Source: Corallium rubrum
Taxonomy: Eukaryota; Cnidaria; Anthozoa; Scleralcyonacea; Coralliidae
Assembly: GCA_964035015.1 (NCBI GenBank)
Contig: CAXIUP010000114.1
Location: 37,501-101,500 of the forward strand
Direction: 5' to 3'
DNA: 64,000 nucleotides
Shown here: positions 1 to 64,000 of the stretch, piece after piece
How positions within the stretch are numbered: the stretch's first letter is position 1
Layout of the letters: each line of letters begins with the position of its first letter
Notes under the pieces: model-generated
The model's input: only the letters and a program-made list of their open reading frames with translations
What the model was told of the DNA's origin: nothing
The model's database searches: none
Program-made: the position numbers and the translations under genes

Positions 1-11
1 TATATATTATA

Positions 12-44
<33 letters not shown>

Positions 45-50
45 ATATTA
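1..50. repeat. TA/TATG microsatellite at the left flank of the 24-kb element
   Basis: Alternating TA followed by six GTAT units. The last three bases (TTA) are repeated just after the right end of the element at 24164-24166, so they may be a short target duplication. This is weak because the flank is low complexity. Confidence 0.8.
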
Positions 51-92
51 CAATAATAAAAGACAAACTTGGTTACTTCATTCGAATTTTAT

Positions 93-147
93 TTCACTAC
101 AGACTGTTTCGTATGGCAAGTAATACTTGCCACACTCATCAGGTGAA
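93..147 (-). ncRNA. Hammerhead ribozyme, left end, all core bases present
   Basis: Read on the minus strand: stem I strand UUCAC (147-143), core CUGAUGA (142-136), a perfect 10-bp stem II (GUGUGGCAAG pairing with CUUGCCAUAC, one G-U) closed by loop UAUUA, then GAA (110-108), stem III ACA/UGU with loop GUC, cleavage nucleotide A at 98, and the returning stem I strand GUGAA (97-93). The core and the G10.1-C11.1 pair are intact, and the very short stem III is typical of hammerheads in Penelope-like elements. Activity is inferred. The 3' side faces the outside of the element. Confidence 0.85.
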
Positions 148-244
148 TACTGCGGTTGTTGTTACACGCGAGAAACTTAATATGTGTTGATCTATGACGT
201 ATTTACATGTTTGAATAATTAATTATGAAAATGGTATGCGGCTG

Positions 245-353
245 TCAACCAGCTAAATGTTTTCTGCGGTGTCTACAAGTTGATACGAGTTCGTTTCTGT
301 TATTTAGAGAACATAGTTCAGGGTGGCAAATGATAATAAATTTTTCGTACAAG
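245..353 (-). pseudogene. GIY-YIG endonuclease C-terminal fragment, left arm
   Basis: On the minus strand this reads LYEKFIIICHPELC and continues to a Cys/His/Arg-rich tail ending at a TGA (247-245). It is the mirror of the better preserved copy at 23833-23969. The upstream sequence is cut at about 353, where the left arm switches to a segment in opposite orientation. In Penelope-like elements this zinc-binding tail closes the ORF, and the ribozyme lies downstream of it, as here. It cannot be expressed as a complete enzyme. Confidence 0.7.
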
Positions 354-498
354 ATACGCGAACCACCTAGCCTCATTCAGAAACGAAAAGCACAAATCGG
401 CCACCGAACTAAGCAAGCATATATGGAAACTAAAGAACTCTAACATTAAATTTGATACGAAATGGAAAATAATTAAGAAGTGTAAAACACCAGAGTGA
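354..498 (+). pseudogene. GIY-YIG endonuclease internal fragment, inverted relative to its neighbour
   Basis: The plus strand reads YANHLASFRNEKHK, then SATELSKHIWKLK, then IKFDTKWKIIKKCKT, followed by a stop at 496-498. The NH-x-x-SFRNEKH block followed by a TELSKHIW-like helix is characteristic of the GIY-YIG domain of Penelope-like elements and belongs directly upstream of the KRCNLCLYEKF tail. Here it lies on the strand opposite to the adjacent tail fragment (245-353), so the arm has been rearranged by a local inversion or template switch. The right arm lacks this fragment. Confidence 0.7.
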
Positions 499-504
499 AG
501 GTAT

Positions 505-575
505 CACCACATTCATCCTCGGATTCATCACCAGATTCATCACCAGATTCATCACCAGATTCATCACCACATTCG
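505..575 (+). repeat. 12-bp minisatellite in the left arm
   Basis: Tandem ATTCATCACCAG units. The mirror copy near 23758-23805 has fewer units and is read on the plus strand as an ESGDESGDES acidic run, so repeat number differs between the two arms. Confidence 0.75.
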
Positions 576-699
576 CAAAGCAAATATTTCACCTTCAATA
601 ATTCCTTCACTAATCAACCGATCGGCACACACGATACACCAAATGAAAGCTTATTATTCCATCTATCTGGCCCAAGATAAACGGCGTTTGTTTGAATAA

Positions 700-3600
700 T
701 TTATAATGGAGAAAAATAACGATTTACTAGAAACTACTCGCTCTTCTGTCTTGGGGGAAAAATTTCGATGACTTCTTTTCATTTTAACTGGCTTTCCTAT
801 ATATCAAAATGAAGCTCATTCTATCCTCTTGCTGGCCCAAGAAAAATTAGAAGTGGCCCAAATCTGGTTCAAGAGTTATTCGCTTTTAAAGCGAGACGCC
901 CATATTGTTTATAATTACACAGTGCGCTAAAAATAGAATACTTTATTATTAATTCGTCGGGATGGTTTTGGGGGAAACATTACGATGGCTTCTTTTAATT
1001 TTAACCGGCTTTCCTATATATCCAACAGAAGCTCATTCTATCCTCTTGCTGGCCCACAAAAAATTAGAAGTGGCCCAGATCTGGTTCAAGAGTTATTCGC
1101 TTTTAAAGCGACAAGCCCAAACTGTCACTTACAGCGCGCCGGAAATGAAAATCTTTAATAATTGTGGTTGCCGACTTAGACTTTGGGGGAAAAATTTCGA
1201 TGGCTTCTGTTATTTTTTACCAGCTTTCCTATATATCAAATTGAAGCTCATTCTATCGTCTTGCTGGCCCAAGAACAACTAGAAGTGGCCCAGATCTGGT
1301 TTAAGAGTTATCCGCATACGCCGAAACTGTGAAGCTATCACCACATTCACTTGGGGGAAAAATTTCGGTGACTTCTTTTCATTTTAACCGGCTCTCCTAT
1401 ATATCAAAATAAAGCTCATTCTATCCTCTTGCTGGCCCAAAAAAAATTGGAAGTGGCCCAGATCTGGTTCAAGAGTTATTCGCTTTTAAAGCGGCAAGCC
1501 CATATTGTTTATAATTACACAGCGCGCTAGAAATAGAATACTTTATTATTAATTCGTCGGGATGGTCTTGGGGGAAACATTACGACGGCTTCTTTTAATT
1601 TTAAGCGGCTATCCTATATATCAAAATGAAGCTCATTCTATCTTCTTGCTGGCCCAAAACAAATTAGAAGTGGCCCACATCTGGTTCAAGAGTTATTCGC
1701 TTTTAAAGCGACAAGCCCAAACTGTCAATTACAGCGCGCCGGAAATAAAAATCTTTAATAATTGTGGTTGCCGACTTAGACTTTGGGGGGGAAATTTCGA
1801 TAGCTTCTGTTATTTTTTACCAGCTTTCCTATATATCAAATTGAAGCTCATTCTCTCGTCTTGCTGGCCCAAGAAAAACTAGAAGTGGCCCAGATCTGGT
1901 TTAAGAGTTATTCGCATACGCCGAAACTGTGAAGCTATCACCACATTCACTTGGGGGAAAGATTTCGATGACTTCTTTTCATTTTAACTGGCTTTCCTAT
2001 ATATCAAAATGAAGCTCATTCTATCCTCTTGCTGGCCCAAGAAAAATTAGAAGTGGCCCAAATCTGGTTCAAGAGTTATTCGCTTTTAAAGCGAGACGCC
2101 CATATTGTTTATAATTACACAGCGCGCTAAAAATAGAATACTTTATTATTAATTCGTCGGGATGGTTTTGGGGGAAACATTACGATGGCTTCTTTTCATT
2201 TTAACCGGCTTTCCTATATATCAAAATCAAGCTCATTCTATCCTTTTGCTGGCCCAAGGAAAATTAGAAGTGGCCCAGATTTGGTTCAAGAGTTATTCGC
2301 TTTTAAAGCGACAAGCCCAAACTGTCAATTACAGCGCGCTGGAAATAAAAATCTTTAATAATTGTGGTTGCCGACTTAGACTTTGGGGGAAACATTTCGA
2401 TGGCTTCTGTTACTTTTTACCGGCTTTCCTATATATCAAATTGAAGTTCATTCTATCGTCTTGCTGGCCCAAGAACAACTAGAAGTGGCCCAGATCTGGT
2501 GTAAGAGTTATCCGCATACGCCGAAACTGTGAAGCTATCACCACATTCACTTGGGGGAAAAATTTCGGTGACTTCTTTTCATTTTAACCGGCTTTCCTAT
2601 ATATCAAAATGAAGCTCATTCTATTCTCTTGCTGGCCCAAAAAAAATTAGAAGTGGCCCAGATATGGTTCAAGAGTTATTCGATTTTAAAGCGACAAGCC
2701 TATATTGTTTATAATTACACAGCGCGCTAAAAATAGAATACTTTATTATTAATTCATCGGGATGGTCTTGGGGGAAACATTAAGATGGCTTCTTTTAATT
2801 TTAAGCGGCTATCCTATATATCAAAATGAAGCTCATTCTATCTTCTTGCTGGCCCAAAACAAATTAGAAGTGGCCCACATCTGGTTCAAGAGTTATTCGC
2901 TTTTAAAGCGACAAGCCCAAACTGTCAATTACAGCGCGCCGGAAATAAAAATCTTTAATAATTGTGGTTGCCGACTTAGACTTTGGGGGGAAAATTTCGA
3001 TAGCTTCTGTTATTTTTTACCAGCTTTCCTATATATCAAATTGAAGCTCATTCTCTCGTCTTGCTGGCCCAAGAAAAACTAGAAGTGGCCCAGATCTGGT
3101 TTAAGAGTTATTCGCATACGCCGAAACTGTGAAGCTATCACCACATTCACTTGGGGGAAAGATTTCGATGACTTCTTTTCATTTTAACTGGCTTTCCTAT
3201 ATATCAAAATGAAGCTCATTCTATCCTCTTGCTGGCCTAAGAAAAATTAGAAGTGGCCCAAATCTGGTTCAAGAGTTATTCGCTTTTAAAGCGAGACGCC
3301 CATATTGTTTATAATTACACAGCGCGCTAAAAATAGAATACTTTATTACTAATTCGTCGGGATGGTTTTGGGGGAAACATTACGATGGCTTCTTTTCATT
3401 TTAACCGGCTTTCCTATATATCAAAATCAAGCTCATTCTATCCTTTTGCTGGCCCAAGGAAAATTAGAAGTGGCCCAGATTTGGTTCAAGAGTTATTCGC
3501 TTTTAAAGCGACAAGCCCAAACTGTCAATTACAGCGCGCTGGAAATAAAAATCTTTAATAATTGTGGTTGCCGACTTAGACTTTGGGGGAAACATTTCGA

Positions 3601-6600
3601 TGGCTTCTGTTACTTTTTACCGGCTTTCCTATATATCAAATTGAAGCTCATTCTATCGTCTTGCTGGCCCAAGAACAACTAGAAGTGGCCCAGATCTGGT
3701 TTAAGAGTTATCCGCATACGCCGAAACTGTGAAGCTATCACCACATTCACTTGGGGGAAAAATTTCGGTGACTTCTTTTCATTTTAACCGGCTTTCCTAT
3801 ATATCAAAATGAAGCTCATTCTATTCTCTTGCTGGCCCAAAAAAAATTAGAAGTGGCCCAGATATGGTTCAAGAGTTATTCGATTTTAAAGCGACAAGCC
3901 TATATTGTTTATAATTACACAGCGCGCTAAAAATAGAATACTTTATTATTAATTCATCGGGATGGTCTTGGGGGAAACATTAAGATGGCTTCTTTTAATT
4001 TTAAGCGCCTTTCATATATATCAAAATGAAGCTCATTCTATCTTCTTGCTGGCCCAAGAAAAATTGGAAGTGGCCCAGATTTGGTTCAAGAGTTATTCGC
4101 TTTTAAAGCGACAAGCCCAAACTGTCAATTACAGCGCGCCGGAAATAAAAATCTTTAATAATTGTGGTTGCCGACTTAGACTTTGGGGGAAACATTTCGA
4201 TGGCTCCTGTTACTTTTTTCCGGCTTTCCTATATATCAAATTGAAGCTCATTCTATCGTCTTGCTGGCCCAAGAACAACTAGAAGTGGCCCAGATCTGGT
4301 TTAAGAGTTATCCGCATACGCCGAAACTGTGAAGCTATCACCACATTCACTTGGGGGAAAAATTTCGGTGACTTCTTTTCATTTTAACCGGCTCTCCTAT
4401 ATATCAAAATAAAGCTCATTCTATCCTCTTGCTGGCCCAAAAAAAATTGGAAGTGGCCCAGATCTGGTTCAAGAGTTATTCGCTTTTAAAGCGACAAGCC
4501 TATATTGTTTATAATTACACAGCGCGCTAAAAATAGAATACTTTATTATTAATTCGTCGGGATGGTCTTGGGGGAAACATTACGATGGCTTCTTTTAATT
4601 TTAAGCGGCTTTCATATATATGAAAATGAAGCTCATTCTATCTTCTTGCTGGCCCAAAACAAATTAGAAGTGGCCCACATCTGGTTCAAGAGTTATTCGC
4701 TTTTAAAGCGACAAGCCCAAACTGTCAATTACAGCGCGCCGGAAATAAAAATCTTTAATAATTGTGGTTGCCGACTTAGACTTTGGGGGAAACATTTCGA
4801 TGGCTTCTGTTACTTTTTTCCGGCTTTCCTATATATCAAATTGAAGCTCATTCTATCGTCTTGCTGGCCCAAGAACAACTAGAAGTGGCCCAGATCTGGT
4901 TTAAGAGTTATCCGCATACGCCGAAACTGTGAAGCTATCACCACATTCACTTGGGGGAAAAATTTCGGTGACTTCTTTTCATTTTAACCGGCTCTCCTAT
5001 ATATCAAAATAAAGCTCATTCTATCCTCTTGCTGGCCCAAAAAAAATTGGAAGTGGCCCAGATCTGGTTCAAGAGTTATTCGCTTTTAAAGCGACAAGCC
5101 TATATTGTTTATAATTACACAGCGCGCTAAAAATAGAATACTTTATTATTAATTCGTCGGGATGGTCTTGGGGGAAACATTACGATGGCTTCTTTTAATT
5201 TTAAGCGGCTTTCATATATATCAAAATGAAGCTCATTCTATCTTCTTGCTGGCCCAAAACAAATTAGAAGTGGCCCACATCTGGTTCAAGAGTTATTCGC
5301 TTTTAAAGCGACAAGCCCAAACTGTCAATTACAGCGCGCTGGAAATAAAAATCTTTAATAATTGTGGTTGCCGACTTAGACTTTGGGGGAAAAATTTCGA
5401 TGGCTTCTGTTATTTTTTACCAGCTTTCCTATATATCAAATTGAAGCTCATTCTATCGTCTTGCTGGCCCAAGAAAAACTAGAAGTGGCCCAGATCTGGT
5501 TTAAGAGTTATTCGCATACGCCGAAACTGTGAAGCTATCACCACATTCACTTGGGGGAAAGATTTTGATGACTTCTTTTCATTTTAACCGGCTTTCCTAT
5601 ATATCAAAATGAAGCTCATTCTATCCTCTTGCTGGCCCAAGAAAAATTAGAAGTGGCCCAAATGTGGTTCAAGAGTTATTCGCTTTTAAAGCGAGACGCC
5701 CATATTGTTTATAATTACACAGAGCGCTAAAAATAGAATACTTTATTATTAATTCGTCGGGATGGTTTTGGGGGAAACATTACGATGGCTTCTTTTCATT
5801 TTAACCGGCTTTCCTATATATCAAAATCAAGCTCATTCTATCCTTTTGCTGGCCCAAGGAAAATTAGAAGTGGCCCAGATTTGGTTCAAGAGTTATTCGC
5901 TTTTAAAGCGACAAGCCCAAACTGTCAATTACAGCGCGCTGGAAATAAAAATCTTTAATAATTGTGGTTGCCGACTTAGACCTTGGGGGAAACATTTCGA
6001 TGGCTTCTGTTACTTTTTACTGGCTTTCCTATATATCAAATTGAAGCTCATTCTATCGTCTTGCTGGCCCAAGAACAACTAGAAGTGGCCCAGATCTGGT
6101 TTAAGAGTTATCCGCATACGCCGAAACTGTGAAGCTATCACCACATTCACTTGGGGGAAAAATTTCGGTGACTTCTTTTCATTTTAACCGGCTTTCCTAT
6201 ATATCAAAATGAAGCTCATTCTATTCTCTTGCTGGCCCAAAAAAAATTAGAAGTGGCCCAGATATGGTTCAAGAGTTATTCGATTTTAAAGCGACAAGCC
6301 TATATTGTTTATAATTACACAGCGCGCTAAAAATAGAATACTTTATTATTAATTCATCGGGATGGTCTTGGGGGAAACATTAAGATGGCTTCTTTTAATT
6401 TTAAGCGCCTTTCATATATATCAAAATGAAGCTCATTCTATCTTCTTGCTGGCCCAAGAAAAATTGGAAGTGGCCCAGATTTGGTTCAAGAGTTATTCGC
6501 TTTTAAAGCGACAAGCCCAAACTGTCAATTACAGCGCGCCGGAAATAAAAATCTTTAATAATTGTGGTTGCCGACTTAGACTTTGGGGGAAACATTTCGA

Positions 6601-9600
6601 TGGCTTCTGTTACTTTTTTCCGGCTTTCCTATATATCAAATTGAAGCTCATTCTATCGTCTTGCTGGCCCAAGAACAACTAGAAGTGGCCCAGATCTGGT
6701 TTAAGAGTTATCCGCATACGCCGAAACTGTGAAGCTATCACCACATTCACTTGGGGGAAAAATTTCGGTGACTTCTTTTCATTTTAACCGGCTCTCCTAT
6801 ATATCAAAATAAAGCTCATTCTATCCTCTTGCTGGCCCAAAAAAAATTGGAAGTGGCCCAGATCTGGTTCAAGAGTTATTCGCTTTTAAAGCGACAAGCC
6901 TATATTGTTTATAATTACACAGCGCGCTAAAAATAGAATACTTTATTATTAATTCGTCGGGATGGTCTTGGGGGAAACATTACGATGGCTTCTTTTAATT
7001 TTAAGCGGCTTTCATATATATCAAAATGAAGCTCATTCTATCTTCTTGCTGGCCCAAAACAAATTAGAAGTGGCCCACATCTGGTTCAAGAGTTATTTGC
7101 TTTTAAAGCGACAAGCCCAAACTGTCAATTACAGCGCGCCGGAAATAAAAATCTTTAATAATTGTGGTTGCCGACTTAGACTTTGGGGGGAAAATTTCGA
7201 TAGCTTCTGTTATTTTTTACCAGCTTTCCTATATATCAAATTGAAGCTCATTCTCTCGTCTTGCTGGCCCAAGAAAAACTAGAAGTGGCCCAGATCTGGT
7301 TTAAGAGTTATTCGCATACGCCGAAACTGTGAAGCTATCACCACATTCACTTGGGGGAAAGATTTCGATGACTTCTTTTCATTTTAACTGGCTTTCCTAT
7401 ATATCAAAATGAAGCTCATTCTATCCTCTTGCTGGCCCAAGAAAAATTAGAAGTGGCCCAAATCTGGTTCAAGAGTTATTCGCTTTTAAAGCGAGACGCC
7501 CATATTGTTTATAATTACACAGCGCGCTAAAAATAGAATACTTTATTATTAATTCGTCGGGATGGTTTTGGGGGAAACATTACGATGGCTTCTTTTCATT
7601 TTAACCGGCTTTCCTATATATCAAAATCAAGCTCATTCTATCCTTTTGCTGGCCCAAGGAAAATTAGAAGTGGCCCAGATTTGGTTCAAGAGTTATTCGC
7701 TTTTAAAGCGACAAGCCCAAACTGTCAATTACAGCGCGCTGGAAATAAAAATCTTTAATAATTGTGGTTGCCGACTTAGACTTTGGGGGAAACATTTCGA
7801 TGGCTTCTGTTACTTTTTACTGGCTTTCCTATATATCAAATTGAAGCTCATTCTATCGTCTTGCTGGCCCAAGAACAACTAGAAGTGGCCCAGATCTGGT
7901 TTAAGAGTTATCCGCATACGCCGAAACTGTGAAGCTATCACCACATTCACTTGGGGGAAAAATTTCGGTGACTTCTTTTCATTTTAACCGGCTTTCCTAT
8001 ATATCAAAATGAAGCTCATTCTATTCTCTTGCTGGCCCAAAAAAAATTAGAAGTGGCCCAGATATGGTTCAAGAGTTATTCGACTTTAAAGCGACAAGCC
8101 TATATTGTTTATAATTACACAGCGCGCTAAAAATAGAATACTTTATTATTAATTCATCGGGATGGTCTTGGGGGAAACATTAAGATGGCTTCTTTTAATT
8201 TTAAGCGCCTTTCATATATATCAAAATGAAGCTCATTCTATCTTCTTGCTGGCCCAAGAAAAATTGGAAGTGGCCCAGATTTGGTTCAAGAGTTATTCGC
8301 TTTTAAAGCGACAAGCCCAAACTGTCAATTACAGCGCGCCGGAAATAAAAATCTTTAATAATTGTGGTTGCCGACTTAGACTTTGGGGGAAACATTTCGA
8401 TGGCTTCTGTTACTTTTTTCCAGCTTTCCTATATATCAAATTGAAGCTCATTCTATCGTCTTGCTGGCCCAAGAACAACTAGAAGTGGCCCAGATCTGGT
8501 TTAAGAGTTATCCGCATACGCCGAAACTGTGAAGCTATCACCACATTCACTTGGGGGAAAAATTTCGGTGACTTCTTTTCATTTTAACCGGCTCTCCTAT
8601 ATATCAAAATAAAGCTCATTCTATCCTCTTGCTGGCCCAAAAAAATTGGAAGTGGCCCAGATCTGGTTCAAGAGTTATTCGCTTTTAAAGCGACAAGCCT
8701 ATATTGTTTATAATTACACAGCGCGCTAAAAATAGAATACTTTATTATTAATTCGTCGGGATGGTCTTGGGGGAAACATTACGATGGCTTCTTTTAATTT
8801 TAAGCGGCTTTCATATATATCAAAATGAAGCTCATTCTATCTTCTTGCTGGCCCAAAACAAATTAGAAGTGGCCCACATCTGGTTCAAGAGTTATTTGCT
8901 TTTAAAGCGACAAGCCCAAACTGTCAATTACAGCGCCGGAAATAAAAATCTTTAATAATTGTGGTTGCCGACTTAGACTTTGGGGGGAAAATTTCGATAG
9001 CTTCTGTTATTTTTTACCAGCTTTCCTATATATCAAATTGAAGCTCATTCTCTCGTCTTGCTGGCCCAAGAAAAACTAGAAGTGGCCCAGATCTGGTTTA
9101 AGAGTTATTCGCATACGCCGAAACTGTGAAGCTATCACCACATTCACTTGGGGGAAAGATTTCGATGACTTCTTTTCATTTTAACTGGCTTTCCTATATA
9201 TCAAAATGAAGCTCATTCTATCCTCTTGCTGGCCCAAGAAAAATTAGAAGTGGCCCAAATCTGGTTCAAGAGTTATTCGCTTTTAAAGCGAGACGCCCAT
9301 ATTGTTTATAATTACACAGCGCGCTAAAAATAGAATACTTTATTATTAATTCGTCGGGATGGTTTTGGGGGAAACATTACGATGGCTTCTTTTCATTTTA
9401 ACCGGCTTTCCTATATATCAAAATCAAGCTCATTCTATCCTTTTGCTGGCCCAAGGAAAATTAGAAGTGGCCCAGATTTGGTTCAAGAGTTATTCGCTTT
9501 TAAAGCGACAAGCCCAAACTGTCAATTACAGCGCGCTGGAAATAAAAATCTTTAATAATTGTGGTTGCCGACTTAGACTTTGGGGGAAACATTTCGATGG

Positions 9601-9980
9601 CTTCTGTTACTTTTTACTGGCTTTCCTATATATCAAATTGAAGCTCATTCTATCGTCTTGCTGGCCCAAGAACAACTAGAAGTGGCCCAGATCTGGTTTA
9701 AGAGTTATCCGCATACGCCGAAACTGTGAAGCTATCACCACATTCACTTGGGGGAAAAATTTCGGTGACTTCTTTTCATTTTAACCGGCTTTCCTATATA
9801 TCAAAATGAAGCTCATTCTATTCTCTTGCTGGCCCAAAAAAAATTAGAAGTGGCCCAGATATGGTTCAAGAGTTATTCGATTTTAAAGCGACAAGCCTAT
9901 ATTGTTTATAATTACACAGCGCGCTAAAAATAGAATACTTTATTATTAATTCATCGGGATGGTCTTGGGGGAAACATTAA
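700..9980 (+). repeat. Forward 600-bp higher-order satellite, first block
   Basis: Monomers begin at 962, 1562, 2162 and so on every 600 bp to 9359 (the last steps are 599 and 598). Each 600-bp unit is made of three related subunits of about 217, 168 and 215 bp, all starting with TTGGGGGAAA. Three monomer types (SAF, SGF and TGF, named from the translated variant) recur in that order from 3962 onward, giving a 1.8-kb super-repeat, best seen at 6362-9959. Each unit holds the same 106-codon open frame and the palindrome CGCTTTTAAAGCG. I find no evidence that the frame is a gene. Confidence 0.95.
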
Positions 9981-9991
9981 CCCAGCTAGCA

Positions 9992-10113
9992 CACAACGTA
10001 ATCCCAACGTTCGCAAAAGGTTGTGGTTTGGTTAGGTTGGACCGAACGTTCTGACAACGTAATCGCAACGTTCGCAAAAGGTTGTGGTTTGGTTAGGTTG
10101 GACCAAACGTTCT
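9992..10113 (+). repeat. Two 61-bp subterminal direct repeats with AACGTT boxes
   Basis: Two adjacent copies beginning ACAACGTAAT and ending AACGTTCTG, differing at only a few bases. AACGTT recurs around 10190-10250, 10475-10550 and 15240-15560. Subterminal repeated palindromes of this sort often bind a transposase; that role is inferred. Confidence 0.75.
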
Positions 10114-11227
10114 GACAACGTAATCGCAACATTGTTTTTCTCAGACGGAGATATATTAAATTACAAATAGGTGTTATAAACCATGAGTGAACGTTGTAGA
10201 AACGTTGAAATGCAACGTACTTCAGAGACGTTCATATAACGTCTCATGGACGTTGCGTATATTAGTAATAAAATGTTTGTATATTTAGATCAAAGATCTG
10301 TCTAATACAACTGCATGGTATTTGAAATATAGTAAGGTATGATATTCTGCCGAAACAGAGAACGTAGGTCGACAGTATATCAAACCTTACTATATTTCGA
10401 TTGTTGTTTCAACAGTACACTGCCTGGTATTTGGATTTTTTAAGCAAAACGACAGAGTTTTTATAATAGCGAACGTTGTTGTATAAACGTTTGGGAAACG
10501 TTCGAACGTAACGTTGCTCAAATACGTTCTGAAAACGTTCTCGCTACGTTGTGACCTTGTGTCTGTGACGTAATTTACGTCACGTTCCGGATATGGCCTT
10601 CGTCTCTGCCTTCGTGTTGGTGGGATACAACGATTCAAGCGCAAGTCTGTTTCGCGATTCTTCTGTCTTCAATCCGTTATTCATTCTTGTTTATTAAAGC
10701 CATCATCGTTTGCAAAGTAAGTAAACACCTTATCAGTTATGTATACAATATTTTTCAGCGATTCTTCTCGTGTTAAATCACTAGTAAACACAGTTAACTG
10801 AACCTGTTTACAATTGACGTTTACAATTGACATGCTTACGTGTATTTTCAAAATGACTTCTGAATGTTCGCGGTAACGCGTTACCTATCCTATTGCATAT
10901 GAATGAAATAGCGCAAAGCTACGAATGCGTTTATACTTATACTTCTGCTTATACTGCGCTGCAATTACATGTATTAACACATTTTGCGAAAGCATGGCAA
11001 GAAGTCACAGATGTGAGATGAATATTTACATATTCAAGATGGTCTCCATGCTGCCCAAAATGTCATTGAAATTGCCGGCTGTATTCTTTATGAAATGAAA
11101 CTCTACGTCGCTCTTGTGTCGAGTCAAATATAATTATTTAGCTTTAGGTTTAAAACCATCACAACATATACAGTATAAACACAATGACAAGTCACAAGTC
11201 TAAGTCAAACTTGGTTCAAGTCTATGA

Positions 11228-11674
11228 GAGCATCATGGATTATCTAACACAGGTGCGGCGTGGATTCATACGCTGGTGTTAATAATCGAGTAAAATTAAA
11301 TAAGTTGACCAGTCATATAAACATGTGTAGCAAGTTCTATTGATTGGCACCACATTTTGGTCTTATTGGCTTGATGTATTTCGTATAAGCTAATCAATCA
11401 CATAAACCAATTCCATCACAGATCTGACCAAAAATGACTAAGATGCATCACAAGTGTGGCAAGTCTTCATTGATTAGATCTGAGATGGATTTGGTTTATG
11501 TGATTGATTATAACTTTATATTATTAAGAACATCAAGCCAACTAAATCAAATGCTGCCAATCAATACAACTCGCCACATGGTGTATCACTGGTCAATTTG
11601 ACTTGAGCAAAAACCATCCTATAAATCCACGCTGTATAAATCCACGATCTTGTGCTAAATAATCTACGAAGCTC
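11228..11674. mobile_element. Fold-back MITE of about 450 bp
   Basis: The two halves are imperfect reverse complements: GATTATCTAACACA near the left end is matched by TGTGCTAAATAATC near the right, and the centre repeats the blocks around GATTGATTGGC and AATCACATAAACC in both orientations. Not classified. Confidence 0.55.
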
Positions 11675-11893
11675 TTATATATTTGAAGCAACATGAGCCC
11701 CCACGATGAGCTTTAAGCTCTTGGGGTTAATGTATTAATAAAATATTGTTTAAATAAAAAAAATAAAAAAAGTTGGCCTTAGATTTAACATTGTCTTCAT
11801 AAGTTGGACTTGTGATGAATTTATATATGGCTTTTTTTTATATAAGGGTATTGCTGGGTGCCACAAGAGGAGTTGGTGGCAATGATATATTAG

Positions 11894-13334
11894 AGGATTG
11901 TTACCAAAACCAGCAGATTGCCTTGAAGATTTACACATAATATGTGATCGCCTGGAGGAGGAAAATTTCAAAAAGAAAATGGTAGTTGCATTATTTGTTG
12001 TGTTTGTTGAACCCCACTTGTAATGTAACCTTTCAAGATTGAGAAGCCATTGACTACTTATTTGACACTGTTAACTCTGGTACAATTATTATACAATACT
12101 GATACAATCTTGACTGTGATTGGCTAAAAACCTACAGATAATTCTTGGCACCTACAAAGTATCAAAAAATGTCTGTACAGTAGCTATGACGAGCTGGCCA
12201 GCAGTTTGAACAAAAGAAAAACATGGTGGGTGTCTTTAGGGGCAAAGATCAGAAGCGGATTAATCCGGTGGATTTGGCACATTTTGTTGATGGCAAAACC
12301 ACAAAGAAAACCTAGTGAGCTACAGAACACATACAGTTGTTAGATTTTAAAGCAGTATTTGAAAGAGAAAATTGTATTTGAAAGAGAAAAAATTAAGCGA
12401 ACCTCAAACTGAACTGGTATGAATTTACTATTTTTATCTACCTTTGTATAAAACGTTCTAAAGGCTTCTACATTTGTAATTGTATAATAAAACAATTAGT
12501 GAATTCGGTTTTCACATGATACAGTAAAAACCCACCAACAAGAACCTACATTTTACAATGTAGCCTGGGATAGGTTCTTATATATTCTTAACACAAGCTA
12601 CAGTAAAATCCCACTGACAATAACCTACTACCATTAAGAACCTCAGGTTGAAATTAAGAATATATATTCTTAATTTCATGTTATATATATTCTTAATTGG
12701 TGAAACACATCTAGATTGTCCCAAGCTACACTGATGAGCTGTAGTACAGCGAAACACGTGTCTGTAGATTGAACTATAAATATGTAATGTTTACAACATG
12801 AGCGGCCGTGTTGTTTTGAATATCTCAACCTCAACCTGAGGTTCTTAATAGTGGTTGGTTCTTGTTAGCGGGTTTTTACTGTTCTGAACACTATATATTA
12901 TGTATTAGTAATTTTTGATTTTTTTTTTCACGTCAGCTAACTGTCCACATTGTTTTGCAGGTAAATTTCTTAGCTGCTCTGTGTCGGCACAGTGTTGCTG
13001 ACAGTGCCAGGCGAATACTTTCTAAACTTGGGACAAACAAGCTTTGGTCTCTCTATAGTTTCAAAGGGAAAAAGGGAAAACTCCCATTCAAAGATCTTGT
13101 TATCTGCAAAGTAGTTATCAGTAAGTAGTATTCAAGTACACATCCAATTTTGTTTATGTGTAGTATTAATATAGCTGTATTTATTACTGTCTTGTTTATA
13201 AAGATAACCTTTGTATCTTTTAAATAGAGGCATGCTTAAGGGTTCACAAGAAAGCTAGCGAAGCCAATGTTGAGGAACAGATAGCCGAAGTCCTCAAACA
13301 TGCACCGCATAGAACTGGAGGCACAAAATTTAAG
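11894..13334 (+). CDS. DUF4806-domain protein, three exons (partial gene)
   Basis: Three exons join in frame: 11894-11981 (LPKPADCLEDLHIICDRLEE), 12961-13120 (VNFLAALCRHSVADSARRIL, then SKLGTNKLWSLYSFKGKKGK and LPFKDLVICKVVI) and 13228-13334 (ACLRVHKKASEANVEEQIAE and on to GGTKFK). Donors GTAGTT, GTAAGT and GTAAAG and pyrimidine-rich acceptors (TTTTGCAG before exon 2) fit, and the phases agree across both junctions. The residue pattern, with a LP..L..L..L..E.F opening and then a K.GK..FKDL motif, is that of the DUF4806 domain, whose function is unknown. No stop codon breaks the three exons. I did not find the start or the terminal exon. The gene lies inside the CCCAGC transposon (9981-15576), so it is either element-encoded or captured. 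The family call is from memory of the domain. Confidence 0.65.
12522..12881. mobile_element. Tigger-like MITE in the second DUF4806 intron region
   Basis: Ends CAGTAAAAACCC and GGGTTTTTACTG, with a longer inverted match over AACAAGAACC. A second imperfect copy of the terminus starts near 12600, so it is a nested pair. The CAGT terminus suggests the pogo/Tigger group of Tc1-mariner; a TA duplication is not clear. Confidence 0.6.
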
Positions 13335-13570
13335 GTAAAGTGTTATTATATCATTTATATGTACTGTATGTGTATACATGTATGTATGTGTGATGAATAA
13401 ATTTAATGATGGTGTGTGTCAGTTTTGATGATTTTGTGTGCCTTTTTGGCTGCCAAAATTAGGTATATTAGCAATTTAAAATTTAATTAATTTAAAATGT
13501 AATTTCTGAAAAACAGTTGGCTCCTAAAGTGATATCTATAATATCCAACATCTACTAAAGTACTAAAGTT

Positions 13571-13576
<6 letters not shown>

Positions 13577-13620
<44 letters not shown>
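13577..13620. repeat. TA microsatellite left of a Penelope-like fragment
   Basis: About 22 TA units. A matching tract (13907-13957) lies on the other side of the fragment 13621-13862. Confidence 0.9.
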
Positions 13621-13622
<2 letters not shown>

Positions 13623-13862
13623 CCAGGGTTAAGTCACGTTGGCCTGAAAAACAGAGAAAAATCTTCTCGACGTTTCGAGCGAAGGCCCTAATTCATCAGG
13701 AGAAATTAGTAAACAACTCACATGTGGTCATGCGTATTTATAGCAGAGCTACAATGGGAATCACGTGAACACATGTAAGCCAATAAAAACAAAGTAAACA
13801 AATAAACGTCGAGAAGATTTTTCTCTGTTTTTCAGGCCAACATGACTTAACCCTGGTAATAT
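13621..13862. mobile_element. Short inverted element with a hammerhead-like motif, inside TA tracts
   Basis: The outer 55 bp (TTACCAGGGTTAAGTCACGT and onward) are repeated in reverse complement at 13806-13862. On the minus strand, 13706-13660 reads a stem I strand TTCTC, CTGATGA (13699-13693), a weak hairpin GGGC/GCUC, GAAACGTC (13676-13669) and the returning strand GAGAA. This is a hammerhead layout with four extra bases before stem II, so probably degenerate. Insertion between TA tracts and a hammerhead motif both suggest a Penelope-type relict. Confidence 0.6.
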
Positions 13863-13901
13863 TTGTATTTCAACCGTGGCCGACGCTGTCCTAGAAGCTT
13901 T

Positions 13902-13906
<5 letters not shown>

Positions 13907-13957
<51 letters not shown>
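13907..13957. repeat. TA microsatellite right of the Penelope-like fragment
   Basis: About 25 TA units, mirror of the tract at 13577-13620. Confidence 0.9.
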
Positions 13958-13960
<3 letters not shown>

Positions 13961-14589
13961 TACTGGTTTTTAAAATCTCTTTATCTCTTTTTAGAATCGT
14001 CAAGCTGGGAATGGTCACGAAGTGGACCAAGAATAATTGGGATAACCCTAAAAGGATATTAATTATTATAAGTAATACCATGATTGAATCGGTTACTTTT
14101 GTTCTCACCTGGTGATTTTATCTCTAATTTCTCCTGGTTTGGGGGAAAATTTCCAATTTTTTCTTCTTTAAGATGCATAAGCAAACATCAAAAGAGCATT
14201 CAATTTTACTAAACTCACAAGGAACATTAGGCTTGGGTTTTGTTTAAAAAATTACAATAATTATATCTCAATATAAGCAATGTTAATTATATTACCTCAT
14301 CAATCATGGTATTACAAACTAATACCATTACATGTTGGGAATTAGTGATTATAAATGTCCCTGACAGCCGAGGGACAATTTGTGAAAATCCCTCGGACCT
14401 ATATGGCCCTCGATCGGGACTTCCACAAATCCTCCACCGACTTACCGGGACAATTTAATCACTAATAATTCTCAACAAGTCATGGTATTACTATATATAG
14501 GGTTGCAGTGTATCTTCCACGATACGATATATAATTGATACACAATACGATACATTCATTAGTTTATAGTTCAAGTTATTATTCAGTAT

Positions 14590-15010
14590 AAGGCCTGTGA
14601 TAAACGGCGTATTTTTCATGCACCGTATAAAATGCCTATTAAGGGTCGACCCAAATTATGAAATTGTTATTCAGTTATTATTCAGCGTATTGTTGGCGTA
14701 TTGAATAGGTGGAACTTTTTACATGTTCTCGAGTCGTGGACTTGGAAACGATGTTATCAACATGAATTATGGTATCATATTTTAAATTTAAATTAATGTT
14801 TGTATTTTATTCGGCGCATGAATAGTACGCCGTCTGCATCAACGCCGTAGTTGAGTCGTATTATACGACCGGGCTCGTCGTATTTAATGGCTCTGTAGAA
14901 CTTAATGCAAGTGCCGTATTTAATGGTTACAGACGGCGTATTTTTCATGAACTTAACTCTTCTATTTATTTATACGGCGCATGAAAAATACGCCGTTTAT
15001 CACAGGCCTT
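14590..15010. mobile_element. MITE with 40-bp inverted ends
   Basis: AAGGCCTGTGATAAACGGCG at the left end, followed by TATTTTTCATGC, is repeated in reverse complement up to 15010. No open frame. Superfamily not assigned. Confidence 0.8.
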
Positions 15011-15576
15011 AAAGTATTTATTTAACAAGTGATGATTTTGGAACCGTACAGCTCTGTATATACCTTGTGATGATGATTATTAGCTATATTTTACTAAAGC
15101 CTAAAATGACGAGTATCAAAACTAGCATTGCCAAGGTTGCGAGTGTTCAATTTCTGGTTTGTAAAAAATAAAGTATATAATTTTGTATATTTCCGTCTGT
15201 CGTAATATTATTGTCAATTCCAATGTTCGCAGCAACGTTATCGGAACGTTCTATTAACGTTATACGGATTAAAGTAATAAAACATTGCATTTTTAGTATT
15301 TAATACAATCAACGCAATAATTGATTAAAAAACAATGTTTTCTTGCTTGCGCTACCGTAATATTTTCCCTGAATAGGTTTTTCCTTCTTTATAAAAGTTG
15401 TGTTGACGTTATGTGGACGTTGTGGCAACGTTAAATGCGAACGTTATCGGCGAACGTTTTGACAACGTATAGCGGAGTCGACAAATAAACGTTGTACGAA
15501 CGTTGTGTTATAACGTTCTCAGGACGTAAGTGTAACGTTCTCAGAACGTTCTCACAACGTTGGTGTGCTTGCTGGG

Positions 15577-18500
15577 AAGATGGCTTCTTTTAATTTTAAG
15601 CGCCTTTCATATATATCAAAATGAAGCTCATTCTATCTTCTTGCTGGCCCAAGAAAAATTGGAAGTGGCCCAGATTTGGTTCAAGAGTTATTCGCTTTTA
15701 AAGCGACAAGCCCAAACTGTCAATTACAGCGCGCCGGAAATAAAAATCTTTAATAATTGTGGTTGCCGACTTAGACTTTGGGGGAAACATTTCGATGGCT
15801 TCTGTTACTTTTTTCCAGCTTTCCTATATATCAAATTGAAGCTCATTCTATCGTCTTGCTGGCCCAAGAACAACTAGAAGTGGCCCAGATCTGGTTTAAG
15901 AGTTATCCGCATACGCCGAAACTGTGAAGCTATCACCACATTCACTTGGGGGAAAAATTTCGGTGACTTCTTTTCATTTTAACCGGCTCTCCTATATATC
16001 AAAATAAAGCTCATTCTATCCTCTTGCTGGCCCAAAAAAAATTGGAAGTGGCCCAGATCTGGTTCAAGAGTTATTCGCTTTTAAAGCGACAAGCCTATAT
16101 TGTTTATAATTACACAGCGCGCTAAAAATAGAATACTTTATTATTAATTCGTCGGGATGGTCTTGGGGGAAACATTACGATGGCTTCTTTTAATTTTAAG
16201 CGGCTTTCATATATATCAAAATGAAGCTCATTCTATCTTCTTGCTGGCCCAAAAAAAATTAGAAGTGGCCCACATCTGGTTCAAGAGTTATTTGCTTTTA
16301 AAGCGACAAGCCCAAACTGTCAATTACAGCGCGCCGGAAATAAAAATCTTTAATAATTGTGGTTGCCGACTTAGACTTTGGGGGGAAAATTTCGATAGCT
16401 TCTGTTATTTTTTACCAGCTTTCCTATATATCAAATTGAAGCTCATTGTATCGTCTTGCTGGCCCAAGAAAAACTAGAAGTGGCCCAGATCTGGTTTAAG
16501 AGTTATTCGCATACGCCGAAACTGTGAAGCTATCACCACATTCACTTGGGGGAAAGATTTCGATGACTTCTTTTCATTTTAACTGGCTTTCCTATATATC
16601 AAAATGAAGCTCATTCTATCCTCTTGCTGGCCCAAGAAAAATTAGAAGTGGCCCAAATCTGGTTCAAGAGTTATTCGCTTTTAAAGCGAGACGCCCATAT
16701 TGTTTATAATTACACAGCGCGCTAAAAATAGAATACTTTATTATTAATTCGTCGGGATGGTTTTGGGGGAAACATTACGATGGCTTCTTTTCATTTTAAC
16801 CGGCTTTCCTATATATCAAAATCAAGCTCATTCTATCCTTTTGCTGGCCCAAGGAAAATTAGAAGTGGCCCAGATTTGGTTCAAGAGTTATTCGCTTTTA
16901 AAGCGACAAGCCCAAACTGTCAATTACAGCGCGCTGGAAATAAAAATCTTTAATAATTGTGGTTGCCGACTTAGACTTTGGGGGAAACATTTCGATGGCT
17001 TCTGTTACTTTTTACTGGCTTTCCTATATATCAAATTGAAGCTCATTCTATCGTCTTGCTGGCCCAAGAACAACTAGAAGTGGCCCAGATCTGGTTTAAG
17101 AGTTATCCGCATACGCCGAAACTGTGAAGCTATCACCACATTCACTTGGGGGAAAAATTTCGGTGACTTCTTTTCATTTTAACCGGCTTTCCTATATATC
17201 AAAATGAAGCTCATTCTATTCTCTTGCTGGCCCAAAAAAAATTAGAAGTGGCCCAGATATGGTTCAAGAGTTATTCGATTTTAAAGCGACAAGCCTATAT
17301 TGTTTATAATTACACAGCGCGCTAAAAATAGAATACTTTATTATTAATTCATCGGGATGGTCTTGGGGGAAACATTAAGATGGCTTCTTTTAATTTTAAG
17401 CGCCTTTCATATATATCAAAATGAAGCTCATTCTATCTTCTTGCTGGCCCAAGAAAAATTGGAAGTGGCCCAGATATGGTTCAAGAGTTATTCGATTTTA
17501 AAGCGACAAGCCTATATTGTTTATAATTACACAGCGCGCTAAAAATAGAATACTTTATTATTAATTCATCGGGATGGTCTTGGGGGAAACATTAAGATGG
17601 CTTCTTTTAATTTTAAGCGCCTTTCATATATATCAAAATGAAGCTCATTCTATCTTCTTGCTGGCCCAAGAAAAATTGGAAGTGGCCCAGATCTGGTTCA
17701 AGAGTTATTCGCTTTTAAAGCGACAAGCCTATATTGTTTATAATTACACAGCGCGCTAAAAATAGAATACTTTATTATTAATTCGTCGGGATGGTCTTGG
17801 GGGAAACATTACGATGGCTTCTTTTAATTTTAAGCGGCTTTCATATATATCAAAATGAAGCTCATTCTATCTTCTTGCTGGCCCAAAACAAATTAGAAGT
17901 GGCCCACATCTGGTTCAAGAGTTATTTGCTTTTAAAGCGACAAGCCCAAACTGTCAATTACAGCGCGCCGGAAATAAAAATCTTTAATAATTGTGGTTGC
18001 CGACTTAGACTTTGGGGGAAAAATTTCGATGGCTTCTGTTATTTTTTACCAGCTTTCCTATATATCAAATTGAAGCTCATTCTATCGTCTTGCTGGCCCA
18101 AGAAAAACTAGAAGTGGCCCAGATCTGGTTTAAGAGTTATTCGCATACGCCGAAACTGTAAATCTAGCTCCCCATTCACTTGGTTGAAAAATTTCGATGG
18201 CTTCTTTTAATTTTAACCGGCTTTCCTATATATCAAAATAAAGCTCACTCTATCCTCTTGCTGGCCCAAGAAAAATTAGAATGGGCCCAGATCTGGTTCA
18301 AGAATTATTCGCTTTTAAAACGAGACGCCCATATTGTTTATAATTACACAGCGCGCTAAAAATAGAATACTTTATTATTAATTCGTCGGGATGGTCTTGG
18401 GGGGAACATTTCGATGGCTTTTTTTAATTTTTAGCGTCTTTCATCTATATAAAAATGATGTTCATTCAATCTCCTTGTTGGCCCAAGAAAAATTAGAAGT

Positions 18501-19125
18501 GGCCCAGATTTGGTTCAAGAGTTATTCGCTTTTAAAGCGAGAAGCCCAAATTGTCAATTACAGTGTGCCGGAAATAAAAATCTTTAATAATTGTGGTTGC
18601 CGACATAGAGATTGGGGGAAATATTTCGATGGCTTCTGTTATTTTTTACCAGCTTTCCTATATATTGAGATGAAGCTCATTCTATCGTCTTGCTGGCCCA
18701 AGAAAAACTAGAAGTGGCCCAGATCTTGTTTAAGAGTTATTCGCATACGCCGAAACTGTGAAGCTATCACCACATTCACTTGGGGGGAAAATTTCGATGA
18801 CTTCTTTTCATTTTAACCGGCTTTCCTATATATCAAAATGAAACTCATTCTATCCTCTTGCTGGCCCAAGAAAAATTAGAAGTGGCCCAGATTTGGTTCA
18901 GGAGTTATTCGCTTTTAAAGCGACTCTCCCAAACTGTCAATTACAGCGCGCCGGAAATAAAAATCTTTAATAATTGTGGTTGCCGACTTAGACTTTGGGG
19001 GAAGGATTTCGATGGCTTCTGTTATTTTTTACCAGCTTTGCTATATATGAAATTGAAGCTCATTCTATCGTCTTGCTGGCGCAAGAAAAACTAGAAGTGG
19101 CCCAGATTTGGTTCAAGATTTATTA
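15577..19125 (+). repeat. Forward 600-bp satellite, second block
   Basis: Continues the monomer interrupted at 9980. Two consecutive units are shortened to a single 217-bp subunit (17357-17573 and 17574-17790), a clear trace of unequal exchange between subunits. Monomers from 18160 onward are more diverged, as expected at the edge of an array. Confidence 0.95.
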
Positions 19126-22100
19126 TGTTTCCCCAAGACCATCCAAACGAATTAAAAAAATAAAGTATTCTATTTTTAGCGCGCTGTGTAAGTATAAACA
19201 ATATGGGCGTCTCGCTTTAAAAGCGAATAACTCTTGAACCAGATCTGGGCCACTTCGAATTTTTCTTGGGCCAGCAAAAGGATAGAATGAGCTTTATTTT
19301 GATATTTAGGAAAGCCGGTTAAAATGAAAAGAAGTCACCGCAATTTTCCCCACAAGTGAATGTGGTGATAGCTTCACAGTTTCGGCGTATGCGGATAACT
19401 CTTAAACCAGATCTGGGTCACTTCTAGTTGTTCTTGGGCCAGCAAGACGATAGAATGAGCTTCAATTTGATATATAGGAAAGCTGGTAAAAAGTAACAGA
19501 AGCCATCGAAATGTTTCCTCCAATGTCTAAGTCGGCAACCACAATTATTAAAGATTTTTAATTCCGGCGCGCTGTAATTGACAGTTTGGGCTTGTCGCTT
19601 TAAAAACGAATAAGTGAATAACTCTTGAACCAAATCTGGGCCACTTCTAATTTTTCTTGGGCCAGCAAGAAGATAGAATGAGCTTCATTTTGAAATATAT
19701 GAAAGCTGCTTAAAATTAAAAGAAGCCATCGTAATGTTTCCCCCAAGACCATCCCGACGAATTAATAATAAAGTATTCTATTTCTAACGCGCTGTGTAAT
19801 TATAAACAATATGGGCTTGCCGCTTTAAAAGCGAATAACTCTTGAACCAGATCTGGGCCACTTCTAATTTTTTTTTGGACCAGCAAGAGAATAGAATGAG
19901 CTTCATTTTGATATATAGGAAAGCCGGTTAAAATGAAAAGAAGTCACCGAAATTTTCCCCCCAAGTGAATGTGGTCATAGCTTCACAGTTTCGGCGTATG
20001 CGGATAACTCTTAAACCTGATCTGGGCCACTTCTAGTTTTTCTTGGGCCAGCAAGACGATAGAATGAGCTTCAATTTGATATATAGGAAAGCTGGTAAAA
20101 AGTAACAGAAGCCATCGAAACTTTTCCCCCAAAGTCTAAGTCGGCAACCACAATTATTAAAGATTTTTATTTCCGGCGCGCTGTAATTGACAGTTTGGGC
20201 TTGTCGCTTTAAAAAGCGAATAACTCTTGAACCAAATCTGGGCCACTTCTAATTTTTCTTGGGCCAGCAAGAAGATAGAATGAGCTTCATTTTGATATAT
20301 ATGAAAGCCGCTTAAAATTAAAAGAAGCCATCATAATGTTTCCCCCAAGACCATCCCGACGAATTAATAATAAAGTATTCTATTTCTAGCGCGCTGTGTA
20401 ATTATAAACAATATGGGCGTCTCGCTTTAAAAGCGAATAACTCTTGAACCAGATTTGGGCCACTTCTAATTTTTCTTGGGCCAGCAAGAGGATAGAATGA
20501 GCTTCATTTTGATATATAGGAAAGCCAGTTAAAATGAAAAGAAGTCATCGAAATCTTTCCCCCAAGTGAATGTGGTGATAGCTTCACAGTTTCGGCGTAT
20601 GCGAATAACTCTTAAACCAGATCTGGGCCACTTCTAGTTTTTCTTGGGCCAGCAAGACGATAGAATGAGGTTCAATTTGATATATAGGAAAGCTGGTAAA
20701 AAGTAACAGAAGCCATCGAAATTTTTCCCCAAAGTCTAAGTCGGCAACCACAATTATTAAAGATTTTTATTTCCGGCGCGCTGTAATTGACAGTTTGGGC
20801 TTGTCGCTTTAAAAAGCGAATAACTCTTGAACCAAATCTGGGCCACTTCTAATTTTTCTTAGGCCAGCAAGAAGATACAATGAGCTTCATTTTGATATAT
20901 ATGAAAGCCGCTTAAAATTAAAAGAAGCCATCGTAATGTTTCCCCCAAGACCATCCCGACGAATTAATAATAAAGTATTCTATTTCTAGCGCGCTGTGTA
21001 ATTATAAACAATATGGGCTTGTCGCTTTAAAAGCGAATAACTCTTGAACCAGATCTGGGTCACTTCTAATTTTTCCTGGGCCAGCAAGAGGATAGAATGA
21101 GCTTCGTTTTGATATATAGGAGAGCCTGTTAAAATGCAAAGAAGTCACCGAAATTCCCCCCCCCCCCCCACCCCAAGTGAATGCGGTGATAGCTTCACAG
21201 TTTCGGCGTATGCGGATAACTCTTAAACCAGATCTGGGCCACTTCTAGTTGTTCTTGGATCAGCAAGACGATAGAATGAGCTTCAATTTGATATATAGCA
21301 AAGCTGGTAAAAAATAACAGAAGCCATCGAAATTTTTCCCCCAAAGTCTAAGTCGGCAACCACAATTATTAAAGATTTTTATTTCCGGCGCGCTGTAATT
21401 GACAGTTTGGGCTTGTCGCTTTAAAAAGCGAATAACTCTTGAACCAAATCTGGGCCACTTCTAATTTTTCTTGGGCCAGCAAGAAGATAGAATGAGCTTC
21501 ATTTTGATATATATGAAAGCCGCTTAAAATTAAAAGAAGCCATCGTAATGTTTCCCCCAAGACCATCCCGACGAATTAATAATAAAGTATTCTATTTCTA
21601 GCGCGCTGTGTAATTATAAACAATATGGGCTTGTCGCTTTAAAAGCGAATAACTCTTGAACCAGATCTGGGTCACTTCTAATTTTTCCTGGGCCAGCAAG
21701 AGGATAGAATGAGCTTCGTTTTGATATATAGGAGAGCCGGTTAAAATGAAAAGAAGTCACCGCAATTTTCCCCCCAAGTGAATGTGGTGATAGCTTCACA
21801 GTTTCGGCGTATGCGAATAACTCTTAAACCAGATCTGGGCCACTTCTAGTTTTTCTTGGGCTAGCAAGACGATAGAATGAGCTTCAATTTGATATATAGG
21901 AAAGCTGGTAAAAAATAACAGAAGGCATCGAAATTTTCCCCCCAAAGTCTAAGTCGGCAACCACAATTATTAAAGATTTTCATTTCCGGCGCGCTGTAAT
22001 TGACAGTTTGGGCTTGTCGCTTTAAAAGCGAATAACTCTTGAACCAGATCTGGGCCACTTCTAATTTTTCTTGGGCCAGCAAGAAGATAGAATGAGCTTC

Positions 22101-23585
22101 ATTTTGATATATATGAAAGCCGCTTAAAATTAAAAGAAGCCATCGTAATGTTTCCCCCAAGACCATCCCGACGAATTAATAATAAAGTATTCTATTTCTA
22201 GCGCGCTGTGTAATTATAAACAATATGGGCTTGTCGCTTTAAAAGCGAATAACTCTTGAACCAGATCTGGGTCACTTCTAATTTTTCCTGGGCCAGCAAG
22301 AGGATAGAATGAGCTTCGTTTTGATATATAGGAGAGCCGGTTAAAATGAAAAGAAGTCACCGCAATTTTCCCCCCAAGTGAATGTGGTGATAGCTTCACA
22401 GTTTCGGCGTATGCGAATAACTCTTAAACCAGATCTGGGCCACTTCTAGTTTTTCTTGGGCTAGCAAGACGATAGAATGAGCTTCAATTTGATATATAGG
22501 AAAGCTGGTAAAAAATAACAGAAGGCATCGAAATTTTCCCCCCAAAGTCTAAGTCGGCAACCACAATTATTAAAGATTTTCATTTCCGGCGCGCTGTAAT
22601 TGACAGTTTGGGCTTGTCGCTCTAAAAGCGAATAACTCTTGAACCAGATCTGGGCCACTTCTAATTTTTCTTGGGCCAGCAAGAAGATAGAATGAGCTTC
22701 AGTTTGATATATAGGAAAGCCGGTTAAAATGAAAAGAAGCCATCGTAATGTTTCCCCCAAAACCGTCCCGACGAATTAATAATAAAGTATTCTATTTTTA
22801 GCGCGCTGTGTAATTATAAACAATATGGGCGTCTCGCTTTAAAAGCGAATAACTCTTGAACCAGATTTGGGCACTTCTAATTTTGCTTGGGCCAGCAAGA
22901 GGATAGAATGAGCTTCATTTTGATATATAGGAAAGCCAGTTAAAATGAAAAGAAGTCATCGAAATCTTTCCCCCAAGTGAATGTGGTGATAGCTTCACAG
23001 TTTCGGCGTATGCGAATAACTCTTAAATCAGATCTGGGCCACTTCTAGTTGTTCTTGGGCCAGCAAGACGATAGAATGAGCTTCAATTTGATATATTGAA
23101 AAGCCGGTAAAAAGTAACAGAAGCCATCGAAATGTTTCCCCCAAAGTCTAAGTCGGCAACCACAATCATTAAAGATTTTTATTTCCGGCGCGCTGTAATT
23201 GACAGTTTGGGCTTGTCGCTTTAAAAGCGAATAACTCTTGAACCAAATCTGGGCCACTTCTAATTTTTCTTGGGCCAGCAAGAAGATAGAATGAGCTTCA
23301 GTTTGATATATATGAAAGCCGCTTAAAATTAAAAGAAGCCATCGTAATGTTTCCCCCAAGACCATGCCGACGAATTAATAATAAAGTATTCTATTTTTAG
23401 CGCGCTGTGTAATTATAAACAATATGGGCTTGTCGCTTTAAAAGCGAATAACTCTTGAACCAGATCTGGGCCACTTCTAATTTTTTTTGGGCCAGCAAGA
23501 GAATAGAATGAGCTTCATTTTGATATATAGGAAAGCCGGTTAAAAGGAAAAGAAGTCACCGAAAGTTTTCCCCCAAGACCGAAGA
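19126..23585 (-). repeat. Reverse-oriented 600-bp satellite arm
   Basis: From about 19126 (TTTCCCCCAAGACC-type sequence) every monomer is the reverse complement of the left blocks, down to GCGAGTAGTTTCTAG near 23585, which mirrors 730-745 of the left arm. Monomers here are more diverged from one another than those on the left. A poly-C run sits at about 21156. Confidence 0.93.
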
Positions 23586-23693
23586 GCGAGTAGTTTCTAG
23601 TAAATCGTTATTTTTCCCATTATAAATTCTTCAAACAAACGCCGTTAATCTTGGGCCAGATAGATGGAATAATAAGCTTTAATTTGGTGTATC

Positions 23694-23969
23694 GTGTGTG
23701 CCGATCGGTTGATTATTGAAGGAATTATTGAAGGTGAAATATTTGTTTGCGAATGTGAATCTGGTGATGAATCTGGTGATGAATCCGAGGATGAATGTGG
23801 TGATACCTTCACACTGGTGTGTAAAACGTACTCTAACGCTACCAAGCGCTGTAACCTGTGCTTGTACGAAAAATTTATTATCATTTGCCACCCTGAACTA
23901 TGTTCTCTAAATAACAGAAACGAACTCGTATCAACTTGTAGACACCGCAGAAAACATTTAGCTGGTTGA
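23694..23969 (+). pseudogene. Penelope-type GIY-YIG endonuclease C-terminus, right arm
   Basis: The open frame has an acidic repeat (ESGDESGDESEDECGD) and then CKTYSNATKRCNLCLYEKFI, ICHPELCSLNNRNELVSTCR and HRRKHLAG, ending at TGA 23967-23969. The pattern KRCNLCL.EK.III.....LN.RNEL...CRHR.K is the zinc-binding C-terminal tail of GIY-YIG endonucleases in Penelope-like elements. Reverse transcriptase and the catalytic GIY-YIG part are missing; satellite sequence lies upstream instead. The hammerhead at 24067-24121 follows about 100 bp downstream. This is a relict, although the tail itself is intact. Confidence 0.75.
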
Positions 23970-24066
23970 CAGCCGCATACCATTTTCATAATTAATTATT
24001 CAAACATGTAAATACGTCATAGATCAACACATATTAAGTTTCTCGCGTGTAACAACAACCGCAGTA

Positions 24067-24121
24067 TTCACCTGACGAGTGTGGCAAGTATTACTTGCCA
24101 TAAGAAACAGTCTGTAGTGAA
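24067..24121 (+). ncRNA. Hammerhead ribozyme, right end, one stem II pair lost
   Basis: Same layout as the left copy: UUCAC, CUGACGA (24072-24078), GUGUGGCAAG, loop UAUUA, CUUGCCAUAA, GAA, ACA-GUC-UGU, A, GUGAA. The core position that differs (C for U at N7) tolerates any base. The closing pair G10.1-C11.1 has become G-A (24079 and 24103), which should weaken cleavage. It follows the endonuclease stop codon, as in Penelope elements. Confidence 0.8.
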
Positions 24122-24235
24122 ATAAAATTCGAATAAAGTAACCAAGTTTGTCTTTTATTATTGTTATATCCGCTCTGCTTCGGTATTGAGCACTCTAATC
24201 TATATGATTTTGACTCTGACATTCTTATGTATATA

Positions 24236-24242
24236 TTATATA

Positions 24243-24301
<59 letters not shown>
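24236..24301. repeat. TA microsatellite
   Basis: About 30 TA units directly before the first recognisable exon of the CUE-HECT fragment. It hides the splice acceptor of that exon. Confidence 0.95.
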
Positions 24302-24303
<2 letters not shown>

Positions 24304-24600
24304 GCAAGAAGTAGCATCCTTGGCAGGGCAAGGAAGCTTATACATTATGGCCAATACTCCACTCCCTTTATTGATCCCAACAATGGTAAGAGAAATATTT
24401 ATGATTATACTTCATGTTATAAAACTTAAAAAAGCCAATGTTTTCAAGTTTGTAACACATGATGTAATATAAATATTTTGTGTCTTTTCTATAGGAAATC
24501 AGTGATGAGGAATGCGAGGATCCTCATGGTAGGGAAGATAACATGCCAATAGATAATGCAGATCAACAGGTTTGTATTGTTACTCAATACTGTGCAATAA

Positions 24601-24982
24601 TGCATGACTCAAATCCAACCGCAATCATGGCGACCCCCAGGGAATTTGACTTTTGAAAATTTGTCTTGTAGTTGAAAACCCTATTCCAAATAACATTTTA
24701 TTTGTTCATGCACCCAAATAAAACACATTGGTTGCCGATCATTTAATCTTTTATGATTTTGAGACGTGTGTGTTTACCAGAAAGCTGATTTACAAGATGA
24801 TAATCGCTCTAGAACAACACTGGGGATAGATTTTTTGCAGGTTTTGCAGGGGGATTTTTTCATGTGGTCAAATGCCCGCCCGGGCGGGATTATGCCAAAT
24901 ACCAGTCCATACGGGACCCGTCACAACTCAGATGCCCGGAAGTTGCCTGGGGGGATGATCGCGGTTAGATTTGACTCATGCA
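24601..24982. mobile_element. MITE in an intron of the CUE-HECT fragment
   Basis: TGCATGACTCAAATCCAACC at the left is answered by GGTTAGATTTGACTCATGCA at the right, and the inverted match continues inward over the CCCCAGG block. It lies between exons 2 and 3. Confidence 0.7.
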
Positions 24983-25614
24983 TAAAGATGTTTGCTCCAG
25001 CACAATTCTACTTTACTTCAGGTTTCCACTCCAATCATTGCTCCTACTACTCAGCCACATGAGCAGCCTACATGCAGCACAAACCAGCAGGTATATTACA
25101 CAGTCCTACAGTATATGTACAAGAATCTCACAAGCCACAGCGGGATGTGTTTGGTTCCTAACGAATAGGAAGATTGCAAAAAGAGCAACAACATAACAAC
25201 TTGTGTACAAGGCTTGCGAACACATTCTGCATGCGGCTTGTTACAACCTGTGATTCTATGTGACAGTATGTAGTTGTATTGTATGTTTCAAGTTTCATTA
25301 GGATAAACTATGAATACTAATGCCGTAATTTAGCTATTTCTACTTCATTTCAGGATTTGACAACAAATGACACCGATGATCTTAGCACATTGCAAGCAAT
25401 GTTTCCAGGAACAACTCGTCAAGTTTTACAGGATGCAATTGAAAATAATCTAACAATTGATTTTGCAATTGAAGAACTTTTATCTGCTAATGAGGAGGAT
25501 GTTAGTCAAAGTATGTAAATTTCCCATCTGAGGTATATGATGGTCTAGCTTTCTAGTCTTTTCCATCAAATTCAACAATGGGTGTTAAAGGCAACTCACC
25601 TACTCCGAGATTTT

Positions 25615-25760
25615 ATGAGTTTATCCATACCCAGCAAGCAGAGATAAACTCTACTTATCCCATCTGTGAGTCAAAGCGACAACTGAAGTTACTAGCCTGG
25701 AGTGATGCTCTACCAACTGAGCTACAGGTCAAGCTGGGGGTGTCAAAGGTCAAGGTGTGG
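25615..25760 (-). repeat. tRNA-derived SINE, minus strand
   Basis: On the minus strand a box A-like TGTAGCTCAGTTGGTAGAGC follows an ACCTTGACC-containing head; the tail contains TCTGCTTGCTGG, also found in the copy at 25905-26040. Box B is not recognisable, so it is not a working tRNA. Confidence 0.6.
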
Positions 25761-25904
25761 TCGAGGCAGGTATTTCTAAACAGTCTAGGTCTAGTTTTTT
25801 TTTGCAATATCGCATGTCAATTATAATACAACATGTATCCATATCACATCGATATTGAAGAAATTAAACCTAGTTTCGAAATATTAATTTAACCTTGACC
25901 ATTT

Positions 25905-26040
25905 CCACACGTCCCCATCATGTAGCTCAGTTGGTAAAACATCGCCCTCAGACACTATGATATACTAACCCAAGGGTTGTGGGTTGGATTCCCAGCTGGG
26001 CCAATTGTAGGCTTTTTCTCTGCTTGCTGGATATAGATTG
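25905..26040 (+). repeat. tRNA-derived SINE, plus strand
   Basis: Box A-like TGTAGCTCAGTTGGTAAAAC (25921-25940) and box B-like GGTTGGATTCC (25983-25993) are spaced wider than in a tRNA. The tail TCTGCTTGCTGG is shared with the minus-strand SINE 160 bp upstream. It lies in the last intron before the HECT exon. Confidence 0.65.
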
Positions 26041-26774
26041 AATGTTGCTCAGAATTGCCCTTAACACTTAATGTCCACTCCACCAAAGTCTAATTTACCA
26101 TTATAGAAATTCAACGTGTTGAACATTTATCTTGGTAGCTTTCCGATATCACATGCTATACAGTACTTTTGTTAGACATCAATTAAGCTACCTTATGCAT
26201 CAACTAAATGTTCAACAATTGAAATATTGTAAACAAAACAGCAAGCAGTTATTTCTGCTGCTTTGTCCCATAACTCACACAATGTAATATATCTCAACAT
26301 CTGTCTGCAGATTATAACTGGGTCACAAGTCTCACAGAAGACTCAAATGCAACAAACTTAACAACTAGGCTGCATACTGTCAATATATTTATTAAAACAT
26401 ATTTTTTCTTTTAGGCACTTTTGATGTTACAGAGTATTTTAAACGGCAATTACGTGGAGAGCCAAATATCGTGTCTATAGACACAGAGAATCTTTGGGCT
26501 GAAGCATTTAGATTTTATAAATCTGGAGTGGATGGAGCTAGCCCACTACAGGTCTGTTTTTCGGGTGATACAGAAGAGATTGGAGTTGACAGCGGGGGGC
26601 CTAAGAGAGAATTTTTCCAGTTGTTGAGTAACAAGATAGCACAAACAACAACCGGATTTTTTGAAGGTGCTGGAGACAAGATGTTGCCCGTTATGAAAGG
26701 CCCATCATTGCGACTTGGTCATTTCAGAATAATTGGCAATATCATTGCACACTCGATAATTAATGGAGCAATAG

Positions 26775-27090
26775 GTAATTGTTTATAATTGTTAATTTTC
26801 ATATAATTTGCAGGGTGGTGGAAATCATTTCCAATGGTTCCCAAACACCCCTGGGAGGAGGGAGTGGTACAAAATTATTTTGGGGTGTAACCTCTGGACC
26901 CTCACAAAAAATATGCATGAAAAGGTGACTGTGGCAATGACAAATAGCAAATATCAACTGTATCCCCATGTCTTGGGTGACAATAATAGACTAGAAACCA
27001 AACTAGAACTGAGCTTTCCTCTCTAATTAACCCAGACCTTCTTAAAGTTCTTTGTAGCTAGTCAAGCTACTGAGTGAATCCTGATTAGCT
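26775..27090. other. Gap between the truncated ligase and the satellite
   Basis: Contains the unpaired splice donor at 26775 and a short open frame (26808-27026) with no recognisable protein pattern. I see no further HECT exon. Confidence 0.6.
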
Positions 27091-30000
27091 ACAGTTTTGC
27101 CACCTTCAAAATATTGAAAAACGCTTATCTCGCGATTCTGAGTCGAAAAAAGTTATATTCTCAAATAAGCTCCAAAACGCCAAATTATCGGTAAAAATGA
27201 TGTTTGTGACCTAAAATTAGCAAAACAACACATTTGGAATTATTCCCTCAACCATTCTTATTTGGCAGTTTTGCCACCTTCAGAATGTTGAAAAACTTTT
27301 ATCTCGCGATTCTGCGTCGAAGAACGTTTTTTTCTCAATTAAGTGCCATTTGGCACTAATAATAATATGTATATATAATATGTATAAATATAATATATAC
27401 GTATATATAATAATATGTATATATAAGAATATGGCATTTGCCAAATTATTGGTAACAATGAGGTTTGTGATCTAAAGCTAGCAAAACAACACATTTGGAA
27501 TGATTCCCTCAACTTTTGTGTTTTGCCAGTTTTGCCACCTTCAAAATGTGGAAAAACGCTTATCTCGCGATACTTAGTCGAAAAATGTTTTTTTCTTAAA
27601 TAATCTCAAAATGCCGAATTATCGTTAAAAATGATGTTTATGACCTAAGACTAGCAAAAGTACCCATTTGGAATGATTCCTTCAACTTTTCTATTTTTGC
27701 AGTTTTGCCACCTTCAAAATGTTGAAAGACGCTTATCTCGCCATTCTGAGTCGAAAAAAATTTTTTTTCCCAATAAGGCCCAAATTCCAAATTATCGGTA
27801 AAAATGATGGTTAACTCATTCCTGTCCGGGGGCTTCCCCAGAGGTGAATAAAATCGTCTGGGGTTAGCCAGAATAAAATACTAAAGACCAATTCGGACAA
27901 GAAAGAGTTAAAGAGATAGTCTATAACTCATTCCTGTCCGGGGGCTTCCCCAGAGGTGAATAAAATCGTCTGGCGTTAGCCAGAATAAAATACTAAAGAC
28001 CAATTCGGACAAAAAAGAGTTAATTCTGAAAGAAAGAGTTAAAGGGATAGTCTATAACTCATTCCTGTCCGGGGGCTTCCCCAGAGGTGAATAAAATCGT
28101 CTGGCGTTAGCCAGAATAAAATACTAAAGACCAATTCGGACAAAAAAGAGTTAATTCTGACGTAAAACTAGAAAAACAACACATTTGGAATGATTCCCTC
28201 ATATTTTCTATTTTGGCAGTTTTTCCAGCTTCGAAATGTTGAAAATCGTTTAACTCGCCATTCTGAGTCGAAAAAAGTTTTTTTCTCAAATAAACGCCAA
28301 ATACCAAAATAGAAAAAACTGACGTAAAACTAGTAAAACAACGCATTTGGAATGATTCCCTCACTTTTTTATTTTGGCAGTTTTGCCACCTTCAAAATCT
28401 TGAAAAACGCCTATCTCGCCATTCTGAGTCGAAAAAAGTTTTTCTCTCAAATAATCTCCAAAAGCGAAATTATCGGTAAAAATGATGTTTCTGACGTAAA
28501 ACTTGCAAAAGAACACATTTGGAATGATTCCCTCAACTTTTCTATTTTGGCAGTTGCCACCTTCAAAATGTTGAAAAAGGTTTATCTCGTCATTCTGGGT
28601 CGAAAAAAGTTTCTTTCTCATATAAGCTCCAAATCCCAAATTATCGGCGAAAATGATGTTTGTGACCTAAGGCTAGTTAAACTGCACATTTGGAATGATT
28701 CCCTTAATTTTTCTATTTTGGCAGTTTTGCCACCTTCAAAATGTTGAAAAACGCTTATCTCGCCATTCTGAGTCGAAAAAAGTTTTTTTCCCCATTAAGC
28801 TCCAAATGCCAAATTATCGGTAAAAATGATGTCTGACGTAAAAATAGCAAAACAACACATTTGGAATGATTCCCTCAACTTTTCTATTTTGGCAGTTTTG
28901 CCACCTTCAAAATGTTGAAAAACGTTTATGTCGTCATTATCGGTCGAAAAAAGTTTTTTTCTCAAATAACTGCAAATGGGAAATTATCGGTAAAAATGAT
29001 GTTTCTGACGTAAAACTAGCAAAACAACACATTTGGAATGATTCCCTCAACTTTTCTATTTTGGCAGTTTTGCCATATTTCAAAATGTTGAAAAACGTTT
29101 ATCTCGCGATTCTGCGTCGAAAAACGTTTTTTTCTCAAATAAGCGCCAAATGCCAAACTATCGGAAAAAATGATGTTTCTGATGTAAAACTAGGAAAGCA
29201 ACACATTTGGAATGATTCCCTCAACCTTTCTATTTTGGCAGCTTTGCCACCTTCAAAATGTAGAAAAACGCTTATCTCGCCATTCTGATTCGAAAAAAAT
29301 TTTTTTCCCCATTAAGCTCCAAATGCCAAATTATCGGTAAAAATGATTGTTCGGACGTAAAACTAGCAAAACAACACATTTGGAATGATTCCCTCAACTT
29401 TTCTATTTTGGCAGTATTGCCACCTTCGATATGTTGAAAATCGTTTTTCTCGGCGTCAGAATTCGAAAAAAGTTTTTTTCTCAAATAAGCGCCAAATGTC
29501 GAACTATCGGTAAAAATTATTTTTCTGACCTAAAAATAAGCAAAACAACAAATTTGGAATGATTCCCACAACTTTTCCATTTTGGCAGTTTTGCCACCTT
29601 CAAAATGTTGAAAAACGTTTATCTCGCGATTCTGCGTCGAAAAACGTTTTTTTCTCTAATAAGCGCCAAATGCCAAATGATCGGAAAAAATGATGTTTCA
29701 GATGTAAAACTAGCAAAACAACACATTTGGAATGATTCACTTAACTTTTCTATTTTGGCAGTTTTTCCACCTTCAAAATGCTGAAAAACGTTTATCTCGC
29801 GATTCTGAGTCGAAAAAAAAGGTTTTTTCTCAAATAAGCTCCAAATGCCGAATTATCCGTAAAATGATATTTGTGACATAAAACTAGCAAAACAACACAT
29901 TTGGAATGATTCCCTCAACTTTTCTATTTTGGCAGTATTGCCACCTTCAAAATGTTGAAAAACGCTTATCTCACCATTCTGAGTCGAAAAAGTTCTTTTC

Positions 30001-31855
30001 TGAAATAAGCTCCAAATGCCAATTTTCGGTAAAAATGATATTTCTGACGTAAAACTAGCAAAACAACATATTTGGAATGATTCCCACAACTTTTCTATAT
30101 TCGCGGTTTTGCCACCTTCAAAATGTTGAAAAACGCTTATCTCGCCATTCTGAGTCGAAAAAAGTTTTTCTCTCAAATAATCTCCAAATGCCAAATTATC
30201 GGTAAAAATGATGTTTCTGAGTAAAACTAGAAAACAACAATTTGGAATGATTCCCTCAACTTTTCTATTTTGGCAGTTTTGCCACCTTCAAAATGTTGAA
30301 AAACGTTTATCTCGCCATTCTGAGTCGAAAAACGTTTTTTCTCAAATAAGCGCCAAATGCCAAATTATCGGTAAAATGATGTTTCTGAAGTAGAACTAGG
30401 AAAAAAAAAAAGATTTGGAATGATTCCCTCAACTTTTCTATTTTGGCAGTTTTGCCACCTTTAAAATGTTAAGAAACGTTTATCTCGCGATTCTGCGTCG
30501 AAAAACGTTTTTTTCTCAAATAAGCGACAAATGCCGAATTATCCGTAAAATGATATTTGTGACATAAAACTAGCAAAACAACACATTTGGAATGATTCCC
30601 TCAACTTTTCTATTTTGGCAGTATTGCCACCTTCAAAATGTTGAAAAACGCTTATCTCACCATTCTGAGTCGAAAAAGTTCTTTTCTGAAATAAGCTCCA
30701 AATGCCGAATTATCCGTAAAAATGATATTTCTGACGTAAAACTAGCAAAACAACATATTTGGAATGATTCCCACAACTTTTCTATATTCGCGGTTTTGCC
30801 ACCTTCAAAATGTTGAAAAACGCTTATCTCGCCATTCTGAGTCGAAAAAAGTTTTTCTCTCAAATAATCTCCAAATGCCAAATTATCGGTAAAATGATGT
30901 TTCTGAAGTAGAACTAGGAAAAAAAAAAAGATTTGGAATGATTCCCTCAACTTTTCTATTTTGGCAGTTTTGCCACCTTTAAAATGTTAAGAAACGTTTA
31001 TCTCGCGATTCTGCGTCGAAAAACGTTTTTTTCTCAAATAAGCGACAAATGCCGAATTATTGCTAAAAATGATGATTGTGACCTAAAACTATCAAAACAA
31101 CCCATTTGAAGGATTTTCTCAACTTTTCTATTTTGGCGGTTTTGCCACCTTCAAAATGTTGAAAAACGCTTATCTCGCGATTGTGAGTCGAAAAATGTTT
31201 TTTGATCAAATAAGCTTTAAAATGCCAAATTATCGGTAAATATGATGTTCCTGACCAAAATCTAGCAAAACAACACATTTGGAATGATTCTCTCAACTTT
31301 TCTATTTTGGCAGTTTTGCCACCTTCAAAATGTTGAAAGACGCCTATCTCGCCAATCTTAGTCGAAAAAAGTTTTTTTCTGAATTAAACTCCAAATGCTA
31401 AATTATCGGAAAAAATGATGTTTCTGAGCTAAAACTGGAAAAACAACACATTTGGAATGATTCCCTCACCTTTTCTATTTTGGCAGTTTTGCCACCTTCA
31501 AAATGTTGAAAGACGCCTATCTCGCCAATCTTAGTCGAAAAAAGTTTTTTTCTGAATTAAACTCCAAATGCTAAATTATCGGCGAAAATTATGCTTGTGA
31601 CCTAAAACTAGCAAAACAAGATATGTGGAATGATTCCCACAACTTTTCTATTTTCGCGGTTTTGACACCTTCAAAATGTTGAAAAACGTTCATCTCGTCA
31701 TTCTGGGTCGAAAAAAGTTTTTTTCTCAAATAATCTCCAAATGCCAAATTATCGGTAAAAATGATGTTTCTGACGTAAAACTAGCAAAAGAACACATTTG
31801 CAATGATTCCCTCAACTTTTCTATTTTGGCAGTTTTGCTACCTTCGAAATGTTAA
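27091..31855 (+). repeat. 173-bp satellite, forward block
   Basis: Tandem units of about 173 bp with ACATTTGGAATGATTCCCTC, TTTTGGCAGTTTTGCCACC, CATTCTGAGTCGAAAAAAG and CAAATTATCGGTAAAAATGA in fixed order. Units differ by point changes and small indels. Open frames across it are shadows of the repeat. It is interrupted by a TATG-rich tract (27355-27432) and the MITE trio at 27811-28153. Confidence 0.95.
27811..28153. mobile_element. Three tandem copies of a TTAACTC MITE
   Basis: Each copy of about 100 bp starts TTAACTCATTCCTGTCCG or TAACTCATTCCTG and ends CGGACAA(A/G)AAAGAGTTAA, imperfect inverted ends. Copies lie at 27811-27912, 27923-28023 and 28055-28153, separated by short linkers containing GATAGTCTA. 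Relatives are at 55445-55543, 55567-55655 and, diverged, near 49346-49410. Confidence 0.8.
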
Positions 31856-34410
31856 AAAGGTGGCAAAACTGCCGAAATAGAAAAGTTGAGGGAATCATTC
31901 CAAATGTGTTGTTGTGCTAGTTTGGGGTCACAAACATCATTTTCGCCGATAATTTGGGATTTGGAGCTTATATGAGAAAAAAACTTTTTTCGACTCAGGA
32001 TGGCAAGATAATCCATTTTTAACATTTCGAAGCAGCAAAAACTACAAAAGTAGAAAATTTGAGGGAATCATTCCAAATGCGTTGTTTGGCTTGTTTTACG
32101 TCAAAACCATCATTTTTACCAATAATTTGGTATTTGGAGATTATTTGAGCGAAAAACTTTTTTCGACTCAGAATGGCGAGATGAGAGTTTTTCAACATTT
32201 TAAAGGTGGCAAAACTGCCAAAATAGAAAAGTTGAGGGAATCATTCCAAACGTGTTGTTTGGCTTGTTTTACGTCAGAAACATCATCTTTACCGATAATT
32301 TGGCATTTGGAGCTTATTTGAGAAAAGAACTTTTTTCGACCCAGAATGACGAGATAAACCTTTTTCAACATTTTGAAGGTGGCAACTGCTAAAATAGAAA
32401 AGATGAGGGAATCATTCCAAATGTGTTGTTTTGCTATTTTTACGTGAAAGACATCATTTTTTCCGATAATTTGCTATTTGGCGCTTTTTTGAGAGAAAAA
32501 CTTTTTTCGACTCAGGATAGCAAGATAATCGATTTTTAACATTTCGAAGCAGGAAAAACTACAAAGGTAGAAAATTTGAGGGAATCATCCCAAATCTGTT
32601 GTTTTACCACTTTTACGTCAGAACAATCATTTTACCAATAATTTGGTATTTGGAGATTATTTGAGCGAAAAACTTTTTTCGACTCAGAATGGCGAGATAA
32701 TCGATTTTTAACATTTCGAAGCAGGAAAAACTACAAAAGTAGAAAATTTGAGGGAATCATCCCAAATCTGTTGTTTTACCACTTTTACGTCAGAACAATC
32801 ATTTTACCAATAATTTGGTATTTGGAGATTATTTGAGCGAAAAACTTTTTTCGACTCAGAATGGCGAGATGAGAGTTTTTCAACATTTTGAAGGTGGCAA
32901 AACTGCCAAAATAGAAAAGTTGAGGGAATCATTCCAAACGTGTTGTTTGGCTTGTTTTACGTCAGAAACATCATCTTTACCGATAATTTGGCATTTGGAG
33001 CTTATTTGAGAAAAGAACTTTTTTCGACCCAGAATGACGAGATAAACGTTTTTCAACATTTTGAAGGTGGCAAAGCTGCCGAAATAGAAAAGATGAGGGA
33101 ATCATTCCAAATGTGTTGTTTTGCTATTTTTACGTGAAAGACATCATTTTTTCCGATAATTTGCTATTTGGCGCTTTTTTGAGAAAAAAACTTTTTTCGA
33201 CTCAGGATAGCAAGATAATCGATTTTTAACATTTCGAAGCAGGAAAAACTACAAAGGTAGAAAATTTGAGGGAATCATCCCAAATCTGTTGTTTTACCAC
33301 TTTTACGTCAGAACAATCATTTTACCAATAATTTGGTATTTGGAGATTATTTGAGCGAAAAACTTTTTTCGACTCAGAATGGCGAGATGAGAGTTTTTCA
33401 ACATTTTGAAGGTGGCAAAACTGCCAAAATAGAAAAGTTGAGGGAATCATTCCAAACGTGTTGTTTGGCTTGTTTTACGTCAGAAACATCATCTTTACCG
33501 ATAATTTGGCATTTGGAGCTTATTTGAGAAAAAAACTTTTTTCGACACAGAATGGCGAGATAAGCGTTTTTCAACATTTTGAAGGTGGCAAAGCTGCCGA
33601 AATAGAAAAGTTGAGGGAATCATTTCAAATGTGTTGTTTTGCTAGTTTTACGTCAGAAACTTTATTGTTACCGATAATTTGGCATTTGGAGCTTATTTGA
33701 GAAAAAAACTTTTTTCGACTCAGAATAGCGAGATAAGCGTTTTTCAACATTTTGAAGGTGGCAAAGCTGCCGAAATAGAAAAGTTGAGGGAATCATTTCA
33801 AATGTGTTGTTTTGCTAGTTTTACGTCAGAAACATCATCTTTACCGATAATTTGGCATTTGGAGCTTATTTGAGAAAAAAACTTTTTTCGACACAGAATG
33901 GCGAGATAAGCGTTTTTCAACATTTTGAAGGTGGCAAAGCTGCCGAAATAGAAAAGTTGAGGGAATCATTTCAAATGTGTTGTTTTGCTAGTTTTACGTC
34001 AGAAACTTCATTCTTACCGATAATTTGGCATTTGGAGCTTATTTGAGAGAAAAAACTTTTTTCGACTCACAATGGCGAGATAAGCGTTTTTCAACATTTT
34101 GAAGGTGGCAAAGCTGCCGAAATAGAAAAGTTGAGGGAATCATTCCAAATGTGTTGTTTTGCTAGTTTTACGTCAGAACCATCATTTTTACCGAGTATTT
34201 GGCATTTGGAACATTTTGGGGAAAAAACTTTTTTCGACTCAGAATGGCAAGAGAAGCGTTTTTCAACATTTTGAAGGTGGCAAAACTGCCAAAATAGAAA
34301 AGTTGAGGGAATCATTCCAAATGTGTTCTTTTGCTCGTTTTAGGTCAGTTGATAACCGATAACTTGGCATTTGGAGCTTATTTGAGAAAAAAACTTTTTT
34401 CGACTCAGAA
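31856..34410 (-). repeat. 173-bp satellite, inverted block
   Basis: From 31856 the units run as reverse complement (GTTGAGGGAATCATTCC). The left border is a hairpin: GCAGTTTTGCTACCTT directly faces AAGGTGGCAAAACTGC. The right border is at about 34410, where CGACTCAGAA meets ATTCATTTGG. A 518-bp three-unit block is duplicated within it (starts 32640 and 33160). Confidence 0.92.
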
Positions 34411-35328
34411 ATTCATTTGGAATGATTCCCTCAACTTTTCTATTTTGGCAGTTTTGCCACCTTCAAAATGTTGAAAAACCTTTATCTCGCGATTCTGCGT
34501 CGAAAAACGTTTTTTCTCAAATAAGTGCCAAATGCCAAATTGTCGGTAAAAAATGATGTTTCTGATTCAAAACTAGCAAAACAGCACATTTGGAATGATT
34601 CCCTCAACTTTTCTATTTTGGCAGTTTTGCCACCTTCAAAATGTTGGAAAACGCTTATCTCGCGATTCTGAGTCGAAAACAGTTTTTTTCTCAAATAAGC
34701 CCCAAAATGCCAAATTATCGGTAAATATGATGTTCCTGACCAAAATCTAGCAAAACAACACATTTGGAATGATTCTCTCAACTTTTCTATTTTGGCAGTT
34801 TTGCCCCCTTCAAAATATTGATAAACGCTTATCTCACCATTCGGAGTCGAAAAAAGTTTTTGTCTCAAATAAGCTCCAAATGGCACATTATCGGTAAACA
34901 TGATGTTTTTGACGTAAAACTAGCAAAACAACACATTTGGAATGATTCCCTCAACTTTTTTACTTTGGCAGTTTTGCCTGCTTCCAAATGTTTAAAAACG
35001 TTTATCTCGCGATTCTGCGTCGAAAAAAGTTTTTTTTTCTCAAATAACCGCCAAATGCCAAATTATCGGTAAAATGATGTTTCTGATGTGAAACTAGCAA
35101 AACAACACATTTGGAATGATTCCCTGAACTTTTCTATTTTGGCAGGTTTATGTCGCGATTGTGAGTCGAAAAATTTTTTTTCTCAAATAACCTCCAAATG
35201 CCGAATTATCGGTAAAAATGATGTTTCTGACCTAAAACTAGCATAACAACACATTTGGAATGATTCCGTCAATTTTTCTATTTTGGCAGTTTTGGCCCCT
35301 TCAAAATATTGATAAACGCTTATCTCAC
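34411..35328 (+). repeat. 173-bp satellite, forward block before the transposon
   Basis: Same unit as 27091-31855. It ends at the target site of the 11.6-kb transposon and resumes on the other side at 46979. Confidence 0.93.
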
Positions 35329-35334
35329 CATTCT

Positions 35335-35770
35335 TACGGTGGCCCACAAGTGCAGCGCACAAATATATTTAAAACGCACAAATATATTTAAAACGCACAA
35401 ATATATTTAGAAACGCACAAATATATTTAGAAACGCACAAATATATTTAAAAACGCACAAATATATTTAGAAACGCACAAATATATTTAGAAACGCACAA
35501 ATATATTTAGAAACGCACAAATATATTTAGAAACGCACAAATATATTTAGAAACGTACAAATATATTTAGAAACGCACAAAGATATTTAGAAACGCACAA
35601 ATATATTCAAAACATAAATATTTTCGAAACGCAGAAATAAATGTCGAAACGCAGAAATAAATGTCAAAACGCAGAAATAAATGTCGAAACGCAGAAATAA
35701 ATGTCGAAACACAGAAATAAATGTCGGAACGCAGAAATAAATGTCGAAATACAGAAATATATGTCGAAAC
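35335..35770 (+). repeat. Left terminal inverted repeat with 20-bp tandem units
   Basis: Outer array of AAACGCACAAATATATTTAG units (about 12) and inner array of GAAACGCAGAAATAAATGTC units (about 7), matched in the same order at the right end. The E3 ligase start codon is about 130 bp inward, so the repeat probably also acts as promoter. Confidence 0.93.
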
Positions 35771-35898
35771 ACGATATGAAAGCAAGATAAAGTATTCAGC
35801 CGAGGGACTAAGCGCCCGCTGGCTGCGAAAAGCAAATAAACGCGGGGAAAATACAGAACGTCATTGCTATTTTGTTTATAAAACGATGTCTGGCAGCC

Positions 35899-38107
35899 AT
35901 GTTTTGCTCAAGTTGTGGTACGTGTATGCAAATAAGCTTCAAGTTTTGCCCATCTTGCGGAAAAGGAAAGGTCGAAGATAAAGGCGAGCATAGCAGGAAT
36001 GCAGCATCATCCTCGAATGAGAGTAAAGAGTCGAATGAGAGTAAAGAGTCAAAAAACAGCCGGCCAAATACGTCATTTAAAGAATTTATGAGGAAGAAAA
36101 ATGAAGAGAGGGCCTCGAATTTTAGACCGTCGAAGAAGGCGCGTGTTGCGGACATCGCGAATAAGCAAGAGGTTTCCATAAACATTGGGATTATGGAATT
36201 GAACGAGGAAGCGGTGGGGATCCCCTTAAGAGGTAAAAGCTTGCCACTGAAGATCGTGAAAGAGGTCGACTACGATACCCTATTGGCATCGGCGCTGAAA
36301 AAACGCGGCGACTACGACAAAACGTTCGACTGTGAACGCGCATACAAGCTGGTATATCCAGATGGGCAATCCGCTCAAACCATCCCAGGTTCCTTCGAAC
36401 TTTTTACTCTGGTCAAGTATAAGCAAGGGCTTGGAAAAAGCTACGGCAGGCTAACACTGTACTTGTGCCCAATTTTTCTAACAGTGTAAAGGTGGATGAA
36501 GAGCTACGCAGTGATACTGACAGTGATGGAAGTGTTGGTTTACCCCCTGGGATTAAAGCCGCGAGACCAACAGAAACAATCTTGACCTTCTTGAGACCTA
36601 CAGAAACAATCGTGAGACCAACAGAAACAATCCTGATTAACGACGAAACTGATAACAATAACCCATCACCAACAGGGTATCCAGAACATAACGATGAAGG
36701 CTCATTCTATTCAACTGATTTCCTGTAAGTGCATTTACCGTAATTTCTCTATTAATGGGGCTTATATTTTTCAAACTTGTTTTGAGGGGGGTCTTAATTA
36801 TTTTCTGCTTCCAAAAAGGGGGCTTATTAGAGTGGGGGCTTAAAAGAGTGGGGGACTTAAGAAGGGGGGCTTCTAAAAACCAAGAAATTACGGTATGTAT
36901 GACTCATTTAGCCATGAAGATGGGGGAGGCCTATTTAATTTTTCAAAGTTTCTAAAAACAAACTTTCAGTTGATGGAGTTTATATTTAATTATTTAAACA
37001 CAAAATGCTGAATGTACGGTTATAAGGGGGGCTTAATAGAGGGGGCTTATGATAAGGAGGGCTAAATTGAGGGAGGAGCTTGATAGAGGAAATAAAGGGT
37101 ATACAGTAGAACTTGAGTTTTACGACCACCCCTGTTGCCAGGTAAAAGTGGTCGTAAATGACAGGAGGTCGTACATGGCAAGTAGTGATGTGACGTCATA
37201 GCAGCCATTTTGGCAGCGACGCAGCGCTTCTTTATATAAACATTGTTTCAAGGTTAGGAAAATGGCGATTTATAAAGATTTACAAGGGAAATGGAAAAGC
37301 AAGAACATTTCAAAGAAGTGCAGTCTTGATTTATTAATGTTAATATGGTTATTAAGAGAAAAAGAATTTGACATTTGTGCGTTTAATACACTGAAATATC
37401 ATGGCCTTTATAGAGCGATGTTCTCCATATCAAAATCGTGTCGTACTATCGTTCACTTCAGTTTTTGCGCTGTGTTTTTATTACATTTGATTCAATTTTT
37501 ACGCTGGTTTGGTCTTGTTAAAAGCTCTTGCCTTTATTTACGATCTTCCAGTAGTATTTTTTAGATGTGAACACTGAGTTTTGTCACTTTCCTTTCCAAG
37601 TTAAAAAGCCGTTGTAAAATCGTTGTAAAATAACGTCAACGATCGTCAAGATCAACTTGTCTAAAATTAACAAGTCTTACTCATGGTTTCGAATTGTTCA
37701 GTCATTGTATTAACTCTCAAACATCAACTAAAAAGTATTTAACTCTGACAACAAAAATTCACACAGATTTTCATCAAATAATGCTCAAAAGAGAAGCAAA
37801 CAAGTCTAAAATGCGGTATGAAACCGGAAGTGTTGCACAATTGCCGTATTGTTTTCGCATGTGGTCGCATTCGCGTTTGTTTACTACGAAAAAACGGGCG
37901 TTTCTTTAACGTATTTCGGCAGTTTTATGTTCAGATGGTCGCTCACAGCAGGTAAATATCTTGTTTGGGACTAAAAAGTGGTCGCTGGTCGCGTTAGGCA
38001 GGTGGTCGCACATCGGAGGTACATTTCTATTACAAATCGTCCGTGCCAGAAAAAGTGGTCGTAAACAGCAGGTGGTCGTTAAAAGGGGTGTCGTAAAACT
38101 CAAGTTC

Positions 38108-38151
<44 letters not shown>

Positions 38152-41100
38152 TATATTCAGTACTTCAGTTCCATTCAGGTTAATTATATTAATATTTAGA
38201 CGAGGTAAAATAATAAGAGGGGGTATTGTGGATCAATGGATTAACATGAGACATGTACAGATAACATGGGTTAACCCATTAACACCCGACACTATCTCAG
38301 GAGAGTGCAAAGTCTCTAACATGAAAAGGGCACCTGTGCCCTCTGTGCCCCAAGAGGTGCCCTTTTTCCCAGCTTTGGCCAGCTGTTTTTACATTCCTGG
38401 TAATTGGTAAAGGGCTGTCCTCCCCTAGTTCTAGCATCCATTATTTGTGTTTAATTATTTTTAATATGAACACTTGAATAATGAAACTGATAAAACTAGG
38501 CAGTTGTTGTCTGTTAACATTTTGTATGCATCTGCATTTAGTAAAGAAGCAAAATAGTTCGATATCAATAACATACTTGTTCAAATGAAATACGAAACAT
38601 TTACTCTCCATTTATAATAAATAATGTAAGTTTATAAAACACATGCAATTGATTTATTTTCATTTTTCCATGTAGACCAATTGGCATAAGTGAAAATGAA
38701 GCGATTGAAGAGGCTATCCGGCAAAGTATCGAGCAGCATTCAGCAGATACGGAAGAAGTCCAAGAAGAAAAGACAGAATTGACCGAGGCCGAATTGGTGA
38801 CAAGAGTGAAAGAACATTCTGATAGAGTTGTTTCTGGAAACACAAAGGCAATTGTTGTGAGCAGGTTAAATCTTTGGAAAACAGCGCTTCCCTATTTCAA
38901 AAGAAATGGATTTTTGAAAAATCCTGGTCTTATATGTGTCACCTTCGCTACATTTACCGAAGAAGAGGATGCTGTGGATTTAGGGGGTCCAAGAAGAGAA
39001 TTCTTTCATCTTTTGCTTGTGGCTATCTGTAAAGATAGTGGGATATTGACAAGTACAGTATAAAAATTATATTCTTTATGTTGCTATTTTTATTATTGGA
39101 AATGGCTGAACATTAATAGCACATCTTAATCCTACCCTATTTATTATACCATGCATATAAGTGTCCCCCAGATGTAGGTACATGTGCTTATATCTGGATA
39201 CATTTCCCATTAATGCACAAGCTGCAAGTTATCCTTTTAGCAAGTAAAATTGTCTGGCTTTGACAGAGCTTACAATAAAGGGGGAGCATTGCTGCTTAAT
39301 GGGTTATCATATTTCCTAATTTAAGGCCTTCGAGGGGGGACTTAATTTTACAAATTTCTAAGACCAAATTTTCTGTTATTGAAGTTATTTAGACAGTAAA
39401 TACATGGGGGAGGGATAATGAGGGAGGGGGCATATGTCCATTTTTCACTAGTTGAGGGGGCTTATTAGTTAGGAGGGGGCTTAAATGAGGGAGGGGCTTA
39501 ATATAGGAAAAAAGGTAATATATAAACTCCATCTCAATTCTCTCCTTTTTTGCCCATCTTAAATTAAGGCTCTGGAATACAATTTATAACTCATTCTGTT
39601 ATTTTATTTATCTATTCCAGGCACCTCAGTGGGCTTCATAGCCCGATGCAACATTAAGTGTTTGCAGAACCATGACTACTTGACAGTTGGGCAAATGCTT
39701 GCTACTATGATTGTTCAAGGAGGTGAACAGCCTTCTTTGTTCACCAAGTCTATATGCAATTACATCAGTATGGGCTTAGATGCAAGCAATCCTGGTATTG
39801 AGGAGGTGCCAGACTACACCATAAGAGACAATTTAAAAAGGGTAAAATATAAATTGGTAGATTAATTCATAAATTCAAGCATATATCGATTGCAGCAAAA
39901 TTATACTGTCATGACAGGTGTGGCCAACCATGGTATATTTCCCATACTTGTATGTCAACAGTCGTATTTTCAATGGGTAGCGTCAATTGCATTTCTTGAA
40001 TGTATAAATATTGTTATCTTAACTGAGGTGCCATTTTATTGGCTTACTATATGGGGCCTTTCTGCCTTGAAAATAAATAACATATATGAATATATGATAG
40101 GAATTAAAATCCTGGTCTTTTTCTTAATTTTAGCTATCCGATGCAAAAACAAAAGAAGAATTAGAAGCAGTTTTCAATGAATGTGAATGGAGATTCGAGA
40201 TTGATGGTCTGCCAACAACCATAACCCTTGAGGATAAGGAGAGTTTTGTAATGCAAGTGGCAAAGTACTTTGCAATTATTAAATGCAAGCCAATGCTGGA
40301 CCAGTTAATAGAGGGTCTAAAGTACTATGAGGTACAGTATAAAATTTCTGTTTGCCAAAAGACATCTATCCCTTGTGGACAGGGCTCTCTGGGAAGAAAC
40401 AAGAGGAGCCTGACAAAAAGAGCTCGCCAAAGTGGTAAGGGGCTCTTTTTAGAGCCTCTGGGAATTATACAGAAACTGGGTAGTGGATGGGTCTACTAAC
40501 ATAATTAATGACATTGAGATTATTTGAGAATGAGTTAGCACTGCAGCCCTTGCACAGTGGATAGTTTATACTTTATAGAAGAATATAGTAACAATTTTAT
40601 TACAGTAAATAAAATTATGTTAAACATTTTAATTTCTAAACAAAAATAACATGAAAATGATGAAAAGCAAATTATCAATATTACAAAACAGGAAAAAGTT
40701 AGAGATGTTCATAGACATACTGTACAGTTCAGTGTCAGTGACAATGTGAATTGTGACATAGTGACTACATTGAGCCATTGACAGATTATCCTTATTTACA
40801 ATTTTACATGTTTCTCACTCAGTAACTCTGTAAGACAGTAAGACTGTAACTGCAGTATATACTATAACTTATAACTGCTGTATATATTAGTACGTAACAG
40901 TGTCACTCAGACTACTCAGTGCAGAGTGCTAATTCACATCGATGCAAATGCAATCAGATATTCAGATTATCAGATACAGAATCTTCATCAAATTCATCAC
41001 TACTGTTGCTGCAGGCGCTGCTGGTATCCCTGCCTATTTCATGGGCTTTTCCCTTAAAATGACGATCCACATTGTGTTTCGTCACTTTGTTTGTGCCGTC

Positions 41101-44008
41101 GATAAATATTTTCATCGCCTTTTTTGCGTTTCCTCGACATGTGGGGTGCTGTAAGATTGAAGTTGGATTTCGACTGCAAACTTTGCACCATATCGACACT
41201 ACTGAAGTTGCACCTTCGACTTCTTCGGTTTTGACACCCAAGTTGTCTTCTTTCCCCCACGACTTGAAGTTTAACTTTGACCCCTTTTGAATTTAATGCC
41301 ACCATATATTAACATTCATCATTGACAGATTGACTATTCATATATTATTCAATCGACGCCATTTTTAGATTTTGAGAGCATGGTAACATCCTAGTTCCAG
41401 TACTAATACTCGGCCACAAACTGTCATGCCAGCAATTCTCCTTCTCAAGCACTGATACGCACGTTTTGGGAACGAGATTGCCAGCGATTAAAGAAAACTT
41501 AAAGCTTGCAAAATTGATTGATAAAATCCAAACTTTATAGTGTTTTGTTGTTCACTTCAAGTTCCCACAGTATATTCAATACTACTTGGTAGGTTTTTTT
41601 TGTAAGATATTCTATTTAAGGCGCTTGATTTTTCGAGCTCGCCAACCGTTTTGAGGCGCGTTTTCCAGGCGCGCGGGCGCTAGCGCGCCTTTCCTTGAGA
41701 GCCCTGCTTGTGGATTATAATGACCGGCATTTCACCAAACAACAACTCAGAATGGGTCATTCCAGAAAACATCCACACCTCCCCCACAGGAGGAAATGTG
41801 AAGTTGACCCCCTCCCCCCTTTGGACATCTTAGTACATTTTACTATTATCACAAGTAGATTTACCCTCCTCCCCTCCCCAGATGGCACAAATTTCCTCTG
41901 TGGGGGGAGGTATGGATCTTTTCTGGAATGACCCAATGGCCGTTTATGCACTTTACAAAGTGTTAAGGATCATGATTGTACTTTTTACTTACATTTGTAA
42001 GTTTCTTTATAGGAGTTTATACAAATAGAAGGCATATCATGTCATTGTCTATGCTTTCATATTTCAGGGTTCGAAATAGCAGCCGGCTGCCGGCTCTCGC
42101 CGGCAGTTTTAGGAGCTTGCTGGCAATTTCTAATTTCATTTTTCCAAGATCAGAATTATTGTAATTTGTTTTGATTTCTCTGTATACTGTATGATCGAAA
42201 AGAAACCAGTATTTGGTTTAGAATACATTATTTGGGCCTATGTCCAGAACGTAACTTTGCTGCTTGGGAAACAGCCGGCAAAAATTTTGACCTACAAAAA
42301 CAGCCGACAAAATTAGGCATATTTTCTGAACGTTATTTCGAACCCTGTATTTTGTATTTATTATTATCAACATTAATGTTTCATAATTTATCTTGCGAGA
42401 ACATGTACAAAACAATTGAAAAATGGGAATGGGTCATTCCAGAAAAGATCCATACCTCCCCCACAGAGGAAATCTGTGCCATCTGGGGAGGGGAGGGGGG
42501 TAAATCTACTTCTGATAATAGTAAAATGTACTAGGACGTCCGAAGGGGGGATGGGGTCAACTTCACATTTCCTCTGTGGGGGAGGTGGGGAGGTGTGGAT
42601 GTTTTCTGGAATGACCCAATTCAAAAGGGAACTCAAAATGGGAATTAAAACTTGCTGTGTATGTTTAACTTTCAGGTATTTGACTTGATGTCTGGAAACC
42701 AGGACATGACATATTTCTTATTGCTGAAGAAATCTACTCCTCTCACAGCCAAACAAGTTGTTAGAATTTTGCGTCCAGCATTTTCTCCTCCTGGTAATAA
42801 CAGACGTGTACAAGAGGAAGTTGTCATGACAAAATTTGTCGAGTTTCTTGGTTTGTGTGAAGGTAGGCCTTAAAATGTACACTGTTTGGTATACTTTGAT
42901 ACTGTACTGACCTTATAACCAGTAAATTATTGCTTCATACCATGGGTTTAGCCAGAAGCCCATCCACCTGTCTTTTGGATGGGCATTTTTTAAAGTGGAT
43001 GGGTAAAAATTGATACCAAAACTCCAGTATTTAGTCTTTAGTTCTTTAATACAACTGTACAAGCTTTAGTTTTGCTATGACATTCAACAGTCACTGCACA
43101 TACCTTGACCACAAGATACAAGTTCCTATGTTTTTGTGAAATATTTAGTATTTTAGGACTGAATTTGGTGATATTTCAATCTGCAGAGGGTAGATGTAAA
43201 CCATAACCCTATCAACATGACATCACATGTTAGCATAATTGCATTCTACAACCACTGAGACAAATGCACACATTTTCAGTAAAAAACAGTGTGGGTGACT
43301 AATTGTTAAATATAGACAAAGAAAATGATTTTGCTGTTGTTTGCTCTCCAATTTAGAGTACTTTTGTTTTCCAGAATGCTCAGAATCGCGTTTTCAGAAG
43401 ACCTGGTTACAAATTTTTTCGAGGTGGGTGGCATGCCCCCAGACCTCCCTAGTAGTGCGGGCACTTTTGGACGGGTAGATTACTAATCCTGGCTAAGGCT
43501 TTGCTTCATACTACTTACTGAATATTAGTTAAAAATCAGTAAAAAGGCCAGCATATGATTTTTAAGCCACATGTTCAATGACAATGTACAAAAACTTCAA
43601 AGCATGCCCCGTTCTACAAATATAAGGAACAGGTGGGGTAAGTAATTCATGTACCAAAACCCAAAGTTTATATATGGCATTTTAATTTCCTCTTATTTAG
43701 AAAATGCTCTTCTACAACGCTTGGAGGAAGATGGCCAAGAGCTTACACCGGAGCAAAAGAAATTTATACCAATGATTACTCCAACACACATTCTCATGTT
43801 TTCAACTGGAGCATGTGGAATCCCAGCTATTGGTTTCCATCCGACTCCATCTTGTTGTTTTGTGCATGACGAGAGCAAAGCTATTCCATGTGCGCAAACA
43901 TGCTCAAACATGCTCTATCTGTATGTTAACAAAAAAACAGTGGAAGGAGGTTGCTTAGATTATTTTGTCACTGCTCTTATGAATGGGGGCATTTTTAGCA
44001 AACTTTGA
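35899..44008 (+). CDS. HECT-type E3 ubiquitin ligase with N-terminal zinc ribbon and UIM
   Basis: Six exons: 35899-36724, 38676-39052, 39621-39841, 40134-40331, 42676-42862 and 43701-44008; all borders are GT-AG and phases agree, giving about 705 aa. The N-terminus MFCSSCG...FCPSCG is a zinc ribbon. An acidic/Ser-rich stretch and an unassigned globular segment follow. Exon 2 opens with AIEEAIRQSIEQ, a ubiquitin-interacting motif, and then the HECT domain runs to the end, with VDLGGPRREFFHLL, LTVGQMLATMIVQGG and CAQTCSNMLYL, where the second Cys (43901-43903) is the predicted thioester residue. One base appears missing in the CCC run at 36468-36470, shifting frame within exon 1; this could be a real lesion or a sequencing error. 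HECT ligases attach ubiquitin to substrates. Its place in a transposon suggests an element function, not proven. An in-frame ATG at 35872 is less likely as start. Confidence 0.85.
36750..37100 (+). repeat. G-rich dispersed repeat in intron 1
   Basis: Recurring GGGGGCTTA and AGGGGGGCTT blocks around ATTTTTCAAA. A relative lies at 39310-39510 in intron 2. It carries no coding pattern. Confidence 0.5.
37104..38112. mobile_element. 1-kb non-autonomous DNA transposon in intron 1
   Basis: Left end CAGTAGAACTTGAGTTTTAC, answered at 38085-38112 by GTAAAACTCAAGTTCTACTA. Subterminal GTGGTCG boxes recur near both ends. The CAGT start and TA-rich flank suggest Tigger/Tc1-mariner. A 100-codon open frame inside (37262-37564) resembles nothing I recognise. 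Confidence 0.7.
38110..38150. repeat. TA microsatellite
   Basis: TA tract directly at the right end of the intron 1 transposon. Confidence 0.9.
40954..41285 (-). pseudogene. Zinc-finger exon in antisense orientation inside intron 4
   Basis: The minus strand is open from about 41285 to a stop at 40954. It reads SWGKEDNLGVKTEEVEG, then IWCKVCSRNPTSI, GTNKVTKHNVDRHFKGKAHE and an acidic Ser-rich tail. The WCKVC...GT.KVTKH..DRH.KG.AH pattern is a C2H2-like finger found at the start of several hAT-derived zinc-finger proteins (ZNF862/KIAA1586-like); that link is from memory. No start codon lies in frame upstream, and nothing like a transposase follows, so it is a captured or leftover exon. It lies in the 2.3-kb intron between 40331 and 42676. 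Confidence 0.5.
41753..41935. mobile_element. Palindromic MITE, copy 1, intron 4
   Basis: TGGGTCATTCCAGAAAA at the left, TTTTCTGGAATGACCCA at the right; the inside is also nearly self-complementary (CCTCCCCCACAG and CTGTGGGGGGAGG). Copy 2 is 0.5 kb downstream. Confidence 0.85.
42430..42618. mobile_element. Palindromic MITE, copy 2, intron 4
   Basis: Same ends as 41753-41935, with the interior in the opposite orientation. It lies just before the branch region of exon 5 (42676). Confidence 0.85.
42863..43700. other. Intron 5 of the HECT ligase
   Basis: Contains a poorly conserved inverted pair (TTTAGCCAGAAGCCCATCC near 42950 and GGACGGGTAGATTACTAATC near 43475) that may be a degraded MITE. 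I see nothing else in it. Confidence 0.4.
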
Positions 44009-44124
44009 AGAAACAAATATTACACATTCGTAGAAGTTTTTATAGCTATATATTAAGGACCAAAATAGAGTGGGTATTTTTATAATACAAGTAATAGTTA
44101 CAATTCACCAGAACTACCCTGCCT

Positions 44125-44382
44125 GGGGCCAGTTGTTCAAAGATGGGTTAGTGTTAACCCTGTGTTAAAGTATAACCAACTGTTTTCGTTTGTGTATTTC
44201 TACCTTTCTGGATGTCTGTTTATTTCAAAACTTTAAAAAGGAATTTCAGTATATGCAGAGATTTGTGTAAATATACATGTATTTCAAAGTTAACATCCCC
44301 ACATGGTCTTGGTAATAAAGTTAGCTTTAACGTTTTGTGTTAACCTAGATTTAGCTAACCCGCTTTTGAACAACTGGCCCCT
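44125..44382. mobile_element. MITE between the two transposon genes
   Basis: GGGGCCAGTTGTTCAAA at the left end and TTTTGAACAACTGGCCCC at the right, with GGGTTAG/CTAACCC continuing the inverted match. It lies just after the HECT ligase stop. Confidence 0.85.
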
Positions 44383-44552
44383 GGTTATTAAAAGAAGGCT
44401 ATGAGTAAAAGTAACAAGAAAAGGGTAATGCTTTGAGGTCTGTTCAGATAAGTCCAGCTTGTGACTTAAGTAAAACAAATTATATCTGTTTAAAGGACTG
44501 TTCTCATCCCACTTATGGGGGAAAATACATTAAAACAAGCAAACATAGTAAC

Positions 44553-44959
44553 TAGGGCTGCTCCCATCAGTTCATTTTCATAATCGATTAATCGTTGTCA
44601 ACAATCGATTAATCAATATTAATCGTATTGAATAGATTAGATTGAATAGATGTCCACTGTTACTAAATTCTTCAAATTTAAAAGTATCTTCAGTTTCAAA
44701 GTACCAGTTAACTTCGCACGCAGTGAGTAAATTTCACCTACAATATTTTGACCTCTGTTCTTATGTAAACAATAATTTGCCTATCTTGAATTGGACGGCT
44801 AATAGAGCACGAGTACTAGTGCTGCTTTTGTCGCTAGTTTTTTAATTTCAGAAAGAAACTCATTCCCAGCATCATGATGTGCACAATCCGATTACTGTTA
44901 AGAATAATCGATTGTGGAAAAAAACGGGAAAAATAATCGATTAATTGGGAGCAGCTCTA
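44553..44959. mobile_element. hAT-like MITE with an imperfect 8-bp duplication
   Basis: TAGGGCTGCTCCCA at the left end is answered by TTGGGAGCAGCTCTA. Flanks are ATAGTAAC and GTAGTAAC (7 of 8 bases equal). The inside is rich in AATCGATTAAT. Confidence 0.75.
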
Positions 44960-45233
44960 GTAGTAACCTCAAAATATGACACTTTTTGGTTCAATTTTAA
45001 TGCAAAATTACTGAATAAAAGTAGGGTATCTAACTTGGGGAGTGTTCCAGTTAGCCGGTCTATGTGTATACATGTAGGCCCATATGCAACCAGAAGTTCA
45101 GAAATATCAACAACATTAAGTTTTGATTGTATAATTTCTGTTAATGTTATTTGTTTTGTAAAAATTATAGCATTTATAAATTATTAAATTGCATTATTTT
45201 ATGCTGATAAAATATCTTACTCATGCAGTTTTT

Positions 45234-46483
45234 TTACCTGGAAACTGCTATAGTAAGCAATTGGTCATACAATTCAGTTGCATCTCTCCAGTTTGTTGGC
45301 AATGTGGCTCTTAATTCATTCTCATAAATATATTTGAAATATTCTTGATAATCATTGTCATCATCTTCCTGAGCATCTTCACAATGTTGGGACATGTCTT
45401 CCATTTGCACTTCTGTTACTGGTTTGATGTAATTCATCGCTCCAACACTCTCAGGTAAATGGTAAAGTACATCTGGTTTGCCAGCAATGGTGTCATGCCT
45501 GGACCGACGAATGTAATGGCTATTCCAGTGCTCCTTGATGTCATCAAGTTCTTTTTCAAAAGATTTGAAAAACAAAACCACAAACATTCCATGTGCAACG
45601 GATTTGCGGTATTCAAAACATCTCTGTCGATCATGTCTTTAAAGAAATTCATCCACCAATTTGTGCGACTTTTTCTCAAATAGGACCACCATGACTCGAT
45701 CCTCTGATTAGCTGGTGAAGCCCCATACTTATGTGCCTTGACACCAGCATGATCATCATCTCCATCACAACGGAAATAGCACTGCATTCCCGCCACAATT
45801 ACATTTTCAGTTCCATTGTCTGACCTGAGCATGGTTGGACAACCTCCTTCTTCAACGATGGTATTCAGAAAAAACTTGGCAATAACAGCTGGGTTATTGT
45901 TTGTCCTGGCTACTTCCAGCCATATAATTCGACGGCTGAAACCGTCTATACAACCGTGAACTGGAAAGCCGTAAGGCTTAAGTTTATCGTAACCGTCCAT
46001 GTGCCAAACATGGTTTGGGCCAGGATTTCTGTACTGCCTTCGACGCAAACACTTCGCTCTTCTTACTTCACAGCCTTCAGGGTCGAGTTCTTTGAGGGTA
46101 TTTTGAACCACGTTCCTTGGGACTTGCATACCCTCAAGACGAAGTGTATGCCATACGGAACGATAACCTCCAGAACAACCAGGTCCATCTATTTCTTCTT
46201 GAATTCGATTACGAACATTATTTATGTCATACGCGACGTTTTTTCTTTTTAAGCCCATATCAGAGAGGCGCTTTTTCAGTGTTCGAAGGGAAAACGTAAT
46301 GTTGTGTTTTGTTTGTAAAAACAATCTTATCTCTTCATACGTAAATCCGTTATTAAAATAATGACGGATTAAATCTTCTTCTGCTTCTTCCTCAAAAGGT
46401 AAGTCAGTAGCACTACCACAAAATACACAAAATCTACACAAACGTTCAAGTTGTCCTCCGCAGTTCGTACAAAACATCGCCAT
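45234..46483 (-). CDS. DDE integrase (transposase) with N-terminal zinc ribbon
   Basis: A single-exon gene of about 416 aa from the ATG at 46483 (a second ATG is at 46477). Order: zinc ribbon MFCTNCG...FCVFCG; a helix-turn-helix-like part (FTYEEIRLFLQTKHNITFSL...LKKRLSDMGLKRK); and an rve catalytic core with GPNHVWHMDGYDKLKPYGF and CIDGFSRRIIW (first Asp), MLRSDNGTEN (second Asp) and SPANQRIESWW (Glu), a DD40E spacing. An acidic C-terminal part follows. One base appears missing in the five-T run at 45552-45556 (plus strand), so the last third is in another frame. Upstream codons to 46585 come from the terminal repeat and are probably untranslated. It should cut and join the ends of the 35335-46972 element. 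It converges on the HECT ligase, the two stops being 1.2 kb apart. Confidence 0.85.
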
Positions 46484-46516
46484 TTGCAACCATGGCTTCC
46501 TCACAAGCGTATTTTC

Positions 46517-46972
46517 TTTCGACATATATTTCTGTATTCCGACATTTATTTCTGCGTTCCGACATTTATTTCTGTGTTTCGACATTTATTTCTGCGTTTC
46601 GACATTTATTTCTGCGTTTCGACATTTATTTCTGCGTTTCGAAAATATTTATGTTTTGAATATATTTGTGCGTTTCTAAATATCTTTGTGCGTTTCTAAA
46701 TATATTTGTACGTTTCTAAATATATTTGTGCGTTTCTAAATATATTTGTGCGTTTCTAAATATATTTGTGTGTTTCTAAATATATTTGTGCGTTTCTAAA
46801 TATATTTGTGCGTTTCTAAATATATTTGTGCGTTTCTAAATATATTTGTGCGTTTTTAAATACATTTGTGCGTTTCTAAATATATTTGTGCGTTTTTAAA
46901 TATATTTGTGCGTTCCTAAATATATTTGTGCGTTTTAAACATATTTGTGCGCTGCACTTGTGGGCCACCGTA
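46517..46972 (-). repeat. Right terminal inverted repeat with 20-bp tandem units
   Basis: Reverse complement of 35335-35770 with the same order of two arrays and slightly different unit numbers. The integrase ATG is 35 bp inward, so this arm is probably its promoter and 5' leader. Confidence 0.93.
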
Positions 46973-46978
46973 CATTCT

Positions 46979-48812
46979 GAGTCGAAAACAGTTTTTTTCT
47001 CAAATAAGCCCCAAATACCAAATTATTGGGAAAAATGATGTTTCTGACCAAAATCTAGCGAAACAACACATTTGGAATGATTCTCTCAACTTTTCTATTT
47101 TGGCAGTTTTGCCCCCTTCAAAATATTGATAAACGCTTATCTCACCATTCTGAGTCGAAAAAAGTTTCTTTCTCAAATAAGCTCCAAATGGCACATTATC
47201 GGTAAAAATGATGTTTTTGACGTAAAACTAGCAAAACAACACATTTGGAATGATTTCCTCAACATTTTTTATTTTGGCAGTTTTGCCAGCTTCAAAATGT
47301 TGAAAAACGTTTATCTCGCGATTCTGCGTCGAAAAAAGTTTTTTTTTCTCAAATAACCGCCAAATGCCAAATTATCGATAAAATGATGTTTCTGATGTGA
47401 AACTAGCAAAACAACACATTTGGAATGATTCCCTGAACTTTTCTATTTTGGCAGTTTTGCCCCCTTCAAAATGTTGAAAAACGTTTATCTCGCGATTCTG
47501 AGTCGAAAAATATTTTTTCTCAAATAACCTCCAAATGCCGAATTATCGGTAAAAATGATGTTTCTGACCAAAATCTAGCGAAACAACACATTTGGAATGA
47601 TTCCGTCAATTTTTCTATTTTGGCAGTTTTGGCCCCTTCAAAATATTGATAAACGCTTATCTCACCATTCTGAGTCGAAAACAGTTTTTTTCTCAAATAA
47701 GCCCCAAATGCCAAATTATCGGGAAAAATGATGTTTCTGACCAAAATCTAGCGAAACAACACATTTGGAATGATTCTCTCGACTTTTCTATTTTGGCAGT
47801 TTTGCCCCCTTCAAAATATTGATAAACGCTTATCTCACCATTCTGAGTCGAAAAAAGTTTTTTTCTCAAATAAGCTCCAAATGGCACATTATCGGTAAAA
47901 ATGATGTTTTTGACGTAAAACTAGCAAAACAACACATTTGGAATGATTTCCTCAACTTTTTTATTTTGGCAGTTTTGCCAGCTTCAAAATGTTGAAAAAC
48001 GTTTATCTCGCGATTCTGCGTCGAAAAAAGTTTTTTTTTCTCAAATAACCGCCAAATGCCAAATTATCGGTAAAATGATGTTTCTGATGTGAAACTAGCA
48101 AAACAACACATTTGGAATGATTCCCTGAACTTTTCTATTTTGGCAGTTTTGCCCCCTTCAAAATGTTGAAAAACGTTTATCTCGCGATTCTGAGTCGAAA
48201 AATATTTTTTCTCAAATAACCTCCAAATGCCGAATTATCGGTAAAAATGATGTTTCTGACCTAAAACTAGCATAACAACACATTTGGAATGATTCCGTCA
48301 ATTTTTCTATTTTGGCAGTTTTGGCACATTCGAAATGTTGAGAAACGTTTATCTCGGCATTCTGAGTCGAAAAAAGTTTTTTTCTCAAATAACCTCCAAA
48401 TGCCGAATTATCGGTAAAAGATGATGTTTCTGACCAAAATCTAGCAAAACAACATATTTGGAATGATTCCCTCAGCTTTTCTATTTTGGCAGTTTTGCCA
48501 CCTTCAAAATGTTGATAAACGCTTATCTCGCCATTCTGAGTCGAAAAAAGTTTTTTTCTCAAATAAGCTCCAAAGGCCAAATTATCGGTAAAAGTGTTCT
48601 TTCTGACATAAAAATAGCAAAACAACACATTTAGAATGATTCCCTCAACTTTTCTATTTTGGCGGTTTTGCCACCTTCAAAATTTTGGAAAACGCTTATG
48701 TCGCCATTCTGAGTCGAAAACAGTTTTTCTCTCAAATAATCCCCAAATGCCAAATTTTCGGTAAAAATGATGTTTCTGACGTAAAACTAGCAACACAACA
48801 CATTTGAAAAGT
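46979..48812 (+). repeat. 173-bp satellite, right of the transposon
   Basis: Continues the forward block cut at 35328. A duplicated stretch of about 0.69 kb is visible (47000-47640 against 47690-48330). The array ends at ACAACACATTTG near 48812. Confidence 0.93.
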
Positions 48813-49345
48813 TTGTGGAAGAAATGCACACATGAAGTTGGTGTCGGTTAGTGTTCTCACAAAACAAGCTGTTGTTATTGAGCTTGATGACGACTTTCTG
48901 CTCTTTATGGCAATTCTACATGAGTTTTAAAGTGGACTTGAAGTGATCCCATTATAAGTAACATTATAAGTAACATAATTAAAGTATTATAAGTAATATA
49001 ATTAAACATTACACGTAATATAATTAAACTATTTTATTTTAAATTGTAGGTGCCAGAATTTGCTATAGTAGAGTTTATTCAAGAGAAAACTGTAGTTGTT
49101 CCTGAGCATTGGATAGAAACAAGAGATTCGGTAAGTTTTACTGCTTGAAGCCTGTACAGTACACTGAAAATCAAGCAGCTTTACAAACATTAAAATTACC
49201 ATTATTTGTGTTCAACGGTAGGTGTTGTGCAGTTTTTGGTCACTTAACAATGTCACTGCACGAGTTCGCAAGGAAGAGAGCCCTGACAAACAGAACTGGA
49301 CAGCTCATAAATCAGAATATTTTCATATGCAGGTGCTTATCTACC

Positions 49346-49410
49346 AGGCCAACTCTTAGAATTTTATTCTAACTAATGTCAGACAATCTTATTTAGCAGA
49401 GGGAAGAGGC
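49346..49410. repeat. Diverged fragment of the TTAACTC MITE
   Basis: AACTCTTAGAATTTTATTCT with TAATGTCAGA follows the order of the MITE at 27811-28153 but with many changes. Confidence 0.45.
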
Positions 49411-49941
49411 CTTGCTGTGTTTGAGACTTGGCTGGCCTGGCAGTGGCTTTTCTTTCATTTATATTTTTAGGCAAATCATTGACAGTAATTTCTTCTTTCC
49501 TCAACATTTTGGGGATCCAAAGGCGTCCTAGGACACGCGTCTGGCTATAAGCTTGCTCGTATTTCAAAACAGGATGGAAACATAGAAAAGTATCTGTATT
49601 TAGTAAATAGTTTATCCTTTTTTATTTTTTAAAGATGATTATGAGAAGGGACTCAGATTGGCAAAAGAAAGCTGAAGTAACATCAAATGTGGATACAGAC
49701 TATGAGTCTGAACAACCAAGAAAGTGGGCAAGAAGAATATCTCGAAAGTGATGGTAAATTATTTATACATTGGTTTTGTAAGATATCTAGTCAAATGGAA
49801 GCACATAAGTAAATAAAAATTAATAAATCGTAGATCCCGTTCTATAAAGTCTATAAACATGTATAGCTGTCATTCGACCTGCAAAATTTCTTTTCCGGCT
49901 TATAAAATTATTAAGGAATTAATCAATTTCAAACATCAAAC

Positions 49942-50020
49942 TTTTCATGTGCCGAATCTAATGTAAATTAGCAAAATGGTTTGTTCAACCTCGTTTGCAA
50001 TTAGATTCGGCACATGAAAA
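49942..50020. repeat. 79-bp palindrome in an intron
   Basis: TTTTCATGTGCCGAATCTAA is answered by TTAGATTCGGCACATGAAAA, with a 37-bp loop. Probably a tiny fold-back element. Confidence 0.75.
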
Positions 50021-50597
50021 AATGGGCCTTATTGATGCTCTCTAAATTATGTTAAAAATGCTCTGCATCAATTATGTTAATTTATGCTTTTATTTGAGGA
50101 AAGTGATCCGATTTTTGGCAACCAGTTTCAAAACCTGCCACACTACATGTGTTGTGAGCTTGTGACAGTAAACAAGAAACAATCAAATGTTAAATTATTA
50201 GTTATAATGCTCAAAAAGTTAATTTCTAATAGCTATGGGAAATGTTGCATTGGGCCAGTGCAGAACCAGAGGTTTGGTTGTTGTAACCATACTGTATCGA
50301 TTGTAGTTTCTTAATGTTTTAATGGCAAAATACTTCTCTAATTTTTCAAAGGTGGTGATGAGAACACACCTCCTCGTAAAAAGTCACATCACTCGTCAGA
50401 CATTCGAAGGAAAAGGACTGGCCCACCTGGCAAACAGAACACAACCAGAGAAAACAAAAAGTAACAAAGCAGCTTTGGACCATCTTTACCACAAGCACCA
50501 GAATTTCCAGGCAATGCACCTAGTGTTCCCGGTGCTATTGGTATGTTCGTATGTATATATGTTTTAAAACTACAGTATACCATTTTAAATTACATTT

Positions 50598-50660
50598 ATG
50601 CCTTCCCATCGTGTCTTTGACTATTAATATGTGCACTGCATTACCTGAGCTCTGTTTACT
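50598..50660 (+). repeat. 62-bp direct repeat, copy 1
   Basis: ATGCCTTCCCATCGTGTCTT through GAGCTCTGTTTACTGG. Nearly identical to 51884-51946 (one T for C). Confidence 0.85.
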
Positions 50661-50739
50661 GGAAATAGCAAAAGAAGTTTACACACAATATGGAATGAAT
50701 ATGGCTATGGTCCCCCTGGACCAAAGCCGCGTTTATTAA

Positions 50740-51230
50740 AAATTCGTAATTAAATTATCTAATTAATTTCCATAGTGCAAACTGATCATTGAGCCCAGTA
50801 AAGGTGAGGGCAATAAAGCGCCAAATATATATAAAGAATATACTCTAATACACATAACATCATGGTGGTCAGCCAATGGGGAGGAGGTGGGCAAATGAAA
50901 TGGGTTCTTCCTCACATCTTTAAGGTCAGTGCTGAATGAGACAGCATGCGTGGAACAGATATCCTATAACAGCTAGATCGCACTATGCCCAATAGGGGGC
51001 GGCTGTAATTCTAACCGTATCCTGTGCAAGACACACCACATGTTACGTTATGTTAGTCTGATAACAAGTTATAGAATCCTTACACAAGTTACAACATTAT
51101 TTATACTAGAAGTTTTTATCAAAAGTGAAGTGCTGCGAGTTGCTACCATTTACTATTTAGTAGTAAAATACTATATCGTCCGAAGCATTTTCAATTAAAG
51201 AGCTTAAGCATGTGACGTTTTTCTCAACAT
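50740..51230. other. Unassigned sequence
   Basis: AT-rich, no convincing exon, no recognisable repeat. It lies inside the stretch bounded by the two 62-bp direct repeats. Confidence 0.4.
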
Positions 51231-51233
51231 GGA

Positions 51234-51385
51234 CGTCACGCGTAAAAAATCGAGCCATTAAAGAGTGATGGCGTCAGCACTCTTGCTTGAAGTGAAGAAC
51301 GGCAATCTATGCAGGTTTAGGTTGTTGATTTGCAGCAATAACGGCTGTTGCCATCTTTAATGGCTCAATTTTGTACGCGTGACGT
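51234..51385. mobile_element. Palindromic MITE
   Basis: GTCACGCGTAAAAAATCGAG with CCATTAAAGA at the left, TCTTTAATGGCTCAATTTTG with TACGCGTGAC at the right. Confidence 0.7.
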
Positions 51386-51883
51386 GAGCGTTGACAATTA
51401 AAATGTTAAGTGTTAAAATGTTAAGTGAAATCATCTGGCACAATGGTGTGGAATGTCATATAAAAATTAATGAACAAAGACTTGTATAAATACACTGTCT
51501 GCCCCTCGAAATGTCGCTAAGCCTTTTGTGGCCTTGATATATACTTCCAGCAACAAATAGAGTTGTGTTTGATATAATAGTATAGTAGATATAATAGTAT
51601 ACACTTATTTCTCTTTAATAAATCAATATATTCCAGCGCCAAACTTACTAAGAAACGAGCGCATAATTTAATAATGCCTGCCGCTGATCGGTAGACATTG
51701 CGTATACCGAAGATCATCGCCCACGAAATCCTAAATCGAGTTTGTGAACGCATATAAATTCAGCCCAGACCTCGTCAAGATTAGTGAGCTGCTCGCCTTA
51801 CGGCTCGCAGCAATTACTCTTTACAGTACAGACCAACGGATGGAAAACATAAAAATTCTATTCGTGCCCAAATATTCAATTTA

Positions 51884-51946
51884 TGCCTTTCCATCGTGTC
51901 TTTGACTATTAATATGTGCACTGCATTACCTGAGCTCTGTTTACTG
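51884..51946 (+). repeat. 62-bp direct repeat, copy 2
   Basis: Second copy of 50598-50660. It ends exactly where the microsatellite tract begins. Confidence 0.85.
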
Positions 51947-51956
51947 GGTATATATG

Positions 51957-52920
<964 letters not shown>

Positions 52921-53007
52921 ATACATGCATACGTATTACGTATTACGTATTATATATATATATTTTCACAAACATATTATAAGCACTCTTAAATAAAGAG
53001 ATCCTGC

Positions 53008-53290
53008 TTACACAGATGTTCCCGACATGACTTGGTCACCACCCGATAAAAGCTGAGGATGCTTGACTGTTGGGACTCCTTGAGCATATGCGAGCATCTT
53101 CGCAGTTAATGATTTACCAACAGATTTGCTCTGGTATATATTGTATTGGCATGCAGAGAACTATTCATTTGTACAATTACCCGCATTTTCATCAGCATCG
53201 CCACATCTCATAAGCCTAAGACAGACAAACGATGCTGCTTCCAAAAACGACTTCTGGTTTACTCCCAAGCAATGAGAAAGATCTATGAAT
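53008..53290 (-). pseudogene. Unrecognised decayed exon
   Basis: The minus strand reads FIDLSHCLGVNQKSFLEAAS and FVCLRLMRCGDADENAGNC, meets one in-frame TAG at about 53158, and continues with QSKSVGKSLTAKMLAYAQGV, PTVKHPQLLSGGDQVMSG to a stop at 53008. A good acceptor (TTAATCACAG) lies directly upstream at 53291. The composition looks like real protein, but I cannot name the family. The stop suggests a pseudogene; alternatively two exons flank a 50-bp intron (GTAATT...CCAG), but the phases do not then agree. Confidence 0.4.
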
Positions 53291-53329
53291 CTGTGATTAA
53301 GAAAAATATGTGTTAATCGTAGAATGCAG

Positions 53330-54420
53330 TGTATATGTAATGTATGTTGTAATATTCAACGCAAGGCTGTTAGGCATATTGGAATGGCTCATGATTGGCC
53401 TGCTGGCCTGACTTGCTAGGATAGTTAAATTGTATATATTTATTGGTTCTCACGTCAAAACTACTCAGGTCTTTAACAAAGTTTAGAAGTGAGAAACAAC
53501 TGTAGAAAATTCTGAAAGATTGATACGTTACTCAATCGTTCTTGAAAAACTAATCTGAATTTTATGTAGCATTTTCCAATTGGTGTATACTGGTCTTGGA
53601 CTTATTACCGGTTTCATTGGAGTAGGACTTCTGGTTAATCTTTAATCGAAGGCATGGCGGCACGGCACTATATGTCACTGAATTTATATTTTCATTCTCA
53701 AGGCATGAAGGCACGGTGGCACGGCTCTATATGTCACTGAATTCAGTGATTATTGCCATAAATTAAGTGTTTACTCAGTTTGCTCAAATCAACTCAGTCG
53801 ATTTTCTAAGTTTGTGCCGTCGGTAATTCTACTGTAGTCATGGTAACCCGATAACAACCCATATTAATATCCCTATTTTAAGCTTGTCCCTATTGCAGAT
53901 AATTGCAATATAAGGCACGATGGAACGCGTGCTTCAAATTTTTTTCGGAAGTGTTCCGTGTATTTTAGGCATGGCATAGTAATTATAATTTACCTCACAG
54001 GATGAAATTGTAGCTTTTTTCACCTTTACGCAATGTGTTAAACGTGCTAAATTCATCTATAAAACTATAATGTGTCGATTAAAGGGAATAAAGGGCAAAT
54101 CAACCTTTACTTGCATTTACTGCTATTTAAAGGCGCATTTAATACTGCCAAACCTTTAATAGAATATAAACGTGTATTAAAGAGCTTGTAAAGCAAACCC
54201 AACCTTTTATTACCTTTATACCAAGTGCTAAACAAATTAAAGGCATCAATAAATTTTTATTACAAGGTTTAAAGTAAAAAAAAAGACTACTGACTTTTTG
54301 CTCGCCTTTACTGCTATTTAAAGACACATTTAATAGCGTCAAACGAAACTATTTTAATTTTTATAAGGAATGTTAATGATTTAGAATGATTTAGGGGGAT
54401 TGAGAAGGATAAAAGGGACA
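53330..54420. other. Non-coding stretch with short direct repeats
   Basis: Two copies of a GGCACGG...CTATATGTCACTGAAT segment (about 53655-53690 and 53710-53745) and two copies of CTTTACTGCTATTTAAAG (54113 and 54306, about 193 bp apart). I see no exon. Confidence 0.5.
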
Positions 54421-54572
54421 GGCAGAACTTGTGTTTCCGGGTTTCTTTGGAAACATGAACAGCGTGACAGCGTCGTTGTTCTTGTTCACTTCACTGTTCA
54501 CCGAGCGTTCACAAGGTTGCTGTTGGCTTCTCTTTCAAGTTTGTCTTTGATTTGTTTGCTAAGTTCGCTAAT

Positions 54573-57500
54573 ATGAATCCTTCCTTGGATCCGACTTACG
54601 TTTTCTGCACTCACTGCAACGAAGATGTGTCAGAATCTACATATAGACGACATTTGTCTTTGCAATCAAGGCAGAAACATCGATTGGACTCATCGTCATC
54701 TGGTACAGACGGCGACGATTCAGATCGCCCAGCCGGCCCAGGTAACTCATTAATATTCTTTTAAATCTAACTCAAAGTTTCTTTTCGCTAGAAGAAGTTC
54801 CTTACCTGTTTGTTTAATAAAATTTAAATTTCTTGCGTTATTATAGCTGATGAAGTGATCGAAGTCGATGTTCTTGAGGAGCAAATACAAAGTTCCGTTA
54901 GTGCGGGATGCCTTTATTCTGAAGATAATTGTCAGGTAATCAATACTACATTCTTATCTTATTGTATTTTGGGTATAAAAGGAATCATACATTTGTATTA
55001 TGTGCGGTGTATCAATCTTCACAAAAACAATAGGCTCTGTTCCATCATAATTAGTGTATTTATCGAGAGAGAGGGGGGGGGGGGGGTCATGATTTTACAA
55101 CAATAAGTTTTAGGGGGCCTTCAAAAACTACCTAAACAATAAAACATTGAGGTACAATATGTGAGGAACAGTCTGAGATGGCTTGACATGTACTGTACAC
55201 CACAGCACATTAATTTGCCCTGTGGTCTGTTAGCTCTCGTTTCATGTACAGGAATTCCTGTTGACAAATATCACCAACCACTGATGAATTGGCCAATAAG
55301 ATCATAAATCATATCAGAATTTAGTGCAGATAAATTTTGATTTTTCTTGATTGGCTCATCCCTACTTTTGGGAGAGATTTGCTAATTGTTCAACAATGTT
55401 TGCCTATGCAAAGCCATGCACGACTAGCTACAGTATGATGAGGATTAACTCTATCTTATCCGAATTGGTCTTTAGAATTTTATGCTGGCCAATGCCAGAT
55501 GATTTTATTCACTTGTGGAGCAGCCCTCGGACAGGAATGAGTTGTACTGACTATCTATTTAATATTTGTTGTCCGAATTGGTCTTTAGTATTTTATTCTA
55601 GCTAATGCCAGACATTTTTTCACCTGTGGGGCAGCCCTCGGACAGGAATGAGTTAAAACAAAAAATTATCAAACCATATGCTGCATACATTGGTGTAGTC
55701 TGATCATGCATAATTGCCCATATTATAAAAAAATTAGCCAAATAGTACTTAAAGTAAACACAAGGATGCAATTGCAATTGTACATTGTTGTTTAGTTTTC
55801 ATCCACTTTGAAGAAATGAGATGACTATTGACTATATACTGTACCATACATTAATTATCTTGCAATGCCTTTTCACATTATCAGTGCAAGATATGCACAT
55901 ACAGTATGATTGGTATTTTGTGGTATTTTAATTACTGGTAATTTGTTGAGAAGGGTTTCAGTTTGTAGAAATAAAGTTTATTTACTAATTGAATTTCCAT
56001 AATAAATTTCATTAATAATGTGTGAAATACTGAGATGCAAAATTAATTTACATGTACTTGTATTACCCAGAGCCTCAGAGGATTAAGTCAGTTCAATTTA
56101 GAGAAATATTTACCTTTGTACAGTAGTATTAATGCATAAGAGGGGGGTACTGTATGTATGCTCCCTAAGCCCCTATCAAAAAGTATGGAAGCATTGTTAA
56201 CATTCAGATCCAAGGCAAGTATTGAATGAAATACTACCCTGTGGGATATCCCAAGAAAGAAAAATAATTTATATATAAATACAGTATTAAACAATAATAC
56301 ATTACATGCACTGTATGTATTAATAATAACAAGACACCTGGGTCAGACATTCACATGGGCTACTGGCAAGTATGCAGGGCCTGAATCGAAGGCTGAATGT
56401 GGCACATACTTCACACTGAACATATTTACGATCAAGGGAGTTGTCAGCCACATGACTGTTAAAGTGTATATGAAATGAAAATTAAGTTTGTATAATTTGG
56501 AAGAACTCTCGAAATGGTAAAGTAACATCTGCTACAGTTTTTCCATATCTTACTTCGTTCTTGAGATATTACTGTTTGTTTCATATGTAAATGATCACAC
56601 TGCATACGTCACATTGTATAATGAGTTACTGAGAAATCGTACATATCACTGATATTGATCTGTTAAATCGCTTGAGCCTGTACTTGTTTAAAGTCATGAG
56701 ACAAATACACCCACATACCCAGTTTCGTGTGATTTTGTTCAATAACTTCAATGGTATTCCTGGTTTTCCAACTACAGTACTCATTATTCAATACAAACTT
56801 AATTTTCATTTCATGTACACTTTAAATTACAAAGTCCGTCAGTCAGTTTGAAATCTACCAACAACATACAAGAACACCTTGATCAAAAGGCAAAGCTGTT
56901 CAATTTTTTGACTAACTCCAAAAGCGAAAGGAGCAAAGAACTTACAACATGCCTCACAGCCTCACTCAGTCACACAGCTAACATTAACTCACTGGAAGCA
57001 TGAATAGTACCAGAAGTACTGTAAATTGTGCAGAAATGCAATTTTGTGACACAGAAAAAAAATACAAACACAGAAACTGAGCTGAAACCCAGACTCATTC
57101 TACCATAGTAGCACGAGTACTACATTACATACAGTGTATTATGTAATATGTAAAGGCCGACAATGAGGACTAGACCGGGTTTTCAAGTACGAGGAATTCG
57201 TTCCAGTCCGAGGCGAAGCCGAGGACTGCAACAAATTCCGAGTACTTGAAAACCCGGTCTAGTCCGAATTGGAGGCCTTTACATGACTTCTCAAAATCAC
57301 TTGGTGTATTCCCAAAATGAATTAGTGCATTAGTAATTAGTGTATGGATGAATAACCGATTGTGTGAAGTAATATTTCAAGTCCAAGGACTTGAAAGTCC
57401 TTGGACTGGAAATAATATTTCAAGTCCTCTGCCCAGTACTTCCCTGGTATTTCAAGTCCCTTCGCGTGGTGCAATTCAGCGCTTCTGATTGATTGATTAT

Positions 57501-57865
57501 CTCATGAATTATTAATGAGTTTGAGAAGGTAATGTAATAAATTAATGTGTTTTAAACTGTTTACTTTTTATTAGGAAAGTGTTGAAGTAAGTCATGAGAC
57601 TGAAGATGATGAAAATCTTCCTGAGCAAGAGGACAGGGTTTCTGATGATGATGATAGTGATGGTGACTATGATGATTCAGGTGATGAAGTTTGGACTGAT
57701 ATTCCAGAAAATTTGCTTCAGCAAGATATCCTTTCAGCCCCTCCTCTTCCAGACCCAACACCAAAGCAGAAGAGGTTACACTTTGTCAGTTCAATTATGG
57801 AACTATATCAATATTCAACCAACAATTTGGTTCAACAATGGCATACAGAAGTAGGAGATCTACAG
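54573..57865 (+). CDS. Acidic protein with N-terminal Cys/His motif (3' end not found)
   Basis: Three exons: 54573-54741, 54847-54935 and 57575-57865, with GTAACT, GTAATC and GTATCA donors and matching phases. The start ATG reads MNPSLDPTYVFCTHCNEDVS and then ESTYRRHLSLQSRQKH; the C-x2-C...H...H spacing suggests a small zinc-binding motif. A Ser/Asp-rich part (SSSSGTDGDDSD) and a strongly acidic exon 3 (DDENLPEQEDRVSDDDDSDG) follow, ending with FVSSIMELYQYSTNNLVQQW. The opening resembles proteins I associate with transposase-domain-containing families in cnidarians; that is only an impression. A downstream exon must exist, as the last donor is open, but I did not recognise it before 59077. 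MITEs at 55445-55655 and 56463-56821 lie in the 2.6-kb intron. Confidence 0.65.
55445..55655. mobile_element. Two TTAACTC MITE copies in tandem
   Basis: Copies 55445-55543 and 55567-55655, both in the orientation opposite to the trio at 27811-28153 (GTCCGAATTGGTCTTTAG first, GGACAGGAATGAGTT last). Confidence 0.75.
56463..56821. mobile_element. TTAA-flanked MITE
   Basis: AGTGTATATGAAATGAAAAT at the left is answered by ATTTTCATTTCATGTACACT at the right, and TTAA borders both ends (56459-56462 and 56822-56825). A TTAA duplication is the mark of piggyBac-type elements. Confidence 0.75.
57148..57285. mobile_element. Near-perfect palindromic element
   Basis: ATGTAAAGGCC...AGGCCTTTACAT, with CGGGTTTTCAAGTAC answered by GTACTTGAAAACCCG around a small loop. 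A smaller palindrome (AAGTCCAAGGACTT) follows at about 57378. Confidence 0.8.
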
Positions 57866-58250
57866 GTATCATTAAAAAAATTACATGTACATGTACTACA
57901 ATGTAGTATTTTTTTTAAAATTCCACACATCCAGAATGTTGGATTGTATTATTAACAAACAAACAGCCTTCCCACTTTTGTAATAAAATTTCATATAGAT
58001 TAATTGCAAATTAATGAGGCTTTATCAGGTCTGACATCACGGACGTTATGCCTTCTTCTAATTGGCCAATAATTAGGACTGCCTACCAAAACATTATTGG
58101 CCAATCATCAGAAGACATGACATATTTTTTACTCTATTACGCATATTTATTGTAAACATAATGTACAGTACTGTAATTGTGCAGTACTGTAATTGTGCAA
58201 ATTGAAAAGCTGTGACATTTTCATGCAATTCGATAATAATTCTTAGACAG

Positions 58251-58526
58251 CAAGGCTCAAAATAACGTTTCATGTTATGCTGGTCATGGTGACGGGTCAG
58301 TTCCAATTGTAACCGGTCAAAGGTGATTTTTGACCTGTCAAATTTCACGATGCACCCTACCCCCCACCCCCCCACCCCCAAAAAAACCAAAACAAACCCA
58401 AACAAACACAAAAAACAAAAAAACAAACAAACAAAAAACAAACAAAACAAACAAACAAAAAACCCCAATAAAAACAACAACAAAAAACTGCAACACGACA
58501 CAACACAACATGTAAAGTATATTCTA

Positions 58527-58587
<61 letters not shown>

Positions 58588-58808
58588 CTAGTACTGATAT
58601 GAATGTTTGTCATAAAAAGGAAATGCATGGGTCTTCATGGGTCTACAACAGCACAACCACAATCATTTAAGTTCCTTCAAATGGAAGTAATAAAATTAAA
58701 TGCAAGTAACATGACTGGTCAAAATGACCAGCATTATACAAATTTGACTGGTCACATTAAAAATTTGGCTGGTCATTGACCGGTGACTGGCCGTTATTTT
58801 GAGCCCTG
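58251..58808. mobile_element. hAT-like MITE with poly-A/C interior
   Basis: GGCTCAAAATAACG at the left end and CGTTATTTTGAGCCCTG at the right, both followed inward by GACCAGC/GGTCA repeats. The interior has CAAACAAA-type low complexity (58375-58500) and a TA tract (58531-58585). Confidence 0.6.
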
Positions 58809-59076
58809 GACAAGAATTGAACCTGTAACCTTCTGATTGCTGGTGGGATGTATTGATTCAGTTTCAATTGTTATGCACATTTTAATGCAGATTTCTAATT
58901 ACTTGCAGTCCTCTTCTTTTTGTGCATGCAATCGCATGCGCATGCATCTACATACTGTATGGTGCGATCTTTCACAGACACTAATAGTGCTGGCAAAACT
59001 GACTTTGGGAGAACACTGAATGTACTTGTTAATGGTATTGTACTGTACTGTAGTTACTATTAAAACATTAATTTTT

Positions 59077-61769
59077 TTAATTTGATATTGTGTGAAGGCT
59101 TGAAATTATTTTAATGATGTTTGGTCTTTTTTCTGGTGTACCATGAATGCATTGTTTTGCTATGTCCTGAAGTTGTGGTGAGCGGTTGTAAAAACATATA
59201 AGTGAAATAACCTGACCAAGGGAATATATGTCACTGGCTGGTGATTGGGTACGGTTTCCCCACACAACCTCTGGTGCAATATGCTTGTAGCGGGTAGTGT
59301 ATTTCTCTTTCTCCTTTAACGTCAAGTTGTACTTCTTTGCCTGGCTTATTTTTTTCATTTTGCCAAAATCTATTATTACAGGCAAATACATACCAGATTC
59401 ATTTCTGATAACAATATTGTCACTTTTGATGTCACAGTGAATAAACCCATTGCTGTGAATATGCGAGAGAGCCTCCGATATCTTTGCTAGTATCCTTGAC
59501 CAATTTTGGACATCTAAGGGCAGCTTACCCTTGGTGGCACTTGCAATTGTGACACACTGACCATCAATGCCATAAAATTCACTGACCAGGAAGAATGGCT
59601 TGGCAGTGACATTCATCCCAAAAACAAAAGGTAAACCTGTTGTAAAAAAATTTAAAAAAACTTTAAATTTTTTGTATCACTCCTGAAAATCTTGTACACC
59701 TTTAAAAATCTGAAAATACAAAAAAATCTCAAAAAAATCAAAAAAACTCTCAGAAAATCACCTAAAATTCTAGAAAAAATCCTCCAAAAATTCCCCCAAA
59801 GCCCAAAAACCTCACAGGATTTTGAAAATCCCAAAAATCTCATACACATTTTCTGGAGTGCTACACCCCTCTAAAGTACTGATAATGTTGAAATATATTA
59901 TAGGGACCTAAAATTGGTAGTTAAATACCTGGATGATCAAAAGAATTTATCATCATGGCCTCTTTTTCAACATCTGATGCTAATGATCGACTGTTGTAGT
60001 ATTTGACAGCAACAATATGACCTCGGTAAATCTTCTTTATGCACAACCCAAATGTACCTTCTCCAATCTTACTGCTTTTGCATTCTGTCAAATCTTTGAT
60101 GTTTTTTCTGTCTATATGGTGCACGTGTCTTCAAAAGCAAAATAAAAAATAGCTAAACCTTACCCTTCTCAAAGGGAAATTACTAGAAACTATATTAAAT
60201 ATATTTTTATACAAGTAATTTCTCTTAAAAATATAATATTTACTGTTGTACTAAACTACTAAAATTACTATAGTGAAAATGTATTGCACACTCTTTGTGG
60301 GATTGGGGATGGGTACCCAAATTAGAAAATACTTGGGGATGGAACAACATGAGGGGGGGGGGGGCTTGGAAGGGTGAGACACCCCTCAATCTCTCAGAAA
60401 ATCCTATCTCGATGGGCAAATATCAAAATAACCTGCTTGGTGGTCAACCTTATGTCAGGAAAGTTGATTGGTGCAAAAACTGTAGGTTGTAATTATTATC
60501 CAGTTGTTTTAGATTTATTCTTTGAAAGTTTGCATGGCAATTAATAATAGCATTCAAGATAAGTTTCGTGGAAAGACCATGTTTAATATTTATTTGTTAA
60601 TCTTTTGGCCTGTTGACTGAGGTCATCATCAGAGCAATACAATAACAGCTACAATGTATAGCCAACAGCTTGTTATATTGCTCTGATGAAGGCCTGAGTC
60701 AACAGGATAAAAGCTTAGTAAATAAATATTAAATGTCACTGGTGTTCCCACAAAACTTGTCTTGAATGTTTTAGATTTCAAAACTTGGTTGTAATTATAC
60801 TATTCAGGTGAACCCTAATAATTGGAAACCACTGAAATCACACCCTATTTTGGCTGCCAAAATATCTCATTCCCCTCTCTAATTGTAATACACAAGTTTC
60901 ACTCCTGAAACCACTGTTTTATAGTGACAAATCAAGAAATAGCTTGATCTGATACTCTAGACAGTGCCATTTGATTGTGTTTTATGCCAAAAGTCAAATG
61001 CCCAAGTGTTTGCCCAGGGGGTGGGGTGGGGGTAGTGCAGATGGATACATAATATGGCAGGTCACAACTTAATATTATAATTTATATACTATTAAAACAT
61101 GTACTATTTGACTTGGTATTCTTCACGCAACACAGCACGCTGCTCTCGATCAGTTCTAGTTTTATATTTTATAATAAATACAATGGTCAACTTTTTAAAA
61201 AAGAAAAATATAATAAAAATTAATATGGAACTTGTACAATAAGTTATATCTAAATACTTTTAGATTGAGCCATAATACACTGAATCACTAATTTATACCA
61301 TGCAAGTATCTCCCTCCAAAACGAGATAGATATGCTTTTAGAGATTATTCGGCACATAATACACATGTGCTCAATAATGTACTTACAAATTGCTCGTAGT
61401 TCGTAACATTTTCTCCTTGTCCCATTTTCGCCAGAAATCAATTGCGCGGTTTCTTTCTTTACCAGCTCGTATTTTTAGATGCTTTAATTTCTTTTCTTGA
61501 TCGACAAATGTTTTGTCTATTTTTTTAGCCATCTTATCTCTTTTCTCTTGTCGTGATAGTCGTTTCTTCTTTTCTCGTTCTTTCTTGTTACGTTTACGTC
61601 TTTTGCGACGTATTTCCTCGATCGTATTGCTGCGAGATAGACGACGTTGCTTCGCAGGCAATTCGCTCTGAATCGCTGGTGGCACCGAGATTTCTCCCGG
61701 ACCGTGACGTATTCCACTGTTAGCAAGTGCGCCACTCGCTGTGTGGGATGCCAGGTTAAAATGCGCCAT
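59077..61769 (-). CDS. Serine/threonine-type protein kinase, 380 aa, three exons
   Basis: Exons on the minus strand: 61769-61387 (donor GTAAGT), 60128-59929 (donor GTATTT) and 59636-59077 (stop). Phases agree and the reading frame totals 381 codons. Residues 1-127: MAHFNL start, then a very basic, probably coiled-coil part (EEIRRKRRKRNKKEREKKKR) without a known domain. Kinase domain: IGEGTFGLC glycine loop, VAVKYY lysine, VEKEAMM helix C Glu, HCDIKSDN catalytic loop (HCD in place of HRD, Asp kept), DFG, APEVVWG and SDIYSLGQV. All catalytic residues are present, so it is probably active. Substrate unknown. The start is chosen at MAHFNL, since codons further upstream to 61991 continue into likely promoter sequence. 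It is head to head with the gene at 62372. Confidence 0.85.
60130..60540. other. First intron of the kinase, 3' part
   Basis: AT-rich, with a G run at 60351-60363. I see no exon or repeat before the inverted element at 60551. Confidence 0.4.
60551..60768. mobile_element. Inverted element with two degenerate hammerhead motifs
   Basis: CATTCAAGATAAGTTTCGTG at the left is mirrored by CAAAACTTGTCTTGAATG at the right, and the arms match through TTTAATATTTATTT. Each arm has CTGATGA (60626-60632 minus; 60683-60689 plus) and a stem-loop around CCTG-AGTCAA-CAGG. The conserved G of the GAAA block is A in both (AAAAG). Stem I (TTGCT with AGTAA) is kept in the right arm. Probably a dead Penelope-type relict. 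Confidence 0.65.
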
Positions 61770-62371
61770 TCCAACCGACTTTACGTAAACTCTTACCACC
61801 AGATGAAACAGAAACGAATCACTGTTCAGTTTAATACTCGTAGTCGTATGATCAGGATAAGACTCGAGACGAATGAAACTTCCCGCGCCCGCGCTTTGTT
61901 TTATATAAGGCGCTGCGGGGTCCCGCGGGGGAAATGCAAATTGTCCCCTCTCCAGAGCAAATACAAATTGAACAATGATCTGTTCAGTCATTCTACGTTT
62001 ATATCAACACATATGGAAAATTTCACGTAATACAAACTTACTGCTATTCCATCGAACTGAACAGGTGATGTTGATAACATAGATAATTCTGTATTTTAGC
62101 ATTACCAGACTATTTTCTTGCCCAGGTGTTAGTTATTTTGCGACTGTGGGGCAGTGGGTCCTCATCGTCATAACAAAACATCTGTCTTGTTCCTGCTGCG
62201 TTAATAAGGGGAGATCCAATGAAATTATTTTGGTGAATTCCCGCTCAATTTTTGATTTCGGAATACCCACAACAACGGTTCATACAGTTCAAGGTTCACA
62301 GTTGAGTTGGTTCTCTTAGTTGCAAGTTGCTATCGTTCAGTGCTTGTATTAAGATACTGTATTATTTCGAG
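61770..62371. promoter_or_regulatory. Shared upstream region of the kinase and the 62372 gene
   Basis: 600 bp between two divergent start codons, locally GC-richer than the surroundings (CGCGCCCGCGC at about 61885, GGTCCCGCGGGG at about 61919). No TATA box is evident. A bidirectional promoter is inferred from the layout only. Confidence 0.45.
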
Positions 62372-63817
62372 ATGGATGTTTCTCTACCAGATCAATACGT
62401 ACTTCTACTTCAGAATGTTGTCGACGAGAACAAGCTCTTGCGAGAACAGATGAAGCAAACCATCGAGCAAGGGAAAATTTCTTTGGAAGAAATTAAGAAG
62501 AAGGTTGATACTTTTGCTACTTCTTCTGCTTTGCCAAGCCGGCGTGTACGACAAACGGGAAGACCTATCCGAGTGCCAAGGATATGCAGTGTAAGTGCTT
62601 TTATTGTTGATTAATAATTTATTCATTATATTCACAGTGTTGATAAATATTTAAGTTTTAAATCATAGTGGCAATCCCTCAAGGTATACTACAGTCTATA
62701 CAGAAGTGGCTGCCGTATAAAAATAATTATAGTATTCAATATGTGCATGCAAATATGCCAAAAATCGCCTGACGCAAATCTTATTCTGACGCATGCGATT
62801 GAATAGGATGTTTCACGATTGTTAAGTCAATCCATTCGATCGCATCAGTCAAGAGGAGAAAAGCCTGTTGTATAATTTAAATACGCAAGATATTATATTT
62901 CATGTACGAAACTCCAAAGAATTTTTAGTCTTAAACTTTTACTTGTGCTGCATTCATGATTTAGGGCAATTTAGGCCAAGTCTCAAATATATACCTAAAG
63001 AATGAGAATATAAATACAAATGGAATCGAATGCATTAGAATATCCCAAAACAATATCAGATTTTAAATATAGTATCACATGCAATGATTGTATACAGGTA
63101 ACAAGGTGTAGTTAATTAATATTATTGTGCCAAAATGATTATTTTACGGCCATTTATTTACAGAGCAATGTTCGTCGAAAATTGAAGTCCCTAAAGGCTT
63201 CTGATGAAAATTTATGGTTTAAATTTAATGGAAGGTAAGTAGTGTATAGAAATTAATAAATGTATTTAATTCTGAAGCGTTGGTTTTATAGTTTTGTTAG
63301 AAAGGTTAAAGCCCAGACAATTACTTTGAAAAAGCCCATAACATTAAAAAAATGGAAAGAAAGTTATTTGACTGACTAACACCTATCGTGTGTTGAAAAC
63401 ATGATGCTTTCAATTGGTTATTGGACTGACTCAATCATTTCTCGTGCAAGTCTGACTCATGAGCACATACTGACAATAAATTGAAGACTGTATGTATCAT
63501 GTGCATTTATTATTATATTGATTTTTAGTCTGGAGTCTGAACACAACACTATGCTATTTAGCAAATTGAGAGAAGAACTAGCACATGAATATGGTGGACC
63601 AGAGAAATGTCCTTGGTCTATCGTCGTGATAAAAGGTAAATAAAAGTAAATCAAAAGTATACTCTACTAAAATTTAATGTTCAGTATTACACTATTTATC
63701 AAGAGAATTTTAATACAAAATTAAATATCTTCTTCAGTTACAAAGGAGCTATACCCATGTATCAAAATGCAGTGTCCTCATGTATCAAAATGCAGAAGGC
63801 GTAACAGGAAAGATGAG
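62372..63817 (+). CDS. Coiled-coil and Cys-containing protein, four exons (continues beyond)
   Basis: Exons 62372-62590, 63164-63234, 63529-63635 and 63738-63817 join in frame with donors GTAAGT, GTAAGT, GTAAAT and GTGTGT. The protein starts MDVSLPDQYVLLLQNVVDEN and continues KLLREQMKQTIEQGKISLEE, an amphipathic helix likely to form a coiled coil, then a basic part (SRRVRQTGRPIRVPR), ENLWFKFNG, FSKLREELAHEYGGPEKCPW and a Cys/basic end (CIKMQCPHVSKCRRRNRKDE). The last donor is open, so more exons lie downstream, possibly outside the window. I do not recognise the family. The Cys spacing in exon 4 could be the start of a zinc-binding unit. It diverges from the kinase gene upstream. Confidence 0.65.
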
Positions 63818-64000
63818 GTGTGTGTCAATTAGTATTAAACTTTATACATTATGAGAGATTCATTCAATTTTCCAACTTTATATATCTGAATCTGGATATC
63901 AATAATTAATAATTTTCAGTTGTATTGTTGGCAGCTTGGTACCTAATACCATAGTGATAAAGCTGTTAATTTGCTGTTCACATATTGTAAGTACTCAGGG

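Follow-up and report, generated by a model that had tools for sequence, protein, structure and literature searches.

HECT ubiquitin ligase genes facing the transposase in IS3EU/GingerRoot-like DNA transposons of Corallium rubrum

IS3EU/GingerRoot transposons have TA..TA ends, usually create 6-bp target site duplications and encode an IS3/IS481-related DDE transposase that lacks the retroviral HHCC domain, according to the accessible part of their description (PMC10045372). In excerpts of a report on fungal IS3EU elements bearing TET genes, the ends are TAYGG..CCRTA, the duplications are 6 bp, an alpha-kinase gene lies opposite in orientation to the transposase gene, and the author proposes that the TET/JBP dioxygenases help the elements to escape methylation-based silencing (PMC12730594). 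Styx of Zymoseptoria has an IS3EU-type transposase, and in the accessible sections its authors model a two-protein ancestor and suggest that an IS3EU element gained two coding sequences by co-option (PMC10853768). The words "HECT" and "ubiquitin" do not occur in the text of PMC10045372 or PMC12730594. Our literature search, which had Repbase outside its reach, found no paper with both "IS3EU" and "HECT," and the excerpts of two papers with HECT and transposon terms (PMC4255032 and PMC12062965) were not relevant.

Within a 64,000-nucleotide stretch of the Corallium rubrum assembly (the window), positions 35335 to 46972 hold a complete DNA transposon of 11,638 bp that, judged by its ends, duplication length and integrase, fits the IS3EU/GingerRoot type. 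Like the elements in the accessible description, it has TA..TA ends, 6-bp duplications and a DDE transposase without HHCC (PMC10045372). It also resembles the TET-bearing fungal elements in its ends, its duplication length and a second enzyme gene facing the transposase, but in the excerpts that enzyme is an alpha-kinase and a TET/JBP gene lies between (PMC12730594). The likeness to Styx extends to the transposase type and the modeled two-protein ancestor, whereas the other Styx genes in the accessible text are of GATA, CCHC and DUF3577 types, and the word "ubiquitin" does not occur there (PMC10853768).

Architecture of the element and its two genes

The first-pass annotation had given the element exact boundaries with identical inverted termini of 20 bases. 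The boundaries stand, with a CATTCT duplication and a restorable empty site, but comparison of both ends extends the identical inverted run to 32 bases (TACGG..CCGTA). This run belongs to inverted repeats of ~440 bp made up of 20-bp tandem units; the 359-nt arms (35391-35749 and 46517-46875) are 97% complementary, and each is an array of ~21 copies of the unit. The insertion lies within a 173-bp satellite, and once joined, the flanks can be aligned over their full length with neighboring satellite units, at best with 97.5% identity over 320 nt when the join includes one element base. The exact ends, the duplication and the empty site also bear out the earlier claim that both genes lie inside one mobile unit. 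These are an rva_4 integrase gene and a six-exon HECT E3 ligase gene, which start next to opposite ends and converge (Table 1). The surroundings of the element are repetitive, and its introns hold other repeats.

Table 1. Features of the transposon copy in the window
Feature	Position	Strand	Remarks
Target site duplication CATTCT, left	35329..35334	.	Sequence read
Left terminal inverted repeat: TACGGTGGCCCACAAG.. end and ~21 tandem 20-bp units (35356-35770)	35335..35770	+	
HECT exon 1: zinc ribbon (MFCSSCG..FCPSCG), tentative PB1/ubiquitin-like domain, linker	35899..36724	+	Frame broken once
HECT exon 2: UIM-like helix, start of HECT N-lobe (..DLGGPRREFF..)	38676..39052	+	Ends by eye
HECT exon 3: N-lobe	39621..39841	+	Ends by eye
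HECT exon 4	40134..40331	+	Ends by eye
HECT exon 5	42676..42862	+	Ends by eye
HECT exon 6: C-lobe, catalytic-Cys motif IPCAQTCSNM, stop codon	43701..44008	+	Ends by eye
DDE integrase/transposase, PF24764 rva_4, N-terminal zinc ribbon MFCTNCG	45234..46585	-	Two overlapping ORFs
Right terminal inverted repeat, ~21 tandem 20-bp units	46517..46972	-	
Target site duplication CATTCT, right	46973..46978	.	Sequence read

The product of the integrase gene matches PF24764 rva_4 in Pfam (E 5.6e-30), in agreement with the DDE integrase read at first pass, and its frame is broken once, between overlapping ORFs at 45434-46585 and 45234-45638. The rva_4 domain was found in the window and in four sampled families. 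Residues D163, D222 and E263 (P0009 numbering), invariant across 12 aligned sequences, are by our own assignment the probable catalytic residues. Across the transposases, the N-terminus read by eye has a CxxC zinc ribbon or none, as in an integrase-like DDE enzyme without an HHCC N-terminus, and no HHCC was seen by eye in the window transposase N-terminus. Ginger1 and Ginger2 have an HHCC-type integrase N-terminus and 4-bp duplications, and do not match the present elements, which have 6-bp duplications and no HHCC visible by eye.

All ligase exon ends are readings by eye, and that of exon 1 was placed from a GT donor and the homologues P0129 and P0130. The joined exon translations match PF00632 HECT with 38 bits (cut-off, 23.9; E 1.9e-9). 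The first-pass annotation had described a complete ligase with UIM and HECT domains; six exons and the HECT domain hold, but the frame of exon 1 is broken once, and the UIM, which we read by eye at EAIEEAIRQSIEQHS, is absent from the Pfam output for the window ligase. A tiny intron at the exon 1 break was dropped, since P0129, P0130 and the copy on contig C13 read straight through there.

Recurrence of the gene pair in the assembly

We read 10 integrase-bearing elements from six families in the same assembly and found the HECT gene in nine; C46, the tenth, has arisen by internal deletion and still holds part of the HECT N-terminal exon. Among the elements read, intact copies thus do not mostly lack the gene. 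The second family 1 copy, on C13, is an independent insertion with its own ATTAAC duplication and flanks unrelated to those of the window, with an unbroken integrase ORF of 450 aa and breaks of its own in HECT exons 1 and 4. The family 2 copies on C1 and C39 also have different duplications (AAGAGC and AAAGAC), and these separate insertions in two families show that the gene is not at a fixed host locus. Both genes are open in the C1 copy, which encodes a transposase of 417 aa and, with five exons joined by eye, a 711-aa HECT protein; the C39 HECT gene is broken. We picked four further transposase loci in multi-copy families at a stage when no genome-wide search for the partner had given a result, and all four have a HECT gene on the opposite strand. 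A 767-aa intronless ligase is open in four near-identical copies at four sites, with two more copies cut or carrying a stop, and at least two families (C1 and L036) have a partner gene that is open over its full length. On C127, C235 and C209, which are outside the count of ten, HECT pieces adjoin one end and no transposase was found in the surrounding DNA examined.

Both ends read TACGG..CCGTA in the window copy, C13, C1, C39, C46, L034 and a 100-bp element on C8, and six of these seven copies have a 6-bp duplication (CATTCT, ATTAAC, AAGAGC, AAAGAC, GAAAAC or GTTTTA); the flanks of C46 have no matching duplication. For L035, L036 and L037, one TACGG end was read, the other being beyond the DNA examined.

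In the 474-Mb assembly, we scored the best 107 of 1330 candidate transposase loci, a sample leaning to relatives of the window transposase. With all partner queries, a piece of the partner gene was convergent within 15 kb at 81 of these loci, and the N-terminal exon alone at 74, against an expectation for that exon of 0.25 on uniform placing and a mean of 0.14 (maximum, 2) in 200 coordinate shifts, a control somewhat lowered by shifts that may land past the ends of short contigs. HECT itself was present at 48 of the 107 loci, including loci read by eye, and 172 of 186 piece-pairs, from overlapping pieces of four queries, were convergent. At 26 scored loci, judged by the query searches, no partner piece was found within 15 kb. 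With partner-gene pieces at 81 of 107 loci and the HECT gene in 9 of 10 elements, the gene is not one-off cargo, and its recurrent convergent layout supports the first-pass suggestion that it behaves as a core gene. At C8:48.4M and on C23, the partner was missed by the first query. For 73 of the 118 HECT matches of one query, the 12 kb upstream showed no N-terminal exon.

Domains of the ligase and patterns of substitution

Our best reading of the ligase domain order is a zinc ribbon, a PB1-like domain, a varying ubiquitin-binding-like module and HECT. Predicted structures had mean pLDDT values of 50 (P0001) and 37 (P0008), and we used from them only the HECT-like matches and, for P0001, an N-terminal b-b-a-b-b domain with a pLDDT of about 70-80, which may tentatively be a PB1/ubiquitin-like domain on the basis of a low-ranked Foldseek match to Cdc24 PB1 (rank 40, E 0.084, probability 0.98). 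The modules between this domain and HECT are CUE-like in L036 (E 0.014) and P0008 (E 0.023) and UBZ-like in L037 (E 0.0083), all below the Pfam cut-off, and UIM-like, by eye, in the window. HECT scored above the Pfam cut-off in the window, P0001, L035 and L036; that of L034, which is without the N-lobe GGxxREF motif, was missed by Pfam and found only when compared with L036 (22% identity, E 3e-10). Each of the six families with a C-lobe reading retains the catalytic cysteine (TCSNM, STCDLM, SACGRT, STCSLV, STCSNT and STCDVV); C127, C209 and C235 are outside this count. A similar C-x2-C..C-x2-C zinc ribbon starts both proteins in three of the five families with both starts read, and the transposase ribbon is missing in L034, L036 and L037.

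Between the window copy and C127, HECT exon 2 gave an omega of 0.11 at a near-saturated dS of 1.54, which suggests purifying selection on this one exon. The other comparisons add little to the dN/dS check that had been proposed at first pass: the window copy and C13 have too few changes (none in 364 HECT codons, one replacement in 140 exon 1 codons, and four silent changes and one replacement in 306 transposase codons); C209, which has one stop, and C235 differ by 12 changes, with an omega of 0.70; and the remaining pairs were saturated. The proposed comparison of transposase and ligase descent gave no joint signal. Transposase identity between families is 47-60%, and transposase and partner identities over six families, possibly too diverged for this purpose, were uncorrelated (r -0.06; exact Mantel p 0.56), so joint descent is undemonstrated.

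Possible roles of the ligase

The many related elements with the same facing pair suggest that the ubiquitin-tagging enzyme is a basic component of the transposon, and on balance we favor an IS3EU/GingerRoot-type transposon with two core genes, one for an rva_4 (DDE) transposase and one for a dedicated HECT E3 ligase. The ligase would be expressed from the end of the element itself. Its zinc ribbon and PB1-like domain, both N-terminal, would bring it to the element ends or to the transposase, and it would ubiquitylate a protein bound there, leading to productive transposition. Host silencing or chromatin proteins are the likeliest substrates, if only tentatively so; the transposase complex left after strand transfer is a less probable candidate, and free transposase, for dosage control, a rather remote one. 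The first-pass annotation held that the ligase might alter host repair, silencing or transposase turnover. With some hesitation, we also propose that animal IS3EU elements may be obligate two-protein transposons in which the HECT ligase is tied to the ends by its zinc ribbon and is indispensable for transposition. Ubiquitylation would then be a built-in step of DNA transposition, paralleling the facing alpha-kinase of fungal IS3EU, and throughout the superfamily the transposase would have a protein-modifying enzyme as its partner.

Alternatively, an ancestral IS3EU element may have taken up a host HECT gene a single time and carried it without any help to transposition. The decayed copies (window, C13 and C39) and the abundance of HECT genes here (131 Pfam matches) speak for this, and transposons do acquire host genes, as in the two co-opted sequences proposed in the Styx excerpts (PMC10853768). 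We consider such passive carriage improbable, however: the layout is the same despite the divergence of the transposases, the catalytic cysteine persists in every family read, at least two families have an open partner gene, one exon has the low omega at near-saturated dS, and a useless gene should often be lost by internal deletion, which was seen once in ten elements. A more active possibility is that the ubiquitin-binding module reads ubiquitylated chromatin and HECT removes host silencing proteins from the element, much as silencing escape is proposed for the TET/JBP dioxygenases in the fungal excerpts (PMC12730594). Ubiquitin-binding-like modules of differing types do recur ahead of HECT, but they lie below Pfam cut-offs or were read by eye, and we hold this anti-silencing role to be doubtful.

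The ligase may also act on the transposase itself, by dismantling a stable strand-transfer complex or by limiting transposase dose. The strand-transfer complexes of integrase-type DDE enzymes are very stable, and that of phage Mu is dismantled by ClpX; a ribbon common to both proteins in three of five families could bring them to the same ends, but three transposases are without it, and we think this route unlikely. Finally, a recent host HECT insertion or two nested mobile elements might mimic a two-gene transposon at one locus, as the repetitive surroundings and intronic repeats would allow, but this is refuted by independent copies of the pair elsewhere in the genome and in further families and by the 81 scored loci, which leave it a negligible chance.

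If the ligase is a core gene, as we favor, ubiquitin ligases are built into a large group of DNA transposons, which would offer a natural system for studying ubiquitin control of transposition, end repair or silencing. It would also explain part of the multi-copy HECT genes in such genomes, otherwise annotated as host genes, and point to these elements as a possible origin of ligases taken up by hosts. Three scans of viral contigs (window transposase, P0001 and HECT alignment queries) found no relative. Among host HECT ligases, the family profile matches TOM1 (E 1e-15), HUWE1 (1.3e-14) and AREL1 (2.4e-14), and it aligns with TOM1 from the N-lobe through the C-lobe with the catalytic cysteine in register. 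A G2E3-like fish protein has 42% identity over 63% of the query, whereas the fish and mussel HECT matches have other N-termini; the element N-terminal domain is present in 4 of 10 protein matches, namely the octocoral protein P0001 (without the ribbon) and the assembly proteins P0008, P0129 and P0130, and in the genome copies.

Ends, insertion site and genes of the window element

We found that the element in the window is bounded on either side by the CATTCT target site duplication, and that its termini are identical inverted repeats, as the first-pass annotation had described, over 32 rather than 20 bases (starting TACGGTGGCCCACAAG). Inside these ends lie inverted arrays of approximately 21 copies of a 20-bp unit that are 97% complementary across 359 nt. 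The insertion site is a 173-bp satellite array, and the joined flanks (with one base of the element included) match neighboring satellite units through the junction, at best 97.5% over 320 nt, which bears out the restorable empty site noted earlier.

The transposase gene (PF24764 rva_4, E = 5.6e-30; nearest named relatives, coral proteins) is on the minus strand and begins directly inside the right repeat, and the HECT gene is on the plus strand and begins directly inside the left repeat. The zinc-ribbon start codons of the two genes are 565 and 496 bases from the respective element ends, in agreement with the description of each gene as starting next to one terminal repeat. When the HECT exons, with ends set by eye, were joined and translated, the HECT domain scored 38 bits against a cut-off of 23.9. 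The protein has an N-terminal CxxC..CxxC zinc ribbon followed by a conserved domain of ~100 residues, tentatively PB1/ubiquitin-like from a b-b-a-b-b order predicted in the relative P0001, and in the HECT family profile the C-lobe cysteine aligns in register with that of yeast TOM1. The ligase had been called complete, with a UIM; six exons and a HECT domain are present, and a UIM-like helix is recognizable by eye, but this copy carries one break each in the transposase and HECT frames.

Coordinates of features in the window and of two related elements in the same assembly
Feature	Location	Strand	Remarks
Transposase-HECT element	window 35335-46972		
Inverted repeat, HECT intron 4	window 41790-41906 vs 42458-42574		117 nt, 94% complementary, 551-nt spacer; possibly a nested non-autonomous element
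Satellite array hosting the element	window 27092-35334 and 46973-48809		173-bp units
Inverted satellite units	window ~31.86-34.39 kb		Inverted relative to units on both sides
Long simple-repeat tract	window 51788-52996	both	Open in several frames; misleading for ORF callers
Kinase-like open frame	window 59077-59676	minus	199 aa; resembles part of a protein kinase by eye (HCDIKSDNIVI..)
Tiny non-autonomous derivative	C8:51331558-51331657		100 bp, only two family-1 ends; GAAAAC duplication
Element at locus L034	ends at 353 and 7573		GTTTTA duplication

Presence of the ligase gene in other copies

Further copies were found in the assembly (474 Mb, 312 contigs) with right-repeat DNA as the query. 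A separate family-1 insertion on contig C13 (11,670 bp, ATTAAC duplication, unrelated flanks) differs from the window copy by 0.92% mismatches and has an intact transposase frame, with breaks of its own in HECT exons 1 and 4. A second family, whose transposase is 58% identical to that of the window, is represented by elements on C1 (7,837 bp, AAGAGC duplication) and C39 (7,879 bp, AAAGAC) that are 99.3% alike; both genes are open on C1 (transposase, 417 aa; five-exon HECT protein, 711 aa), and the C39 copy has a one-base gap within HECT exon 1. Contig C23 holds a transposase-HECT pair with an insertion of ~3.1 kb. A 2,937-bp internal-deletion derivative on C46 retains the transposase, together with the N-terminal portion of its partner gene, and the hexamers on its two flanks differ from each other.

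We also read 8 kb at each of four loci (L034 to L037), which belong to additional multi-copy families and were picked when no genome-wide search for the partner had yet given a result. All four have a HECT gene downstream of the transposase on the opposite strand, which in L036 is a single intronless frame of 730 aa; for L035, L036, and L037, one element end only lies within the fetched DNA. Thus, when copies within this assembly were scored for the gene, as the first-pass annotation had proposed, HECT was present in 9 of the 10 transposase-bearing elements read (window, C13, C1, C39, C23, C46, and L034 to L037; six families).

Among the best 107 of 1330 candidate transposase loci, 74 had the N-terminal partner exon in convergent orientation within 15 kb, compared with a mean of 0.14 and a maximum of 2 in 200 random coordinate shifts and 0.25 expected from uniform placing. 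Any partner query detected a piece at 81 of the 107 and HECT itself at 48, by-eye loci included; 172 of 186 piece-pairs were convergent (pieces from different queries overlap). At the remaining 26, the exon-by-exon search detected no partner piece within 15 kb. Some of these are probably misses of that search, because the first query missed the copies at C8:48.4M and on C23, and true absence at some is possible. PF00632 HECT matches occur at 131 places genome-wide, including intronless frames of ~455 to 725 aa. Only 11 transposase-HECT pairs within 30 kb were found with this query, and HECT genes therefore seem to be expanded beyond the elements described.

Constraint on the ligase and a possible role

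The catalytic cysteine is retained in all six families with the C-lobe read, and a 767-aa version of the HECT protein is open at four sites, with two more copies cut or stop-bearing. For the exon of the UIM-like helix and the start of the N-lobe, the window and C127 copies gave dN 0.175, dS 1.54, and omega 0.11 (126 codons, dS close to saturation). Counting against constraint are an omega of 0.70 between C209 and C235, from 12 changes, and the absence of the GGxxREF motif of the N-lobe from the L034 protein. One query gave 118 HECT matches, and for 73 of them no N-terminal exon was detected upstream. The ligase-integrase comparison suggested earlier, made on identities across six families, did not show the two varying together (r = -0.06, P = 0.56).

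Two facing genes adjoining opposite ends are seen in many copies. The ligase may be recruited through its N-terminus to the element ends or to the transposase and would modify a protein that is bound at that place. Of the candidate substrates, silencing proteins are considered the most likely, followed by the strand-transfer complex and then by free transposase. The ubiquitin-binding-like module varies by family: UIM-like by eye in the window, CUE-like in L036 (E = 0.014) and the homolog P0008 (E = 0.023), and UBZ-like in L037 (E = 0.0083), the last three all sub-cut-off. This variation would fit a protein that needs ubiquitylated targets and can find them in several ways. The partner protein has a zinc ribbon in five of five families with the start read; the N-terminal ribbon of the transposase is absent in three of six (L034, L036, and L037).

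Relatives and known systems

The ends and duplication length of the window element agree with those given for IS3EU elements, namely TA..TA ends with usually 6-bp duplications (PMC10045372) and, in fungi, TAYGG..CCRTA ends (PMC12730594). The enzyme facing the transposase here is a HECT ligase, whereas TET-bearing fungal IS3EU elements are described with an alpha-kinase gene opposite the transposase and the TET gene in between (PMC12730594); the Styx authors outline a model of an IS3EU ancestor encoding two proteins (PMC10853768). Elements of this superfamily may thus habitually carry an enzyme that modifies proteins and faces the transposase, and HECT would be the version seen here. No paper in the literature searched mentions IS3EU together with HECT; the gene may already be recorded in Repbase or in other papers.

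The nearest full-length relative is the protein LOC114528309 of the octocoral Dendronephthya gigantea (45% identity, 94% of the query). The zinc ribbon and middle domain are common to P0008, P0129, and P0130, proteins from other assemblies. The P0129 frame starts MSKHRNNCRN, nearly the same as the MSKHRNKCRN that opens the window transposase frame and is encoded there by the terminal repeat; this resemblance suggests that the two-gene layout may also exist in another genome. A UIM-like helix and HECT domain like those of the window protein also occur in proteins of fish and mussel, with different N-termini. In the fish protein P0004 (Merluccius polli, annotated ZMYM1), a PF14291 segment splits the HECT domain, an arrangement that looks like the insertion of another element into a HECT gene.
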